A stretch of 64,000 nt of DNA from Pseudomonas sp. B6002 (lineage in GTDB: Bacteria; Pseudomonadota; Gammaproteobacteria; Pseudomonadales; Pseudomonadaceae). The stretch covers positions 160-64,159 of the forward strand of contig NZ_JACAOY010000017.1 of NCBI RefSeq assembly GCF_013385985.1, read 5' to 3'. The stretch's first letter is position 1; each line of letters begins with the position of its first letter. Made by a program: the position numbers and the translations under genes. Below are positions 1 through 64,000 of the stretch, piece by piece. The notes under the pieces were generated by a model that was given only the letters and a program-made list of their open reading frames with translations, ran no database searches and was not told where the DNA came from.

Positions 1-181
1 GCCGAGTGTTGGGGCAAGAGCGCTTTGCTTACTTTCGCGCTCTTCGAAAGTGAGCCGCCGTAAGGGCGGAACCAATATCAGCCGTTACCTAAATAACGGA
101 TATACACCCGGTAAACCAAACCAATCCCCCTCCCCAAAGGTCCACATCCTCCAAGCACCTTCGAATCAGGAGATTCACCCC
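1..181. repeat. Hairpin-bearing leader region, probable dispersed Pseudomonas repeat
   Basis: This stretch before the lipid kinase gene has no convincing gene. It has a perfect 7-bp stem (ACTTTCG at 31-37 with CGAAAGT at 45-51) and an alternative pairing of GAGCGC (18-23) with GCGCTC (37-42). A GTG at 50 opens a reading frame into the kinase gene, translating as an Arg/Lys/Gly-rich tail (SRRKGG...). From memory, near-identical short segments recur across fluorescent Pseudomonas genomes and are sometimes called as tiny hypothetical proteins. I therefore treat it as a dispersed repeat rather than as the N-terminus of the kinase. That recurrence is recalled, not checked. Confidence 0.45.
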
Positions 182-1102
182 ATGACCACCCCCAAAGCCC
201 TACTCATCCTCCACGGCAAGCAAGCCCTGAACGAGGACGTTCGCGCCGCCGTGCAGGCCAGGCGAGAACAAGGCTGGGAGCTGGCAGTACGGGTCACCTG
301 GGAAGGCGGCGACGCCCAACGCCTGGTCAACGAAGCCCTGGAAGGCAACTACACCCATATCATCGCCGGCGGCGGCGACGGCACCCTGCGCGACGTGGCC
401 GAAGCCATGGCCCTGGCCAAGACCGACGCCAGCCTGGTGCTGATGCCCCTGGGCACCGCCAACGACTTCGCCAAAGCCGCCGGCGTCCCCCTGGAACCCG
501 CCCAGGCACTGGCGCTGCTCGACGTGCCGCCCACGGCAATCGATCTCGGCCAGGCCGGCGGGCAAATCTTCCTCAACATGGCCACCGGCGGCTTCGGCAG
601 CCAGGTCACCGCCAACACCTCCGAAGACCTCAAGAAAGTCCTGGGCGGCGCCGCCTACCTGTTCACCGGCCTGACCCGCTTCAGCGAGTTAAAGGCGGCC
701 TACGGTGAACTGGAAGGCCCGGGCTTTCATTGGAAGGGCGACCTGCTCGCGCTGGGCATTGGCAACGGTCGCCAGGCAGGCGGTGGGCATGTGCTGTGCC
801 CGGGGGCACTGGCCGATGACGGCCTGCTGGACATCAGCATCCTGCCGGCGCCCCAGGAGGTGGTCGGCACGCTGCTCACCCTGATGACCGACGGCTGGGG
901 CCTGGACAACCTGTTTGTGCGGGCGCGCCTGCCCTGGGTCGAGATCAAGGTGGCCGAAGGGTTGTACATCAACCTCGATGGCGAGCCGCTCAAAGGAGAC
1001 GACCTGCGTTTCAGCGCCTTGCCCAAGGCCTTGCGCGTGCACCTGCCGGTGGGGTCGCCCCTAATCGTCCAGGCTGATGATCTGCTCGCGAACGGCGAAT
1101 AA
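182..1102 (+). CDS. yegS: YegS-type lipid kinase (diacylglycerol kinase family)
   Basis: This 306-residue protein has the diacylglycerol-kinase catalytic fold. It would phosphorylate a membrane lipid at the cytoplasmic face using ATP; E. coli YegS acts on phosphatidylglycerol in vitro. The nucleotide-binding motif GGGDGTLRD is at residues 63-71 and the family motif PLGTANDFA follows at about 89-97. The C-terminal half contains the LDGEPL segment usual in the family. Length matches YegS (299 residues). The start at 182 is chosen because AGGAG lies 7 bases upstream and the protein begins at the family's usual N-terminus; an in-frame GTG at 50 would add 44 unrelated residues. Its 3' end overlaps the 3' end of the convergent response regulator gene by 42 bp. 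Confidence 0.88.
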   Translation: MTTPKALLILHGKQALNEDVRAAVQARREQGWELAVRVTWEGGDAQRLVNEALEGNYTHIIAGGGDGTLRDVAEAMALAKTDASLVLMPLGTANDFAKAAGVPLEPAQALALLDVPPTAIDLGQAGGQIFLNMATGGFGSQVTANTSEDLKKVLGGAAYLFTGLTRFSELKAAYGELEGPGFHWKGDLLALGIGNGRQAGGGHVLCPGALADDGLLDISILPAPQEVVGTLLTLMTDGWGLDNLFVRARLPWVEIKVAEGLYINLDGEPLKGDDLRFSALPKALRVHLPVGSPLIVQADDLLANGE

Positions 1103-1720
1103 CACCAAGCCCGCCACATCGAATATCTGCAAGCGCTTCATGATCTGCGAGCGGTGCGCTTCCACGGTCTTGATGCTCAGGCCCAGGCCGTGGGCGATCT
1201 CCCGGGTGGATTTGCCGCGCACGATCAGGCGCAGGATCTCCAACTGGCGAGCAGTGAGGTTGTGGCTGTGGGCGGCAGGGGAGGTCGGGCCCTGGCTACG
1301 TACCAGCGCCTGGTTGATCACCGTATGGGCGATGGCGGGGCTCAGGTAGCGTTCGTTGTTGCGCAGCGCCGCCAGGGCGTGTTCCAGCTCGTTGGCCGTG
1401 GTGTCCTTGAGCAGGTAGCCATGGGCACCGCATTCCAGCGCGCGCATGATCAGCTCGGGGTCGGTGTGCATCGACAGGATCAACACCTTGCTCTTGGGGT
1501 AGGCGGCCTTGAGTTGTTGCAAGGCGTCCAGGCCACCGGTGTGCTTCATCGACAGGTCCAGCAGCACAATATCAGGCTGCAGGGCGCTGAATTTTTCCAG
1601 CAATTGCGCGCCATCGCTGGCTTCGCCGATCACCGTATAGCCATGAATATCCTGGACCAGCGCACGTACGCCGGCCCTGATCAATGCGTGGTCATCCACC
1701 AGGAGTAATTTGCAGGTCAC
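1061..1720 (-). CDS. NarL/FixJ-family response regulator
   Basis: This is a 219-residue two-component transcription regulator. The receiver domain (about 4-120) shows the acidic pair D9-D10, the phospho-acceptor D55 (IVLLDLSM) and K105 (YLLKD). A LuxR-type helix-turn-helix follows at about 150-207 (LTARQLEILRLIVRGKS, then KTVEAHRSQIMKRL). The start is a GTG whose first bases overlap the stop of the upstream kinase gene (GTGA), so the two are translationally coupled and the kinase is its likely partner. The signal and target genes are not evident. The 3' end runs 42 bp into the convergent lipid kinase gene. Confidence 0.9.
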   Translation of the reverse strand: MTCKLLLVDDHALIRAGVRALVQDIHGYTVIGEASDGAQLLEKFSALQPDIVLLDLSMKHTGGLDALQQLKAAYPKSKVLILSMHTDPELIMRALECGAHGYLLKDTTANELEHALAALRNNERYLSPAIAHTVINQALVRSQGPTSPAAHSHNLTARQLEILRLIVRGKSTREIAHGLGLSIKTVEAHRSQIMKRLQIFDVAGLVLFAVREQIISLDD

Positions 1721-2706
1721 TCGAGAACCTTAGGGGAACTGGCCCGTTCGAGGGCGCGGGGCGCCCAGGGGAAAAGCGCGTCGATCCGTGTCCCTTGGCC
1801 TGGCTGGCTGCTGACGGTCAATGAGCCGCCAAGCTGATCGATCCGCTCTGACATGCCGGCCATGCCCCGTTGGCCTTCCAGGCCGGGGTTGATGGCGGGC
1901 GAAAAGCCCTGGCCGTCATCGCAGATACTCAGCGACAGGCCTTCGGGCAGGCGTTGCAGGCGCACCAACAGATTGCGCGCCTGGGCGTGGCGTAGCATGT
2001 TGGTCACCGCTTCCTGTGTGATGCGAAAGGCCGCGACGGCCATTTCTTCCGGGAGGCCGGTCAGCCGTTGCTGGCATTCCAGGCTCCAGTGAATCGAGGT
2101 GTTTTCCAGGGTCTTGAGCAGGTGCGCGCGCAGGCTCGCCTCCAACCCCAGGCTGGCCAGCTGCCGTGGGTTGAGGATGGCGGACACGTCGCGCACCTTG
2201 GCCAGGGTTTCATTGAGGGTGTTGCACAACACGCTGCATTGGCTTTGCAGGTCTTCCGGCAGGCGACGCTTGAGCCATTCGCTTTGCAGCTTGGCGGCGG
2301 TCAGCAACTGGCCGATGTCGTCATGCAATTCGCGGCTGAGACGATGGCGCTCGTTTTCCTGGACTTGCAGCAGGCGATCGGCGAGTTCCTGCGGCTGGAA
2401 TTTGATCGACTTGCGCGAGCTCCATTGTTGCAGGCCCACCACGATCAAAGTCGCCGCGTTGAGCAGCAGGATCAACAACGGCAGTGGGGCTGAGCGAGCG
2501 TAGGCCCACAGGCTGACCAGCAGCGAACACAAACACAGGGCCAGGACCATACGGCGTGCATTGCTGCGGGACACGGACCTTGCGATGAGTGACTTGAGGC
2601 TGGTGTACATAGCGGATGAAGCCAATGAAGGTTCGCTGCGGGAAGACCGGTCACGGCGGCTGACAGGGCTCAGTGTGGAATGCGGTGCCGAATCGTTTTT
2701 ATACAT
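1717..2706 (-). CDS. NarX/DegS-type sensor histidine kinase
   Basis: This 329-residue kinase of the HisKA_3 class pairs with NarL-type regulators. Two adjacent hydrophobic segments (about 53-70 and 74-92) form a short membrane anchor with almost no periplasmic loop. The phospho-acceptor is H128 in ERHRLSRELHDDIGQ. The ATP-binding domain follows, with DDGQGFSP and GMAGMSERI (G boxes) near the C-terminus. With no sizeable periplasmic domain, the stimulus is probably sensed in the membrane or cytoplasm. The start is uncertain: ATG at 2706 gives a Ser/Arg-rich tail, and an in-frame ATG at 2610 would trim 32 residues. Neither has a clear ribosome binding site. The gene overlaps the downstream regulator gene by 4 bp. 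Confidence 0.88.
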   Translation of the reverse strand: MYKNDSAPHSTLSPVSRRDRSSRSEPSLASSAMYTSLKSLIARSVSRSNARRMVLALCLCSLLVSLWAYARSAPLPLLILLLNAATLIVVGLQQWSSRKSIKFQPQELADRLLQVQENERHRLSRELHDDIGQLLTAAKLQSEWLKRRLPEDLQSQCSVLCNTLNETLAKVRDVSAILNPRQLASLGLEASLRAHLLKTLENTSIHWSLECQQRLTGLPEEMAVAAFRITQEAVTNMLRHAQARNLLVRLQRLPEGLSLSICDDGQGFSPAINPGLEGQRGMAGMSERIDQLGGSLTVSSQPGQGTRIDALFPWAPRALERASSPKVLE

Positions 2707-2976
2707 GATGAAGTTGAGTCACTTCGAGCGGGGCATAGTACCACCACTATTACCGTTGGTCGCCTGGCGCCTCACTTGGCAGCCTTATTAACCACGCAAA
2801 CACCCTGGGCGGTAATCCCAGAGTTCAAAGAGAGGGCAGTTGTATTAATAAAGTTGGTTTGTATCGTTGTTGGGGTGATGGCTAATTGATATGTCCTGCC
2901 CGCAATTATGTAGCCTGCGTTTAGGTTGACGGTCGTTTTTAGATAACTCGCCTATTAATTACGACTTGCTCGTCAC

Positions 2977-3426
2977 CTAAGACGCGTGGTGCATGCGCTG
3001 CTGCGGTTTATAACCGAAGTCTTTTTGTGGGATTTGCAAGGTCACAGTCGCAATCAGCGTTGTTTGCTCGGTTTCATCCAGCCCTAATTCTCCGGTGCGG
3101 ATGTCGATCAACTCCAGTTGCCAGGCCAACAACCTCAAGCAGTCATGCAAGGCATTAAGCGCCTGGTCATGCAATTGCATGGGGCTCGCGGCATTGGCAA
3201 TCAGGTACTGAATATGGCGCGAGAACTCGCTGATCGCCTGCAAGGCCAGGCCTTCGGCCTTTTCGGCCAGCTTGGCGAGGCTGGCTTTCATGCAGTCGAT
3301 GGCGTCGCTGTCGTTGCGAATCAGATGCAAGTGGTTCAGGCACTCTTCCGACTTGGCCAGCAGCATTTCTGCTTCCAGCAGAAAATCGGGAAGTGCAGTT
3401 TGCCATTCGTTCGCGTTATTCATCAT
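2977..3426 (-). CDS. Hpt/CheA-P1-like four-helix protein lacking the phospho-histidine
   Basis: This 149-residue acidic, helical protein has no assigned function. Residues ~12-75 follow the spacing of a CheA P1/Hpt domain: FLLEAEMLLAKSEECLNHL, then a DSDAI turn, then a helix where Hpt domains have a His-x2-Lys-Gly motif. Here that helix reads ASLAKLAEKAEG, with no histidine. It could be a binding-only Hpt relic or an unrelated helical bundle. ATG at 3426 is preferred because GGAG lies 6 bases upstream; the frame stays open further upstream but without a better signal. It lies between a two-component pair and cheV. The 270 bp between it and the kinase gene (2707-2976) hold no gene that I can see. 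Confidence 0.6.
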   Translation of the reverse strand: MMNNANEWQTALPDFLLEAEMLLAKSEECLNHLHLIRNDSDAIDCMKASLAKLAEKAEGLALQAISEFSRHIQYLIANAASPMQLHDQALNALHDCLRLLAWQLELIDIRTGELGLDETEQTTLIATVTLQIPQKDFGYKPQQRMHHAS

Positions 3427-3979
3427 GCATGTCTCCGCAACATTAGGTCCGGTGATGAGATGCCGCATCGGGTGAATGGCTTAAAACTACCGCTGAAATA
3501 TGACTGAAATCTGTAGCCCGCTTCTGGATTTCCAGTAGGACGCTTATTTGAATGATCACGAAAGCCGTGCGCGGCCCTCATTATCAGGGGCGATTGCACA
3601 ACTTCAGTTGCCGACACGTGAATGTCTGGAAGACCCGTGGGCCGAGGGCTTGGGATGGCAAACAAAAGCCTGACTCCATTCATGCAATGAGAATGGCGTC
3701 ACATTAATGGCTATTAGATATCGCGAATATCAGGTTGGGCCTGATTGTGTATAGGGGAATCCCTTACAAGGCGGAACCTCGCGTCGATTTCAATGTCGCG
3801 CGACGTCTCTGTAATGCCGTCTGGAGAGGCCGTTGCAGTAAAGCATGATGTCAGTGTGACATCAATGAATTTACGTGGCATTTTACCGGGGTCAAGGTCT
3901 GGCGGTTGCCGCCGATAACAAACCTTAATGAGCAGCACAATCTCTCAGCGCAAACCCACGCGCCCATCAGGAGTTTTTA
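3427..3979. other. Intergenic region without a supported gene
   Basis: These 553 bp separate the Hpt-like gene (minus strand) from cheV (plus strand), so they must carry both promoters. The stretch is visibly richer in A and T than its surroundings. Short open frames exist on the minus strand (3714-3938 and the left part around 3470-3683), but they lack ribosome binding sites and recognisable protein features. I see no RNA gene or clear terminator. Confidence 0.5.
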
Positions 3980-4915
3980 ATGGCCGGCATTCTCGACACG
4001 GTAGACCAACGCACGCAACTGGTGGGTGAGAATCGCCTGGAGATTCTCATGTTCCGCCTGGCCGGGCGGCAGTTGTTCGCGATCAACGTGTTCAAAGTGC
4101 AGGAAGTGCTGCAACTGCCCAAGCTGACCCTGATGCCCCAGCGCCACCCATTCGTGTGTGGCGTGGTCAACCTGCGTGGCCAGACCTTGCCGGTGATCGA
4201 CCTGTCCCAGGCCATCGGCATGCGCCCGCTGGTACCTGGCCCGAACAGCACCATCATCGTTACTGAATACAACCGCTCCGTGCAGGCGTTCCTGGTGGGC
4301 GGCGTCGACCGCATCGTCAACATGAACTGGGAAGCCATCCTGCCACCGCCGACCAGCGCCGGCCGCCAGCATTACCTCACGGCCATCAGCAAGGTCGATG
4401 ACCAGTTGGTGGAAATCATCGACGTGGAAAAAGTTCTCGCCGAGATTGTGCCGTACAACGCCAAGGTCTCCCGCGAAAAGCTCGAAGATCCGGTGCTCGA
4501 ACGCGCCCGGGGCCGCGAAGTGCTGCTGGTGGACGACTCCAACGTGGCGCTGTCGCAGTTGCGCGACACCCTCGGGCAACTGGGGGTGAAGATGCACATC
4601 GCCAGTGACGGCCTCAAGGCGCTGAACATGCTCAAGGCCTGGGCCGACAGTGGCCAGGTGATGACCGACAAGTTGCTGATGATCTTCACCGACGCCGAAA
4701 TGCCCGAGATGGACGGTTACCGCCTCACCACCGAGATCCGCAACGACCCACGTCTGCGTGGGCTCTACGTGGTGCTCCACACCTCACTGTCGGGCAGCTT
4801 CAACGATTCGATGGTGAAGAAGGTCGGCTGCGACAACTTCCTGTCCAAGTTCCAGCCGGACAAACTGGTGGACGTGGTGCGCCAGCGCCTGATGCTCGAC
4901 CACGCCCCTGCCTGA
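3980..4915 (+). CDS. cheV: Chemotaxis coupling protein CheV (CheW-receiver fusion)
   Basis: CheV couples chemoreceptors to the CheA kinase and tunes adaptation through its phosphorylatable receiver. This 311-residue protein has a CheW domain at about 18-165 (EILMFRLAGRQLFAINVFKV and VVNLRGQTLPVIDL) followed by a receiver domain at about 175-305 (EVLLVDDSN, phospho-Asp in MIFTDAEMPEMDGY, and the HTSLS switch segment). Length and order are typical of pseudomonad CheV. AGGAG lies 9 bases before the ATG at 3980. It stands alone, followed by a REP doublet. Confidence 0.94.
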   Translation: MAGILDTVDQRTQLVGENRLEILMFRLAGRQLFAINVFKVQEVLQLPKLTLMPQRHPFVCGVVNLRGQTLPVIDLSQAIGMRPLVPGPNSTIIVTEYNRSVQAFLVGGVDRIVNMNWEAILPPPTSAGRQHYLTAISKVDDQLVEIIDVEKVLAEIVPYNAKVSREKLEDPVLERARGREVLLVDDSNVALSQLRDTLGQLGVKMHIASDGLKALNMLKAWADSGQVMTDKLLMIFTDAEMPEMDGYRLTTEIRNDPRLRGLYVVLHTSLSGSFNDSMVKKVGCDNFLSKFQPDKLVDVVRQRLMLDHAPA

Positions 4916-4931
4916 CAGCCCGCACGGTAAC

Positions 4932-5024
4932 TTGTAGTGAGCGGGCTTGCCCCGCGCGGCGTAGTGTCAGGCGCCTCAACCTTGACTGACACACCGCGGC
5001 GCGGGGTAAACCCGCTCACTACAA
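4932..5024. repeat. REP doublet, GTAGTGAGCGGGC type
   Basis: Two inverted copies of a REP unit face each other: TTGTAGTGAGCGGGCTTG begins the left arm and CCCGCTCACTACAA ends the right arm. The inner arms contain CGCGGCG-type palindromes. It sits between cheV and the MOSC-domain gene and differs in sequence from the other REP families in this window. Confidence 0.8.
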
Positions 5025-5078
5025 AGACGGGCGTGTTTGGGATAGGGTGGCGGTTTATTCTTGCAGGAAAGCAGGCTC

Positions 5079-5885
5079 ATGCTTCGTCTCAGCGCGTTGT
5101 ACCGTTACCCCTTGAAGTCCGGCAAGGCCGAAACCTTGCAGCAGATCGGCCTGGATAAACTGGGGTTGGACGGTGACCGACGCTGGATGCTGGTGGATGA
5201 AGCCAGCGGGCGTTTCCTGACCCAACGTGCCGTGGCCAAGATGAGCCAGTTGTCTGCCCTGTGGAACAGCAGCGGCGGCCTCACCCTCAGCACCCCGGGC
5301 CTGGCCTCGCTGGCCGTGGCATTGCCCGGCAGCGAGGCCGAGTTGCGCGGCGTGACCATCTGGCGCGACACCCTGCGTGTACCGGACGCCGGTGATGAAG
5401 CCGCCGCCTGGGTCAGCGATTTCATCGGCAAACCCACGCGCCTGGTGCAGGTGCCTTTGGAACGCGCGCGCACGACCGAGGCCGGTTATGGCAAGGATGA
5501 CGACCAGGTCGGGTTTGCCGATGGCTTTCCCCTGTTGCTGATCGGCCAGGCGTCGCTGGATGATCTTTCCCAGCGCATCGGCCGCCCCATGGAAATGCTG
5601 CGCTTTCGCCCCAACCTGGTGATCGAGGGCAGCGAGGCCTTTGCCGAAGACACCTGGAAACGCGTGCGCATCGGCGACGTGGAGTTTCGCGTGGTCAAGT
5701 CCTGTTCGCGCTGCATCCTCACCACCATCGACCCGGCCAGCGGCGAACGCAGTGCCGACCGCGAGCCCTTGGCCACGCTCAAGACTTATCGCGAACAGGA
5801 CGGCGATGTGATGTTCGGCCAGAACCTGGTCAACGACGGCATCGGCCAATTGGCCGTAGGCATGTCGGTGACGATCCTGGAATAA
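5079..5885 (+). CDS. YcbX-like MOSC domain protein
   Basis: This 268-residue protein has the MOSC N-terminal beta-barrel (starting LSALYRYPLKSGKAE) and a C-terminal MOSC domain with the conserved cysteine segment VVKSCSRCILTTIDP, followed by the family signature TYREQDGDVMFGQN. YcbX proteins bind molybdenum cofactor and reduce N-hydroxylated base analogues and similar compounds. The ATG at 5079 has AGGA 10 bases upstream; an in-frame TTG at 5061 is less likely. It is closed by a strong terminator and is probably a single-gene unit. Confidence 0.87.
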   Translation: MLRLSALYRYPLKSGKAETLQQIGLDKLGLDGDRRWMLVDEASGRFLTQRAVAKMSQLSALWNSSGGLTLSTPGLASLAVALPGSEAELRGVTIWRDTLRVPDAGDEAAAWVSDFIGKPTRLVQVPLERARTTEAGYGKDDDQVGFADGFPLLLIGQASLDDLSQRIGRPMEMLRFRPNLVIEGSEAFAEDTWKRVRIGDVEFRVVKSCSRCILTTIDPASGERSADREPLATLKTYREQDGDVMFGQNLVNDGIGQLAVGMSVTILE

Positions 5886-5888
5886 AAA

Positions 5889-5921
5889 ATGCCCGTCTCG
5901 CGAGAGACGGGCATTTTTTTG
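5889..5921. terminator. Rho-independent terminator, probably bidirectional
   Basis: The stem AATGCCCGTCTC / GAGACGGGCATT has a CGCGA-type tip and is followed by a run of seven T; the A-run on the other side also serves the opposite strand. It lies between the convergent MOSC-domain and ppnP genes and can end both transcripts. Confidence 0.92.
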
Positions 5922-5935
5922 ACGGCCCGAAAAGC

Positions 5936-6220
5936 TTAGCCGCGGTATTCGCACAGGTAAGCGGTGTCGACGGCGACCTTCAGTTGGAACTTGCTGTTGG
6001 CCGGTACGTTGAACTGGCTGCCGGCGGCGAAGGTTTCCCAGTCGGCGGCGTCTGGCAGCTTGACGGTCAGGGCGCCGGAAACCACGTGCATGATTTCACG
6101 CTGGGCGGTGCCGAACTCGTATTCACCCGGGGCCATCACGCCGATGGTCGCCGGACCTTCTGCGGTGCCGAAAGCGATCGACTTGACGGTGCCGTCGAAG
6201 TACTCGTTGACTTTGAACAT
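5936..6220 (-). CDS. ppnP: Pyrimidine/purine nucleoside phosphorylase PpnP (YaiE family)
   Basis: This 94-residue single-domain cupin cleaves nucleosides with phosphate to base and ribose-1-phosphate. Family signatures are the N-terminal [10 protein letters not shown], the central PGEYEFGT and the [15 protein letters not shown] segment before the C-terminal YLCEY. The length is exactly that usual for the family (about 94). The ATG at 6220 has AGGA upstream. An open frame continues 160 codons upstream on the same strand, but it crosses a REP doublet and the exonuclease gene and is not coding. Confidence 0.92.
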
Positions 6221-6258
6221 GGGCGAATCCTCGGAAAATGGGTTAAGGCTTCCCGCTC

Positions 6259-6346
6259 CCCGTAGGAGCCGGCTTGCCGGCGATGGCGTCCGCGCGGGCG
6301 ACGCAAGGCTTGAAGGCCTCATCGCCGGCAAGCCGGCTCCTACGGG
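6259..6346. repeat. REP doublet, GTAGGAGCCGGCTTGCCGGCGA type
   Basis: Two inverted REP copies (CCCGTAGGAGCCGGCTTGCC on the left, its reverse complement ending at 6346) enclose a short loop. It lies between ppnP and the exonuclease gene, both on the minus strand. Confidence 0.9.
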
Positions 6347-6399
6347 TGAGCAGTATTTCGGAAAAGGGCGGCCAGTATGCCCAAGCCAGCGGAGGCTGC

Positions 6400-6942
6400 C
6401 TAGACCGGCAAAATCAACGGCAGCAGGCGTGCGGTGTTGCGTGCATCTTCCAGTGCCCGGTGTTGCTGGCCATGGAACTGCATGCCCGCCAGTTGCAACG
6501 CGCCGTTGAGCCCCAGCGGCTTGTCCAGGCGCCGGGCCTTGGCAAAGCGCTGCTTGAGGTTCACGTGGGGCGTGTCGGCCAGCGCGCTGGCTAGGCCGTG
6601 GCGTTGCCATTCCAACTCCAGCTGCGCACGGTCGTAGTCGCCCCAACTGGCCCAGCCTTCCAGGCGTGTCTGGTGCTGGCCCAGCCAGCGTTCGAACAAC
6701 GGCCACACCTCGGTGATCGGCGCCGCAGCGTCGATGTTGGCCTGGGTGATGTGGGTCAGTTGGCGGCAGAAGGGCGTCAGCAATGGACGGCGCAGTGGCC
6801 GCACAAAGCGCTGGAAGTGATCCAGCTCGCGGCCCTGGCGGTTCACCAGGCTCGCGCCGATCTCGATGACTTCCATCTCCGTCACGGGCCAGCCGCCTTC
6901 ATCCGTTGTGGCTTCAAGGTCAATAATCAGCCAATGAGGCAT
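6400..6942 (-). CDS. DEDDh-family 3'-5' exonuclease
   Basis: This 180-residue protein has the four acidic positions of DEDDh nucleases: D8 and E10 in IIDLEAT, the central Asp in the WASWGDYDR segment, and the C-terminal H-x4-D in [15 protein letters not shown]. It is an Eri-1/KapD-like exonuclease that would trim single-stranded RNA or DNA 3' ends with two metal ions. There is no helicase or polymerase domain attached and no clear operon partner. The substrate cannot be told from sequence. Confidence 0.86.
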
Positions 6943-7015
6943 CGCGCAGGTTCCCGTACTCTTCCCTTCCTGATGGGGATAGAGCGTAGCCCGGCCGCGT
7001 AGTTCCGCCCAGGCC

Positions 7016-8899
<1,884 letters not shown>

Positions 8900-8937
8900 G
8901 GGGTTATCCCTTGGCTGGTGGGGTGTCGGGTTGGGCC

Positions 8938-9033
8938 TCATCGCCGGCGAGCCGGCTCCTACATTGGATTGGGTTCACACATCGCTATGTGTGAATGCCG
9001 TCAACTGTGGGAGCTGGCTTGCCTGCGAAGGCG
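8938..9033. repeat. Mixed REP pair inside the atu operon
   Basis: The left unit (about 8938-8972, ATCGCCGGCGAGCCGGCTCC) belongs to the GGAGCCGGC family. The right unit (about 9005-9033, GTGGGAGCTGGCTTGCCTGC) belongs to the GGAGCTGGC family. They face each other but are not exact reverse complements, unlike most doublets in this window. They fill the atuE-atuF gap. Confidence 0.8.
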
Positions 9034-9795
9034 TCATTTGCACCACTTTGGCTTTCTCTTCTGCACAAACGCCTGTGTCCCCTCTATCCCTTCTTCACCC
9101 CTCACGGACTCGGCAAACCACTGCGCCCCGCGATCCAGCACAGCCTCCAGAGGTTCCTCCACACTGGCCAGCAACAAGGCTTTGGTCCGCGCATTTGCTC
9201 CCGGTGCACACTTGAGCACCTGACCCAATACCTCATCCAGCCGCTCCGCCAACGCCTGTGGATCGCGCTCGGTAAAGTGCACGACGCCCAGTCGCTCGGC
9301 CTCCACCCCATCAAACCGCGCCGCCGTCAGCGCCAGCCTGCGTGCCTGGGTCAAACCAATCCTCTTCACCACAAACGGTGCAATCTGCGCTGGCAGCAAC
9401 CCAAGGCTGGTCTCCGGCAAACCGAACTGCGCCTGGTGGTCGGCAATCGCAATATCGCTCACACAGGCCAAGCCAAAACCACCTCCCAGCACCGCGCCTT
9501 GCAGCACCACGATCAGCACCTGCGGCACGGCTTCGGCCTCTTGCAGCAAGGTGCCGAACGCGCGGTTCAGCGCTTCCAGTTGGTTGCCCGCAGTGACCAG
9601 GTCCTTCACGTCCGCCCCGGCACAGAAATGCCCGCCGGCGCCGCTGATCACCACCGCCCGGGTCTCACCGTCCAAATGCGCCAGCACGCTGCGCAGCTCG
9701 TTGACCATCTCCAGGCTCATCGCATTGCGGCATTCGGGGCGGTTGAGGGTGATGTGCAGCACGCCGTTGTGAGGTTCGAGCAGCAGGGTGTTCAT
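9034..9795 (-). CDS. atuE: Isohexenylglutaconyl-CoA hydratase AtuE (crotonase family)
   Basis: This 253-residue enoyl-CoA hydratase/isomerase-fold protein has an N-terminal LNRPECRNAMS and the oxyanion-hole segment GAGGHFCAGADVKDL, with a second conserved loop GAVLGGGFGLACVSD. In the pathway it hydrates the carboxylated geranyl-CoA product before side-chain removal. The ATG at 9795 overlaps the stop of atuD by 4 bp (ATGA), supporting coupled translation. An upstream in-frame extension to 9918 lies inside atuD and is rejected. Its specificity is inferred from operon context. Confidence 0.86.
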   Translation of the reverse strand: MNTLLLEPHNGVLHITLNRPECRNAMSLEMVNELRSVLAHLDGETRAVVISGAGGHFCAGADVKDLVTAGNQLEALNRAFGTLLQEAEAVPQVLIVVLQGAVLGGGFGLACVSDIAIADHQAQFGLPETSLGLLPAQIAPFVVKRIGLTQARRLALTAARFDGVEAERLGVVHFTERDPQALAERLDEVLGQVLKCAPGANARTKALLLASVEEPLEAVLDRGAQWFAESVRGEEGIEGTQAFVQKRKPKWCK

Positions 9796-10949
9796 GATTT
9801 TTTCCCGGGCAGGGTGCCCATCAGTTTGCAGATGATGCCCAGCATGATCTCGTCGGCCCCGCCGCCAATCGACACCAGGCGTACATCGCGATACGCCCGT
9901 GCCATCGGGTTGTCCCACATGAAGCCCATGCCGCCCCAGTATTGCAGGCAGCTGTCGCTGACTTCACGGCCCAGGCGCCCGGCCTTGAGCTTGGCCATGG
10001 AGGCCAGGCGGGTCACGTCCTGGCCCTTGATGTACTGCTCGGTGGCCTGGTAGACCAAGGCGCGCAGGCATTCGATTTCGGTGGCCAGTTCAGCCAGGCG
10101 AAAGTGGATGACCTGGTTGTCGATCAGCGCCTTGCCGAAGGTCTGGCGTTCCTTGCAGTAGTCGATGGTGTTGTCGATGCAGGCTTCCAGGCCCTTGATC
10201 ATGTTGGCCGCACCGAACAGGCGCTCTTCCTGGAACTGCAGCATCTGCATCATGAAGCCCGCGCCTTCGTGGCCGATGCGGTTGCGTTGTGGCACGCGCA
10301 CGCCGTCGAAGAACACCTGGGCCGTCTCGGAGCTGTGCATGCCGAGCTTTTCCAGGGGCGGGCTGACGCTGATGCCGGGGGTGTTCATCGGCACCATGAT
10401 CAAGGATTTATTGATGTGCGGCTTGTCGTCGGAGGTGTTGGCCAACAGGCAGATAAAGTCGGCACTGGGGGAGTTGGTGATCCACATCTTGCTGCCGTTG
10501 ATCACGTAGTCGTCGCCGTCTTTGCGCGCATGGGTCTTCAACCCGGCCACGTCGGAACCGGCACCGGTTTCCGACACGCCGATGCAACCCACCTGCTCGC
10601 CGCTGATGGCCGGGCGCAGGAACTCGTCGCGCAGTTCATCGGAGCCGAAGCGGGCGAGGGCGGGGGTGCACATGTCGGTCTGCACGCCGATGGACATGGG
10701 GATGCCGCCGCAGCGCACCGTGCCGAATTCTTCGGCGGCGACGATCGAATAGCTGTAATCCAGGCCCATGCCGCCGAATTGCTCCGGCTTGGAAATGCCC
10801 AGCAGGCCGAGTTCGCCGGCCTTGCGGAAGATGTCGTGGATGGGAAAGCGCCCGGCTTTTTCCCATTCGTCCACGTAGGGGTTGATCTCGCGGTCGACGA
10901 AGGCGCGCACGGTGCGGCGCAGTTCCTGGTGTTCCTGGGTAAAGATCAT
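9792..10949 (-). CDS. atuD: Citronellyl-CoA dehydrogenase AtuD (acyl-CoA dehydrogenase)
   Basis: This 385-residue FAD-dependent acyl-CoA dehydrogenase shows the flavin/substrate-binding signature GCIGVSETGAGSDVAG at about 125-140, the WITNSP segment, and the C-terminal QYWGGMGFMWDNPMARAYRD region. The expected reaction is oxidation of citronellyl-CoA to geranyl-CoA, with electrons passed to electron-transfer flavoprotein. It lies 13 bp after atuC and overlaps atuE by 4 bp. Its assignment over isovaleryl-CoA dehydrogenase (LiuA) rests on the surrounding atu genes. Confidence 0.88.
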   Translation of the reverse strand: MIFTQEHQELRRTVRAFVDREINPYVDEWEKAGRFPIHDIFRKAGELGLLGISKPEQFGGMGLDYSYSIVAAEEFGTVRCGGIPMSIGVQTDMCTPALARFGSDELRDEFLRPAISGEQVGCIGVSETGAGSDVAGLKTHARKDGDDYVINGSKMWITNSPSADFICLLANTSDDKPHINKSLIMVPMNTPGISVSPPLEKLGMHSSETAQVFFDGVRVPQRNRIGHEGAGFMMQMLQFQEERLFGAANMIKGLEACIDNTIDYCKERQTFGKALIDNQVIHFRLAELATEIECLRALVYQATEQYIKGQDVTRLASMAKLKAGRLGREVSDSCLQYWGGMGFMWDNPMARAYRDVRLVSIGGGADEIMLGIICKLMGTLPGKKS

Positions 10950-10962
10950 TTTTATTGTTCTC

Positions 10963-12579
10963 CTAAAAACGCGCTACACCGAAGGTATTGGCGTGCAACT
11001 CACGCACCTCGGCCTCATGGCAGATATCCAGCAAAAAGCCGAGCAAGGTGCGGGTGTCCCGAGGGTCAATCAGCCCGTCATCCCACAGGTTCGCGCTGCC
11101 GTACAGTGCGGTGGACTGGCTGTCGAGCTTCTGCGCGGTGACCTGCTCCAGCATGTCCAGCACCTTGGGGTCGGGCACCAGGCCGTCTTTCAACTGCTTG
11201 GCCTCGGTGACGATGCGCAGCACCTTGCCCGCCTGCGCGCCACCCATCACCGCCGTGCGGCTGTTGGGCCAGGCGAAGATGAAGCGCGGGTCCAGGCCAC
11301 GGCCGCACATCGCGTAGTTGCCGGCGCCGTAGGAACCGCCGACCACCACCGTGAGTTTAGGCACCCGGGCGTTGGCCACCGCCTGGATCATCTTGGCGCC
11401 GTGCTTGATCACGCCTTGTTGTTCCGATTCGGTGCCCACCATGAAACCGGTGGTGTTGTGCAGGAACAGCAGCGGCGTGCGGCTCTGGTCGCACAGCTGG
11501 ATAAACTGCGCGGCCTTGCTCGCGCCTTTCGGCGTGATGGGGCCGTTGTTGCCGATCACACCCACGGCGCGGCCCTGGATATGCAGGTGGCCGCAGACGG
11601 TGTGGGCGTCGAACTCGCCCTTGAATTCGAGAAACTGCGAGCCGTCGGCCAGGCGTGCGAGGATTTCGCGCACGTCGTAGGGTTTTTTCGGGTCGTCCGG
11701 GATAAGGCCCAGCAGCTCATCGATGGGGTACAAAGGCGCTGCGTAGGTCTTTTTTTGCGTCACAGGCAGGCGATCATTCCAGGGCAACAGGCCCACGATC
11801 TCCCGGGCAATACGCACACCGTCCGCATCGTTTTCCGCCAGGTATTCGGCGGTGCCGGCGATTTGCGCGTGCATCTCGGCGCCGCCCAGTGCCTCATCCG
11901 TGGCCACTTCGCCGGTCGCGGCTTTAAGCAGCGGCGGCCCGGCGAGAAACAGCTTGGCCTTGCCGCGCACCACCACCACGTAATCCGACAGCCCCGGCTG
12001 GTAGGCGCCACCCGCTGTGGCCGAACCGTGCACCACGGAGATCTGCGGCAGGCCCATGGCCGACATGCGCGCCTGGTTGGCGAAGCTGCGTGCGCCTTCT
12101 ACGAAAATCTCGGCGGCGTAGTTGAGGTTGGCGCCGCCGCTTTCGGCGAGGGTCACCACCGGCAGTTGGTTTTCCATGGCGATCTGTTGCAGGCGCAGGG
12201 ACTTTTTCAGGCCGGTGGGGGAAATGGTGCCGCCCTTGATTGCGCTGTTATTGGCCACCACCAGCATGCGCACGCCGCTGACGTAGCCGATGCCGGCGAT
12301 CAACCCGCCACCGGCGGCGCTGCCATCCTTGTCGTCGTGGAGCTTGTAGCCGGCCAGGCCCGCCAGTTCCAGGAAGGGCGCGCCGGGGTCGAGCAGCAGG
12401 TTCAGGCGCTCGCGGGGCAACAGTTGGCCGCGCTTGTCGAACTTGGGCTTGGCCTCATCGGCCTTGGCCAGCAGGTTTTGTTCCAGCTGGCGCAGGTGGG
12501 CGAGGGCGGCGAGCATGGCTTCGCGGTTTTGGGCGAACTGGGCGCTGTGGCTGTCGATCAGGGATTCAATCACCGGCAT
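10963..12579 (-). CDS. atuC: Geranyl-CoA carboxylase, carboxyltransferase beta subunit AtuC
   Basis: This 538-residue acyl-CoA carboxyltransferase has paired crotonase-like halves. Visible features are the N-terminal GQLLPRERLNLLLDPG, the acyl-CoA binding strand VVANNSAIKGGTISP, and the C-terminal carboxybiotin half with GSYGAGNYAMCGRG and FAWPNSRTAVMGGAQAG. Together with AtuF it forms the carboxylase that acts on geranyl-CoA. It starts 3 bp after the stop of atuB, and the operon order A-B-C-D-E-F is as in the P. aeruginosa/P. citronellolis cluster. Confidence 0.88.
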   Translation of the reverse strand: MPVIESLIDSHSAQFAQNREAMLAALAHLRQLEQNLLAKADEAKPKFDKRGQLLPRERLNLLLDPGAPFLELAGLAGYKLHDDKDGSAAGGGLIAGIGYVSGVRMLVVANNSAIKGGTISPTGLKKSLRLQQIAMENQLPVVTLAESGGANLNYAAEIFVEGARSFANQARMSAMGLPQISVVHGSATAGGAYQPGLSDYVVVVRGKAKLFLAGPPLLKAATGEVATDEALGGAEMHAQIAGTAEYLAENDADGVRIAREIVGLLPWNDRLPVTQKKTYAAPLYPIDELLGLIPDDPKKPYDVREILARLADGSQFLEFKGEFDAHTVCGHLHIQGRAVGVIGNNGPITPKGASKAAQFIQLCDQSRTPLLFLHNTTGFMVGTESEQQGVIKHGAKMIQAVANARVPKLTVVVGGSYGAGNYAMCGRGLDPRFIFAWPNSRTAVMGGAQAGKVLRIVTEAKQLKDGLVPDPKVLDMLEQVTAQKLDSQSTALYGSANLWDDGLIDPRDTRTLLGFLLDICHEAEVRELHANTFGVARF

Positions 12580-12582
12580 GCT

Positions 12583-13455
12583 TTAGTGCTCCGCCTTGAG
12601 TACATCCGGCAGGTACGCGCGGTGGAAGCCATTGAACGGCTCGCTCGGCGGCTGCGCCTTGTGCAGCGGCCAGGCGCGGTTGCCCAGGCTGGCGGCGCCG
12701 TCGATGCGCAGGGTGCTGCCACTGATGAAGGCAGCGGCGGGGCTGAGCAGGAACACGATGGCCGCGCTGACTTCCGACTCGGTGCCGATACGCTTGAGCG
12801 GCACGTGCTCACGTAATGTCGGGATCACCGCCTTGAACGCCCCTTCGTAGGTGTCCATGCCACTGGAGGCAATCCAGCCCGGCGCCACGGCGTTGACGCG
12901 CACGCCGGCATAACCCCATTCGAAAGCGGCCGTCTTGGTGAAATTGTCCATGCCCGAACGCGCCGCGCCCGAGTGGCCCATGCCCGGCATGCCGCCCCAC
13001 ATGTCGGCGAGCATGTTGACGATGGCGCCGCCGTGTTTGCTCATCGACTGGTTGAACACTTCCCGCGCCATCAGGAAGCCGCCCACCAGGTTGGTGCGCA
13101 GCACGGTTTCAAACCCCTTCTGGTTGATCGAGGCGAGTGGCGACGGGTATTGGCCACCTGCGTTATTCACCAGGCCGTGGATCGGGCCATGCTCGCGCAG
13201 CACCTGGCTGACCAGCGCCTTCACCGCGTCCTCATCGCGAATGTCGCACGCCAGCCAATGGGCCGTGCCGCCGTCTTCGCTGATTTCGGCGGCCACCTTC
13301 TGCAGTTTTTCCGGCTTGCGCCCCACCAGGATCACCGTGGCGCCGAGTGCCGCCAGTTCATGGGCGGTACAGCGGCCAATGCCACTGCCGCCCCCGGTGA
13401 CTATCACGGTTTGCCCCTGGAACAGGTCGGCTTTGAAGATCGAGTCGAAGGCCAC
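12583..13455 (-). CDS. atuB: AtuB, short-chain dehydrogenase/reductase of terpene utilisation
   Basis: This 290-residue Rossmann-fold protein has the cofactor glycine motif TGGGSGIGR near residue 21 and NNAGG at about 96. The usual Tyr-x3-Lys active site is not visible. The region reads HSGAARSGMDNFTK, as in enoyl-CoA-reductase-like SDRs rather than alcohol dehydrogenases. In the atu operon an SDR is expected to act on citronellol/citronellal or a CoA intermediate; which step AtuB performs is not settled by sequence. It sits 12 bp after atuA and 3 bp before atuC. Confidence 0.85.
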   Translation of the reverse strand: MAFDSIFKADLFQGQTVIVTGGGSGIGRCTAHELAALGATVILVGRKPEKLQKVAAEISEDGGTAHWLACDIRDEDAVKALVSQVLREHGPIHGLVNNAGGQYPSPLASINQKGFETVLRTNLVGGFLMAREVFNQSMSKHGGAIVNMLADMWGGMPGMGHSGAARSGMDNFTKTAAFEWGYAGVRVNAVAPGWIASSGMDTYEGAFKAVIPTLREHVPLKRIGTESEVSAAIVFLLSPAAAFISGSTLRIDGAASLGNRAWPLHKAQPPSEPFNGFHRAYLPDVLKAEH

Positions 13456-13467
13456 GGTGACGGTCCT

Positions 13468-15246
13468 TTAGCGGAGTTGATCGGCGATGTGTTGCGGCAC
13501 GGCGATGGGGATTTCCAGCAACTGCTGGGCGAATGCCTTGCCCTGGGGGTCGATGCGCAGGCTGGCGATACCGCCGCCACCCAAGGCGTTTTCCAGCAGG
13601 AAGTTGAGGCTGTGGCTGCCGGGCAAATACCAGCGTTCGACGCGGCCCTGCACAGGATCGAGTACGTGGCCCATCCAGTCGACGATCACCTCCGGGGTCA
13701 GCGCCTCGGCGATCCACGGCAGGTAGTCGGGATGCCTAGCGATCACGCCGATGTTGCTGTGGTTGCCCTTGTCGCCGGAACGCGCCACGGCCAGTTTCAC
13801 CAGTGGCACGCTGGCGTCGGCCGCACCTTGGGGTTTGGGCGGATCGAGCGGCGCGGCGAGGGGGGCGAGGGCGGTGTCGGCAGGCAGTACGCAAACGTGG
13901 CGCTCACCCTGGAACTCGACCACCGGCTTGCAGAGGGTTTTGTCGATCAGGAAGGAGAACAGCCGAATCAGCGGGTACACCGTCGGCCGTCCGCCGACGA
14001 TGCCCGTCAGCCCCGGCGCCATGCCGGTGGCCGCCTGGGCGATCTCGCGGGCGAACAGCACCAGCGCCTGTTTGTTCGGGTGACGCACCGCCAGTTTCAC
14101 CACCACCTCGCGGCAGTCGTGGCGCAGGGCGTGGGCGCCGTAGGTGGCTTCACTGCCGAGCAGTTCGATATTCACTTCGGTGTAGGGCGCCCAGCCGCGC
14201 TGGCTGAACAGCTCCGAGGTCTTGTTGATGATCGCCTGGCTGACGCGCTCAGCCTTGGCCACGGCGTCGATCCCCGCCAGCAGGCAACTGGCGGTGCAGC
14301 GAAACCCGTCGGGGTAAGTGGCGCTGACCTTGTAGTGAGCGGTGGGCGGCGAGCCCTTGGCGCCATGCACGCGCACGCAATCGAGGCCGTGTTGCTGCAA
14401 TTGGACCTGGCTGAAATCGCAGATCACGTCGGGCAGCAAATAGGCGCGCGGGTCGCCGATTTCATACAGCAGCTGTTCGGCCACGCTCAGCTCGCTGATC
14501 AGGCCGCCCGTGCCGTCGGCTTTGTTTACCGTGAACGTTCCGTCGGCGCTGACCTCGACGATGGGAAAACCGATGTGCTCGTAGTCCGGTACGTCACGCC
14601 AATCGGTGAAATTGCCGCCCGTGCACTGGGCGCCGCATTCGATGATGTGCCCGGCCAGCGCGGCGTGGGCGAGGCGGTCGTAGTCCTGCCAGGACCAGTT
14701 GAATTCATGCACCAGCGCTGCGCTGACCACGGCGCTGTCCACCACGCGGCCGGTGATCACGATGTCGGCGCCCAGTTCAAGCGCCTTAGCAATGCCGGGG
14801 GCGCCGAGGTAGGCGTTGGCCGAGACGCACATCGGCGGCAACGGCGCGCCGTTGAACATGTCGTGGATGCCGTGCAGGTGCTTGAGTTGGGAGTGCAGGT
14901 CGTCGCCCAGCAGCACGGCGATTTTCAGCGGCACTTGCGCCTTGTCGCAGGCGGCCTGGAGGGCGGCGGCGCATGCCTGGGGGTTGATGCCGCCCGCGTT
15001 GCTGATGACGCGGATGCCCTGGCGCTGGATATCGGCCAGCAGCGGTGTGAGCACCTCGACAAAATCCGTGGCGTAGCCGGCCTGGGGATCTTTCATCCGG
15101 GCGCCGGCGAGGATCGACATCGTGACTTCCGCCAGATAGTCGAACACCAGGTAATCCAGCGCGCCGCCGTGTACCAATTGGGCGGCGGCGGTGCAGGTGT
15201 CACCCCAGAACGCGCTGGCGCAGCCGATACGAACCGTCTTGCTCAT
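13468..15246 (-). CDS. atuA: AtuA, acyclic terpene utilisation protein
   Basis: This 592-residue protein is the hallmark of the atu cluster. The N-terminal ~440 residues match the AtuA/DUF1446 family ([12 protein letters not shown] at the start; [25 protein letters not shown]). A C-terminal ~110-residue domain follows ([19 protein letters not shown]), the small AtuA-associated domain that is a separate protein in some bacteria. AtuA is needed for growth on citronellol in pseudomonads, but its reaction is still unclear; a hydrolytic or lyase role on the HMG-like product has been suggested. It is the first gene of the operon, divergent from atuR, with two operators upstream. Confidence 0.9.
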
Positions 15247-15281
15247 GAGAAGTCCTTCTCCAGAGGGCTGGCGTCGAGACT

Positions 15282-15343
15282 ACCAAGCAAGCGCTTGGTT
15301 TGTAAACTCTCGACACAAGTTTTGACCCAAGCGCTTGCTTGGT
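15282..15343. promoter_or_regulatory. Paired AtuR operators between atuA and atuR
   Basis: The sequence shows two copies of CCAAGCGCTTGCTTGGT in opposite orientation: reversed at 15282-15298 and direct at 15327-15343, identical over 17 bp. Each has a perfect 10-bp palindrome CAAGCGCTTG (15288-15297 and 15328-15337) with centres 40 bp apart. This fits published work on P. aeruginosa, as I recall it, in which the TetR-type repressor AtuR binds two 13-bp inverted repeats in the atuR-atuA gap. The sites overlap where both divergent promoters must lie, implying repression and autoregulation. Confidence 0.88.
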
Positions 15344-15400
15344 TGGCGACCACGGCCTAAATTGCCGCCCAAGACGTCAGAAGCAGTGAAGGAGAGAGAC

Positions 15401-16024
15401 ATGGATGAGCACAAAGCCCTGCGGGTGATGCGCACCATGGTCGACGAAGGCCGTTTGACCGACCCTGACAGTGCGCGGGGCAAGTTGCTGCAAACCGCGG
15501 CCCACTTGTTTCGCAACAAGGGCTTTGAGCGCACCACGGTGCGCGACCTGGCCAGTGCGGTGGGCATTCAGTCCGGCAGCATCTTTCATCACTTCAAGAG
15601 CAAGGACGAGATCCTGCGGGCGGTGATGGAAGAAACCATCCACTACAACACCGCGATGATGCGTGCCTCGCTGGAAGAGGCTGCAGATGTGCGCGAGCGC
15701 GTGCTGGCGCTGATTCGCTGCGAGTTGCAGTCGATCATGGGCGGCAGTGGCGAGGCCATGGCGGTGCTGGTGTACGAGTGGCGTTCGTTGTCGGCCGAAG
15801 GCCAGGCGCAGGTGCTGGCGCTGCGCGATGTGTACGAAGCGCTCTGGCTGCAGGTGCTGGGCGAAGCCAAGGCGGCGGGCTATATCAAGGGCGATGTGTT
15901 TATCACCCGGCGCTTCCTGACCGGCGCCTTGTCCTGGACCACCACCTGGTTCCGCGCCCAAGGCAGCCTGACGCTTGAGGAGTTGGCCGAAGAAGCCCTG
16001 TTGATGGTTCTGAAAGCCGACTGA
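15401..16024 (+). CDS. atuR: TetR-family repressor AtuR
   Basis: This 207-residue TetR-type regulator has an N-terminal helix-turn-helix at about 26-70 (TTVRDLASAVGIQSGSIFHHF) preceded by an unusually long ~22-residue tail. The C-terminal two thirds is the variable ligand domain, expected to bind a terpenoyl-CoA intermediate and release DNA. It is divergent from atuA and faces the paired palindromes. AAGGAGAG just before the ATG at 15401 fixes the start; a frame extension to 15335 would overlap the operator. Confidence 0.88.
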   Translation: MDEHKALRVMRTMVDEGRLTDPDSARGKLLQTAAHLFRNKGFERTTVRDLASAVGIQSGSIFHHFKSKDEILRAVMEETIHYNTAMMRASLEEAADVRERVLALIRCELQSIMGGSGEAMAVLVYEWRSLSAEGQAQVLALRDVYEALWLQVLGEAKAAGYIKGDVFITRRFLTGALSWTTTWFRAQGSLTLEELAEEALLMVLKAD

Positions 16025-16117
16025 CGCGCAAGCTATTAATTTGGCGGTGGAAAGTTGTCTCGCCCGACAAAAACGCCTAGCTTATCGCCATCAATGTGTT
16101 GAACGGTGTGTGCCTCG

Positions 16118-16906
16118 ATGTTTTCGCCATGGCGGCTGGCTGCAGGACTAACTCTATGGGCACTGGGTACCGCGTGGTGGATGCCGGCTTCGGCTGCACA
16201 ATTGGTAAGGATTGGGGCGGCGCATTTTCCACCGTACACCGTACGCCCTGAGCAAGGCGCCGACACTGGTTTGTTGCCGCAACTGGTGGAAGCCCTGAAC
16301 GCCTTGCAGACTGACTACCAGTTTGTGCTGGTGCCCACTTCCATCCCGCGCCGCTTTCGTGATTTCGAGCAGGGCCGGGTCGACATGGCCATCTTCGAAA
16401 ACCCCGACTGGGGCTGGAAAGAGATTCCCCACACCAACGTCGACATGGGCCTGGAAGATGCCGAAATCTTCGTCGCCCAGCGCGAGCCCAATCGTGATCA
16501 AAGCTTCTTCGCCGACCTGACCGGCAAGCGCCTGGCGGTGTTCAGCGGTTATCACTACGCCTTCGCCAATTTCAACCCCGACCCCAAGTACATGGCCGAG
16601 CACTTCAACGCCACGTTGACCTATTCCCATGACAGCAATTTGCTGATGGTGGCGCGCGGGCGAGCCGATATCGCGTTGGTCACGCGTTCGTACCTGAGTG
16701 ATTTCATGGTGCGCAACGCGGACATGGCCGGGCAGTTCCTGGTGTCCGAGCGTATCGACCAGGTGTATCACCACTACGCGTTATTGCGGCCGAAGGCGCC
16801 GATCTCGGGGGAAGCGTTTTCCGCGTTGCTCAAGCGCTTGCGGGACAACGGGCAGATGCTGAAGATTTTCGAGCCGTATCGCATCGACGTGATGGCGACG
16901 CCCTGA
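16118..16906 (+). CDS. Periplasmic amino-acid-type solute-binding protein
   Basis: This ~262-residue secreted protein has a signal peptide (FSPWRLAAGLTLWALGTAWW, with cleavage after PASA) and a family 3 solute-binding fold (FPPYTVRPEQGADTGLLPQLVEAL, then RVDMAIFENPDWGW, and LTGKRLAVFSGYHY). No permease or ATPase gene is adjacent, so it is an orphan binding protein that may feed a distant ABC transporter or act as a sensor. An in-frame GTG at 16106 adds four residues; neither start has a strong ribosome binding site. The ligand cannot be read from sequence. Confidence 0.8.
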   Translation: MFSPWRLAAGLTLWALGTAWWMPASAAQLVRIGAAHFPPYTVRPEQGADTGLLPQLVEALNALQTDYQFVLVPTSIPRRFRDFEQGRVDMAIFENPDWGWKEIPHTNVDMGLEDAEIFVAQREPNRDQSFFADLTGKRLAVFSGYHYAFANFNPDPKYMAEHFNATLTYSHDSNLLMVARGRADIALVTRSYLSDFMVRNADMAGQFLVSERIDQVYHHYALLRPKAPISGEAFSALLKRLRDNGQMLKIFEPYRIDVMATP

Positions 16907-16927
16907 CAGAAACAACCCCTTCCAAAC

Positions 16928-17016
16928 TGTAGGAGCCGGCTTGCCGGCGATCGCGGTGTATCAGCGACATCTGTGCAACTGACCCACCGCTATCGCCGGC
17001 AAGCCGGCTCCTACAG
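16928..17016. repeat. REP doublet, GTAGGAGCCGGCTTGCCGGCGA type
   Basis: Inverted REP copies (CTGTAGGAGCCGGCTTGCC and its reverse complement ending CTCCTACAG) lie between the solute-binding protein gene and the convergent pvdS, where they may also help separate the two transcripts. Confidence 0.9.
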
Positions 17017-17028
17017 GTTCCTGGTGTC

Positions 17029-17580
17029 TCAGACCCGGCGCGCAAACGTATCGCTATGGCTGCCCGACACTTTGCGGCAGTGCACCAGTGCATCGCGGAT
17101 CATGAAGTTGACCAACGTCGGCGAGACGCCCAGTTCCTTGGCGATGTCCTTTTGCGGCACGCCGTGCAGGCGGTACATCTCGAACGCGTAGCGGGTGCGC
17201 TGGGGCAGCTCCGTCAGGGCGTCGGCGATGTTTTCCAGGGTGTTGAAATTGATGTGGGAGGTTTCCGGTGAAGCGCCGTGAATGACCACATTCAAGCCTT
17301 CCTCTTCCGTCCCGGAGTATTTGAGCTCCAGGGCTTGCTTGCGGTAGTGATCGATCGCCAGGTTGCGCACGATCTGGAACAGATAACTCAATTGGGCCTT
17401 GAACGATGAGGTGATAGTCGGCGCCGATTGCAGCCGGAAGTAGGCGTCCTGCACTACGTCTTCGGCACGGGAGCGGCACCCGGTAATGCGTGCCGCGATC
17501 TTCACCAGAATCAGTCGATTGTCGACGAATGCCTGAAGAAGCGGTGAGTCGCACCTGCCTGTGGTTACTTGTTCCGTCAT
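17029..17580 (-). CDS. pvdS: Iron-starvation ECF sigma factor PvdS
   Basis: This 183-residue extracytoplasmic-function sigma factor directs RNA polymerase to pyoverdine promoters. Region 2 is at about 15-85 (SRAEDVVQDAYFRLQS, then LFQIVRNLAIDHYRKQ) and region 4 at about 125-175 (LPQRTRYAFEMYRLHG, then KDIAKELGVSPTLVNFM). Length and sequence style fit PvdS/PbrA/PfrI of fluorescent pseudomonads, and the divergent pvdG-pvdL supports the call. The ATG at 17580 is chosen with AAGGTG 7 bases upstream; a GTG at 17589 also exists. A Fur box lies about 80 bp upstream, so iron represses it. No anti-sigma gene is next to it. Confidence 0.93.
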   Translation of the reverse strand: MTEQVTTGRCDSPLLQAFVDNRLILVKIAARITGCRSRAEDVVQDAYFRLQSAPTITSSFKAQLSYLFQIVRNLAIDHYRKQALELKYSGTEEEGLNVVIHGASPETSHINFNTLENIADALTELPQRTRYAFEMYRLHGVPQKDIAKELGVSPTLVNFMIRDALVHCRKVSGSHSDTFARRV

Positions 17581-17658
17581 GGAAATCACCTTGTCGCAAA
17601 AGAGGTTAGGGGAGGGCGTCCTTGCTGAGGCCTCCTACACATCGGGCAACAAATTATG

Positions 17659-17677
17659 CTTAATGATAATGATTGTC
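17659..17677. promoter_or_regulatory. Fur box upstream of pvdS
   Basis: The 19 bp CTTAATGATAATGATTGTC match the Fur consensus GATAATGATAATCATTATC at 15 of 19 positions by direct count. It lies 79 bp before the pvdS start, as expected for iron-repressed transcription of the sigma factor gene. Confidence 0.85.
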
Positions 17678-17747
17678 AAATGAGAAGGCGAACTAATCTT
17701 ATGCTTTCTTGTTCGGTGTGAACCACGTCTCACGCACCCCCGGCGAC

Positions 17748-17771
17748 TAATTATTTGCCGGTGCCGTCCGT
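17748..17771 (+). promoter_or_regulatory. Probable PvdS-dependent promoter (IS box) for pvdG-pvdL
   Basis: TAATT (17748-17752) is followed by exactly 16 bases and CGT (17769-17771). PvdS promoters are described as TAAAT-N16/17-CGT, so only one -35 base differs. The position, about 110 bp before pvdG and 60 bp before a short leader frame, is suitable. Confidence 0.6.
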
Positions 17772-17832
17772 TCTTCTGGGTGACAGGTCCGTTAGCAAAA
17801 CGGCCAAGGATCCGTACCCGCAGGAGAACGAA

Positions 17833-17886
17833 ATGGGTTTTTATCGTGCATACAGCGTGTTTCAGTTTGGAGTCGTCACGCGATGA
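17833..17886 (+). CDS. Putative 17-codon leader peptide coupled to pvdG
   Basis: An ATG at 17833 with a strong AGGAG six bases upstream opens a 17-residue frame ([17 protein letters not shown]). Its TGA stop overlaps the ATG of pvdG (ATGA at 17883-17886). The ribosome binding site here is better than the one directly before pvdG, so the short frame may deliver ribosomes to pvdG. Whether a peptide accumulates is unknown. It could also be chance, since the frame is so short. Confidence 0.45.
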
Positions 17887-18635
17887 CCACGCCGACTCGA
17901 CTGCGCCTGTTCTGCCTGCCCTATTCGGGTGCCAGCGCCATGGTGTACGCACGCTGGCGCCGAGTCCTGCCTGACTGGTTGCAAGTGTGCCCGCTGGAAT
18001 TACCCGGCCGTGGCATGCGCATGGATGAGCCCTTGCAGCGCGATATCAAGGCCTTGGCCGCGCAGCTCGCCGATGAAATCAGCCGCGACCTGGACGGCCC
18101 TTACGCGTTGTTCGGCCATAGCCTCGGTGGCCTGCTGGCGTTCGAATTGGCGCACGCGCTGAATGCACGCAACGTCCCCGCGCCATTGGCCTTGTTTGCG
18201 TCCGGCACTGCGGGCCCTGCGCGTCGTGACGTCAGCGAATACGCCGTCGAAAAAACCGACGAACAACTCGTCGCCCGACTGCGCGAACTGCAAGGCACCG
18301 CCGAAGAAGCCCTGGCCAACCCCGAACTGATGCAGTTGATGCTGCCGATCCTGCGCGCCGATTTCCTGCTGTGCGGCAGCTTCACCTATGGCGAGCGTGC
18401 GCCGCTGGGCATGCCGATCCATGTGTTCGGCGGCAAGCAAGACAGCGTGCGCGCCGACCAGTTGCTCGACTGGCAAATCGACGCCGCCAGTGGTTTCTCC
18501 CTCGATCTGTTCGACGGTCACCACTTCTTCCTTGTGCAGCACGAAAGCGCCGTGCTGCGTTGCCTACGCCGCTATGCCGACGAACACCTGGCCCGCTGGC
18601 GCAATGGCGCGGCGCGGCAACGTGTGGCCGGCTGA
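17883..18635 (+). CDS. pvdG: Type II thioesterase PvdG (pyoverdine editing)
   Basis: This 250-residue alpha/beta hydrolase is of the external thioesterase class that clears misprimed or stalled carrier domains of non-ribosomal synthetases. The nucleophile elbow is FGHSLGG with Ser80. The acid lies in GGKQDSV and the catalytic His in DGHHFFLV near residue 220. The N-terminal [11 protein letters not shown] is typical of the family. The gene sits immediately before pvdL in the same direction, 51 bp apart, and is divergent from pvdS. GGAG lies about 10 bases before the ATG, and a short upstream frame overlaps the start. Confidence 0.92.
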
Positions 18636-18686
18636 ACACTCCCGAATTCCCGATTTTCCCGTAAGCCGATTTCAGGCAGGAACCCC

Positions 18687-21600
18687 ATGATGGACGCCTT
18701 CGAACTCCCCCAAACGCTGGTCCAGTCCCTTCAACGTCGCGCCGCGCAGACCCCGGACAAGACCGCCCTGCGCTTCCTCGCCGACGCTGCCGAGCACAAC
18801 GTGGTGCTCAGCTACCGCGACCTGGACCAACGCGCCCGCACCATCGCCGCCGCCTTGCAGGCCAATGCGGATTTGGGCGACCGTGCCGTGCTGTTGTTCC
18901 CCAGCGGCCCGGATTACGTCGCGGCGTTCTTCGGTTGCCTCTACGCGGGCGTGATCGCGGTGCCGGCGTATCCGCCTGAATCCACGCGCCGTCACCATCA
19001 GGAGCGCCTGCTGTCGATCATCAGCGATGCCGAGCCGCGCCTGCTGTTGACCATCGCCAGCCTCGCCGAGGGCCTGTCGCAGATTGAAAATGCGCCCCCC
19101 GTCTTGAGCGTCGACAGCCTGGAAAATACCGGCGATTGGACTGGCCCGGTCCTGCACCCCGACGACATCGCCTTCCTGCAATACACCTCCGGTTCCACCG
19201 CCTTGCCCAAGGGCGTGCAAGTCAGCCACGGCAACCTGGTGGCCAACGAAGTGCTGATCCGTCGCGGTTTTGGCATCGACCTCAACCCGGACGACGTGAT
19301 CGTCAGCTGGCTGCCGCTGTACCACGACATGGGCCTGATCGGCGGCCTGCTGCAACCGATCTTCAGCGGCGTGCCGTGCGTGTTGATGTCGCCGGCCTAC
19401 TTCCTCGGCCGGCCGTTGCGCTGGCTCGAAGCGATGAGTGAATACGGCGGCACCATCAGCGGCGGCCCGGATTTCGCCTACCGCTTGTGCAGCGAGCGGG
19501 TCAGCGAGTCGGCCCTCGAGCGCCTGGACCTGAGCCATTGGCGCGTGGCTTATTCCGGCTCCGAGCCGATCCGCCTCGACACCCTGGAACGCTTCGCCGA
19601 GAAGTTCGCCACCTGTGGGTTCACCCCGAACAACTTCTTCGCTTCCTACGGCCTGGCCGAGGCCACTTTGTTTGTGGCCGGTGGTACCCGTGGCCACGGC
19701 ATCCCGGCACTGCGTGTTGATGAGCACGCCCTGGCCGCCAACCGCGCTGAACCGGGGCAGGGCAGTGCGATCATGAGCTGCGGCACCAGCCAGCCGGACC
19801 ATGCGGTGCTGATCGTCGACCCCCACACTCTCACGGAACTGGCCGACAACAGCGTCGGCGAACTCTGGGCTACTGGCCCGAGCATCGCCCACGGCTACTG
19901 GCGCAACCCCGAGGCCACCGCCAAGACCTTCGTGCAACACGCCGGCCGCACCTGGCTGCGCACGGGCGACCTGGGCTTTATCCGCGAGAGCGAGGTGTAC
20001 ATCACCGGCCGCTTGAAAGACCTGCTGATCGTGCGCGGCCACAACCTCTACCCGCAGGACATCGAGCAGACCATCGAGCGCGAAGTGGAAGTGGTGCGCA
20101 AGGGCCGTGTCGCGGCATTTGCCGTGAATGACCAGGGCCTGGAAGGCATCGGCATCGCCGCTGAAATCAGCCGCAGCGTGCAGAAAATCCTGCCACCCGA
20201 AGCGCTGATCAAGGCGATCCGCCAAGCCGTGGCCGAGGCCTATCAAGAGGCGCCAAGCGTGGTGGTGTTGCTCAACCCCGGCGCGCTGCCCAAAACCTCC
20301 AGCGGCAAGGTGCAACGTGCGGCCTGTGCCCTGCGCCACGCCGATGGCAGCCTCGACAGCTACGCGCAGTTCCCCGGCCTGCAAGCGCACGCTGGCGACG
20401 CAGCGCTGGAATCCGAATTGCAGAGCCAGATCGCAGCGATCTGGTGCGAGCAACTGCACGTGGCAACGGTCGCGGCGGATGATCACTTCTTCCTGCTCGG
20501 CGGTAACTCCATCACCGCCACCCAAGTCGTGGCGCGCCTGCGCGAGACCCTCGGCCTGGAGCTGAACCTGCGCATGCTGTTCGAAGCCCCGACCCTGCAA
20601 GGTTTTACCGCCAGCGTCGCGCAATTGCAGCAGGACGGCGGCGTCGCCCAAGGCGCGATCCATGCCTTGTCGCGCCAGGACGAACTGCCCCAATCCCTGG
20701 CACAGAACCGTCTGTGGATCACCTGGCAACTGGACCCGCAGAGCAGCGCCTATACCATTCCCGGTGCCCTGCGCCTGCGCGGTGAGCTGGATGAAGACGC
20801 CGTGCGCGCCAGCTTCCAACACCTGATCGAGCGCCACGAAGCGCTGCGCACACGCTTCTATGAGCGAGACGGCCAGGCGTTCCAGCGAGTCGACGCAACC
20901 ACCGGATTCGACCTGCAAGTCATCGACCTCAGCGACCTGCCCGCCGCCGAGCGTGAGGCCCGCGCGCAACAGATCCGCGAGGACGAAGCACGCACCCAGT
21001 TCGACCTGGAAAAGGGCCCGCTGCTGTGGGTGACCCTGGTGCGCCTGGACGATGAAGAGCACCAGCTGCTGGTGACGCTGCACCACATCATCGCCGACGG
21101 CTGGTCGCTGAACATCCTGATCGACGAATTCTCCCAGCTGTACGCCGCTGCCACCCAAGGCCAACGCCTGGAGCTGCCGGCACTGGCCCTGCAGTACGCC
21201 GACTACGGCAGTTGGCAGCGCCAATGGCTGGCTGAAGGCGAGGGCCAGCGTCAACTGGCGTACTGGAAAGCGCAGTTGGGCGATGAGCATCCAACGCTCA
21301 GCCTGGCCACCGACCATCCGCGCTCGGCACAACACCGCCGCAGTGCCGAACGCCACACCGTGCGCCTGGGCGCGAGCCTCAGCGAAGCCATTCGCCGGAC
21401 CGCCCAGGCCAACGAGTCCACGCCGTTCATGCTGTTGTTGGCGGCGTTCCAGAGCCTGCTCTATCGCTACAGCGGCCAGCGTGATATCCGCATCGGCGTG
21501 CCCAATGCCAACCGTCCGCGCCAGGAAACCCAAGGCCTGGTCGGCTTTTTCATCAATACGTTGGTGTTGCGTGCCGAGTTGGACGGGCGCCTGCCGTTCA

Positions 21601-24600
21601 CTGAGCTGCTGACCGCAACCCGCCGAGCAGCGCTGGGGGCCCAGGCTCACCAGGACCTGCCGTTCGAACAACTGCTGGAAGCCTTCCCCCAAGCTCGCGA
21701 GCAAGGCCTGTTCCAGGTCATGTTCAACCACCAGCAGCGCGACTTGAGCGCCTTGCGCCGTCTGCCCGGCATGCTCGCCGACGAGCTGCCGTGGCACAGC
21801 CGCGAAGCCAAGTTCGACCTGCAACTGCACACCGAAGAGGACCGCAACGGGCGCCTGAGCCTGTCGTTCGACTACGCCGATGAACTGTTCGAAAAGGCGA
21901 CCATCCAGCGCCTGGCCGAGCACTATATCAACCTGTTGCAGGCCGTCTGCGAGCAACCCCGGCAAGCCATCGGCGACCTGGTGCTGATGCCGCACGACGA
22001 ACAGGCGCGTTACAGCGAAGCCCCCTGCGCGCCGGCCCAACAGTGGTTGCCCGAACTGCTCAACCAGCAGGTCTCGGACAACACCGCGCTGGTCTGGGAT
22101 GGCGGCAGCCTGACCTTCGCCCAACTGCACACCCAGGCCAACCGACTGGCCCATTACCTGCGCGACAAAGGCGTCGGCCCGGACGTGTGCGTGGCCATCG
22201 CCGCCGAGCGTTCGCCGCAGTTGTTGATCGGCTTGCTGGCGATCATCAAGGCCGGTGGCGCCTACGTACCGCTGGACCCGGATTACCCCGCCGACCGCCT
22301 GGCCTACATGCTCAAGGACAGCGGCGTGCACCTGCTGCTGACCCAGACCGCGTTGCTGGAACACCTGCCGACAGCCGAGGGCGTTTGCGTCATCGCCATG
22401 GACAGCCTGCACCTCGATAGCTGGCCGACCCAGGCCCCCGGCCTGCACCTGGATGGCGACAACCTTGCCTATGTGATCTACACCTCCGGCTCCACTGGTC
22501 AACCCAAAGGCGTGGGCAACACCCATGGCGCCTTGGCCGAGCGTTTGCAGTGGATGCAAGCCACGTATCAACTCAACGACACCGACGTGCTGATGCAAAA
22601 GGCGCCGATCAGTTTCGACGTGTCGGTGTGGGAATGCTTCTGGCCACTGATCACCGGTTGCCGCCTGGTACTCGCTGGCCCGGGTGAACACCGTGATCCG
22701 CACCGCATCGCGCAATTGGTGCAGGAACATGGCGTGACCACCCTGCACTTTGTGCCACCGCTGTTGCAGCTGTTTATCGATGAGCCGCTGGTGGCTGAAT
22801 GCACCAGCCTGCGCCGCCTGTTCTCCGGCGGTGAAGCCTTGCCCGCTGAGTTGCGCAACCGCGTGTTGGCGCAGTTGCCGGCGGTGCAATTGCACAACCG
22901 CTATGGCCCGACCGAAACCACGATCAATGTGACCCATTGGCACTGCACCGCCGCAGATGGCGAGCGCTCGCCGATTGGCCGCCCGCTGGGCAATGTGATC
23001 TGCCGCGTGCTGGATGAGCAGCTCAACCCCGTGCCGCTGGGCGTGCCGGGCGAGTTGTGCATCGGCGGTATCGGCCTGGCCCGGGGTTACCTGGGGCGCG
23101 CCGGGTTGACCGCCGAGCGTTTTGTCGCCGACCACCAGGGCGCGCGCCTGTATCGTACCGGTGACCGTGCCCGTTGGACGGCCGATGGGGTTATCGAGTA
23201 CCTCGGCCGCCTCGATCAGCAGGTCAAGTTGCGTGGCTTCCGGGTGGAGCCGCAAGAAATCGAAGCGCGCATGCTGGCCCTGGACGGCATCGCCCAGGCC
23301 CTGGTGCTGGTGCGTGATGCGCAACTGATCGGTTACTACACCGCCCACACCGAGCGGGATGAAGCCGATGTAAAAACCGCCCTGGCTGCCGAACTGCCGG
23401 AGTACATGGTGCCCGCGTTGTTGATGCGCCTGGACAGCATGCCCCTGAGCCCCAGCGGCAAGCTCGACCGCCGTGCGTTGCCCGAGCCCGTGTGGCAAAC
23501 CCGCGAGCACATCGAGCCCGAAACGCCGTTGCAACAGCAGATTGCTGCGATCTGGCGTGAAGTTCTCGGCGCGCCGCGCATCGGCCTGCGCGATGACTTC
23601 TTCGCCTTGGGCGGGCATTCGTTGCTCGCCACCCAGATCATCTCCCGCACCCGCCAGGCGTGCGATGTGGAGCTGCCGCTGCGCACCCTGTTTGAAGCCA
23701 GCGAACTGGGCGCCTTTGCCGAGCAGGTCGGGCAGATCCAGGCCTCGGGCCAGCGCAACCAGCAAAGCGCAATCGCCAAAGTCGACCGCCGCCAGCCTGT
23801 GGCGTTGTCCTATTCCCAGCAGCGCATGTGGTTCCTCTGGCAGATGGAGCCGGACAGCCCGGCTTACAACGTGGGCGGCATGGCGCGCCTGCGCGGCGTG
23901 CTCGACGTGGGCCGCTTCGAGGCCGCGTTGCAAGCGTTGATCATGCGCCACGAAACCCTGCGCACTACCTTCCCGAGCGTGGATGGCGTGGCGTACCAGA
24001 AGGTCTCGCCACAGACCGGCCTGCGCATGGACTGGCAGGACTTCTCGGCATTCAACGAAACCGAGCGCCAGCAGCGCCTGCAGCAACTGGCCGATCACGA
24101 GGCCCACACCCCGTTCAACCTGGAAACCGGGCCACTGCTGCGCGCTTGCCTGGTCAAGGCCGGCGAGCAGGAACACTACCTGGTGCTGACCCTGCACCAC
24201 ATCGCCACCGAAGGCTGGGCCATGGACATCTTTGCCCGTGAACTCAGCGCGCTGTACGAAGCCTTCATCGACGAGCGCGACTCGCCGCTGGCGCCGTTGC
24301 CGGTGCAGTACCTTGACTACAGCGTGTGGCAGCGTCAGTGGCTGGAGTCTGGCGAACGCCAGCGCCAACTCGACTATTGGACGCAGCAGTTGGGCAACGA
24401 ACACCCGCTGCTGGAACTGCCCGGCGACCGCCCACGGCCACCGGTGCAAAGCCACCAGGGCGAGCTGTACCGCTTTGACTTGAGCGATGACCTGGCCGCC
24501 CGCGTGCGTGCCTTCAATGCCGAGCGCGGCCTGACCTTGTTCATGACCATGACCGCCACCCTGGCCGTGTTGCTCTACCGCTACAGCGGCCAGACTGACC

Positions 24601-27600
24601 TGCGCATCGGCGCCCCGGTAGCCAACCGTATCCGCCCGGAAAGCGAAGGGCTGATCGGCGCGTTCCTCAACACCCAAGTGCTGCGTTGCCAGCTCAATGG
24701 GCAGATGAACGTCGGCGAGTTGTTCGAGCAAGTGCGTCACACCGTCATCGAGGGCCAGTCCCATCAAGACCTGCCGTTCGACCACTTGGTGGAAGCCCTG
24801 CAACCGCCGCGTAGCGCAGCGTACAACCCGCTGTTCCAGGTGATGTGCAACGTGCAGCGCTGGGAATTCCAGCAAAGCCGGCAACTGGCGGGCATGACCG
24901 TCGAGTACCTGGCCAACGATGCCCGCGCCACCAAGTTCGACCTCAACCTGGAAGTCACCGACCTCGACCATCGCCTGGGTTGCTGCCTGACTTACAGCAC
25001 CGACCTGTTCGACGAGCCGCGCATTGCACGCATGGCCGAGCATTGGCGCAACCTGCTGGAAGCGCTGATCGCCGATCCGCACCAGCGACTCAGCGAACTG
25101 CCGTTGCTCACCGTCGTCGAGCAACACGCGTTGCAAGACAGCCTGGGTATCGAAAAGGGCGAGCATCGCCTCGACCAGTGCATTCATCAGCTGTTCAGCC
25201 AACAGGCCGCAGCCCGTGGCGATGCCCCTGCACTGACCTTTGCCGGCGCTACCCTCAGCTACCGCGAACTGAACGAACGCGCCAACCGCCTGGCCTGGAT
25301 GCTCCGCGAGCGTGGCGTCGGCCCGCAGGTGCGTGTCGGCCTGGCGTTGCCGCGTTCCCTGGAAATGGTCGTCGGCCTGCTGGCGATCCTCAAGGCCGGT
25401 GGCGCCTACGTGCCGCTGGACCCGGAATACCCGCTGGACCGCCTGCACTACATGATCGAAGACAGCGGCATTGGCCTGCTGCTCAGCGACGCGGCAATGT
25501 TCGAAGCCCTCGGTGAATTGCCGGCGACGGTGGCGTGCTGGTGCCTGGAAGATGACCTGCCGGTGCTCGCTAACTACCCGTCGGATGAGCTGCCGTTTAT
25601 CAGCTTGCCGCAACACCAGGCGTACTTGATCTACACCTCCGGCTCTACCGGCAAACCGAAAGGCGTGGTGGTGGCCCACGGTGAGATCGCCATGCACTGC
25701 GCGGCAGTGATCGAGCGCTTCGGCATGCGCGCGGACGACTGCGAGTTGCACTTCTATTCGATCAACTTCGATGCCGCCACCGAGCGTTTGCTGGTGCCGT
25801 TGCTCAGCGGTGCCCAGGTGGTATTGCGCGCCCAGGGCCAGTGGGATGCCGAGGAAATCTGCGGGCTGATCCGCACCCATCGCATCAACATTCTGGGCTT
25901 CACACCCAGCTACGGCAGCCAGTTGGCGCAATGGCTGGCGACCCAGCAACAGACCTTGCCGGTGCGCATGTGCATCACCGGTGGCGAAGCACTGACTGGC
26001 GAACACTTGCAGCGCATTCGTGCGGCGTTCCTGCCCGAGGTGTTCTTCAATGCCTATGGTCCGACGGAAACCGTGGTCATGCCGCTGGCCAGCCTGGCGC
26101 CCGAGCAACTGGAAGAGGGCGCTGGCAGCGTGCCGATCGGCAGCATCATCGGCGACCGCGTGGCCTATATCCTCGACGCCGACCTGGCGCTGGTGCCCCA
26201 AGGCGCGACCGGCGAGCTGTACGTCGGCGGCGCGGGTTTGGCCCAGGGTTATCACCAACGCCCGGGCATGACGGCCGAGCGTTTTGTTGCTGACCCGTTC
26301 GCCCATGACGGCGGGCGCCTGTACCGCACCGGTGACCTGGTGCGCCAGCGCGCCGATGGCTTGGTGGAGTACCTGGGGCGGATCGACCATCAGGTGAAGA
26401 TCCGTGGTTTCCGCATCGAGCTGGGCGAGATCGAAACCCGTCTGCTGGAGCACGAAGCCGTGCGTGAAGCGGTGGTGCTGGCGCTGGATTCGCCGAGCGG
26501 CAAACAGCTGGTGGCGTACCTGGTCAGCGATGCCGAGCACGGCGCGCTGCGTGACGCACTGAAGGCTCATCTCAAGGCGCAACTGCCGGACTACATGGTG
26601 CCCGCGCACCTGATCGTACTCGACAGCATGCCGCTGACCGCCAACGGCAAACTCGACCGCCGTGCCTTGCCGCAACCGGACCCGGAGGCCAACCGTCAAC
26701 AGTACGTGGCTCCGCGCAATGAACTGGAAAGCACGTTGGCCGCCATCTGGTGCGCAGTGTTGAACGTGCAGCAAGTCGGCCTGGACGATAACTTCTTTGA
26801 ACTGGGCGGCGACTCGATCCTGTCGATCCAGGTGGTCAGCCGTGCGCGGCAGGCGGGTATTCACTTCAGCCCCCGTGACCTGTTCCAGCACCAGACCGTG
26901 CAAACCCTCGCCGCCGTTGCCACGCGCACCGAGCAAGTCACGGCGGAGCAGGGCGTGCTCACCGGCCGCTCGGGGCTGACGCCGATCCAGCATTGGTTCT
27001 TCGACACCGAGATCCCGAACCGCCAGCACTGGAACCAGGCGCTGTTGCTCAAGCCGTTGCAACTGCTCGACCCACATCGCCTGGAGCAAGCGCTGCTGGC
27101 GGTGCTGGAGCACCACGATGCCCTGCGCCTGAGCTTCACCTCGCGTGATGCGCATTGGCACGCCGAACACTTGGCCGTACCGCAAGGTGGCGTGCTGATG
27201 CAGGCGCAAGTGCGCGACATGGCTGATTGCACCGCGCTGTTCACCGACACCCAACGCAGCCTCGACCTGGAACACGGCCCGCTGTTGCGCGCCTTGCTGG
27301 TGGACGGTCCCGAGGGCCAGCAACGCCTGCTGATTGCGATTCATCACCTGGTGGTGGACGGCGTGTCCTGGCGTGTGTTGCTGGAAGACCTGCAAAACGT
27401 CTATCGCCAATTGAGCGACGGCCAGTCCGTCAGCCTGCCAGCCAAGACCAGTGCGCTACGCGATTGGGCCGCCCGCTTGCAGGCCTATGCCGGCAGTGAA
27501 TCCCTGCGTGAAGAGTTGAGTGTGTGGCAACACCAGTTGGCCGGGCCTGACGCGGCATTGCCGGTGGCGCGCCCGCAAGGCTCGCTGCGCAATCGCGATG

Positions 27601-30600
27601 CCGACACGGTGAGCGTGCGCCTGGGCATCGAACCTACCCGGCAGTTGCTGCAACAGGCGCCGAGCGCGTATCGCACCCAGGTCAACGACCTGCTGCTGAC
27701 CGCCCTGGCCCGTGTGCTGTGTCGCTGGAGCGGCCATGCGTCGGCGCTGATCCAGCTGGAAGGCCACGGCCGCGAAGCGCTGTTCGATGACATCGACCTG
27801 ACCCGCAGCGTCGGCTGGTTCACCAGTGCTTACCCGCTGCGCCTGACGCCGCACGCCGGGCAGGGCGACTCGATCAAGGCGATCAAGGAGCAACTGCGCG
27901 GCGTGCCGCACAAAGGCTTGGGGTATGGCGTGCTGCGTTACCTCGCGGAGGAGGGGGTCAAGCACGCCATGGCGGCGTTGCCGACGGCAGGCATTACCTT
28001 CAACTACCTCGGCCAGTTCGACCAGAGCTTCGGCAGTGATGCGCTGTTCCACCCGCTGGACGAATCCGCAGGCCTGGCCCACGACCCCGATGCGCCGCTG
28101 CCCAATGAGTTGAGCGTCGACAGCCAGGTGTACGGCGGCGAGCTGGTGCTGCGCTGGACCTTCAGTCGCGAGCGCCACGATCAACACACCATCCGTGAAC
28201 TGGCCGACGCGTACCTGGCCGAGTTGCAAGGCCTGGTTGCCCATTGCCTGCAGGACGAGGCCGGTGGCCTGACGCCGTCCGACTTCCCACTGGCACACCT
28301 GACCCAGCCGCAACTGGATGCATTGCCGGTACCGGCCGCCGTCATCGAAGACGTGTACCCGCTGACCCCGATGCAGGAGGGCCTGTTGCTGCATACCTTG
28401 CTGGAACCGGGCACCGGCCTCTATTACATGCAGGATCGCTACCGCATCAACAGTGCCCTGGACCCCGAGCGTTTCGCCCAGGCCTGGCAGGCGGTGATCG
28501 CCCGTCACGAAGCCCTGCGCGCGTCGTTCTGCTGGAACGTCGGCGAAGACATGTTGCAAGTGATCCATAAACCGGGCAGTACGCCGATCGAATACCTGGA
28601 TTGGAGCAACGACCCGGAAAGCGAACAGGAACCGCGTCTGCAAGCCTTGCTCAAGGCCGAGCGCGAAGCCGGGTTCGATCTGCTCAACCAGGCGCCGTTC
28701 CACCTGCGCCTGATCCGCGTCGGTGCCGAGCGCTACTGGTTCATGATGAGCAACCACCACATCCTCATCGATGCCTGGTGCCGTTCGTTGCTGATGAACG
28801 ATTTCTTCGAGATCTACAGGGCCCTCGGCGAAGGCCGCGACGCGCAGTTGGCCACGCCGCCGCGCTATCGCGACTACATCGCTTGGCTGCAACGCCAGAA
28901 CCTCAATGAAGCGCGCCAGTGGTGGCAGCAGAACCTGCAAGGCTTCGAGCGCACCACGCCGATCCCGAGTGACCGGCCATTCATGCGTGACCACGCGGGT
29001 CACGGCGCCATGGTGGTGGGCGACTGCTACACCCGCCTCGATGCCCGTGACGGTGCGCAACTGCGTGAGCTGGCCCAGGCTCACCAACTGACGGTCAACA
29101 CCTTCGCCCAGGCGGCATGGGCCTTGGTGCTGCGTCGCGTGAGCGGTGATCGCGACGTGCTGTTTGGCGTGACCGTGGCCGGGCGCCCGGTGGAAATGCC
29201 CGAGATGCAGCGCACCGTCGGCCTGTTCATCAACAGCATCGCATTGCGGGTGAAGCTGCCCGAGGACGATCAACCCTGCAGCGTGCGCCAGTGGTTGAGC
29301 AGCCTGCTCGACAGCAACATGCAGTTGCGCGAGTACGAATACCTGCCGCTGGTGACCATTCAGGAGCACAGCGAACTGCCCAAGGGCCAGCCGCTGTTCG
29401 ACAGCCTGTTTGTGTTCGAAAACGCCCCGGTGGAAGTCTCGGTGCTGGACCATGCACAAAGCCTGAATGCCACCTCGGACTCCGGCCGCACCCACACCAA
29501 TTTCCCGCTGACCGCCGTGTGCTACCCGGGCGATGACCTGGGCCTGCACCTGTCCTATGACCAGCGCTATTTCGACGAAACCACCGTGCAAGGCATGCTC
29601 GCTGAGTTCAAGCGCTTGCTGTTGGCGCTGGTGCAGGGCTTCCATGGCGACATGGCCGACCTGCCGTTGATTGGCGAACAGGAACGCGCGTTCCTGCTGG
29701 ACGGCTGCAACCAGAGCGAACACGCCTACCCGCTGGAACGCAGCTACATCGCGCTGTTCGAAGAGCAGGTGGCCGCGCATCCGCACCGCATCGCCGCCAG
29801 TTGCCTGGACCAGCAGTGGACCTATGACGAACTCAACCGCCGCAGCAACGGCCTGGGCCACGCACTGATCGCAGCGGGTGTCGGCCTGGACCAACCGGTG
29901 GCCTTGCTGGGCGAGCGTAACCTCGACCTGCTGGGCATGATTATCGGCAGCTTCAAGGCCGGTGCCGGCTACCTGCCGCTGGACCCGGGCCTGCCGAGCC
30001 AGCGTCTGCGCAGCATCATCGACTTGAGCCGCACGCCGCTGCTGGTGTGCACCGAGGCATGCCGCGAGCAAGCCATCGAGCTGCTGGACGGTTTCGACTG
30101 CCAGTTGCTGGTGTGGGAAGAAATCCCGGCGCGTGGCGAGAACCCTGGCATCTACAGCGGCCCGGACAACCTCGCCTATGTGATTTACACCTCCGGCTCC
30201 ACTGGTCTGCCCAAGGGCGTGATGGTGGAGCAGCGCGGCATGCTCAATAACCAGTTGAGCAAGGTGCCGTACCTGGACTTGAGCCCGGTGGACGTGATCG
30301 CGCAGACCGCCTCGCAAAGCTTTGATATTTCCGTGTGGCAGTTCCTCGCTGCGCCGCTGTTTGGCGCACGGGTGGACATCGTGCCGAACACCCTGGCCCA
30401 TGATCCCCAGGGCCTGCTGGAACATGTGCAGGCCCAGGGCATCACGGTGCTGGAAAGCGTACCGTCGCTGATCCAGGGCATGTTGGCCCAGGACCGTGTC
30501 GGCCTGGACGGTCTGCGCTGGATGCTGCCGACCGGTGAGGCGATGCCGCCTGAATTGGCGCACCAGTGGTTGCTGCGTTACCCGGAGATTGGGCTGGTGA

Positions 30601-31565
30601 ACGCTTATGGTCCTGCGGAATGCTCGGATGACGTGGCGTTCTTCCGCGTCGACCTGGCCTCTACCCGTGGCACTTACCTGCCGATCGGTACACCGACCGA
30701 CAACAACCGTTTGTACCTGCTCGATGGCGCACTGGAGTTGGTGCCGCAAGGCGCCGTGGGTGAGGTGTGCGTGGCGGGCACCGGCGTCGGTCGCGGTTAT
30801 GTCGGCGACCCGTTGCGCACGGCGCCGGTGTTTGTGCCGAACCCGTTCGGCGCACCGGGTGAGCGGCTGTATCGCACCGGCGATTTGGCGCGCCGTCGCA
30901 GCGACGGCGTGCTGGAGTACGTCGGGCGTGTCGACCATCAGGTGAAGATTCGCGGTTACCGCATCGAACTGGGTGAAATCGAAGCGCGCCTGCATGAGCA
31001 ACCGGAAGTCCGGGATGCGGCGGTGGGCGTGCAGGAAGGCGTCAACGGCAAGCATCTGGTCGGCTATCTGGTGGCGGCGGATGAAGCATTGAACCCAAGC
31101 GAACGCCTGGACCGCATCAAGCAGCGCCTGCGTGCCGAATTGCCGGAATACATGGTGCCGCTGCACTGGCTATGGCTCGACCGCCTGCCGCTCAACGCCA
31201 ACGGCAAACTCGATCGCAAGGCGCTGCCGGCCCTGGAGATCGGCCAGTTGCACTGCCAGGACTACCTGGCGCCGCGCAACGAACTGGAAACCACCTTGGC
31301 TGCGATCTGGGCTGAAGTGTTGAAAGTGGAGCGGGTTGGGGTGCAGGACAACTTCTTCGAACTGGGCGGGCATTCGTTGTTGGCCACGCAAATTGCCTCG
31401 CGGGTACAGAAGACGTTGCAGCGGGATGTGCCGCTGCGGGCGATGTTCGAGTGCAGCACGGTGGCGGAGTTGGCCGAGTACATCGATGGGTTGGCGGCCA
31501 ATGAGATCAGTGCCGAGAAGGTGGATCGGTTGAGTGATCTGATGGCGGAGTTGGAGGGGTTGTAA
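18687..31565 (+). CDS. pvdL: Pyoverdine chromophore synthetase PvdL
   Basis: This 4292-residue non-ribosomal peptide synthetase begins pyoverdine assembly. Domains in order, by motif (residues approximate): acyl-CoA-ligase-like (1-560; [11 protein letters not shown] at 166); carrier 1 (Ser608); condensation (HHIIADG at 800); adenylation A1 (core at 1265); carrier 2 (Ser1645); condensation (HHIATEG at 1837); adenylation A2 (core at 2316); carrier 3 (LGGDS, Ser2710); epimerisation ([10 protein letters not shown] at 2886); condensation (HHILIDAW at 3357); adenylation A3 (core at 3834); carrier 4 (Ser4230). There is no thioesterase, so the chain passes to another synthetase. In known PvdL the modules load a fatty acid, L-Glu, D-Tyr and L-Dab. 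Here the single epimerisation domain follows module 3, as expected for D-Tyr, and the A3 pocket reads like Dab. The start MMDAFELP matches the known protein. Confidence 0.97.
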
Positions 31566-31715
31566 ATCTACCATTGATCGGAAAAGGCAGTGTTTCCGGT
31601 CGGACCTGTCAGTTCTCACAGTTGGCGAAGGCGTGCTTCAAGAGCTCACTTCAGGAGGAAGCCCTGGGCCTTTATCGGGCTCGGGCATTCCCTCTTCGAA
31701 CACGGAGTTCTTACC

Positions 31716-34397
31716 ATGGCTAAAAAGATTTCAACACCTGAAGCGCGATCGGCCATTGCCAAAGCACCACACAAAAAAAACGCGAAGCCCAAGGCGCTGG
31801 AGGTTGAAAGCCCATCAATCTCCAGTGAGTTGGAGGGTGTTGTTGAACCCTCGCGAATGGAGGGGAGTTACCTGACTGTCGATCCACGTATGGATGGCGG
31901 ACCGATCACCGTCCACTTCAGCACAAAAGAACGGCCTGGACCGACGTTTGAAGACATCCTGGACGACAGCGACGAGCCGGGTGCCAGGAACATTCATATT
32001 CCACTGGTCTACCTGACGACCGCCATGGGGTTCACGCTGCTGGTGTCCTATGAGGGGACATCACAGGGGCAGCCTGCTGCTTCGCGAGTTAAGGAATTCG
32101 GGGTTTCGTTCTACCCGGCCAGCGAAAGCGAAGACCTGGCGCCTCGGCTGCTGCACGAAAAAATCGTCCACAACACCCCGACTTACGACATGCATGACCA
32201 CGCCGGGGATGAAACAGTGCTTGTGCCTGTCCCTCTTCTGGCCAAAAAGGGTGACAAGGTTTATTGCACGGCTGTCACTGAGCAGGACGCTATTCCCTAC
32301 ACTTTTTATACCGTGGTGTATGGCCACGTGTTAACGGAGGAAGAGGCCGTCGCCGGGCACGTACTCAAATTCTTTATAGCCCGTGGCTGGCTGGCACGCC
32401 GCAAGCCCTGGCGCTCCATCACCCTTCAATCTGCCTGGATAACCAGCGGTTTGGCGGCCGAGCCCCCGGCTGATATCGACCCTCACCTTGAGACGCGCCT
32501 GCCGGCCAACGCCCTCGAAATCCAGCGCCGTCGCACGGCTGCGTTGATCGTTGATCATGGGTTGGACCTGCTGCCTCCTCATCTGCGGCAGTCTGTGCAA
32601 TACAACGGTGGATGGTGCCTTAACCCCGAACTCACCAAGGCTGGCGGGAACGTTGACGTTCCCGGCTTCGACAGTTATGCCGACGATGTCGTCTGTTTTC
32701 ATGTCAGTGGTCCAGGTTTTGGCACGAAGCCTCTTGGCTGCGTGACAATTGAGCAGGACGGCGACCTTGCTTCAATTGAGCTCTCGGCGTGTGACATTGC
32801 CTGTTTCTTCGGTAAAACGATGACGCTGGGCTACACAGTTCAATTTCCCAATAGCGAAGGGTCGCAGCCATCACCAGAGCAGAGCGTTAACGTTTCAGTG
32901 CCCCAGCTCCCTCATTCCGATATTGAGGAAGCCACTCAAGGGACGGTGGACCTTGTTACATTCTCGGGGAATGCCACGGCCCTGGTGCCGGTGTGGAGCT
33001 ATGCCGAGTGCTCAAATCGTTGTTGGATGTGGTTGATAGGTAAGCGCGCAGAGGGGGGAACCTCCCGGTTCGATATTCTAACGAGCGAGCCCGTGACGGA
33101 TGAATGGAAAAACAAAGGGGTTGAAGCGTTTGTTTTGAGGGCTGAACTGCAGAAGCTCGACGATTGCAGCGTGTTTGAACTGCATTTCGCGGCAGGTTTT
33201 TGTGACACCACTGATTTGGCGGGAGCCCATGAATTCCCTGTTCAGACGTTCGAGATCGAACAGGAGCCTTTGGTGCTGCTTGCGCCTAAGGTGACTGAGG
33301 CGGTCGGCTCGGACTTGACCGCCTACAACGGGCGCAATGGCGTGCATGTCGAAGTGAATTACGTCGGCAATGATCCGCGCCACAGCATCAGCGTCTGCTG
33401 GAAAAAACCGGACGGTACTTGCTGGCCATTGGCATCAAAACCCGGCAGTAACACCGCAAGTGTCGTCTTCACGCTGCCTGCGGAAGCGGTGATCGAAAGC
33501 ATGGGCAAGACCGTCCCGATTACGTACACCGTGACAACCGCGTGCAAACTGCAGACGTCGCTGCCGTTGAACTTGGATATCACCTTGCCGGTACGGCTGG
33601 AAACCCCCAACGTGTTGGAGGCCACACCGCCCAGGACTCAGAACGCCGTTCTGGACCTGAGGGCGTTTGCCGGAAATGCCAATTCCCTTGAGGATCCGAT
33701 GTGGTTTCTGCGGGCCGGGCAGAAGTGCTGGTTGTACGCTACCGGTACTGGGGTAAATGGCTCCCCTTACACGTTCACTGTCTATGCGGGTAGAGCTATT
33801 ACTGCGACGGAGGCGACAGCTGGGGTGGCGGGCCCTGTACTGCGCACGGAGTTGTCCAAGTTGAGGAGCAACAGCTCGTTAACCTTGACATTCAAGGTGA
33901 CACCCGACGGCAGCTTGAATGAGAGCAATGCGGTGGTATGCCCTCCGCGAGTATTGACAGTGCGTTTGCCATTGGATGATTTCACTACCTTTTCCGGTAA
34001 CAACTGGAACGGCTGGCTCCCCGGGCCTGCGTCTTTGGGGGAGATGAGATACGCCTCGTACTTTGGCAAGCCTTGCGTGGCGAATGGGACAGCAAGTACT
34101 GCTGCGGTGGGCAATGTTCTTTATAAAGACTTTACCGGGCTTTTGGTCGGTGCGACCTATGAGTTCAGCATTCTTGCCTGCACCTATAACGGCGCTGCTC
34201 CATTGCCAAGATTGTCGCTGAGAGCCGGGACTGGGGCTGTAACGGCAGTCACAACCTTTTATTACATGGCGTGGACACCACTGAAGGGAACGTTTGTTGC
34301 GAATGCAACATCCATGCGACTAGAGATCTGGAGTCATGAATCGACGGGTATTTCTGGCAATGACTATGCGATCACTGATATTCGGGTTCGTGGATAG
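31716..34397 (+). CDS. Large beta-repeat protein of unknown function, inserted after pvdL
   Basis: I do not recognise this 893-residue protein. After a Lys/Ala-rich N-terminus (1-40, no signal peptide) there appear two alternating ~100-residue Ig-like repeat types. Type A has a Cys/Trp strand, then a VT-x2-E turn and a closing F-x-L/T-F strand (around 178, 432, 667). Type B ends in GKT-x4-YTV (around 365 and 596). Residues ~753-893 form a different beta-rich domain (FTTFSGNNWNGW, then VLYKDFTGLLVGATYEF) resembling carbohydrate-binding jelly rolls. GGAG lies 8 bases before ATG 31716. Codon use is visibly less GC-rich than in pvdL. A terminator and a fragment of the pvdL 3' end follow. A surface adhesin or secreted binding protein is possible, but export is unexplained. 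Confidence 0.75.
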   Translation: MAKKISTPEARSAIAKAPHKKNAKPKALEVESPSISSELEGVVEPSRMEGSYLTVDPRMDGGPITVHFSTKERPGPTFEDILDDSDEPGARNIHIPLVYLTTAMGFTLLVSYEGTSQGQPAASRVKEFGVSFYPASESEDLAPRLLHEKIVHNTPTYDMHDHAGDETVLVPVPLLAKKGDKVYCTAVTEQDAIPYTFYTVVYGHVLTEEEAVAGHVLKFFIARGWLARRKPWRSITLQSAWITSGLAAEPPADIDPHLETRLPANALEIQRRRTAALIVDHGLDLLPPHLRQSVQYNGGWCLNPELTKAGGNVDVPGFDSYADDVVCFHVSGPGFGTKPLGCVTIEQDGDLASIELSACDIACFFGKTMTLGYTVQFPNSEGSQPSPEQSVNVSVPQLPHSDIEEATQGTVDLVTFSGNATALVPVWSYAECSNRCWMWLIGKRAEGGTSRFDILTSEPVTDEWKNKGVEAFVLRAELQKLDDCSVFELHFAAGFCDTTDLAGAHEFPVQTFEIEQEPLVLLAPKVTEAVGSDLTAYNGRNGVHVEVNYVGNDPRHSISVCWKKPDGTCWPLASKPGSNTASVVFTLPAEAVIESMGKTVPITYTVTTACKLQTSLPLNLDITLPVRLETPNVLEATPPRTQNAVLDLRAFAGNANSLEDPMWFLRAGQKCWLYATGTGVNGSPYTFTVYAGRAITATEATAGVAGPVLRTELSKLRSNSSLTLTFKVTPDGSLNESNAVVCPPRVLTVRLPLDDFTTFSGNNWNGWLPGPASLGEMRYASYFGKPCVANGTASTAAVGNVLYKDFTGLLVGATYEFSILACTYNGAAPLPRLSLRAGTGAVTAVTTFYYMAWTPLKGTFVANATSMRLEIWSHESTGISGNDYAITDIRVRG

Positions 34398-34424
34398 TCA
34401 AAGCCCCCTTTTGCCTTTAACGAT

Positions 34425-34453
34425 GCTCCTGCCTTTTGGCAGGAGCTTTTTTT
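34425..34453 (+). terminator. Rho-independent terminator after the beta-repeat gene
   Basis: A perfect 9-bp stem GCTCCTGCC / GGCAGGAGC with a TTTT loop is followed by seven T. It ends the transcript of the 893-residue gene 28 bp after its stop. Confidence 0.95.
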
Positions 34454-34480
34454 CATGCAGGCCCTCAAAATCATTCCCGG

Positions 34481-34545
34481 TGAAATCAGTGCCGAGAAGT
34501 GGATCGGCCGAGGGATCTGATGGCGGAGTTGGAGGGGCTTTAATC
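34481..34545 (+). pseudogene. Relic of the pvdL 3' end (partial duplicate)
   Basis: This segment repeats the last ~65 bp of pvdL (31502-31568) with about nine changes including single-base gaps. Identical blocks include ATCAGTGCCGAGAAG, GATCTGATGGCGGAGTTGG and AGGGG before the stop. A one-base deletion after GAGAAG shifts the frame, so it is not translated as the synthetase tail. The two copies bracket the 893-residue gene as imperfect direct repeats, pointing to insertion or duplication at the end of pvdL. Confidence 0.9.
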
Positions 34546-34562
34546 TTCACTGCCTGTCAGAG

Positions 34563-34636
34563 CGCTATCGCCAGCAAGCCGGCTCCTACAGTGGGAACGC
34601 GTTTCACCTGTAGGAGCCGGCTTGCCGGCGATGGCG
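34563..34636. repeat. REP doublet, GGAGCCGGC type, outward arrangement
   Basis: Here the left unit reads CGCCAGCAAGCCGGCTCCTACAG and the right CTGTAGGAGCCGGCTTGCCGG, so the 5' ends of the units meet in the centre, opposite to most doublets in this window. It lies just before the convergent end of dsbG. Confidence 0.88.
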
Positions 34637-34652
34637 TCTGCCTGGACGCCGC

Positions 34653-35414
34653 TTATTTCGGCCCGAGGATCTTCACCAACTTATCCGGCGACGGTGCCCC
34701 TTGCTGTTGCTGCAAGCCACCCTTGTCATCCAGGTAGAAAATCGCCGGCGTCGCCGACAATTCCAGCTCATCCATCAACTTCATGTTGGCATCGAGTTTG
34801 GCTTCGATATCGGCCGGGATCTTGTCCAGTGCCTGCAACTTGCTGCCTTTGCCGGCGGCTTCGTGTTCTTCCAGGGCTTTTTGCGGGTCTTTGGCGGCGA
34901 ACAGCGCGGCGGATTTGCCTGGGCTGTCTTCGCGGATGATGCCGACCATGATGTGGCGCAACTGCACCTTGCCGGCCTTCACCCACGGGCGGGCCTGTTC
35001 CCAGAACATGTTGCAGTAGGGGCAGTTGGGGTCGCTGAACAGGTAGACGATGCGTGGCGCGTTTTTGTCGCCGTCCTGGATCCAGCTGCTTTTTTCCATC
35101 TTGGCCCAGACTTCCTTGGCCATCGGCGCGTACACCAGTTTTTCCAGGGGCGCGCTGCTCAGGTCATTGCCCTGGGCGTCGTACAGGTTGCCGGCGATCA
35201 CGTTTTTACCGTCGGCGGTCAGGTACAGCGCCATGCCACGGTTCTGGTATTGCGCGGCGTAGCCAGTGAGGCCGCTGGGCGCGTCGAATTTACCGAGGAT
35301 CTTGGCACCCTTGGCCTCGATCTGTTTGATCGGAGCAGGCCACTCTTCGGCCTGGGCCAGGGTGGCCGCGAGCGTCAGCGGCAGCGAGATCAGCAGGTGG
35401 CGGAGGCTTGGCAT
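34653..35414 (-). CDS. dsbG: Periplasmic thiol:disulfide interchange protein DsbG
   Basis: This 253-residue DsbC/DsbG-type protein has a signal peptide (cleavage after AQA at 22) and an N-terminal dimerisation region. A thioredoxin fold carries the active site C131-P-Y-C134 in DPNCPYCNMFW, with the cis-proline in ATPAIFY. Such proteins protect single cysteines or isomerise disulfides in the periplasm, kept reduced by DsbD. The start at 35414 overlaps the end of the membrane thioredoxin gene by 25 bp. It is last in the dsbD-tlpA/dsbE-dsbG operon and mirrors P. aeruginosa PA2476. Confidence 0.92.
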   Translation of the reverse strand: MPSLRHLLISLPLTLAATLAQAEEWPAPIKQIEAKGAKILGKFDAPSGLTGYAAQYQNRGMALYLTADGKNVIAGNLYDAQGNDLSSAPLEKLVYAPMAKEVWAKMEKSSWIQDGDKNAPRIVYLFSDPNCPYCNMFWEQARPWVKAGKVQLRHIMVGIIREDSPGKSAALFAAKDPQKALEEHEAAGKGSKLQALDKIPADIEAKLDANMKLMDELELSATPAIFYLDDKGGLQQQQGAPSPDKLVKILGPK

Positions 35415-36232
35415 GTCGGTTTCCTTATTGTGGCGTCGAAGGGTTCCATGGCACGGGCCAGGCTGGCCTGGGACAGTTCGCCCAGGTGGCTGTTGATCAG
35501 CCGCCCATCGGCTTGGTAGAACAGGGTAGTCGGCAAGGCCATCGAGCCCACGGCCTGGCCGAGGCGACCGCTGGCGTCGAACAGCACGTTGTCCAGCGTC
35601 AGGCCCTGGGTGGCCAGGAAGGTGCTGACGCTTTGCATGCTTTCGGCCTGATTGACGAACAGGAAGGTCACGTCGGGGCGTTGGTGCTGCGCGCGCTCCA
35701 GCACCGGCATTTCGCGTCGGCATGGCGGGCACCAGGTGGCCCACAGGTTGATCACCAGCGGGCCGCCTTTGTAGTCGGCCAGTTGCACCACGTCGCCATT
35801 GGCGTTACGCAAAGTAATTTCAGGCAGTTGCGAGCCCTTGTCATAGAGGCTCAGGGACAAACTGGTCAGGCCCCAGAACACCAGGCCGGTGACCACTCCG
35901 GCGCTTAGCGGCTTGCGCAGGGCCGGGCGGCGCCAGCCGTAGGCCAGGGCGCCGAGTATCAGCACGATCACGCCGGGCCAGGCGAGGAAACCCCCGTCGC
36001 GCAGGTCGACCATCTGCAGCCAGTCGTTGCGGTAATCGCTCCAGTACATCAGCACAAAGCTGATGCGCGCCGCCAACATGCCCAGCAGGAACAGGCTGAA
36101 CAGCACCGATTCCGGGTTCTCGCCGCCACGCTTGGCCACGCGCCAGCCCACCACGGTGGCCAGGATCAGCGCGCTGATCAGCAGGATGTGATTCAGGGCG
36201 ATGGCGAAAGTACCGATGGTCAGGGTCAGCAT
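35390..36232 (-). CDS. dsbE: Membrane-anchored TlpA/DsbE-like thiol oxidoreductase
   Basis: This 280-residue protein has four predicted membrane helices (about 8-30, 43-63, 84-100, 110-129) followed by a periplasmic thioredoxin-like domain with C168-P-P-C171 (NLWATWCPPCRREMP) and the cis-Pro segment ALPTTLFY. The helical part is unlike the single anchor of classical CcmG/DsbE. It starts 1 bp into the stop of dsbD and overlaps dsbG, so all three are co-translated. It probably passes electrons from DsbD to periplasmic thiols. The name dsbE follows the P. aeruginosa operon convention. Confidence 0.87.
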   Translation of the reverse strand: MLTLTIGTFAIALNHILLISALILATVVGWRVAKRGGENPESVLFSLFLLGMLAARISFVLMYWSDYRNDWLQMVDLRDGGFLAWPGVIVLILGALAYGWRRPALRKPLSAGVVTGLVFWGLTSLSLSLYDKGSQLPEITLRNANGDVVQLADYKGGPLVINLWATWCPPCRREMPVLERAQHQRPDVTFLFVNQAESMQSVSTFLATQGLTLDNVLFDASGRLGQAVGSMALPTTLFYQADGRLINSHLGELSQASLARAMEPFDATIRKPTCQASATC

Positions 36233-37962
36233 CAGCGCGCGTCTCGGGTTTGCGTCCAGCGTTGCAGGAAGGCGGCAGCATCCATTTCGCCGGTGATGCG
36301 TTGGGCGCGGCGTTCTTCACCGTCCGGGCCGATCCACACAAAACTTGGCGGCCCTGGCACTTTGTAGCGGCCGAGCAGCTCGCGGCTGGCGGCGTTGTCG
36401 GCGGTGACGTCCAGGCGCAGCAGGCGCACGTCCTTGAGCGCGTCCATCACCTCGGGTTTACCGAAGACCTGTTTTTCCATGATCTTGCACGACACGCACC
36501 AGTCGGCGTAGTAGTCCACCAGCACCCACTGGCCCTGGGCCTTGGCGCTGTCGAGCTGGCTTTGCAGCACGGTCGGGTCGTTGATCGTCATGAAGGCGTC
36601 GTGGGCGCTCGGTGCAGCCGCCACTGTCGAGCCGCTGTAGACCTTCAGCGGTTGCCACAGGTCATCGCTGCCACCGGCCGCACCCACCACCAGCACTGCG
36701 CCCCACAGACCCAGCACCAGGGAGCCGGCACCGAAAACCTTGGCGGCCAGGCCGTATTCGCGGGCCAGGGTCCAGCCGCAGTAGGCCATGATCAGGGCCA
36801 ACGCCCCCCACAGGCCGATCCACAGGCTGGCATCGATCACCGGGCGGATCATCAGTACCGCGCTGCCGAGGAACAGGAAGCCGAAGATACCCTTGACCAG
36901 GTTCATCCAACTGCCGGACTTGGGCAGGACACCGTTGCCCAGGGTCACGAGTAACAGCAGCGGCACACCGATGCCGATGCCGAGGGTGAACAGCGCGAGG
37001 CCGCCAAATACCACATCGCCGGTTTGGCCGATGTACAGCAGCAGGCCTGCCAGGGGGGCCGTCATGCAAGGGCCCACCACCAGGGCTGAGAGGGCGCCGA
37101 GGATGCCGGCCCCCACCATGCTGCCACCGCTTTGCTGGCGGCTGAGGTTGTCCAGGCGATCACGCAGGAATGCCGGCAGTTGCAGTTCGAAGAAGCCGAA
37201 CATGGGCAGCGCCAGCAACACAAACAGCGTCGCAATGGCGCCGAGCACCCAGGGTTGTTGCAGCCACGCCTGCAAATTGGAGCCCAGCAAGGCTGCCACG
37301 ACGCCCAACGCGGCGTACACCAGGGCCATGCACACCACGTAGCTGCCAGCGAGGGCGAAACCGCGTCGCGGGCTGGCACCACTACCCACTACCAGGCCAG
37401 CGAGAATCGGCAACATGGGCAATGAGCAAGGCATGAACGCCAGCCCCAAGCCGAGTACGAAAATAGCCAGTAACGCCCAGAACAGATTTTGTTCACTGAG
37501 GAACCTGGCGATTTTCTGGTCGTCGGCCGTACCAACAACCGCTGCGGGCTTGGTTGACCCACCCAGGTCCACGGTGATCGACTGCGGCGGGTAGCACAGG
37601 CCAGCATCGGCGCAGCCTTGCCAGCCCAGCTTGACCTGGCCGGTGGCGCCGGCCGGGATCTTCACTTCCAGGCCCTGGCGGTACACTTGCTGTTCGCCAA
37701 AGAATTCGTCGCTGTGGGCTTCACCCTGCGGCAGCGTCGGTTTTTCGGCCAGGCCGTCGAACTTCATGCGCTGCTGGTACAGGTAGTAACCGTCGGCAAT
37801 CTGCCAATACAGCTGGGTTTCGCCACTTTCCAGGCGCTCGGAGGTAAAGGTGAAGGCTTTGCCCACCGGGAGAAAGTCAGGTTTGGTCTCAAAAGGATTG
37901 CCTGGCGCTGCCTGGGCGAATCCTGCGAACAACACCAGCAAAAAGGTAAACAGATGCCGCAT
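36232..37962 (-). CDS. dsbD: Thiol:disulfide interchange protein DsbD
   Basis: This 576-residue transmembrane reductase carries electrons from cytoplasmic thioredoxin to the periplasm. It has a signal peptide, an N-terminal Ig-like domain with the cysteine pair in GCADAGLCYPP, a central eight-helix CcdA-like domain (FMPCSLPMLPIL and VVGPCMTAPLAG) and a C-terminal thioredoxin domain with WCVSCK. ATG 37962 has AAGG seven bases upstream. It heads the operon with the dsbE- and dsbG-like genes and is divergent from the dsbRS two-component genes across ~170 bp. Confidence 0.94.
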   Translation of the reverse strand: MRHLFTFLLVLFAGFAQAAPGNPFETKPDFLPVGKAFTFTSERLESGETQLYWQIADGYYLYQQRMKFDGLAEKPTLPQGEAHSDEFFGEQQVYRQGLEVKIPAGATGQVKLGWQGCADAGLCYPPQSITVDLGGSTKPAAVVGTADDQKIARFLSEQNLFWALLAIFVLGLGLAFMPCSLPMLPILAGLVVGSGASPRRGFALAGSYVVCMALVYAALGVVAALLGSNLQAWLQQPWVLGAIATLFVLLALPMFGFFELQLPAFLRDRLDNLSRQQSGGSMVGAGILGALSALVVGPCMTAPLAGLLLYIGQTGDVVFGGLALFTLGIGIGVPLLLLVTLGNGVLPKSGSWMNLVKGIFGFLFLGSAVLMIRPVIDASLWIGLWGALALIMAYCGWTLAREYGLAAKVFGAGSLVLGLWGAVLVVGAAGGSDDLWQPLKVYSGSTVAAAPSAHDAFMTINDPTVLQSQLDSAKAQGQWVLVDYYADWCVSCKIMEKQVFGKPEVMDALKDVRLLRLDVTADNAASRELLGRYKVPGPPSFVWIGPDGEERRAQRITGEMDAAAFLQRWTQTRDAR

Positions 37963-38136
37963 GGTCAAGCCTTAGTTCGTTGCAAGTCAGCACACAATGT
38001 GTGGCGTTGATTAACCGATGATTAACCGAAGCTATTCTAAAGTGTAGGGAAAGTCTGAGCGCGCCTCTTTTCGCGGCATAATCGGCGCTTAATCCGTGGC
38101 CTCTTTAATTCCCCCATCTTTCATGAAGGGTTCAGC

Positions 38137-38820
38137 ATGCACGTACTGGTCTGTGAAGACGACGAACTGATCGCCAGCGGCATCGTGGCTGGCCTCACCG
38201 CCCAGGGCTTTACTGTCGAACGCGTGGGTACGGCTTCTGCCGCGCGCGCGATGCTCAAGGCGGCCACGTTCGACATCATGGTGCTCGACCTCGGCTTGCC
38301 CGATGAAGACGGCCTCAAGCTGCTGCAGCAACAGCGCAGCCAGGGTCTGGAGATTCCGGTGCTGATCCTCACCGCCCGCGACTCGGTGACCAACCGCGTC
38401 GACGGCCTGCAAGCCGGTGCCGACGATTACCTGCTCAAACCCTTCGACCTGCGCGAACTCGCTGCGCGCCTGCAAACCCTGCTGCGGCGGGTGGCGGGGC
38501 GCAGCGTCAACCTGATCGAGCATGGCCGCCTGGCCTATGACCCGAGCAGCCGTGAGACTTTCCTGGGCGGCGAGCCGGTGGACCTGTCCCGTCGCGAGCA
38601 GGCACTGTTGCAAGCGCTGCTGCACAACAAGGGTCGCGTGCTGTCCAGCGAGCAGCTCAAGGACAGCGTCTACGGGTTCAATGACGAACTGGAAAGCAAC
38701 GCGCTGAACGTGCACATCCACCACCTGCGCCGAAAATTGGGCAACGGCATTGTCGAGACCGTACGCGGCCTGGGTTATCGCCTCGGGCCGGCAGATGCGG
38801 GTGGAGAGGACGCTTCGTGA
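38137..38820 (+). CDS. dsbR: OmpR-family response regulator (DsbR-like)
   Basis: This 227-residue regulator has a receiver domain (acidic E7-D8-D9, phospho-acceptor D51 in MVLDLGLP, and K in YLLKPFD) and a C-terminal winged helix (VDLSRREQALLQALL, then VHIHHLRRKLG and VRGLGYRL). It is divergent from the dsb operon and overlaps the kinase gene by 4 bp. The same arrangement in P. aeruginosa (PA2479-PA2480 next to dsbD2EG) is the DsbRS system, in which DsbR activates the dsb genes under copper stress. The assignment is by synteny and family. Confidence 0.88.
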   Translation: MHVLVCEDDELIASGIVAGLTAQGFTVERVGTASAARAMLKAATFDIMVLDLGLPDEDGLKLLQQQRSQGLEIPVLILTARDSVTNRVDGLQAGADDYLLKPFDLRELAARLQTLLRRVAGRSVNLIEHGRLAYDPSSRETFLGGEPVDLSRREQALLQALLHNKGRVLSSEQLKDSVYGFNDELESNALNVHIHHLRRKLGNGIVETVRGLGYRLGPADAGGEDAS

Positions 38821-40139
38821 AAAGCCTGCGCCTGCGCCTGACGTTCAAGCTGGGCGCTGCCTTTGTGCTGATCTGGGCCCTGGCAGCCGCCTGGATGCTC
38901 AACGACCTGCGCAACCAGATGATGTTTTCCCTCGACCAGCGCCTGGTGGCGTCGGCGCGCATGGTGGCCGGGCTGACCGAGCAGATGCCCGGCCTGGCCA
39001 GCGTGAGTGGCGGCACGCATTTGCGCACCGAGCAATTGAACGTGCCGGGCGGCATGGCCTGCCAGGTCAGTTCCCTGCGCGGGGAAATCCTGGCACGCAG
39101 CCACACCACGCCGGATGAAGGGCTGGAGTCGCGCAAAAGCGGTTTTCGCGACCAGATGATCGATGGCGTGGGCTGGCGCAGTTTCACCCTGTCCCGGGGC
39201 GACCTGCTGATCACCACCGCTGACCGCCAAGTGGAGCGTGAGGCGCTGAACCTGTCGATCCTGCTGGCGGCTTCGGTGCCGGTGGGCGTGGCGTTGCTCG
39301 GTTGCCTGTGCCTGCTGTGGCTGGGGATCGGCCAGAGCCTGTTGCCGCTCAATCGCATGCGGGACGCCTTGATGCGCCGCAGTGCCGATTCCCTTGAACC
39401 GCTGCAGATCCATCCGCTGCCCAGCGAGCTCAAGCCGCTGCTCGACACCCAGAACCAACTGCTGCAACGCATCGCCAAGACCATCGAGCGCGAGCGCCGC
39501 CTGACGGGGGACGCCGCCCATGAACTGCGCAGCCCGCTGACGGCGATCAAGACCCACCTGCAAGTGGCGCGCATGACCGACGGTGCCGCGCGGGACCAAT
39601 CCCTGGCTCATGCCGAGGAGGGCGCCGACCGCCTGCACCGCACCCTTGAACAGTTGCTGTTGCTGGCTCGGGTGGAAGGCAGCCTGTCGTTTGACGACGG
39701 TTTGCAGTCCAGTGCCGAACAAGTGGCACGCCTGGCGATCCAGGACGCCAACGCCGGGGACAACTCGCGCATCGATCTGATCCTGCCGGAAGGTCTCAGC
39801 GACCGGCCGGTGGAAATGCCCGTGGGCCTGGCCGTTGCAGCCTTGCGCAACCTGTTGGACAACGCCCTGCGTCACACGCCGGCCGATACGCGTGTGGAAC
39901 TTAGTGTATTCACCGACGCCGAGCACGTGGTGTTCCGCGTGCGTGACCACGGCAAGCAGATCTCTGCCGAAGACCTGCAATACCTGACCCAGCGTTTCTG
40001 GCGCAATGGCAGCAGCGAAGGTTGCGGCCTGGGCCTGGCCATCGTGCAAGCGATTGTGCAGCGCTGCTCCTGCTCGCTGAAGTTCGACAGTCAGCCCGAT
40101 GGCTTGCGGGTCGACCTGGGAATGCCGCTGCGTCGCTGA
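38817..40139 (+). CDS. dsbS: Sensor histidine kinase (DsbS-like, copper/redox sensing)
   Basis: This 440-residue membrane kinase begins with GTG overlapping dsbR's stop. It has helices at about 9-28 and 147-171, with a periplasmic domain between them containing a single cysteine, Cys82 (PGGMACQVSS). The cytoplasmic part has the phospho-acceptor H235 in DAAHELRSPLTAIK, an N box (LRNLLDNALRHTP) and GLGLAIVQ. In P. aeruginosa DsbS a periplasmic cysteine, Cys82 as I recall, is important for Cu(I) sensing; the same position is occupied here. Without copper the kinase is reported to act as a phosphatase on DsbR. Confidence 0.88.
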   Translation: MKSLRLRLTFKLGAAFVLIWALAAAWMLNDLRNQMMFSLDQRLVASARMVAGLTEQMPGLASVSGGTHLRTEQLNVPGGMACQVSSLRGEILARSHTTPDEGLESRKSGFRDQMIDGVGWRSFTLSRGDLLITTADRQVEREALNLSILLAASVPVGVALLGCLCLLWLGIGQSLLPLNRMRDALMRRSADSLEPLQIHPLPSELKPLLDTQNQLLQRIAKTIERERRLTGDAAHELRSPLTAIKTHLQVARMTDGAARDQSLAHAEEGADRLHRTLEQLLLLARVEGSLSFDDGLQSSAEQVARLAIQDANAGDNSRIDLILPEGLSDRPVEMPVGLAVAALRNLLDNALRHTPADTRVELSVFTDAEHVVFRVRDHGKQISAEDLQYLTQRFWRNGSSEGCGLGLAIVQAIVQRCSCSLKFDSQPDGLRVDLGMPLRR

Positions 40140-40264
40140 TTTCTTTTCTTTCAGGTGCCAATTAGTTACCGCCCGCTTGAGGTTCAACGCTTCAGGATGG
40201 CGGTAATTTTTTTGTGCTTGAACGGGCCGAATGAGTCGGCCTGTAGTGAAAAGGACGGCTTTTT

Positions 40265-41032
40265 ATGTTGGTCATCGATACCAGTTTTCCTGCCACCGGC
40301 TTCAACGAACGCTACGGCGAGCCCGTGCGGCAGGTGATCCTGCATTACACCGCGTTGCCCTTTGCGTCATCCCTGCGCATTTTGACCCAGGACGGTGTGA
40401 GTGCGCATTACCTGGTGCCTGACCCCGAAGAACCCAGCTATCGCGCGGCGTCCTATGACGAGTTGCGAGTGTTTCGCCTGGTGGACGAAAGCAGGCGCGC
40501 CTGGCATGCCGGGGTCAGTCACTGGGAGGGGCGCGACAACCTCAACAGCCGCTCGATCGGTATCGAGCTGGTCAATCTGGCGCGGGATGATGCGGGCGTC
40601 TTCACCTTTCCCGCGTACGCCGAGGAACAGATCGAGGTGTTGATTGCGCTGCTGCGCGACATCGTGGGTCGCTATCCACAGATAGAGCCTGCGGGCATCC
40701 TCGGGCACTCGGATGTGGCGTTTGGGCGCAAGAGCGACCCAGGGCCCAGTATGCCCTGGCGGCATCTGCATGAAGCGGGCATCGGCGCATGGTTCGATGA
40801 GGCGACGCGGGCAATGTACCAGCGCCGGTTTTGCGTCGAGTTACCGCCAGAGGTGGAGGTGGAGCGGGCGTTCCAGCGTTATGGGTATGCGCCGGCGAAG
40901 AACCGGCAAGGCTTTGAACAGCGCACGCGGGCGTTTCAGATGCACTTTCGGCCCCGGGATTATTGCGGTTTCCTGGACGCAGAAACCTGCGCAATTTTGT
41001 ACGCACTGAACGAAAAATACCGAGGCCTCTAA
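40265..41032 (+). CDS. ampDh3: N-acetylmuramoyl-L-alanine amidase, AmpDh3/AmiD-like
   Basis: This 255-residue Amidase_2 domain protein has zinc ligands readable as His27 (VILHYTAL), a central GIELVNL segment and the C-terminal H and D in GILGHSDVAFGRKSDPGP. A short C-terminal peptidoglycan-binding-like helical region follows (about 190-250). Length and layout match P. aeruginosa AmpDh3 (255 residues), which cleaves the amide between MurNAc and the stem peptide. There is no signal peptide, so export would need another route; AmpDh3 has been linked to type VI secretion, but no such genes are nearby. AAGGA precedes the ATG. Confidence 0.82.
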   Translation: MLVIDTSFPATGFNERYGEPVRQVILHYTALPFASSLRILTQDGVSAHYLVPDPEEPSYRAASYDELRVFRLVDESRRAWHAGVSHWEGRDNLNSRSIGIELVNLARDDAGVFTFPAYAEEQIEVLIALLRDIVGRYPQIEPAGILGHSDVAFGRKSDPGPSMPWRHLHEAGIGAWFDEATRAMYQRRFCVELPPEVEVERAFQRYGYAPAKNRQGFEQRTRAFQMHFRPRDYCGFLDAETCAILYALNEKYRGL

Positions 41033-41072
41033 CGTCTGGTTCCTGCGGGTCTATGGATTCACACCGTCCAAA

Positions 41073-41162
41073 TGTGGGAGCGGGCTTGCCCGCGAATACG
41101 GTGGTCCAGTCAGCATTTTTGGTGACTGACAGTCCACCTTCGCGAGCAAGCCCGCTCCCACC
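41073..41162. repeat. REP doublet, GTGGGAGCGGGCTTGCCCGCGA type
   Basis: Inverted copies (GTGGGAGCGGGCTTGCCCGCG and its reverse complement ending GCCCGCTCCCAC) enclose about 40 bp. It lies between the amidase gene and the pvdH promoter. Confidence 0.88.
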
Positions 41163-41200
41163 TCTGGATCTTCATCCCTCAGTTAAAGATCGGTGGCCAC

Positions 41201-41224
41201 TAAATCCCTCCCGCGCTGATGCGT
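41201..41224 (+). promoter_or_regulatory. PvdS-dependent promoter (IS box) of pvdH
   Basis: TAAAT (41201-41205), followed by CCC, then CGT (41222-41224) with a spacing of exactly 16 bases: this equals the described PvdS consensus TAAAT-N16/17-CGT. It lies 56 bp before the pvdH start. Confidence 0.85.
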
Positions 41225-41279
41225 TTCCAGAACAGGAAATCCGTGCGCATGCCCCTTGGGCCCGATGAGGGATCTTGTA

Positions 41280-42674
41280 ATGTCCGTCGCTATCAGCCAT
41301 ATCGAAGACACCCCGCTTCAAGAAACGCTTTACCAGTTTGACGAGTCCCCGCTGCTGGCCCGCCAGCGCCAGCAGGAATCCAATGCCCGCAGCTACCCTC
41401 GGCGTATCCCCCTGGCGCTCAAGCGCGCCAAGGGCATCTATGTGGAAGATGTGGAAGGTCGTCGTTTCATCGACTGCTTGGCCGGTGCTGGCACCTTGGC
41501 GCTGGGGCATAACCACGCGGTGGTGATCGCGGCCATTCAGCAGGTGTTGAGCGACGAACTGCCGCTGCACACCCTCGACCTGACCACGCCGGTCAAGGAC
41601 CAGTTCGTGCAGGACCTGTTCGGCTTGCTGCCGGCTGAGTTGGCGCGCGAAGCGAAGATCCAGTTCTGTGGCCCCACGGGCACCGATGCGGTGGAAGCCG
41701 CGTTGAAACTGGTACGCACCGCCACCGGTCGCAGCACCGTGCTGTCGTTCCAGGGCGGTTACCACGGCATGAGCCAGGGCGCGTTGAGCCTGATGGGCAG
41801 CCTGGGGCCGAAGAAACCACTGGGCGCACTGCTCGGCAATGGCGTGCAGTTCCTGCCGTACCCTTATGACTACCGCTGCCCGTTTGGCCTGGGCGGCGCC
41901 GAAGGGGTTCGCGTCAACCTGCATTACCTGGAAAACCTGCTCAACGACCCGGAGGCGGGCGTCTTGCTGCCGGCGGCGGTGATTGTGGAAGTGGTGCAGG
42001 GCGAAGGTGGCGTGATCCCGGCCGATCTCGATTGGTTGCGCGGCCTGCGGCGCATCACCGAGCAGGCGGGCGTGGCGTTGATCGTCGATGAAATCCAGAG
42101 CGGTTTCGGCCGCACCGGCAAGATGTTTGCCTTTGAGCACGCCGGGATCATTCCGGATGTGGTGGTGATGTCCAAGGCCATCGGCGGCAGCCTGCCACTG
42201 GCCGTGGTGGTGTACCGCGACTGGCTCGACACCTGGCTGCCCGGCGCCCATGCCGGGACGTTCCGCGGTAACCAGATGGCGATGGCGGCCGGTTCGGCGG
42301 TGATGCGCTACCTCAAGGAGCACGACCTGGCCGGCCATGCCGCCGTCATGGGCGAACGCTTGGGTGAGCACCTGCGCATCCTGCAACGGGATTTCCCGCA
42401 ACTGGGGGATATCCGTGGCCGTGGGCTGATGCTCGGCGTGGAGCTGGTGGACCCGAACGGCAAGCCCGATGTTCAGGGCCACCCACCGGTGCATCGTCAG
42501 CTGGCACCGCTGGTGCAGCGCGAGTGCCTCAAGCGCGGCCTGATCCTGGAGTTGGGCGGGCGCCATGGCAGCGTGGTGCGCTTCCTACCGCCGCTGGTGA
42601 TCACCGGCGCCGAAGTCGACCGCGTCGCCGAGATCTTTGGCCGGGCGTTGGCCGCAGCGGTGGCCAGCCTCTAA
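41280..42674 (+). CDS. pvdH: L-2,4-diaminobutyrate:2-oxoglutarate aminotransferase PvdH
   Basis: This 464-residue class III PLP aminotransferase makes L-2,4-diaminobutyrate from aspartate semialdehyde and glutamate for the pyoverdine chromophore. Visible motifs are [18 protein letters not shown] (phosphate/PLP binding), [14 protein letters not shown] and the PLP lysine in VVMSKAIGG. Length fits PvdH. The start at 41280 follows GAGG 10-13 bases upstream; in-frame codons to 41256 are less likely. A near-consensus PvdS promoter precedes it. PvdL module 4 needs its product, linking it to the synthetase 10 kb away. Confidence 0.93.
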
Positions 42675-42757
42675 TTTTTTTGCAGGTTGGTACGTTTCTA
42701 AAGATATCAGCGCTGCGCACGGTGCGCGGCCAACCTTATTTGCGATGGAGAACAGCA

Positions 42758-42982
42758 ATGACCTCAGTATTTGACCGCGACGACATCCTGTTTCAGGTAG
42801 TGGTCAACCACGAAGAACAGTATTCGATCTGGCCCGACTACAAGGCCGTGCCGGAAGGCTGGCGCACCGTGGGCAAGAGCGGCCTGAAGAAAGAGTGCCT
42901 GGCCTACATCGAAGAAGTCTGGACCGACATGCGCCCGTTGAGCCTGCGCCAGAAGATGGACAGCGCTGCATTGGCAGGCTGA
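42758..42982 (+). CDS. mbtH: MbtH-like protein
   Basis: This 74-residue protein is of the MbtH family, which bind adenylation domains of non-ribosomal synthetases and are needed for their activity or solubility. The signature is complete: [21 protein letters not shown] and [24 protein letters not shown] lies 7 bases before ATG 42758. It lies 83 bp after pvdH. A weak PvdS-like promoter (TAAAG at 42699, N16, CGG) can be read between them with one mismatch in each element, so it may be co-transcribed with pvdH or also have its own promoter. Confidence 0.95.
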
Positions 42983-42995
42983 TCCACATCCACCC

Positions 42996-43063
42996 CTGTA
43001 GGAGCCGGCTTGCCGGCGATAGCGATTTCAAGGTCGCCATCGCCGGCAAGCCGGCTCCTACAG
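42996..43063. repeat. REP doublet overlapping the 3' end of the MscS-type gene
   Basis: CTGTAGGAGCCGGCTTGCC and its reverse complement flank a short loop (GATAGCG...CGCCATC). The right arm runs into the end of the convergent channel gene: its final Leu codon and TAG stop are the CTGTAG of the REP unit. Confidence 0.9.
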
Positions 43064-45211
43064 TTCGGGTTTTGCTGTTGCTGTCACCACCTGCACGCTC
43101 AAGCGCGGCGTCGCCAGGTCCAACCCCGCTTCATCCAGATGCCGCTTCAACGACAAGTTGAACGCCCGCGACACTTCCCACTGTTTGATCGGCGCCGTCT
43201 TGAACCGGGCGCGCAGGATCGCGCTGCCCGACTCGAAACTCTCCACACCCTGGATCTCCAGCGGCGACCAGATATTGCGGCGTTGCAGCGGGTCGTTGCG
43301 CATTTTCTGACCCACGTCGCGCATCAGTTTGATTGCATCGTCGATTTCCATGTTGTACGGGATCGCCACCCGGAAGATCGCGTAGCCGAATTCCCGCGAG
43401 TAGTTCTTGATGCTCTTGATCTCGCTGAATGGGATGGTGTGCACGATGCCGTCAATGTCGCGCAGGCGCACGGTGCGGATGGTCAGGCCTTCGACGGTGC
43501 CGAGGTGGCCGCCGACGTCGACGTAGTCATCGATGGCCAGGGAGTCTTCGATGATGATGAACAGGCCGGTGATCAAGTCTGCTACCAGCGATTGCGCACC
43601 AAAACCAATCGCCAGGCCGATCACACCGGCACCGGCCAGCAGCGGCGTGACGTTCATGCCCATGTTCGCCAGGGCGACGATCGCGGCAATGATGAAGATG
43701 GTCACGAACAGCACGTTGCGGATCAACGGCATCATGGTCTGCGCGCGTGCGTTGGCCAGGCCTTTGCGCGAGCGGGTGAGGGCATGGTGGATGGCGGTGT
43801 CGCTGAGGATCCAGATCAGCCAGGCGAACAGCAAGGTCCCGGCCAGGCCGAACAGTTTGACGCTGACTTCATGCCCGTCGCCTTCGGTAAAGCGGATCAG
43901 CGACAGGCCCCACACCCGCAGGCCCAGTTCGATAAACACCAGCCACACCATCAGGTGCGCCAAGGTGTAGACAAAGCTTTTCAGGCGCTCGGAGTACAGC
44001 GCATGGCGCTTGTGGCCGCGCTGCGGCTTGAGGGCGTGGCGGCGTACCAGGCCGTTGATCACCATGCACAGCACCAGCAGCACCGTGCACAGCAGTGACT
44101 GGCGCAGGGCGGTGCTGGTGTCGCCGGCCGACACGAAGGTGGCGAACAGCGAGATGCCCACCAGCAGCAGGGCCGGGATGTACCAGAATGAGCCGATGAT
44201 CTCGATGGTGTCGCTGAGGGCACGGCGGGTCAGGCGACGCGACAGCGGCTGGTTGCGGATCAGGTGGGCGATGGGGCGGCGGAAACGCAGGATGAACACG
44301 CCGGTGGACAGCGCCGCCATCACATTGGCCACGGTCGCGGCCGTGTGGGACAAGTGCTGCCCCAGCGCTGCGACCAGTCGCGGGTCGCTCAAGGCCTCGC
44401 CGAAGGCAGCAAAGCTGCCGATCCACCACAGCGGGCGGAAGGCCTGGTGACGCAGGATGTACAGGGCTCGATGGCGGTGCGGGCCGTCGAGCAGGGAAAA
44501 GGCGATCACGCAGATGGCCGAGAAGCAGGTGCCCACCACCAGCGCGTAGGCCAACACCATCGCCAGGGATTTGCCCAGGGAAGAGGGCAGGGCATAACTC
44601 AGGTACACCGTGATCACCAGGGCGATCAGCCATGGCCCCAGTTTGCGCAGGGCGAAACGCACCATGTCCCAGGTGCGCGGGTGCTGCGGCAGTTCTTCGG
44701 GCAGGCCGAAGCGCTCGCGTACCCGGTGGCTGAGCCAGATCAGCGCGGCGGCCAGCAAGCTCCACACGGCCAGGATCAGGGCAAAACCGAAAATGATCGG
44801 CAGCCATTCGCTGGCCGGCAACATCAGGGCATCGAGTTCATCCTTGGCCAGGTCGATTTCGTTGGACCAGCGCCCCAGCGGGCTGTCGGCCCCGGAAAAC
44901 TGCGCTTCGAGGTTGGCCAGGGTGCCGCCGATCAAGCCCAGCACACCTTCTTCGGTGGCCGGTTGGGCTTTTTTCGTGGCTTCACGGAGTTTTTTCAGGT
45001 CGCTCAACAGCTGGGTGCGCTGCTGGTCGTTTTCCAGGGTCTTGATTACCTCGTCCAGCGACTGCCCCAGCGGCACATCGGCCTGGGGTTGGGACTTGGT
45101 GGCGTTGCCCAGCAGGCCGGGCAGGCTCACGGCCTGGGCAGGCGCGAGCGGCAGCAACATGAGCAGGGCGATCAGCAGGGTGCAGGGCAGGGCGAACAGA
45201 CGGGAGAACAC
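43058..45211 (-). CDS. Large MscS-family mechanosensitive channel (YbiO-like)
   Basis: This 717-residue inner-membrane channel begins with GTG. It has a signal-like first helix, a periplasmic helical region (about 30-130) and some ten further membrane segments. The MscS pore and beta domain are at about 525-605, with AGAGVIGLAIGFGAQSLVADL and the IIIEDSLAIDDYVDVGG segment, then the C-terminal domain. Length and pattern resemble E. coli YbiO (741 residues) rather than small MscS. It would open on membrane tension in hypo-osmotic shock. The stop codon lies within a REP element. Confidence 0.88.
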   Translation of the reverse strand: MFSRLFALPCTLLIALLMLLPLAPAQAVSLPGLLGNATKSQPQADVPLGQSLDEVIKTLENDQQRTQLLSDLKKLREATKKAQPATEEGVLGLIGGTLANLEAQFSGADSPLGRWSNEIDLAKDELDALMLPASEWLPIIFGFALILAVWSLLAAALIWLSHRVRERFGLPEELPQHPRTWDMVRFALRKLGPWLIALVITVYLSYALPSSLGKSLAMVLAYALVVGTCFSAICVIAFSLLDGPHRHRALYILRHQAFRPLWWIGSFAAFGEALSDPRLVAALGQHLSHTAATVANVMAALSTGVFILRFRRPIAHLIRNQPLSRRLTRRALSDTIEIIGSFWYIPALLLVGISLFATFVSAGDTSTALRQSLLCTVLLVLCMVINGLVRRHALKPQRGHKRHALYSERLKSFVYTLAHLMVWLVFIELGLRVWGLSLIRFTEGDGHEVSVKLFGLAGTLLFAWLIWILSDTAIHHALTRSRKGLANARAQTMMPLIRNVLFVTIFIIAAIVALANMGMNVTPLLAGAGVIGLAIGFGAQSLVADLITGLFIIIEDSLAIDDYVDVGGHLGTVEGLTIRTVRLRDIDGIVHTIPFSEIKSIKNYSREFGYAIFRVAIPYNMEIDDAIKLMRDVGQKMRNDPLQRRNIWSPLEIQGVESFESGSAILRARFKTAPIKQWEVSRAFNLSLKRHLDEAGLDLATPRLSVQVVTATAKPEL

Positions 45212-45283
45212 TAGGCGGTCAACCTTGGAAACGACGGGTTGATCGAGTGTACGAGGCCGCTATGCCAGATGCGAGTGCATTTG

Positions 45284-45460
45284 TCATTCCGCCAGTTTGG
45301 CGAGGATCTTGTAGACCACCGTGCCCAGTATCAGCAGCATGCCGATCCACATGCCAAACACGCCGAGGGGCTTGTCGCGAAAGTTGAAACCCGTCGCCAG
45401 CAGGATCATGCCGATCAGGATCGGGATAAGCATGGCGTGGAACGAGGACATGGAGATCAT
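45284..45460 (-). CDS. Small two-helix membrane protein, unknown
   Basis: This 58-residue hydrophobic protein has two membrane helices (about 8-22 and 33-52) joined by a short charged loop (NFRDKPLG). I do not recognise the family. The start at 45460 has AAGG about 10 bases upstream; an in-frame start further upstream would add 12 Arg-rich residues. It lies just upstream of the MscS-type gene on the same strand (72 bp). Confidence 0.6.
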   Translation of the reverse strand: MISMSSFHAMLIPILIGMILLATGFNFRDKPLGVFGMWIGMLLILGTVVYKILAKLAE

Positions 45461-45559
45461 GGGACGACGGCCTTGTCGGAGTGGGAATACTGACAAGTCT
45501 AGGTCGGATTACAGGAAATGGCGTTGATGTGTGTCAGATAGCGTTGGGTGTTCGGGAGA

Positions 45560-45640
45560 TCGCTATCGCAGGCAAGCCAGCTCCCACATTTTGATTTGTG
45601 AACACATTCAAATGTGGGAGCTGGCTTGCCTGCGATGGCC
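45560..45640. repeat. REP doublet, GTGGGAGCTGGCTTGCCTGCGA type, outward arrangement
   Basis: The left unit reads CGCTATCGCAGGCAAGCCAG and the right reads GTGGGAGCTGGCTTGCCTGC, so the GGGAGC ends meet at the centre. It lies between the small membrane protein gene and the 3' end of apeB. Confidence 0.88.
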
Positions 45641-45651
45641 GCGCCGCGGTC

Positions 45652-46941
45652 TCAGGGCAGGTCGCGGCTGGCGTAAAACGCCCCCAACACCTTCACCAGA
45701 TGCGCCAAATCATGGCTGCCGCACAACTCACGTATCGAGTGCATGGCAAAGGTCGGCAAGCCGATGTCCACGGTGCGCACACCCAAGTGGCTGGCGGTGA
45801 TCGGGCCGATGGTGGAGCCGCAACCCATGTCGCTGCGCACCACGAAGCTCTGCACCGGCACTTCCTGGGCCATGCACAGGTGGCGGAAGAAGCCTGCGGT
45901 TTCGCTGTTGGTGGCGTAGCGCTGGTTGCTGTTGACCTTGATCACCGGGCCCGCATTGAGCTTGGGGCCGTGGTTGGCGTCGTGCTTCTCGGCGTAGTTG
46001 GGGTGTACGCCGTGGGCGTTGTCCGCCGATACCAACAGGGATTTCTGAATGGTGCGTACGAATTCATCACCTTCGGGCAGCAGGCGGCGCAGGGTCTGTT
46101 CCAGCATCGGGCCATCGGCGCCGCACGCCGAGCAGGAGCCGACCTCTTCGTGGTCGTTGCACACCAGCACGCAGGTTTCATCGCTGTCGCTGGTGAGCAA
46201 AGCCTGCAGGCCGGCGTAGCACGACAGCAGGTTGTCCAGGCGTGCGCCGGCGATGAAGTCGCCATTGAGGCCGATCACTGCGGCGCTCTGGGTGTCGTAG
46301 AAGCTCAGCTCGTAGTCGAGCACCACGTCGGCGTTCAGGCCGTGTTCGCGTGCCAGCTGTTCGGTGAGCACGGCGCGGAAGTCCACGCGCTCGTCACCGG
46401 CAAATTGCGCGAGGATCGGCGGCAGCTCGGTCTGGGCATTGATCGCCCAGCCCTGGTTGGCTTCACGGTTCAGGTGGATGGCCAGGTTGGGGATGATGGC
46501 AATTGGCAGCTTGAAGTCGATCAGTTGGCTTTCGACCTTGCCATCTCGGCGGAAGGTGACGCGGCCGGCCAGGGACAGGTCGCGGTCGAACCACGGCGCC
46601 AGCAGTGCGCCGCCGTAGACTTCCACGCCCAACTGCCAGAAGCCCTGGCGTTGCAACTCGGGCTGGGGCTTGACCCGCAGGCATGGGCTGTCGGTATGGG
46701 CGCCGACCAGGCGAATGCCGCCCAGCAACGGCGAGTGGCGGCCCAGCTTGAAGGCAATGATCGAGGAATCGTTACGGGTGACGTAATAGCGACCGTTGGC
46801 CTCGGTGGCCCAGGTTTCGCGCTCGTCGAGCCGCTGGTAACCCGCCGCTTCCAGGCGCTGGGCCAGGGCAGCAGTGGCATGAAAAGGAGTAGGGGAGGCC
46901 TTGAGGAAGTCGATCAGGCCTTGATTCAACGCTTCGCGCAT
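45652..46941 (-). CDS. apeB: M18-family aminopeptidase ApeB
   Basis: This 429-residue dinuclear zinc aminopeptidase of the aspartyl-aminopeptidase-like M18 family removes N-terminal residues from peptides in the cytoplasm. Visible elements are the metal-binding [14 protein letters not shown], the NDHEEVGS segment with the catalytic/metal glutamates, and the C-terminal metal His in [11 protein letters not shown]. Length is standard for bacterial ApeB (about 430). It stands upstream of the rluA-min region as in P. aeruginosa. Confidence 0.93.
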
Positions 46942-47030
46942 AAATAGCTCCAGACAGCAGTGCGCGGAGTTTACCGTATTGGCTCGGGATTTGGCGTGTG
47001 ACTGCTCTCTCGAGCATCACTCATAACCCC

Positions 47031-47118
47031 TGTGGGAGCTGGCTTGCCTGCGAAGGCGGTCTATCGGTAAAAAATGTGGTGCTGACACACCGCTTTCGCA
47101 GGCAAGCCAGCTCCCATA
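47031..47118. repeat. REP doublet, GTGGGAGCTGGCTTGCCTGCGA type
   Basis: Inverted copies (TGTGGGAGCTGGCTTGCC and its reverse complement ending CAGCTCCCA) lie between apeB and rluA, both on the minus strand. Confidence 0.88.
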
Positions 47119-47136
47119 TTTGATCGGGTTCACCCT

Positions 47137-47772
47137 TCAAAAGGGAGCAGGGCACTCGAAGCGCAGGCGTTCGCCGCTTTGCGGGTGGGTGAAGCTCAGC
47201 ATGCTGGCGTGCAGGCACAGGCGCGGCCAGGCGGCCAGGGCTTGTTCGTGGGCATAAAGGCCATCACCGAGCAGCGGGTGGCCGATGGACAGCATGTGTA
47301 CGCGCAATTGATGCGAGCGCCCGGTGATCGGCGTCAGTTCCACGCGGCACCAGTCGCCACAACGTTCCAGCACTTTCCAGAAAGTCAGCGCATGTTTGCC
47401 GAACTCATGGTCCACCACGTGGCGTGGCTTGGTTGGCGGGTCGTAGCGCAGGGGCAGGTCGATGCTGCCGCTGTCCAGCTCCGGTTGGCCCCAGGCCAGG
47501 GCGGTGTAGGCCTTTTCGGTTTCGCGGTCATGAAACTGGCGGGACAGTTCGCGGTGGGTATCGGCGTCCCGGGCCAGCAGGATGATCCCCGAGGTTTCCC
47601 AGTCCAGTCGATGGACGATGCGGGCTTCGGGGTAGCCGTTTTCCTGCAGGCGGGTGATCAGGCAGTCCTTGTTGTCATCGGCGCGGCCGGGCACCGAGAG
47701 CAGCAGGGTCGGCTTGTTCACCACCAGGACGGCGTCGTCCTGATGCAGGATATGGATATTGGACAGCGGCAT
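47137..47772 (-). CDS. rluA: RluA-family pseudouridine synthase
   Basis: This 211-residue synthase has the catalytic motif ARIVHRLDWETSGIILLA, where the Asp of HRLD is the nucleophile, and the conserved TGRSHQLRVHM segment. There is no S4 domain, which fits the RluA type that modifies 23S rRNA and tRNA rather than RluC/RluD. The ATG at 47772 has CGAGG upstream; 17 further in-frame codons are not convincing. It lies after minE on the same strand, as in P. aeruginosa, with a long hairpin between them. Confidence 0.88.
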   Translation of the reverse strand: MPLSNIHILHQDDAVLVVNKPTLLLSVPGRADDNKDCLITRLQENGYPEARIVHRLDWETSGIILLARDADTHRELSRQFHDRETEKAYTALAWGQPELDSGSIDLPLRYDPPTKPRHVVDHEFGKHALTFWKVLERCGDWCRVELTPITGRSHQLRVHMLSIGHPLLGDGLYAHEQALAAWPRLCLHASMLSFTHPQSGERLRFECPAPF

Positions 47773-47796
47773 TAAACAGCCTCGTAACAAACGCCA

Positions 47797-47851
47797 ACGG
47801 CGGCTCGCCCACCCGGTCCCCAAAAAGGGATCAGAGTGAACGAGCCGCCGT
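47797..47851 (-). terminator. Long hairpin between minE and rluA
   Basis: ACGGCGGCTCG (47797-47807) and CGAGCCGCCGT (47841-47851) are a perfect 11-bp inverted repeat. The loop holds a second stem (GGTCCC with GGGATC around CAAAAA). On the minus strand the inner loop has five T, but there is no T run after the outer stem, so it may be an attenuator or RNA-end stabiliser rather than a simple terminator of minCDE. Confidence 0.6.
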
Positions 47852-47868
47852 GGCGGCCGCCTGTTCGA

Positions 47869-48123
47869 TCAACGATCAGGCAGGGTGATATTGAGTTCCA
47901 GAATCGAGCAGCTGCCGTCGTTTTCCAGGGCGACATGCACATCGTCGTTCCCGATATTGACGTACTTGCGGATCACCTCGACCAGTTCCTTCTGCAAGGC
48001 TGGCAAGTAGTCCGGCGTGCTGCGTTGGCCGCGTTCGTGCGCCACGATGATCTGTAGACGCTCTTTCGCTACCGACGCGGTCGTTGGCTTTTTGTTGGCG
48101 CGAAAGAAGTCGAGAAATTTCAT
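47869..48123 (-). CDS. minE: Cell division topological specificity factor MinE
   Basis: This 84-residue protein has the N-terminal membrane-targeting helix (MKFLDFF), the MinD-activating region ([16 protein letters not shown]) and the C-terminal dimer domain ([16 protein letters not shown]). It drives pole-to-pole oscillation of MinCD so that division occurs at midcell. It starts 3 bp after minD. Confidence 0.97.
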
Positions 48124-48126
48124 TGT

Positions 48127-48939
48127 TTAGTTGCCTCCAAAGATACGCTCGAAGAATCCCTTCTTCTTGACATCGAGGAAGCGATGTTCCACGGACTTGC
48201 CCAGCAGGCGGTCGACGGCATCGCTGTACGCCTGGCCGGCGTCGCTCTGGTCGTCGAGGATGACCGGAACACCTTGGTTGGAGGCTTTGAGTACGGCCTG
48301 GGATTCTGGAATCACGCCCAGCAGGGTCACTGCGAGGATTTCCTTCACGTCTTCAACACCCAGCATTTCGCCGTTGCTGACGCGCTCAGGGTTGTAGCGG
48401 GTGAGCAGCAGGTGCTCCTTGATCGGGTCTTCGCCTTTTTCGGCGCGCTGGGACTTGCTGGCCAGCAGGCCCAGCATGCGGTCCGAGTCACGTACCGAGG
48501 AGACTTCCGGGTTGGTCACCACGATGGCTTCGTCAGCGAAATACATCGCCAGGTGCGCACCGGTTTCGATACCGGCCGGCGAGTCGCAGACCACGTATTC
48601 GAAGGTTTCCTTCAGTTCGGCCAGGACTTTGCCTACGCCTTCTTTGGTCAGCGCGTCCTTGTCACGGGTCTGGCTGGCGGCCAGCACGTACAGGTTCTCG
48701 AGGCGCTTGTCCTTGATCAGGGCCTGTTGCAGGTTGGCTTCGCCGTTTACCACGTTGACGAAGTCGTACACCACGCGGCGTTCGCAGCCCATGATCAGGT
48801 CGAGGTTACGCAAACCGACGTCGAAGTCGACGATGACTGTCTTGTGGCCGCGCAGAGCGAGACCGGTACCGATAGCGGCGCTGGTGGTGGTCTTACCCAC
48901 ACCACCCTTGCCGGATGTAACCACGAGAATCTTGGCCAA
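48127..48939 (-). CDS. minD: Septum site-determining ATPase MinD
   Basis: This 270-residue deviant Walker-A ATPase has KGGVGKTT at about 10-18, switch residues in VDFDVGLRNLDL and CDSPAGIE, and a C-terminal amphipathic membrane-targeting helix (KKKGFFERIFGG). It recruits MinC to the membrane and is displaced by MinE. It is second in minCDE, with 165 bp separating it from minC, so an internal promoter is possible. Confidence 0.98.
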   Translation of the reverse strand: MAKILVVTSGKGGVGKTTTSAAIGTGLALRGHKTVIVDFDVGLRNLDLIMGCERRVVYDFVNVVNGEANLQQALIKDKRLENLYVLAASQTRDKDALTKEGVGKVLAELKETFEYVVCDSPAGIETGAHLAMYFADEAIVVTNPEVSSVRDSDRMLGLLASKSQRAEKGEDPIKEHLLLTRYNPERVSNGEMLGVEDVKEILAVTLLGVIPESQAVLKASNQGVPVILDDQSDAGQAYSDAVDRLLGKSVEHRFLDVKKKGFFERIFGGN

Positions 48940-49104
48940 GGTGTTTCACCCCTAAGGAAAAAGGACTTTTCGGTCCCTGAAAAACATCTCTTGGAACTCG
49001 CTGCAGGCGGACAGCCTTGTAGGAAAAATAATTCCTACACAAGTAATGCCGGTTTCGCTGTGCTATCAGAGTCTAGAGATGCTTGGAAAATGCGGCAGTA
49101 TCCG

Positions 49105-49842
49105 TTAAAGACGGATGATGTTCAACACATCGCCCGACAGGTTGACCTGCACCGAAGCCCCCCACAGCGGATCACGGCGCAAATCTTCTGAAACCTTGTA
49201 CTGGCCTGCGATGGACACTAGCTCAGCGGTTAACTGCTGGCAAAAAATACGCGCCTTGGTATCACCCTTGATGCCGGCGAGGGCACGTCCGCGCATCGGG
49301 CCGTATACATGGATGTTGCCATCAGCGAGAAGTTCCGCCCCCGGGCTGACCGAGGAGATCACCACCAGGTCGCCACCCTGGGCGTAAATTTGCTGCCCGC
49401 CGCGTACGGGCGAGGTGATGATCTTTGTAGGCTTGATCGCAGGCTCGGGTGGTTTTTCCGGTTTTTTCTTCTCTTCACCGACCAATGGTTCCAGCGGACG
49501 CTCGCGCGCACCGGACGGTGGCAGTACTGGCAGTTCAATGGCGATGGCGGCGGCAATGTCTTCGATACGGCTGGCACGGATCGCCAGGGTACGCAGGCCA
49601 TGGGAGCGGCACACACGCATCAGGCCGGGCAGGTCGATGGCACCCTGGCCGGCGGGCAGTTTGTCCAGGGCCAGCACTAGCGGGGCATTGTTGAAGAAGT
49701 TCGGCGCCAGGGCGACCTTGGCGGCCAGTTGGCGGTCCAGGGCATCGAGGTCGTTGCGGGCCAGTTCCAACACGGTAATGGCGAGCATGCTGCCTTTTAA
49801 CTGGAACACGGGATCTTGGTCTAGCGGTTCGGTTTGGCTCAT
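49105..49842 (-). CDS. minC: Septum site-determining protein MinC
   Basis: This 245-residue FtsZ-ring inhibitor has an N-terminal FtsZ-binding domain (about 1-105) and a Pro/Lys-rich linker ([10 protein letters not shown]). The C-terminal right-handed beta-helix domain that binds MinD ([15 protein letters not shown], then [16 protein letters not shown]) is followed by a basic tail. The ATG at 49842 is chosen from the family N-terminus; the frame stays open to 49908 without support. It is divergent from the lipid A acyltransferase gene. Confidence 0.95.
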
Positions 49843-49961
49843 GGTCGGCAAAAGCGGCTTGTCACGAAAAGTGTCGAGACTTATAACGAGAACATCCACG
49901 GGCCGCAAGCCGGGTCGAACCGTTGTAGAATGCGCGGCCCTTGTCTTTACCGGAATCTGTA

Positions 49962-50897
49962 ATGGATCGCCCGCGTTTTCGAGCTGTATTTTTTCACCCG
50001 CGTTTTTGGCTGTTATGGCTGGGACTCGGCCTGTTGTGGCTGATCACCCAATTGCCCTACCGCGCGTTGCTGACCATTGGTCGCCTGCTGGGCGCCGGCA
50101 TGTACCGCGTGGCCGGCGAACGCCGCCGCATCGCCGCGCGCAACCTGGAGCTGTGCTTCCCGGAGATGTCTGCCAAAGCGCGCAAGCAACTGCTCAAGGA
50201 AAATTTCGCCTCCACCGGCATCGCCTTCTTTGAAATGGCCATGAGCTGGTGGTGGTCGCGTCAGCGCCTGGCGCGCCTGGCCCATGTCGAAGGGCTCGAG
50301 CACCTCAAGCAGGCGCAGCTGGACGGCAAGGGCGTGATCCTCATGGCCCTGCATTTCACCACCCTGGAAATCGGCGCAGCCCTGCTCGGGCAAAAGCACA
50401 CCATTGACGGCATGTACCGCGAGCACGGCAATGCGTTGTTCGACTTCGTGCAGCGCCGTGGCCGCGAGCGTCATAACCTCGATTCCCTGGCCGTCGAGCG
50501 CGAAGACGTGCGCGGCATGCTCAAGCTGCTGCGCGCCGGCCGGGCGATCTGGTACGCGCCGGACCAGGACTACGGCGCCAAGCAAAGCATCTTCGTGCCG
50601 CTGTTCGGCATCCAGGCGGCCACCGTGACGGCCACCAGCAAGTTTGCCAAGCTGGGCAAGGCGTTGGTGGTGCCGTTCACCCAAGAGCGCCTGGCCGATG
50701 GCAGCGGCTATCGCCTGGTGATCCACCCGCCGTTGGAAGACTTCCCTGGCGAATCCGATGAAATCGACTGCCTGCGGATCAACCAGTGGGTCGAGGCCTC
50801 GGTACGTGAATGCCCCGAGCAGTACCTGTGGACGCACCGGCGCTTCAAGAGCCGGCCACCGGGTGAGCCCAAGCTCTACGAGAAACGCCGTCGGTAA
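49962..50897 (+). CDS. lpxL: Lipid A late acyltransferase (LpxL/HtrB family)
   Basis: This 311-residue inner-membrane acyltransferase adds a secondary acyl chain (lauroyl type) to lipid A from acyl-ACP. It has an N-terminal membrane anchor (about 14-30) and the catalytic HX4D/E motif HFTTLE near residue 131, followed by MYREHGN and the YAPDQDYG segment typical of the family. Pseudomonads often carry two such genes; which acyl position this one serves is not decidable here. It is divergent from minC, as in P. aeruginosa. Confidence 0.9.
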
Positions 50898-50927
50898 ACC
50901 TTACTTTTCCCCACATGGAGTGACGCG

Positions 50928-52058
50928 ATGCGCCCAGCTGAACCGGTTACAGGTTTGATTCTTTCCGGTGGCGGGGCGCGAGCGGCGTATCAGGTGGGGG
51001 TGCTGGCGGCGATTGCCGAACTGCTGCCACCGGGGGCACCCAACCCCTTTCCGGTGATCGTCGGCACCTCGGCTGGCGCGATCAATGCGGTGAGCCTGGC
51101 CAGTGGCGCCATGGACTTCACCGCCGCCATCGGGCGCCTCACGGCGTTCTGGCAAGGCTTTCGCAGCCATCTGGTGTTGCGTAGCGACTGGCCCGGGGTG
51201 ATCCGCCAGGCGAGCCGCTTCTTTATCCATAGCCTGCTGGGTTTTGGTGCCCAGGTGCCCGTGGCGCTGCTCAACAGCACGCCGCTGCGCGATCTGCTCA
51301 ACGACAAACTGCACCTGCACGGCATCGATGAAGCCATCCGCAATAAGCACCTGCACGCGGTGGCGGTCACGGCGTTTGGCTATGAGTCCGGGCAAGCGGT
51401 GACCTTCTACCAGGGCGGCGGGACCATTGACGCCTGGCTGCGTCATCGACGCATCGGCGTACCCACCCAACTGACGGTTGAACACCTGCTGGCCAGCTCG
51501 GCCATCCCCTTGCTGTTCGCCCCGGTGAAACTCGACCAGGAGTATTTCGGTGACGGCGCGGTGCGCCAATCGGCGCCCATCAGCCCGGCCTTGCACCTGG
51601 GTGCCAGCCGCGTGCTGGTGGTGGGGGTCAGCGGCAACCCGCGAGGCAATGAACCAGCGACGCAGCGCACTTTCACCGGCCAGGAGCCGACCCTGGCGCA
51701 GATCGGCGGGCACATGCTCAACAGCACCTTCATTGACAGCCTGGAAAGCGATATCGAACTGCTGGAACGCTTGAACCAGTTCAGCCATGCCGCCCCCGGG
51801 TTGGCGGCGGTTGAAGTGCTGGTGATTGCGCCGAGCCAGCCGATCGACGAGATCGCGGCGCGGCATCGGCAGGAATTGCCGGCGGCACTGCGCCTGTTCT
51901 TACGCGGGCCGGGAGCGACCAAGACGAGCGGGGCGGGGGTGTTGAGCTACTTGCTGTTCGAGGCAGGGTATTGCAGTGAGTTGATCGAGCTGGGGCGGCG
52001 CGATGCGTTGGCCAAGCGTGAGGAACTGTCGAAATTCCTCGGGCTCACACCGAATTAA
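50928..52058 (+). CDS. Patatin-like phospholipase
   Basis: This 376-residue serine hydrolase has the glycine-rich oxyanion loop SGGGARAAYQVGVL at about 13-26, the nucleophile in GTSAGAIN (Ser ~48), and the dyad Asp in YFGDGAVRQS (about 206-210). There is no signal peptide or type III/V secretion domain, so a cytoplasmic or membrane-associated lipid acyl hydrolase is likely rather than an ExoU/PlpD toxin. It follows lpxL by 30 bp on the same strand and may be co-transcribed. Confidence 0.88.
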   Translation: MRPAEPVTGLILSGGGARAAYQVGVLAAIAELLPPGAPNPFPVIVGTSAGAINAVSLASGAMDFTAAIGRLTAFWQGFRSHLVLRSDWPGVIRQASRFFIHSLLGFGAQVPVALLNSTPLRDLLNDKLHLHGIDEAIRNKHLHAVAVTAFGYESGQAVTFYQGGGTIDAWLRHRRIGVPTQLTVEHLLASSAIPLLFAPVKLDQEYFGDGAVRQSAPISPALHLGASRVLVVGVSGNPRGNEPATQRTFTGQEPTLAQIGGHMLNSTFIDSLESDIELLERLNQFSHAAPGLAAVEVLVIAPSQPIDEIAARHRQELPAALRLFLRGPGATKTSGAGVLSYLLFEAGYCSELIELGRRDALAKREELSKFLGLTPN

Positions 52059-52059
52059 A

Positions 52060-52125
52060 TGTGGGAGCTGGCTTGCCTGCGATAGCGTCCTCAAGAGCGC
52101 TATCGCAGGCAAGCCAGCTCCCACA
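52060..52125. repeat. REP doublet, GTGGGAGCTGGCTTGCCTGCGA type
   Basis: Inverted copies of GTGGGAGCTGGCTTGCCTGC flank a short loop ending in GCGTCC...GAGCGC. It sits at the convergent ends of the patatin gene and the Tsx-like porin gene. Confidence 0.9.
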
Positions 52126-52146
52126 GGAGGCGGGTGTGGTCAGCCT

Positions 52147-52932
52147 TTAGAAGTGGTATTTGACCAGCAGGCTCGCCGTGTCCTGGTTGGTTTCGAACGC
52201 ACCGGTATCCTGGATCCCGTACTTGTTCTTCCAGTAGTCGTACTCGATACCCACGTACAACTTCTTGTCACCCCAATGCAGCGCCTTGCCCAAGTCATAT
52301 TTGATCTGTGGGTTGAAGTGCAGGTTGGCGTGGTAGGTACCACGGGACGTCTTGTCGTTATCCACGACCCAGTCCATGAAGCCGTCGATCAGCACGTTGG
52401 AGTCGCCCACCGGAATGGTGTAGGACCACACAGGCGTGATCTGCCAAACGTTGTCACCCGGGCGATTGCCTTCGGTCTGGCGCTGGTAGAAGTTCAACTG
52501 GAAGTAGTCGAAACCCGGGACGTTCAAGTCAAAACCCGGGCCTACCAGGTACGACTCATTGTCACCTTCGCCGAACTCGTAGGTGAACGCCAGCAGCACA
52601 TCTTTGATTGGGCCAAACGACAGGTCCTTATCGAAAATCTTGCCGAACGACAGGCGTGGGCTGAACTCGCCATAGTAAGTACTGGGGCCGACGTTGCCGT
52701 CTTCCTTGCCGTTGTAAAAGATGCGGTCGACGAACAGGAAGTTGTCGCCGTACTTCCATGCGTCGGCATGTTCGAACGTGACGGTCTGTTGGATCTGCGG
52801 GTTGACGGTGAAGTTCTTGCCCCACAAGTAAGTCAGGCTGTTGTTCTGCCACTGCAACAAGTCACCGGCCACGGCTTGGCCACCGGCCAGCAGGGATCCC
52901 GCCAGCATCAGGCCTTTGAACATAGGTTTCAT
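52147..52932 (-). CDS. Tsx-like outer-membrane channel
   Basis: This 261-residue outer-membrane beta-barrel has a signal peptide (cleavage after AVA at about 22), alternating aromatic strands, and a C-terminal Phe (LLVKYHF) as required for barrel assembly. Its pattern fits the nucleoside-specific channel (Tsx/OmpK) family. Next to a purine permease and urate catabolism genes it probably admits nucleosides or purine bases, but the substrate is inferred from neighbours. Confidence 0.82.
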   Translation of the reverse strand: MKPMFKGLMLAGSLLAGGQAVAGDLLQWQNNSLTYLWGKNFTVNPQIQQTVTFEHADAWKYGDNFLFVDRIFYNGKEDGNVGPSTYYGEFSPRLSFGKIFDKDLSFGPIKDVLLAFTYEFGEGDNESYLVGPGFDLNVPGFDYFQLNFYQRQTEGNRPGDNVWQITPVWSYTIPVGDSNVLIDGFMDWVVDNDKTSRGTYHANLHFNPQIKYDLGKALHWGDKKLYVGIEYDYWKNKYGIQDTGAFETNQDTASLLVKYHF

Positions 52933-53369
52933 TCGGTTGCTCCCGAGTTAAAGTTTTATGGTTTTTCTTCTACGCAGGCGCTCTGATGTGGCGCCTTTTG
53001 GTTCGCTGCAAAAATCGTCTGTTTGGTCAGCTTTAGTGCTTTTAGCAAGACCTGCGCCAAGGTTTTTAAAAAGCCAAAAAATCCCCGTCGGCTGCATGAT
53101 ATGCAGTCGAATCCGGAAGACTTTTTGCGTAGGTTGGCCGCAGACAACAGGCCGGGATAAGTTGGCCTTGCAGTCAGCTTTTACATCTGCTGTTTTTTTT
53201 TGAGTCGATTCGAGCGGGCGCGGAGAATACTGGCTCCCAGGCCTGGGCTCAAGTGCGCTGTAACAGAGCGCGTGGGGCGAGAATGGGGCGCGGCTTGTGG
53301 CCGGCCCCAGGTGGGGGGTATGCATGCTTGTCTTCCCGTTTCGTTATTGTTTTTGTGCGAACGAAGGAA
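52933..53369. other. Intergenic region before the Tsx-like gene
   Basis: These 437 bp lie between the start of the Tsx-like gene and the stop of the permease gene, both on the minus strand. Small open frames on both strands are not supported. Long T and A runs (around 53190 and 53069) flank a weak CAGC/GCTG stem. The region must contain the porin promoter, but I cannot fix its elements. Confidence 0.5.
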
Positions 53370-54716
53370 TCAATGCGTGTGGGCAACGGCAGGTCGTTCA
53401 GAACCACCGAGGATGTTGAACAGGATATTCAGCGACAACGCGCTGAGGGTGGCCATGGCGATGCCACTGTGGGTAATCGGGCTCATCCACAGCGGCAGCT
53501 GCGCGAAGAATTCCGGGCGTACCACGGGGATCAGGCCCATGCCGATGCTCACCGCCACCAGCAACTGGTTGCGGCGGTCGGCGATGTCGGCTTCTTGCAG
53601 GATCTTGATCCCGGTGGCTGCCACCATGCCGAACATGGCAATCGCCGCGCCGCCCAGCACCGCCGGTGGAATCGACGCGACCAGGTAGGCCGCCTTGGGC
53701 AGCAGGCTCAGCACAATAAGGAACACCCCGGCCATGATCGTCACCGAGCGGCAACGCACGCCAGTCATCTGCACCAGGCCGATGTTCTGGGCGAACGAGG
53801 AATGGGTGAAAGTGTTGAAAAAACCGGCGAAGAACGACGCGCCGGCATCGCACAGCAGGCCACGACGCAGCATCTTCGGCGTCACGTCCTGGCCGGTGAT
53901 CTTGCCCAGCGCCAGGAACATCCCGGTGGACTCGACAAAGATGATCACCACCACCAGGCACATCGACAGGATCGGCGCCAGCTCGAACTTGGGCATGCCG
54001 AAGTGCAGCGGCGTCACTACTTGCACCCAGGGCGCCATCGCCAGGCCGCTGAGGTCAACCATGCCGAGCGCACCGCACAGAGCGTAGCCCAGGCCCATAC
54101 CGATCAGCACCGAGATATTCACCCAGAAGCCGCGCATGAAACGGTTGATCAGCAGGATGGTAGCCAGTACCAGTGCGGCAATGGCCAGGTAGATCGGCGA
54201 GCCGAAGGTGGCAGCCGCGCTGCCGCCGCCCGCCCAGTTGACGGCCACTGGAAACAACGACAGGCCGATGGCGGTAATCACCGTGCCAGTCACCAATGGT
54301 GGAAAGAAGCGCACCACCTTGGACATGAACGGTGCGATGAGCATGCCGAAGAACCCGGCGGCGATGGTCGCGCCAAAGATCCCCTGCAGGCCGATGCCGG
54401 GCATGCCGGCCATGGCCACCATGCTGCCGACGGCGGCGAAACTGGCGCCCATCATCACCGGCATGCGAATGCCCACCGGGCCGATGCCGAACGACTGCAC
54501 CATGGTGGCGATGCCGGCCACGAGCAGGTCGGCGTTGATCAGGAAAGCGATTTCTTCACGGCTCAGACCTGCGGCCTGGCCAATAATCAGGGGCACGGCG
54601 ACGGCGCCGCCGTACATCAGCAAGACGTGTTGCAGGCCTACCAGAATCAGTTGCAAGAGGGGCAGCCGCACCATGGCGGGCGCGGCAGGAATCTGCGGTT
54701 CGGCTAACTCGGTCAT
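53370..54716 (-). CDS. NCS2-family purine (xanthine/urate) permease
   Basis: This 448-residue nucleobase:cation symporter-2 has about 14 membrane segments. The family region around helix 8 reads VVIIFVESTGMFLALGKITG, and the next helix boundary has RRGLLCDAGASFFAGF. These features resemble the xanthine/urate branch (XanQ/UacT, PucJ) more than uracil permeases. It would import urate or xanthine with protons. ATG 54716 has GAGGTG upstream; 21 further in-frame codons are rejected. It lies between the urate hydroxylase gene and a Tsx-like porin gene. Confidence 0.87.
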   Translation of the reverse strand: MTELAEPQIPAAPAMVRLPLLQLILVGLQHVLLMYGGAVAVPLIIGQAAGLSREEIAFLINADLLVAGIATMVQSFGIGPVGIRMPVMMGASFAAVGSMVAMAGMPGIGLQGIFGATIAAGFFGMLIAPFMSKVVRFFPPLVTGTVITAIGLSLFPVAVNWAGGGSAAATFGSPIYLAIAALVLATILLINRFMRGFWVNISVLIGMGLGYALCGALGMVDLSGLAMAPWVQVVTPLHFGMPKFELAPILSMCLVVVIIFVESTGMFLALGKITGQDVTPKMLRRGLLCDAGASFFAGFFNTFTHSSFAQNIGLVQMTGVRCRSVTIMAGVFLIVLSLLPKAAYLVASIPPAVLGGAAIAMFGMVAATGIKILQEADIADRRNQLLVAVSIGMGLIPVVRPEFFAQLPLWMSPITHSGIAMATLSALSLNILFNILGGSERPAVAHTH

Positions 54717-54819
54717 GCAACACCTCGGATCTTTTTTATTGTTGTGTTGTTTGGCATTCAATTGCCGGGTGGAACTCAATCTTCAAACTTGCACGGTGCC
54801 AACTGTGGGAGCTGTTTTA

Positions 54820-54905
54820 TGTGGGAGCTGGCTTGCCTGCGATAGCATCACCTCGGTACACCTGATGCACCGAGGTGCCTGCATCGCAGGCAAGCCAGCT
54901 CCCAC
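54820..54905. repeat. REP doublet with a truncated third unit
   Basis: Inverted GTGGGAGCTGGCTTGCCTGC copies enclose a loop that itself has a stem (CACCTCGGT with ACCGAGGTG). A truncated extra unit AACTGTGGGAGCTG lies just to the left (54801-54814). It is placed between the permease gene and puuD. Confidence 0.88.
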
Positions 54906-54941
54906 ACAAACCCGCTCCAACATTGGATCTGCGTGGATCAA

Positions 54942-56237
54942 TTAATTGGTACGCGCCCCCTGGTTGATCCAGGTGCCAATCAAATCCCGCTCCTGCTGGG
55001 TCATCTGGGTGATGTTGCCCAGCGGCATGATCTGGCTGGCCACGGCCTGCGCTTGAATGCGCGCCGCCTGCTGCTGGATCTGCGCCGGGGTGTCGAACAT
55101 CACCCCGGCCGGCGCGGTGCTGAACAGCGGGCTGGTCGGCTTGGCCGAGTGGCACACGGCGCAGCGTTCCTGGATCACACCGTGCACCTTGTCGAAATCA
55201 ATCGTGGCCTGGGCCGGGGCAGCGGGGGCAGCAGCCGGTTCGGCAGGTGCGGCGGGTTTCAAGCCACCACCCAACGCCGTTTCCGGCAACGGCTGGTACT
55301 CGATGGCGGCAGGCGCCTTGGCCACATCCGGTGCGGTCGACACCGGTTTCGGGCCGGTCACGTAGGCCAGGCAAATCATCGCCAACGCGCCGACGGGCAA
55401 CGTCCACGCATATTTCTGGCTGTCATGACGGGTGTTGAAGTAGTGACGCACCAACACCGCAGCCACCGCGATACCGGCCAGGATCAGCCAGTTGTATTGG
55501 CTGCCGTAGGTGCTCGGGAAGTGGTTGCTGATCATGATGAACAGCACCGGCAGGGTGAAGTAGTTGTTGTGACGCGAACGCAGCAAGCCTTTGGCCGGCA
55601 GCGCCGGGTCTGGCGTGCGGTTCTCGGCGATCGCCGCCACCAGAGCGCGTTGCGCCGGCATGATGATGCGGAACACGTTGCCCACCATGATGGTGCCGAT
55701 CACCGCACCCACGTGCAGGTAGGCGCCACGGCCGCTGAACACCTTGCTGAAGCCATAGGCTGCCGCAATTAACAGCACAAACAGGATGAAGCCGAGCAGG
55801 GCAGGGCGCTTGCCCAGGGCCGAGTCGCACAGGAAGGAGTAGATGAACCAGCCGGCGAACAGCGAGCCGATGCCCAGCAATACGCCTTCAGGCCCACTGA
55901 GGCTGCTGCCCGGGGCCAGCAGGTACAGGGTGGGGTTGGAGTAGAACACCACGCACAGCAGCGCGATCCCCGACATCCAGGTGAAATAGGCTTCCCATTT
56001 GAACCAGTGCAGGTTGTCCGGCATGGTCGGCGGGGCCAGTTTGTATTTTTCCAGGTGGTAGATACCGCCACCGTGGATCGCCCACAAGTCACCGGCCAGG
56101 CCGTCCTTGGGGTTGACGCGATTGAGGTTGTTTTCCAGCCAGACGAAATAGAAGGAAGCGCCGATCCACGCGACGCCAGTGATCATGTGAACCCAGCGCA
56201 CGCTCAGGTTCAGCCATTCCAACAGATGTGCTTCCAC
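54942..56237 (-). CDS. puuD: Urate hydroxylase PuuD (membrane, cytochrome c-linked)
   Basis: This 431-residue integral-membrane urate oxidase replaces soluble uricase in many proteobacteria. It has eight or more membrane helices (about 12-340), a Pro/Ala-rich linker (about 345-360) and a C-terminal class I cytochrome c domain with the haem motif CAVCH and a likely axial Met in SQIMPLGN. It converts urate to 5-hydroxyisourate, passing electrons to the respiratory chain without H2O2. It heads the downstream direction of the puuE-uraD-alc-allA gene set. Confidence 0.93.
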   Translation of the reverse strand: MEAHLLEWLNLSVRWVHMITGVAWIGASFYFVWLENNLNRVNPKDGLAGDLWAIHGGGIYHLEKYKLAPPTMPDNLHWFKWEAYFTWMSGIALLCVVFYSNPTLYLLAPGSSLSGPEGVLLGIGSLFAGWFIYSFLCDSALGKRPALLGFILFVLLIAAAYGFSKVFSGRGAYLHVGAVIGTIMVGNVFRIIMPAQRALVAAIAENRTPDPALPAKGLLRSRHNNYFTLPVLFIMISNHFPSTYGSQYNWLILAGIAVAAVLVRHYFNTRHDSQKYAWTLPVGALAMICLAYVTGPKPVSTAPDVAKAPAAIEYQPLPETALGGGLKPAAPAEPAAAPAAPAQATIDFDKVHGVIQERCAVCHSAKPTSPLFSTAPAGVMFDTPAQIQQQAARIQAQAVASQIMPLGNITQMTQQERDLIGTWINQGARTN

Positions 56238-56288
56238 AGTCTTTACCTCTCGCCTGTCACCCTTGTTGTCGGGTGATCAGACCTTCTC

Positions 56289-56792
56289 TTATTGGTGGGG
56301 GGCGAGGATCAACCGCTCATCCTCTTTGAAAAAATGCTCATCGCAGTTATTGCCTGTGCCACTGCGATCAACCACCAGGAAGTCATCCCGCTTTTCGATC
56401 GTCAGCACCGGGTGGTGCCAGACGCCGCGATGGTAATTAATGCCCTGCCTGCCGTTGGTAACGAAGGCGCGGACCAAGCCCGATACAGGTTCATCGCCAA
56501 GTGGCGCGACCACGATCAGAAAGGGGTTGCCGAGCAGCGGAATGAAAGCCTGGCTGCCCAGCGGGTGTCGTTCCAGCATGCACACGGTCAGTGGCATGTC
56601 CTGCGCGTCGGCGCGGAAGATGCTGATGATCGCATTGTCCTCAGGCTTGGCGGTTTCCACCGTGGCCAGTTTATGGAAGCGCATGGTCGACCCGTTGTTG
56701 ATCATGAAGTGATCGCTGCCATCGGTTTCGATAACGTCTCCGAAAGGGGCGAAGGCTTCTTTGGTCAGGGGTTCGATCACGAGTGTGCGCAT
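56289..56792 (-). CDS. allA: Ureidoglycolate lyase AllA
   Basis: This 167-residue cupin-like enzyme cleaves ureidoglycolate to glyoxylate and urea. Family features are the N-terminal IEPLTKEAFAPFGDVIE, the LERHPLGSQAF segment and NYHRGVWHHPVL with metal/substrate histidines. ATG 56792 matches the family start; a longer open frame runs back into REP sequence. It follows alc and precedes puuD, so it performs the last step of the pathway encoded here. Confidence 0.94.
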   Translation of the reverse strand: MRTLVIEPLTKEAFAPFGDVIETDGSDHFMINNGSTMRFHKLATVETAKPEDNAIISIFRADAQDMPLTVCMLERHPLGSQAFIPLLGNPFLIVVAPLGDEPVSGLVRAFVTNGRQGINYHRGVWHHPVLTIEKRDDFLVVDRSGTGNNCDEHFFKEDERLILAPHQ

Positions 56793-56833
56793 GGCTGTCT
56801 TCTTATCCGAATTCTGTGTTGTTTGATCTATCG

Positions 56834-56900
56834 TCATCGCAGGCAAGCCAGCTCCCACAGGAGAATGCATTCCAAATGTGGGAGCGGGTTTACCCGCGAT
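56834..56900. repeat. Hybrid REP pair (GGAGCTGGC unit with GGAGCGGGT unit)
   Basis: The left unit is the reverse complement of GTGGGAGCTGGCTTGCCTGC, while the right unit is GTGGGAGCGGGTTTACCCGC, a different family. They meet head to head across about 16 bp, between alc and allA. Confidence 0.82.
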
Positions 56901-56912
56901 TGGGTTCACCGC

Positions 56913-57908
56913 TTACTTGGCGACTTTGCCGAGTACACGCAGGCGGCTCACACCCCCATCCGGGAACACGTTCAGGCGGATGTGGGTGATGGGGCCCAGC
57001 GCCTTGATCTGCTCGGCGAAGGTGTGTTCAGCGTGCATTTCCAGTTTCTGCGCCGGCAGCAGTTCGCGCCAGAACAGCGATTGGGTTTCGATCTGGCTGT
57101 CGGTGCCGCCCTTCACGAACGCGCCCTGGATCGAGCAAGTGTCCGGGTAGTTGCCCTTGAAGTGCAGGGTGTCGACGATGATCTTCTCGATCTCGCCCGG
57201 GTGGCCCAGGGCGACGATCACCCAGTCATTGCCAGGCGTGCGACGACGTGCGGTTTCCCAGCCGTCGCCCATGTTGATGCCACGGCCCGGGTTGAGGATG
57301 TTGCTCATGCGGCCGAAGTGTTCGTCGGAGCACGCCAGGGCACGGCCGCCGTTCAATGCAGCCGCCAGGTCGACCTGTTCGTTGTCACCCACCGAGGACC
57401 AGTCGCGGAACGGCACACCGTACACACGCAGACGGGCCACGCCGCCATCCGGGTAGATGTTGAAACGCAGGTGGCTGAACGCCTGGTCGTTATTGATCTC
57501 GTGGTAGTGGTGGCTGTTGCCTTGCAGCTCGACGGCCGACAGCACTTCCACCCACTGGGTGTTGGCGTCTGGCTCGCCCGAGGCCAGGAAGCAGGCTTCC
57601 AGGGAGGCCGACGGCGGGAAGTTGCCGGTGAAGAATGAAGTGTCGATGTCTACGCCTTTGATCGAGCCCGGTACGCCCAGGCGGATCACGGCGCTGTCGT
57701 AGCCTTCGAAGCGCTTGCGGCGCGATTCCCAGCCGTCCATCCACTTGCCGTTGTCATCGAAAACGCCCTCCTTCCACACGGCCGGGGTCGGCTGGAACAG
57801 GCGGTTGGCGTCGGCAAACCAGTCATCGGTCACGGAGATAATCTTGGTGCCCAGGCGGGCGTCGGCGAGGTTGACGAATTTCTCGAAAGGTACGGCGTAA
57901 GCTTTCAT
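56913..57908 (-). CDS. alc: Allantoicase
   Basis: This 331-residue allantoicase hydrolyses allantoate to ureidoglycolate and urea. It contains the family's two homologous jelly-roll halves: the first with [20 protein letters not shown] and FRNIYPDG-like [18 protein letters not shown], the second with [20 protein letters not shown] and [18 protein letters not shown]. The start at 57908 follows AGACAAGAAG. A long open frame upstream (to 58202) crosses into uraD and is rejected. Confidence 0.95.
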
Positions 57909-57988
57909 TCTTCTTGTCTGCCTTAAATAGAGTGGCTTGGGATGCTCACCAGGCCCTGGGTGCTCATGAACACTCGGGCGAGGGTTGC

Positions 57989-58504
57989 TTAAAGAGTCAG
58001 TAAACGGAACAACGCGATCTTGTTGATCTCGGCCAGTGCGCATTTGAACTCGGTGTCGACCGAGTTGTGAATGCGCGTTTCGAACGCGGCAAGGATCTGA
58101 TGCCGGTTGCTGCCTTTTACCGCCATGATGAAGGGAAACTTGAACTTGGCCTTGTAGGCATCGTTCAGCTCGGTGAAGCGAGAAAACTCTTCGGCCGTGC
58201 ATTGGTGAATCCCCGCGCCAGCCTGTTCATCGGTGCTGGCTTGGGTCAGTTGGCCCTGGACGGCCGCTTTGCCCGCCAGGTCCGGGTGAGCGTTGATCAG
58301 AGCCAGCTGACTGGTGTGATCGGCGCTCAACAGGATGTCGCTCATGCGTTGGTGCAGGGTTTCGATCTCGTCGATCGAAGGGTCCTGGCCCAGGTCGAAG
58401 GCCTTTTCGGCCACCCATGGCGAGTGTTCGTAGATGTCGGCGAAGGCCTGGACGAATGCGTCGCGGCTCAAGGTCGAGGGTTTAAGCGTGTGGAACGCAG
58501 TCAT
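57989..58504 (-). CDS. uraD: OHCU decarboxylase UraD
   Basis: This 171-residue enzyme decarboxylates 2-oxo-4-hydroxy-4-carboxy-5-ureidoimidazoline to S-allantoin. Hallmarks are the [12 protein letters not shown] segment with the catalytic His, [19 protein letters not shown] with substrate-binding residues, and AVKG. Its start overlaps the stop of puuE by 4 bp, so the two are coupled; it lies 80 bp upstream of alc. Confidence 0.95.
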
Positions 58505-59427
58505 TTCGCCGCTCCCGTGTACGGGTGGGTTTCGTGCCAGTGACGGGCAATGTCCACTCGGCGAGTGAACCAGACGTGCTCGTGACCTTTGACGTATTCA
58601 ATAAAACGCTTCAACGATGCCAGGCGCGCCGGGCGGCCGATCAGGCGGCAGTGCAGGCCGATGGAGAGCATCTTCGGTGCCTCGGCGCCTTCAGCGTAGA
58701 GCACGTCGAACGCGTCCTTGAGGTACTCGAAGAAGTCGTCGCCCTTGTTGAAGCCCTGCACCTGGGTGAAGCGCATGTCGTTGGTGTCCAGGGTGTAAGG
58801 GATCACCAGGTGCGGCTTGCCGGTGGGGGTGTTGGGCTCCCAGTAGGGCAGGTCGTCGTCGTAGGTGTCGCAATCGTAAAGGAAGCCGCCTTCCTCCATC
58901 ACCAGCCGGCGCGTGTTGGGGCCGGTGCGGCCGGTGTACCAGCCCAGTGGGCGTTCGCCGGTCAGTTCGGTGAGGATGCGGATGGCTTCGAGCATGTGCT
59001 CGCGCTCCTGGGCCTCGTCCATGTACTGGTAGTCGATCCAGCGGTAGCCGTGGCTGCAAATCTCGTGGCCGGCTTCGACCATCGCGCGGATCACGTCCGG
59101 GTGACGCTGGGCGGCCATGGCCACGGCGAAGATGGTCAGCGGGATATCGAATGCTTTGAACAGCTTGAGGATGCGCCACACGCCGGCACGGCTGCCGTAT
59201 TCGTACAGCGATTCCATGCTCATGTTGCGCGCGCCTTGCAGCGGCTGGGCCGAGACCATTTCCGAAAGGAAGGCTTCGGACTCTTTGTCACCGTGCAAAA
59301 TATTGCGTTCGCCGCCTTCTTCGTAATTGAGTACGAAAGACAGCGCAACGCGTGCCTTGCCCGGCCAGTGGGGGTGAGGAGGGTTACTGCCGTAACCGAT
59401 CAGGTCGCGTGGGTAGTCAGCGCTCAC
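58501..59427 (-). CDS. puuE: Allantoinase PuuE (polysaccharide deacetylase fold)
   Basis: This 308-residue metal-independent allantoinase opens the allantoin ring to allantoate. It is unrelated to the amidohydrolase AllB. It shows the NodB-like fold (FVLNYEEGGE near the N-terminus, then EICSHGYRWIDYQ and GWYTGRTGPNTRRLV). It is the first gene on this strand after a gap with GntR-like palindromes and is coupled to uraD by a 4-bp overlap. No AllB-type allantoinase is present in the block. Confidence 0.94.
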   Translation of the reverse strand: MSADYPRDLIGYGSNPPHPHWPGKARVALSFVLNYEEGGERNILHGDKESEAFLSEMVSAQPLQGARNMSMESLYEYGSRAGVWRILKLFKAFDIPLTIFAVAMAAQRHPDVIRAMVEAGHEICSHGYRWIDYQYMDEAQEREHMLEAIRILTELTGERPLGWYTGRTGPNTRRLVMEEGGFLYDCDTYDDDLPYWEPNTPTGKPHLVIPYTLDTNDMRFTQVQGFNKGDDFFEYLKDAFDVLYAEGAEAPKMLSIGLHCRLIGRPARLASLKRFIEYVKGHEHVWFTRRVDIARHWHETHPYTGAAK

Positions 59428-59507
59428 TGCAGTCTTCCTTCTTGTTCGTGATCATTCATGTGGCGGCCGGGCAGTGAAATGACTGGGTGGCGTCACAGCG
59501 ATGAGTG

Positions 59508-59519
59508 ATTGTATACAAC
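59508..59519. promoter_or_regulatory. GntR-like palindrome upstream of puuE
   Basis: ATTGTATACAAC contains the perfect 10-bp palindrome TTGTATACAA (59509-59518), 80 bp before the puuE start. FadR/VanR-type GntR repressors commonly bind ATTGTATACAAT-like sites. A related palindrome lies at 59746-59757 in the same gap. No regulator gene is adjacent. Confidence 0.6.
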
Positions 59520-59641
59520 TTATTGCCAACTTTGTAAGCCTGCATTTCCGCATTTTTTCTGTCACACCCCACTCAAAGGCACTGCAAGAAACTTGCCTGC
59601 TTGGTCAGCTAAACCACAAAATCTTTCTACACAACACTGAT

Positions 59642-59669
59642 TTGTAGGAGCCGGCTTGCCGGCGATTGC
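59642..59669. repeat. Single REP unit, GGAGCCGGC type
   Basis: An unpaired copy of TTGTAGGAGCCGGCTTGCCG in the puuE-hiuH gap. It is the only clearly solitary full REP unit in this window. Confidence 0.82.
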
Positions 59670-59745
59670 CTCCCCAGGGTCTATCAGGTACACCACCCGC
59701 GTCGGCAACCCGGTTTGAATGGCGTTCCGGTAATTTGTTGAATTT

Positions 59746-59757
59746 ATTGTGTACAAT
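59746..59757. promoter_or_regulatory. GntR-like palindrome upstream of hiuH
   Basis: ATTGTGTACAAT has perfect ATTGT/ACAAT half-sites and lies 100 bp before the hiuH start. It matches the site before puuE in 10 of 12 positions, so one regulator may control both divergent transcripts. Confidence 0.6.
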
Positions 59758-59856
59758 TTTTTTAAAAAGTGTCTTAATCAGTCATCGCCGGCTTTTTCAA
59801 TGCCCTGAAAAAGTGCGAATCTTTCTTCTACTGGCTTAAGGAGGCGCGTAGACGCC

Positions 59857-60210
59857 ATGGGACGTTTGACCACACACGTTTTGGACGCTGCACACGGCTG
59901 CCCCGGCAGCGCCATCAAGGTTGAGCTGTACCGCGTCGAAGGCGCGCAACTGGAACTGGTTGCCACCGCCCTGACCAACAACGACGGTCGCTGCGACGCG
60001 CCCCTGCTGCAAGGTGATGACTACCGCAGCGGCGTCTACCAGCTGCAGTTCAGCGCCGGCGACTACTACCGCGCCCGTGGCGTGCAATTGCCTGAACCGG
60101 CTTTCCTGGATGTGGTGGTGCTGCGCTTCGGCATCAGCGCCGAACAGGATCACTACCATGTCCCGTTACTGATTTCGCCCTACAGCTACTCCACCTATCG
60201 CGGTAGCTAG
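59857..60210 (+). CDS. hiuH: 5-hydroxyisourate hydrolase (transthyretin-like)
   Basis: This 117-residue enzyme hydrolyses 5-hydroxyisourate, the product of PuuD, to OHCU for UraD. It has the transthyretin-like fold with the N-terminal LTTHVLDAAHGCPG (catalytic His), a central R/H segment (DGRCDAPLL and HYHVPLLISPY) and the diagnostic C-terminal YSTYRGS. AAGGAGGCG precedes ATG 59857. It is divergent from puuE-uraD and ends at a clear terminator. Confidence 0.96.
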   Translation: MGRLTTHVLDAAHGCPGSAIKVELYRVEGAQLELVATALTNNDGRCDAPLLQGDDYRSGVYQLQFSAGDYYRARGVQLPEPAFLDVVVLRFGISAEQDHYHVPLLISPYSYSTYRGS

Positions 60211-60253
60211 CGTCACCTCGCTTCACACCCCCAAAGCTCTTCGTTGGATTTTT

Positions 60254-60279
60254 GCCCGCCCACACTGCGGGCTTTTTTT
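60254..60279 (+). terminator. Rho-independent terminator after hiuH
   Basis: The stem GCCCGC / GCGGGC with a 7-base loop is followed by seven T, 44 bp after the hiuH stop. Confidence 0.92.
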
Positions 60280-60355
60280 CGTCTGCCAACTATGTAGCGC
60301 ACCGGCAAAGGGGGGAGTGCCTAGGCTCGGGTGTTTCAGCCTTGAAGATGCCGTC

Positions 60356-63300
60356 ATGAGCCCAGACACACCTGATCCTATCTCTTCAGCCCTCGACTTT
60401 GATGACCCCGCCGTGACCCGGGAACAGCACCTGACGGCGATTCGCGCGCTGCTGACACGGCGGATCAATAGTGCGCGCGAGCCCAGCCGTACGATCAACC
60501 AGATTCATGCCGCCCATGAGCGGAGTGTACGCAACGCGAAACAGCTGGCGAACCTGGCGGGACGCGCACCGCGCATTCTGTCCTTCATCCGGCACGCCTT
60601 GCACCAAGCATTTGGCCTGGACCCGGACACCCTGCTATTCAGCGAACCGCCACCGCCCCGGCCGGCCCTTCACGTCAACAGCTTGACCGATCGGGCGCTG
60701 GCTTTGTTCAGTAACCCCGGCGTGCCGATCAACCTGCACCATTTCACCGCCTTGAGCGTGCAAGGCCCGTCGGCGCACGTGCCGGCATTCAATGCCTGGC
60801 AGGCATTGGAGCGTGTTCGCCAGTTGCAGCTGTTGGTGCGTGTCAATAGCGCCGCGGCGGACTACTGGCAGCAACTGGCCCCTGGCGCTTGGCTTTCGCG
60901 CCGGGAGCGCTGGGTCGAATTGCGCAAGGCGTTGTTTGCCGACCAGGCCTTCCTGGCGCATCAGTTGTTCCAGGTGTCGGATGCCGGTTTCGCGATGCTT
61001 GAGCAACTGATCGACGCCCCCGACGCAGAAACCCGCCAGCGCGCGGGCGGGGCCTGGGCGACAGTTCGTGTGGCGACAGTCCCGTGGCCCCATGCCGAAC
61101 ACGGGGTTCTGGTGATTCCAGGTGCCTTGCACATTGGTCGGGAAGGGGCTTTCGACGGGCCACAGGTCATTTACCTGCCGGGGTTGTCGCAGGGTTTTCA
61201 TGAGTTCAGTTCCGGGTACCGGATGCAGGAGCAATTACCTGAGCTCGTACACCGGTCGTTATTGGGGCAATGGTGGCAGTACCTGCCACTGCGACGTCAG
61301 GCGCCTGCGCAGATGCCTGTGGGGAAGGTACTCACAAGAGACGCATTGGCCCACAGTGCGCAGGTCTTGCTGGAGGAACAATGGAATAATGAATGGGGCT
61401 GCGTGCTGTCCCTTCATTACGCCGCGCCGACTGCGCCTGAGGCTCCGTTACCAAGCCGACGGCACGCGCACCTGCTGCGGGTCATCGAAAAGGGTCGCAA
61501 GCGCCTGAGTAATGGCCTGCCATTCGAGACGGTTCTGGACGCTTTGCTGGAATGGGACCGCCAGCGTCGCGAGGCAGAAATCGTGTTCTCTCGGCTGTCG
61601 GCCGACCTGCCGCGCAGCGCCTGCGAGCGTCAGGTGCAACGTCACGAAAGTGGCATGGGGGCGTTGCTCCAGATGCCCGGTGGCGATACGGACTATCGAA
61701 CGTTTGCAGACCGTGAAGAACAGCGCAAGGCCCAGGCGCAGATCATCGGGCAGTTGACCCAGGCCGAGGATGGGCGTCTGTTCGAGGTGGCGTTCTGGCT
61801 TGAACGGCTCGACGGCAACCACAAACGCGCCACGCGGGTACTGAATGCCCAGCGCCTGGCGTTGCGCCTGGATGCGCAGCTTGACCACAGCCTTGGAATA
61901 ATCCAGCAGACCCACCTGGACCGGTTGCTGGAGGTGCTCAACAAGCCACTGGCCAGCCAGCGACTGGGCAGTGACACCCGTGTGTTACGTATCGCAATGG
62001 GCAGCCAGGGCGGCTCGCTCTACCGGTTGCTGGGGGCATTCGTGGTCACCACCGCCAGGGCCGTGATCGAGCCGAAACAGGTACAGCCTGTGATCCTGGT
62101 GGTGATGGGGGGCTTTGGTGGAATGGCGGTATTTGATCACCTGGAGGGCTTGTCCCAAGGGCTTCGGGCCAGCTTTGCCAGCCATGACGGCTCGGTGTTG
62201 TGGCGCTGCATCCTGCGGGGTGAGCGCGCCGCTGCACGCTTGGCGTTCACCCGACCGACCGTGGTGGACTACAGCGTCGCCGACAATAATGAGCTCCAGG
62301 AAGATTTCAGGGTATCGGTTGAACACTATGCGCGGTTGCGCAAACAACTGGTGGCTGGCAAGCGGGTGTTCAGTGAGGTCAGTGACACGGCCCTGGGCCA
62401 GCAATGGCTGGCTGCCGAACTGCGCGAGTACCTGCAGGTGCCGTCCAACGATGCACGAACCCTGGCGCTGGCCAACATCGATTTTGTCCGGTTTGCCGCC
62501 GAACAGGCGAAAAACCAGCCGGCCTGGCTGGCCACGGCCACCGCCGCCCAGCGCCAGGGCTACCGACGTTTGCAGCGGCGCTTTGTGTCCAGTGCCCTGG
62601 CCTTCGAGGATCGGCTGTGGCAGGTCTTGCCGCCGTTGTACACCTTTGCACGCGAGCGACTGGTGGTCCAACTGAAGCAGGATGGCTTTTACCCGGAGCT
62701 GGACGTGGACCAGCCTCTGTTGGATATGCCGGACGATGTCAGTGCCCAGCTCTGCGGTTGGTCGAGCCAGTGCATGGTCGGCGACCGTCATGTCAAAATG
62801 ATCGCGAGTGCGCAGCGCACCCCGTTCAGTCTTCTGGACCTGGCGTTGCACAATCTTGATGCCGAGGCACCATGGACCGAATGGCGACTGAATCGCGCGC
62901 GATATTTGCAGCCTGCCTGGAAAGAACGTCTGAATCCGCGCTACCTGATCAAGACCCTGTCGGCACTGGACCTCGGTGGTCAGTACCATCGTTTGATCCA
63001 GCGTACGTTTGCGCCGGGCTCCAGCGCGCTCCCACGCAGGCTGATCGACCGTGCGACCTTGCAACTGGCACAGATGCAGGCGTATTCGGCGTTGCGCCAG
63101 GGGCTGTCGGTACCGGGCAAAAACCTGTTCGATCTGGCGATGACCGCCAGCGCAGCGGATCACATCAGCCTCGGTTTCCTGCGCTTGTGTGGCCACACGC
63201 TGGAGCATGACCGACACATTGCCGGCGTGCTGGTCATCACCGATACCCTGTCCCAGCGTTGCCTGGTGTATTGGCCGGGTGCCACAGAGTACCCGGTACT

Positions 63301-64000
63301 CGCCGAATACAGCAGCCAGGCCGAGGCCCAGGCACATTTGAATCGGGCAGGTGCCACCGCGGACAGTATCAAGGCGTTGGCGCAGCGGGTCGCACCTGGC
63401 TGGGAAGAGGAGGCCCTGGCCAGCTATCCCGGGCAACCGGTACAGAGGCAAAAGCCCCCGGTACTGTTGACCGCCATCGGTTCCGGGGCCATTTGCGGCT
63501 ATGGGGTCCTCGTGGTCTATGAGGCGATCAAACGGCTGGTGCGCACCTTCAAAATCAAGCACAAACTGCCTGGCGCAGAGCTGTCTGTCATTGAGGCGCA
63601 AATCAGGGAACAGATCGAGGCCGATCCGAGCGCCTGGCTGGTGATCGTGCCTACCTCCCACCGTAATGCCCTGGCGCTGTTCGCCCATGCGCGCATGCTG
63701 GAGATTCAGCAACGAGCTCACGCCAGTGCCAACACCCGTGCGACGCTGGCGCGCTACCGCGAGCTGCGCCTTGGCGAGCAGGCGGATGCCACGGTGCGTG
63801 GTCTTTTGTCTTTCATTCCGGTGATTGGCACGGCAGTCAGCGTGTATGAAATGTTGCTGGCTGCCGGGCGCTACCACCTCGGTGGCAAGCCCGAGGACCT
63901 TGTGAATGTGGTGTTTCTCACGCTGATGGCGTTTATCGATGTCGTGACGTCATTTCTCCCGCTTCCCCGACCCGGTGCAAGTGGGGGGCTGCGCAGGGGG
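60356..64000 (+). CDS. Giant DUF6543 / dermonecrotic-toxin-like protein, 3' end beyond window
   Basis: Reading from ATG 60356, this frame stays open for 1215 codons to the window edge, so the gene is partial. It begins MSPDTPDPISSALDF. The N-terminal ~300 residues have the style of the DUF6543 domain found in very large putative toxins of fluorescent pseudomonads (HQAFGLDPDTLLF, ALSVQGPSAHVPAF, WLSRRERWVEL, VIYLPGLSQGFHEF). Two hydrophobic stretches occur late (about 1045-1065, LLTAIGSGAICGYGVLVVYE; about 1145-1170, LSFIPVIGTAVSVYEMLLAAG). No signal peptide, catalytic motif or secretion tag is visible in this part. Family and toxin role are inferred by recall and unverified. Antisense frames of up to 630 codons overlap it and are rejected. 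Confidence 0.7.
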   Translation, partial: MSPDTPDPISSALDFDDPAVTREQHLTAIRALLTRRINSAREPSRTINQIHAAHERSVRNAKQLANLAGRAPRILSFIRHALHQAFGLDPDTLLFSEPPPPRPALHVNSLTDRALALFSNPGVPINLHHFTALSVQGPSAHVPAFNAWQALERVRQLQLLVRVNSAAADYWQQLAPGAWLSRRERWVELRKALFADQAFLAHQLFQVSDAGFAMLEQLIDAPDAETRQRAGGAWATVRVATVPWPHAEHGVLVIPGALHIGREGAFDGPQVIYLPGLSQGFHEFSSGYRMQEQLPELVHRSLLGQWWQYLPLRRQAPAQMPVGKVLTRDALAHSAQVLLEEQWNNEWGCVLSLHYAAPTAPEAPLPSRRHAHLLRVIEKGRKRLSNGLPFETVLDALLEWDRQRREAEIVFSRLSADLPRSACERQVQRHESGMGALLQMPGGDTDYRTFADREEQRKAQAQIIGQLTQAEDGRLFEVAFWLERLDGNHKRATRVLNAQRLALRLDAQLDHSLGIIQQTHLDRLLEVLNKPLASQRLGSDTRVLRIAMGSQGGSLYRLLGAFVVTTARAVIEPKQVQPVILVVMGGFGGMAVFDHLEGLSQGLRASFASHDGSVLWRCILRGERAAARLAFTRPTVVDYSVADNNELQEDFRVSVEHYARLRKQLVAGKRVFSEVSDTALGQQWLAAELREYLQVPSNDARTLALANIDFVRFAAEQAKNQPAWLATATAAQRQGYRRLQRRFVSSALAFEDRLWQVLPPLYTFARERLVVQLKQDGFYPELDVDQPLLDMPDDVSAQLCGWSSQCMVGDRHVKMIASAQRTPFSLLDLALHNLDAEAPWTEWRLNRARYLQPAWKERLNPRYLIKTLSALDLGGQYHRLIQRTFAPGSSALPRRLIDRATLQLAQMQAYSALRQGLSVPGKNLFDLAMTASAADHISLGFLRLCGHTLEHDRHIAGVLVITDTLSQRCLVYWPGATEYPVLAEYSSQAEAQAHLNRAGATADSIKALAQRVAPGWEEEALASYPGQPVQRQKPPVLLTAIGSGAICGYGVLVVYEAIKRLVRTFKIKHKLPGAELSVIEAQIREQIEADPSAWLVIVPTSHRNALALFAHARMLEIQQRAHASANTRATLARYRELRLGEQADATVRGLLSFIPVIGTAVSVYEMLLAAGRYHLGGKPEDLVNVVFLTLMAFIDVVTSFLPLPRPGASGGLRRG

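Follow-up and report, generated by a model that had tools for sequence, protein, structure and literature searches.

Here we describe the tail-to-tail gap between pvdL and dsbG in Pseudomonas sp. B6002, in which a gene for an 893-residue protein is followed by a second, incomplete copy of the pvdL 3' end (Table 1). All positions refer to the window, that is, the whole 64,000-nt stretch of DNA that was analysed. A preliminary description had placed an unknown gene between two copies of the pvdL end, and both the open reading frame and the terminator-like hairpin behind it do lie between them.

Table 1. Features of the pvdL-dsbG region in window coordinates
Feature	Position	Strand	Basis
pvdL, 4292 aa, left flanking gene	18687..31565	+	ORF list; name from the preliminary description
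Copy 1, current intact pvdL 3' end	31502..31565	+	pvdL end of L023 98.4% identical
Cassette leader	31566..31715	+	closest to the leader of L023, a cassette allele
Palindrome-like site CTGTCAGTTCTCACAG in leader	31606..31621		possible operator
Cassette gene, 893 aa	31716..34397	+	ORF list; lysine-rich N-terminus, repeat modules
C-terminal domain like the EclA C-terminal lectin domain (PDB 6YF6)	33960..34394	+	phmmer, family profile
Terminator-like hairpin and T-run, end of cassette allele	34425..34453	+	inverted repeat I5; sequence
Seam spacer	34454..34480		no dsbG signal
Copy 2, decaying piece of the pvdL 3' end of a different allele	34481..34543	+	alignment to pvdL tails
Empty-site type intergenic sequence, second allele	34544..34652	+	whole-length best match is empty site L106
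REP-type hairpin pair	34563..34636		inverted repeats; genome-wide unit count
dsbG, 253 aa from chosen ATG, right flanking gene	34653..35414	-	DsbC_N and thioredoxin-like Pfam matches

The two copies are identical at 57 of 64 positions, with six base differences and one base missing in copy 2. With the pvdL stop codon at 31563-31565, copy 1 comprises 64 nt and copy 2 comprises 63 nt; the repeat reported earlier is real, except that its limits (31502-31568 and 34481-34545) had included bases beyond each stop that are not part of it. Local alignment of the copies scored 91, against a maximum of 27 on both strands of control stretches of the window outside pvdL (1-18600, 31566-34470 and 34560-64000), which rules out a chance origin. 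Furthermore, an 89-base pvdL tail searched against the whole genome at E <= 0.001 found these two places and no third, and thus no better-matching tail of another NRPS gene. Close to the stop codon there are two positions where copy 2 carries the commonest letter among 99 other pvdL tails (58/99 and 55/99) and copy 1 a less common one (38/99 and 32/99).

The 109 bases 3' of copy 2 resemble the empty pvdL-dsbG gap of relatives, REP hairpin included, and copy 2 is therefore taken to be left over from the pvdL end of a different allele. The 24-base REP unit occurs 598 times in the genome with at most one mismatch (314 + 284), against none for the reversed control. From copy 2 through into dsbG, the window aligns in one piece to the empty allele L106 (91.1%, 936 columns). 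On the other side, the current pvdL end runs on into the cassette leader without a break, and an alignment to L023 spans the pvdL end, the leader and roughly the first two thirds of the cassette gene; the leader scores 219 against L023, 74 against the next best and at most 28 against empty sites. These alignments show the window as two spliced alleles, an L023-like cassette allele before an L106-like empty one. The earlier suggestion that insertion had regenerated or duplicated the pvdL end thus holds in that an intact end stands beside the insert; copy 2 is no simple duplicate of it, since it carries bases found in other alleles and is followed by empty-site sequence. A decayed dsbG piece was sought at 34455-34480, and found no support in a shuffle test in which 295 of 500 shuffles of the dsbG 3' end comparison scored equally high.

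The cassette gene has a GC3 of 62.8%, compared with 82.5% for pvdL and 81.1% for dsbG, bearing out a foreign composition, where the preliminary description had counted a pvdL-like one among the signs against insertion. Its product matched no family in Pfam, NCBIfam, PHROG or PADLOC and has no strongly hydrophobic stretch in about its first 60 residues; an Rfam search gave nothing informative, and a literature search on Ig-like proteins, lectins and regulons found nothing bearing on the gene. The last 145 residues, however, matched the EclA C-terminal domain by phmmer (E 2.8e-14, query residues 1-145 against chain 1-144), as did a profile of the family (E 3.9e-15). When the alignment was read by eye at the EclA contact residues, a Gly-Asn-Asp stretch and one Thr matched and a Ser differed; 26 of the 35 family proteins of the EclA-type class have a [GE]ND[FYW] stretch within their last 40 residues. 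The cassette encodes a large repeat protein, then, with a C-terminal part similar to the fucose-lectin domain of EclA. In relatives, the right ends of the other cassettes inspected look like the hairpin and T-run found here. Additionally, a site with at most two mismatches to the core of the leader palindrome is present in 47/47 family-bearing intervals, the comparison set being the 22 intervals without the gene family rather than shuffled sequences. The site may be an operator; nothing useful on its sequence was found in the literature.

The neighbouring gene was located in relatives with the last 180 residues of pvdL as query. Scanning of 158 loci for the pvdL end found none within reach in 25: 10 of the 80 named loci, 13 short ones that were then swapped for longer stretches, the window's short locus L103, and L167. 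Merging of identical intervals reduced 134, window included, to 100 distinct ones, which include close relatives and so are not independent. Of these 100, again with the window, 31 are empty (<=170 bp) and 69 are occupied (longer), 47 by this gene family and 22 by other content. Both the empty sites with a single pvdL end and the different cargo looked for in relatives are therefore present between the same two core genes. The idea of a landing site inside a siderophore locus needs amendment: the gap is indeed variable, but the zone is the whole tail-to-tail gap, at the edge of a siderophore gene. On a quick tree built from the dsbG flanking region, which may itself recombine, the family label needed 23 changes (shuffled mean 33.6, 0/500 as low). 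Since the label is clustered, part of the pattern is descent; the 23 changes that it still requires argue for exchange.

Remnants of flanking-gene 3' ends were found inside 9 of the 69 occupied intervals, after one artefact had been dropped, versus 0/69 when shuffled. Two loci were removed ahead of the count: L150, whose apparent remnant belongs to dsbG itself, which is read there in two pieces, and L151, with a 21-base inverted match only. L035 scored 35 against a maximum of 33 in 500 shuffles; it was left uncounted and is absent from the later remnant scans. The left ends of L062 and L048 look Dsb-like by eye, yet gave no match in two remnant scans.

Four occupied intervals carry a pvdL remnant: the window, L186, L063 and L031. 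In the latter three, a dsbG remnant (dsbG') directly precedes the pvdL remnant (pvdL'), with continuous pvdL at the left and the dsbG'/pvdL' seam at the right. The window seam is less complete, as it has no dsbG remnant. The clearest stacked case is L186, whose front is an L183-like cassette allele (91.0% over 3864 columns, reaching 73 bases into dsbG) and whose rear is an L068-like empty allele, the L186 and L068 gaps being 99.2% identical. In L063, the halves are two different genes, and the sequence after pvdL' matches the L060 leader with 88.8% identity over 125 columns. The products in L186, L063 and L031 fit one homologous end plus one illegitimate junction, and it is from them that we infer the route.

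Very probably, then, the pvdL-dsbG gap is an exchange site for small cassettes and the window is a stack produced by one-ended recombination. In the P. fluorescens group, whole alleles, each consisting of a pvdL end, a cassette or REP sequence and a dsbG end, would be passed from strain to strain, with homologous recombination taking place in the genes on either side. Where homology served at one end and an illegitimate join at the other, the incoming allele would be stacked beside the resident; the outer flanking genes would stay intact, and the truncated inner ends, dsbG' then pvdL', would mark the seam and then decay. The window would accordingly hold the cassette allele in front, the empty REP allele at the rear and pvdL' at the seam. 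A homologous exchange anchored in one of the flanking genes, combined with illegitimate joining at the far end, is the best mechanism for these products, although single crossing-over with a circularised fragment would leave the pieces in the same order. L023, the nearest relative, shares the front allele and lacks the second tail, so that either a gain in the window or a loss in L023 may have occurred. Also, 60 of the 69 occupied intervals lack a flank remnant and hence call for simple replacement at both sides, for erosion or for some other route. The case for transfer comes from sequence comparison.

The events could have run in the reverse direction, with a resident cassette and an empty allele that entered anchored in dsbG, its left end being joined illegitimately behind the terminator. 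This is a variant of stacking, compatible with it, and we consider it a real prospect if somewhat short of an even chance. The end structure would be identical, and L023, nearest on the tree, shares the leader and the gene's first third, and has one allele only. In L063, on the other hand, the rear allele is most like that of the near relative L060, which suggests front entry there and is not decisive for the window.

Local tandem duplication within one lineage, with no incoming DNA, is improbable. It would yield the same order of dsbG' then pvdL', but the halves are different alleles, each like single alleles of other species: the window and L186 each combine a cassette with an empty site of REP type, and L063 combines two different genes.

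The preliminary description had also favoured site-specific integration at a gene 3' end. On that reading a small element would have entered at the end of pvdL and restored the gene terminus, as happens at tRNA genes. In its favour, copy 2 runs precisely to the stop codon and pvdL itself is undamaged; nevertheless, we regard this as very unlikely and unsupported, because the remnants share no constant attachment length (25, 64 and 199 nt, counted from the stop, and for L031 a 144-nt piece with more fragments up to about 990), three of the four have a dsbG remnant before them, and the ORFs scanned include no integrase. In the window interval the scan covered the one long ORF, the others being short and mostly antisense; this long ORF has no integrase match in Pfam, NCBIfam or PHROG, and Pfam found no recombinase in 7 further ORFs of the 90 listed from occupied intervals (window's included). 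Transposon or REP-mediated insertion can be set aside as the least credible reading: a REP pair adjoins copy 2 and certain other intervals contain stretches that are flanked by repeats and largely non-coding, but REP-like hairpins are ordinary content of the empty sites inspected, the long window ORF has no transposase match in Pfam, and at the inspected ends the cassette is bordered by neither a short target duplication nor a terminal repeat. The earlier preference for recombination over transposition is upheld.

Taken as one-ended stacking, the gap in related Pseudomonas species appears to be a site of brisk turnover, where lectin-like genes and others are gained, lost and accumulated, and a natural test site for integrase-free gene addition in bacteria. 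Natural one-ended recombination is mostly deduced from gene order; here the seams can be recognised by the broken ends of two core genes, which makes the route readable, and in principle datable, in several species at one small locus. The locus also points to a large lectin-like protein family of putative function. More tentatively, and rather less likely than not, the gap might be an ordered integrase-free array of lectin-like genes under palindrome control, whose leaders are shared and whose C-terminal domains can be swapped, added serially and one-endedly, within-gene recombination swapping modules to give a strain-specific sugar-binding repertoire. If so, the broken flank ends would be datable seams.

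The process is of a known kind, and in the literature searched we found no paper on pvdL-dsbG as an exchange site. As outlined in a 2017 report (PMC5635113), exchange hotspots consist of a core-gene pair with variable content and no mobile element, exchanged by double recombination via the flanks. The gap is alike in that its content varies between one fixed pair of core genes, with exchange attributed to the flanks and no mobile element among the ORFs scanned, and differs from the double recombination described there in its flank-remnant seams, which would record one-ended events. Similar proteins in Pseudomonas other than P. aeruginosa are reported as annotated 'carbohydrate-binding protein' in an EclA study (PMC11875179); the last 145 residues of the window protein are related by sequence to EclA (PDB 6YF6), but this domain is joined to repeat modules, while that of EclA is joined to a LecA domain, and sugar binding here is putative. 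A parallel in route is offered by the T6SS effector-immunity arrays of Vibrio cholerae, for which homology-facilitated illegitimate recombination has been proposed (PMC5361080). Both systems would have one anchored and one illegitimate end, an older module displaced yet kept, and serial arrays; unlike the effector-immunity pairs, the cargo here consists of lectin-like or other genes, and the marks left behind are truncated 3' ends of the core genes on both sides.

The 3' end of pvdL does recur in the window as the preliminary description had it: the gene's last 64 bases (copy 1) are found again between the cassette gene and dsbG (copy 2; see table), differing at six positions and lacking one base. 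The two copies align with a score of 91, the same query scoring at most 27 elsewhere in the window (pvdL excluded), and they were the sole matches at E <= 0.001 when the whole genome was searched with the pvdL end. Between them lie a leader, the gene for the 893-residue protein and a terminator-like hairpin. The GC3 of this gene is 62.8%, compared with 82.5% for pvdL and 81.1% for dsbG.

Using dsbG as a query, we fetched 80 named loci (the best 80 of 332), sought the gap across the genus (399 genomes, 322 with a match) and added 48 further stretches from genomes whose dsbG match was at least 85% identical. Scanning of 158 loci gave 133 with both ends, and the resulting 134, window included, were reduced to 100 distinct pvdL-dsbG intervals. 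Empty sites and different cargo, either of which the preliminary description had named as support for an insertion, are both present: 31 intervals are empty and 22 hold other content, beside 47 with the family of the window's gene. Interval lengths were up to 170 bp in 31 cases, 171-1000 in 9, 1001-2700 in 19, 2701-3300 in 26 and longer in 15. In the empty gaps of relatives the two stops are 60-169 bases apart, and most of those in the printed rows are, judged by eye, built round a REP-like hairpin. According to Pfam, the other cargo includes, in L154, a GH18 enzyme together with an LPMO_10 protein and, in L101, an alpha/beta hydrolase. Three more gaps (L160, L152 and L027) hold the GH18 enzyme by sequence likeness, L154 being the one of these four GH18 intervals on which Pfam was run. 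Also, four intervals of 0.8-0.9 kb (L028, L032, L061 and L040) contain pieces with GAGTACATATCCGTT-like inverted ends and little coding sequence, and these fillings look like non-autonomous elements. Mapping the family label on a quickly built tree of the dsbG region required 23 changes, at least 12 of these forced by starred branches, against a mean of 33.6 for shuffled labels (0/500 as low as 23); the family is therefore clustered on the tree, yet was gained or lost many times.

Positions of features in the window and in relatives
Feature	Sequence	Positions
Copy 1, intact pvdL 3' end	window	31502-31565
Copy 2	window	34481-34543
Empty-site-type sequence	window	34544-34652
Duplicated dsbG end, gap without cassette	L045 interval	45-149
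Cassette-like leader with palindrome	L036 interval	54-69
Stretch with palindrome site and large protein	L141 (G000:C29:21000-40000)	3830-7283
Stretch with palindrome site and large protein	L141 (G000:C29:21000-40000)	12141-14271
Palindrome near contig start	G004, contigs C1, C4, C11	231-257

Judged from its alignments, the cassette gene is a mosaic: in 80-base steps it is 82-98% identical to the cassette allele L023 up to about 32485 and 60-79% from there as far as compared, and roughly the final 300 bases show ~80% identity to two other alleles (L077 and L157). The protein has no fitting family in Pfam, NCBIfam, PHROG or PADLOC. Two of its repeat modules are clearly alike (30/84 identical) and a third resembles one of them (29/96), the remaining pairs being marginal or no better than shuffles. 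A match to PDB 6YF6 (E 2.8e-14), the fucose-binding C-terminal domain of EclA, covers the 145 residues at the C-terminus, and similar proteins in Pseudomonas are noted in the EclA paper (PMC11875179); a sugar-binding role is likely. By these queries, 35 of 65 family ORFs have a 6YF6-like C-terminus as in the window, 19 are of the L023 type and 11 of neither. No hydrophobic signal was found at the N-terminus of the window's protein (highest 12-residue mean 0.38); in the long ORFs of the family, whose start codons were taken uncurated, this value ranges from 0.49 to 2.17.

The leader carries a palindrome, CTGTCANNTCTGACAG, which at two mismatches or fewer is present in 47/47 family-bearing intervals and in 1/22 others (L036); L101, which has no family gene, has a site with three mismatches. 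The L036 interval holds no ORF of at least 120 residues and is possibly a cassette whose gene was lost. Of 38 genomes, 13 contain the palindrome exactly (13/25 Pseudomonas, 0/13 other genera) and none contains the reversed pattern, a control; with one mismatch allowed, the window's genome has six forward and four reverse matches, compared with one and none for the reversed pattern. The palindrome could be the mark of a dispersed regulon. In L141, sites lie just upstream of other large proteins of the same genome, one of 1111 residues with weak family similarity (E 3.7e-8) and one of 673 residues, lysine-rich and with no family match. Additionally, the palindrome lies less than 260 bases from the start of three G004 contigs, suggesting that this genome has repeated leaders at which the assembly breaks.

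The best reading of copy 2, based on three comparisons, is as a leftover from the pvdL end of another allele. First, the sequence directly behind it is of the empty-site type (best whole-length match the empty site L106, 79.3% of 111 columns), and the window from copy 2 into dsbG aligns with L106 as a single piece (936 columns, 91.1%). Second, L023 matches both copy 1 and the leader that follows it. Third, among 99 other tails, the letter of copy 2 is the commonest at two bases near the stop, where that of copy 1 is less common; at two other differing bases it is present in 0/99 and 1/99 tails, and at the last two it is a minority letter (11/99 and 16/99). The two rarest letters and the missing base are the expectation for a piece released from selection.

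Pieces of the flanking genes were sought inside the 69 occupied intervals with each locus's own flanks and with pooled flanks (10/69 in each scan); L151 was dropped from the former and L150 from the latter before seams were counted. Both scans then gave the same nine intervals (the window, L186, L063, L031, L045, L072, L058, L192 and L157), and shuffled intervals gave 0/69 in either. A dsbG piece is present in eight of the nine and a pvdL piece in four (the window, L186, L031 and, with pooled flanks only, L063); L186, L063 and L031 carry both broken ends, dsbG' preceding pvdL'. The clearest seam is that of L186. Its match to L183 (91.0% over 3864 columns) runs from pvdL across the cassette and on into dsbG, and is followed by pvdL' and then the empty gap of L068 (gap 99.2% identical). 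The L060 leader shares 88.8% identity with what follows pvdL' in L063. By our own reading of the listings, 13 intervals hold two or three family genes, five of them with a seam. L045, with its duplicated dsbG end, reads as two empty alleles stacked. The dsbG match of L150 (G380) is split into two pieces in the assembly, so the gene there may be broken.

At the seams, alleles sit end to end, with the outer flanks intact and the inner ends broken. We infer that one end was joined by homologous recombination and the other illegitimately. Integration of a circle through one crossover, which has been reported in E. coli for linear DNA (PMC3240628), would be an alternative route and would yield the identical order of pieces. 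Site-specific integration at the gene 3' end, also raised in the preliminary description, was not borne out: pvdL remnants reach 25, 64 and 199 bases from the stop, and in L031 144 bases with further pieces to about 990, and such variable lengths are evidence against a fixed attachment site. The 60 seamless occupied intervals could stem from simple exchange in the core genes on both sides (PMC5635113), or their seams may have eroded. L023, the window's nearest row on the tree, has the front allele alone, a pattern compatible with either direction of the window's last event.

Our literature search, with most subscription journals outside its scope, found no paper mentioning pvdL together with dsbG and, among the papers listed, none that deals with the pvdL-dsbG gap in its title or the opening of its abstract. 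A route similar to joining by homologous recombination at one end and illegitimately at the other was proposed for Vibrio T6SS modules (PMC5361080). The process is of a known kind; at this site, which we did not find described, the seams are unusually readable.
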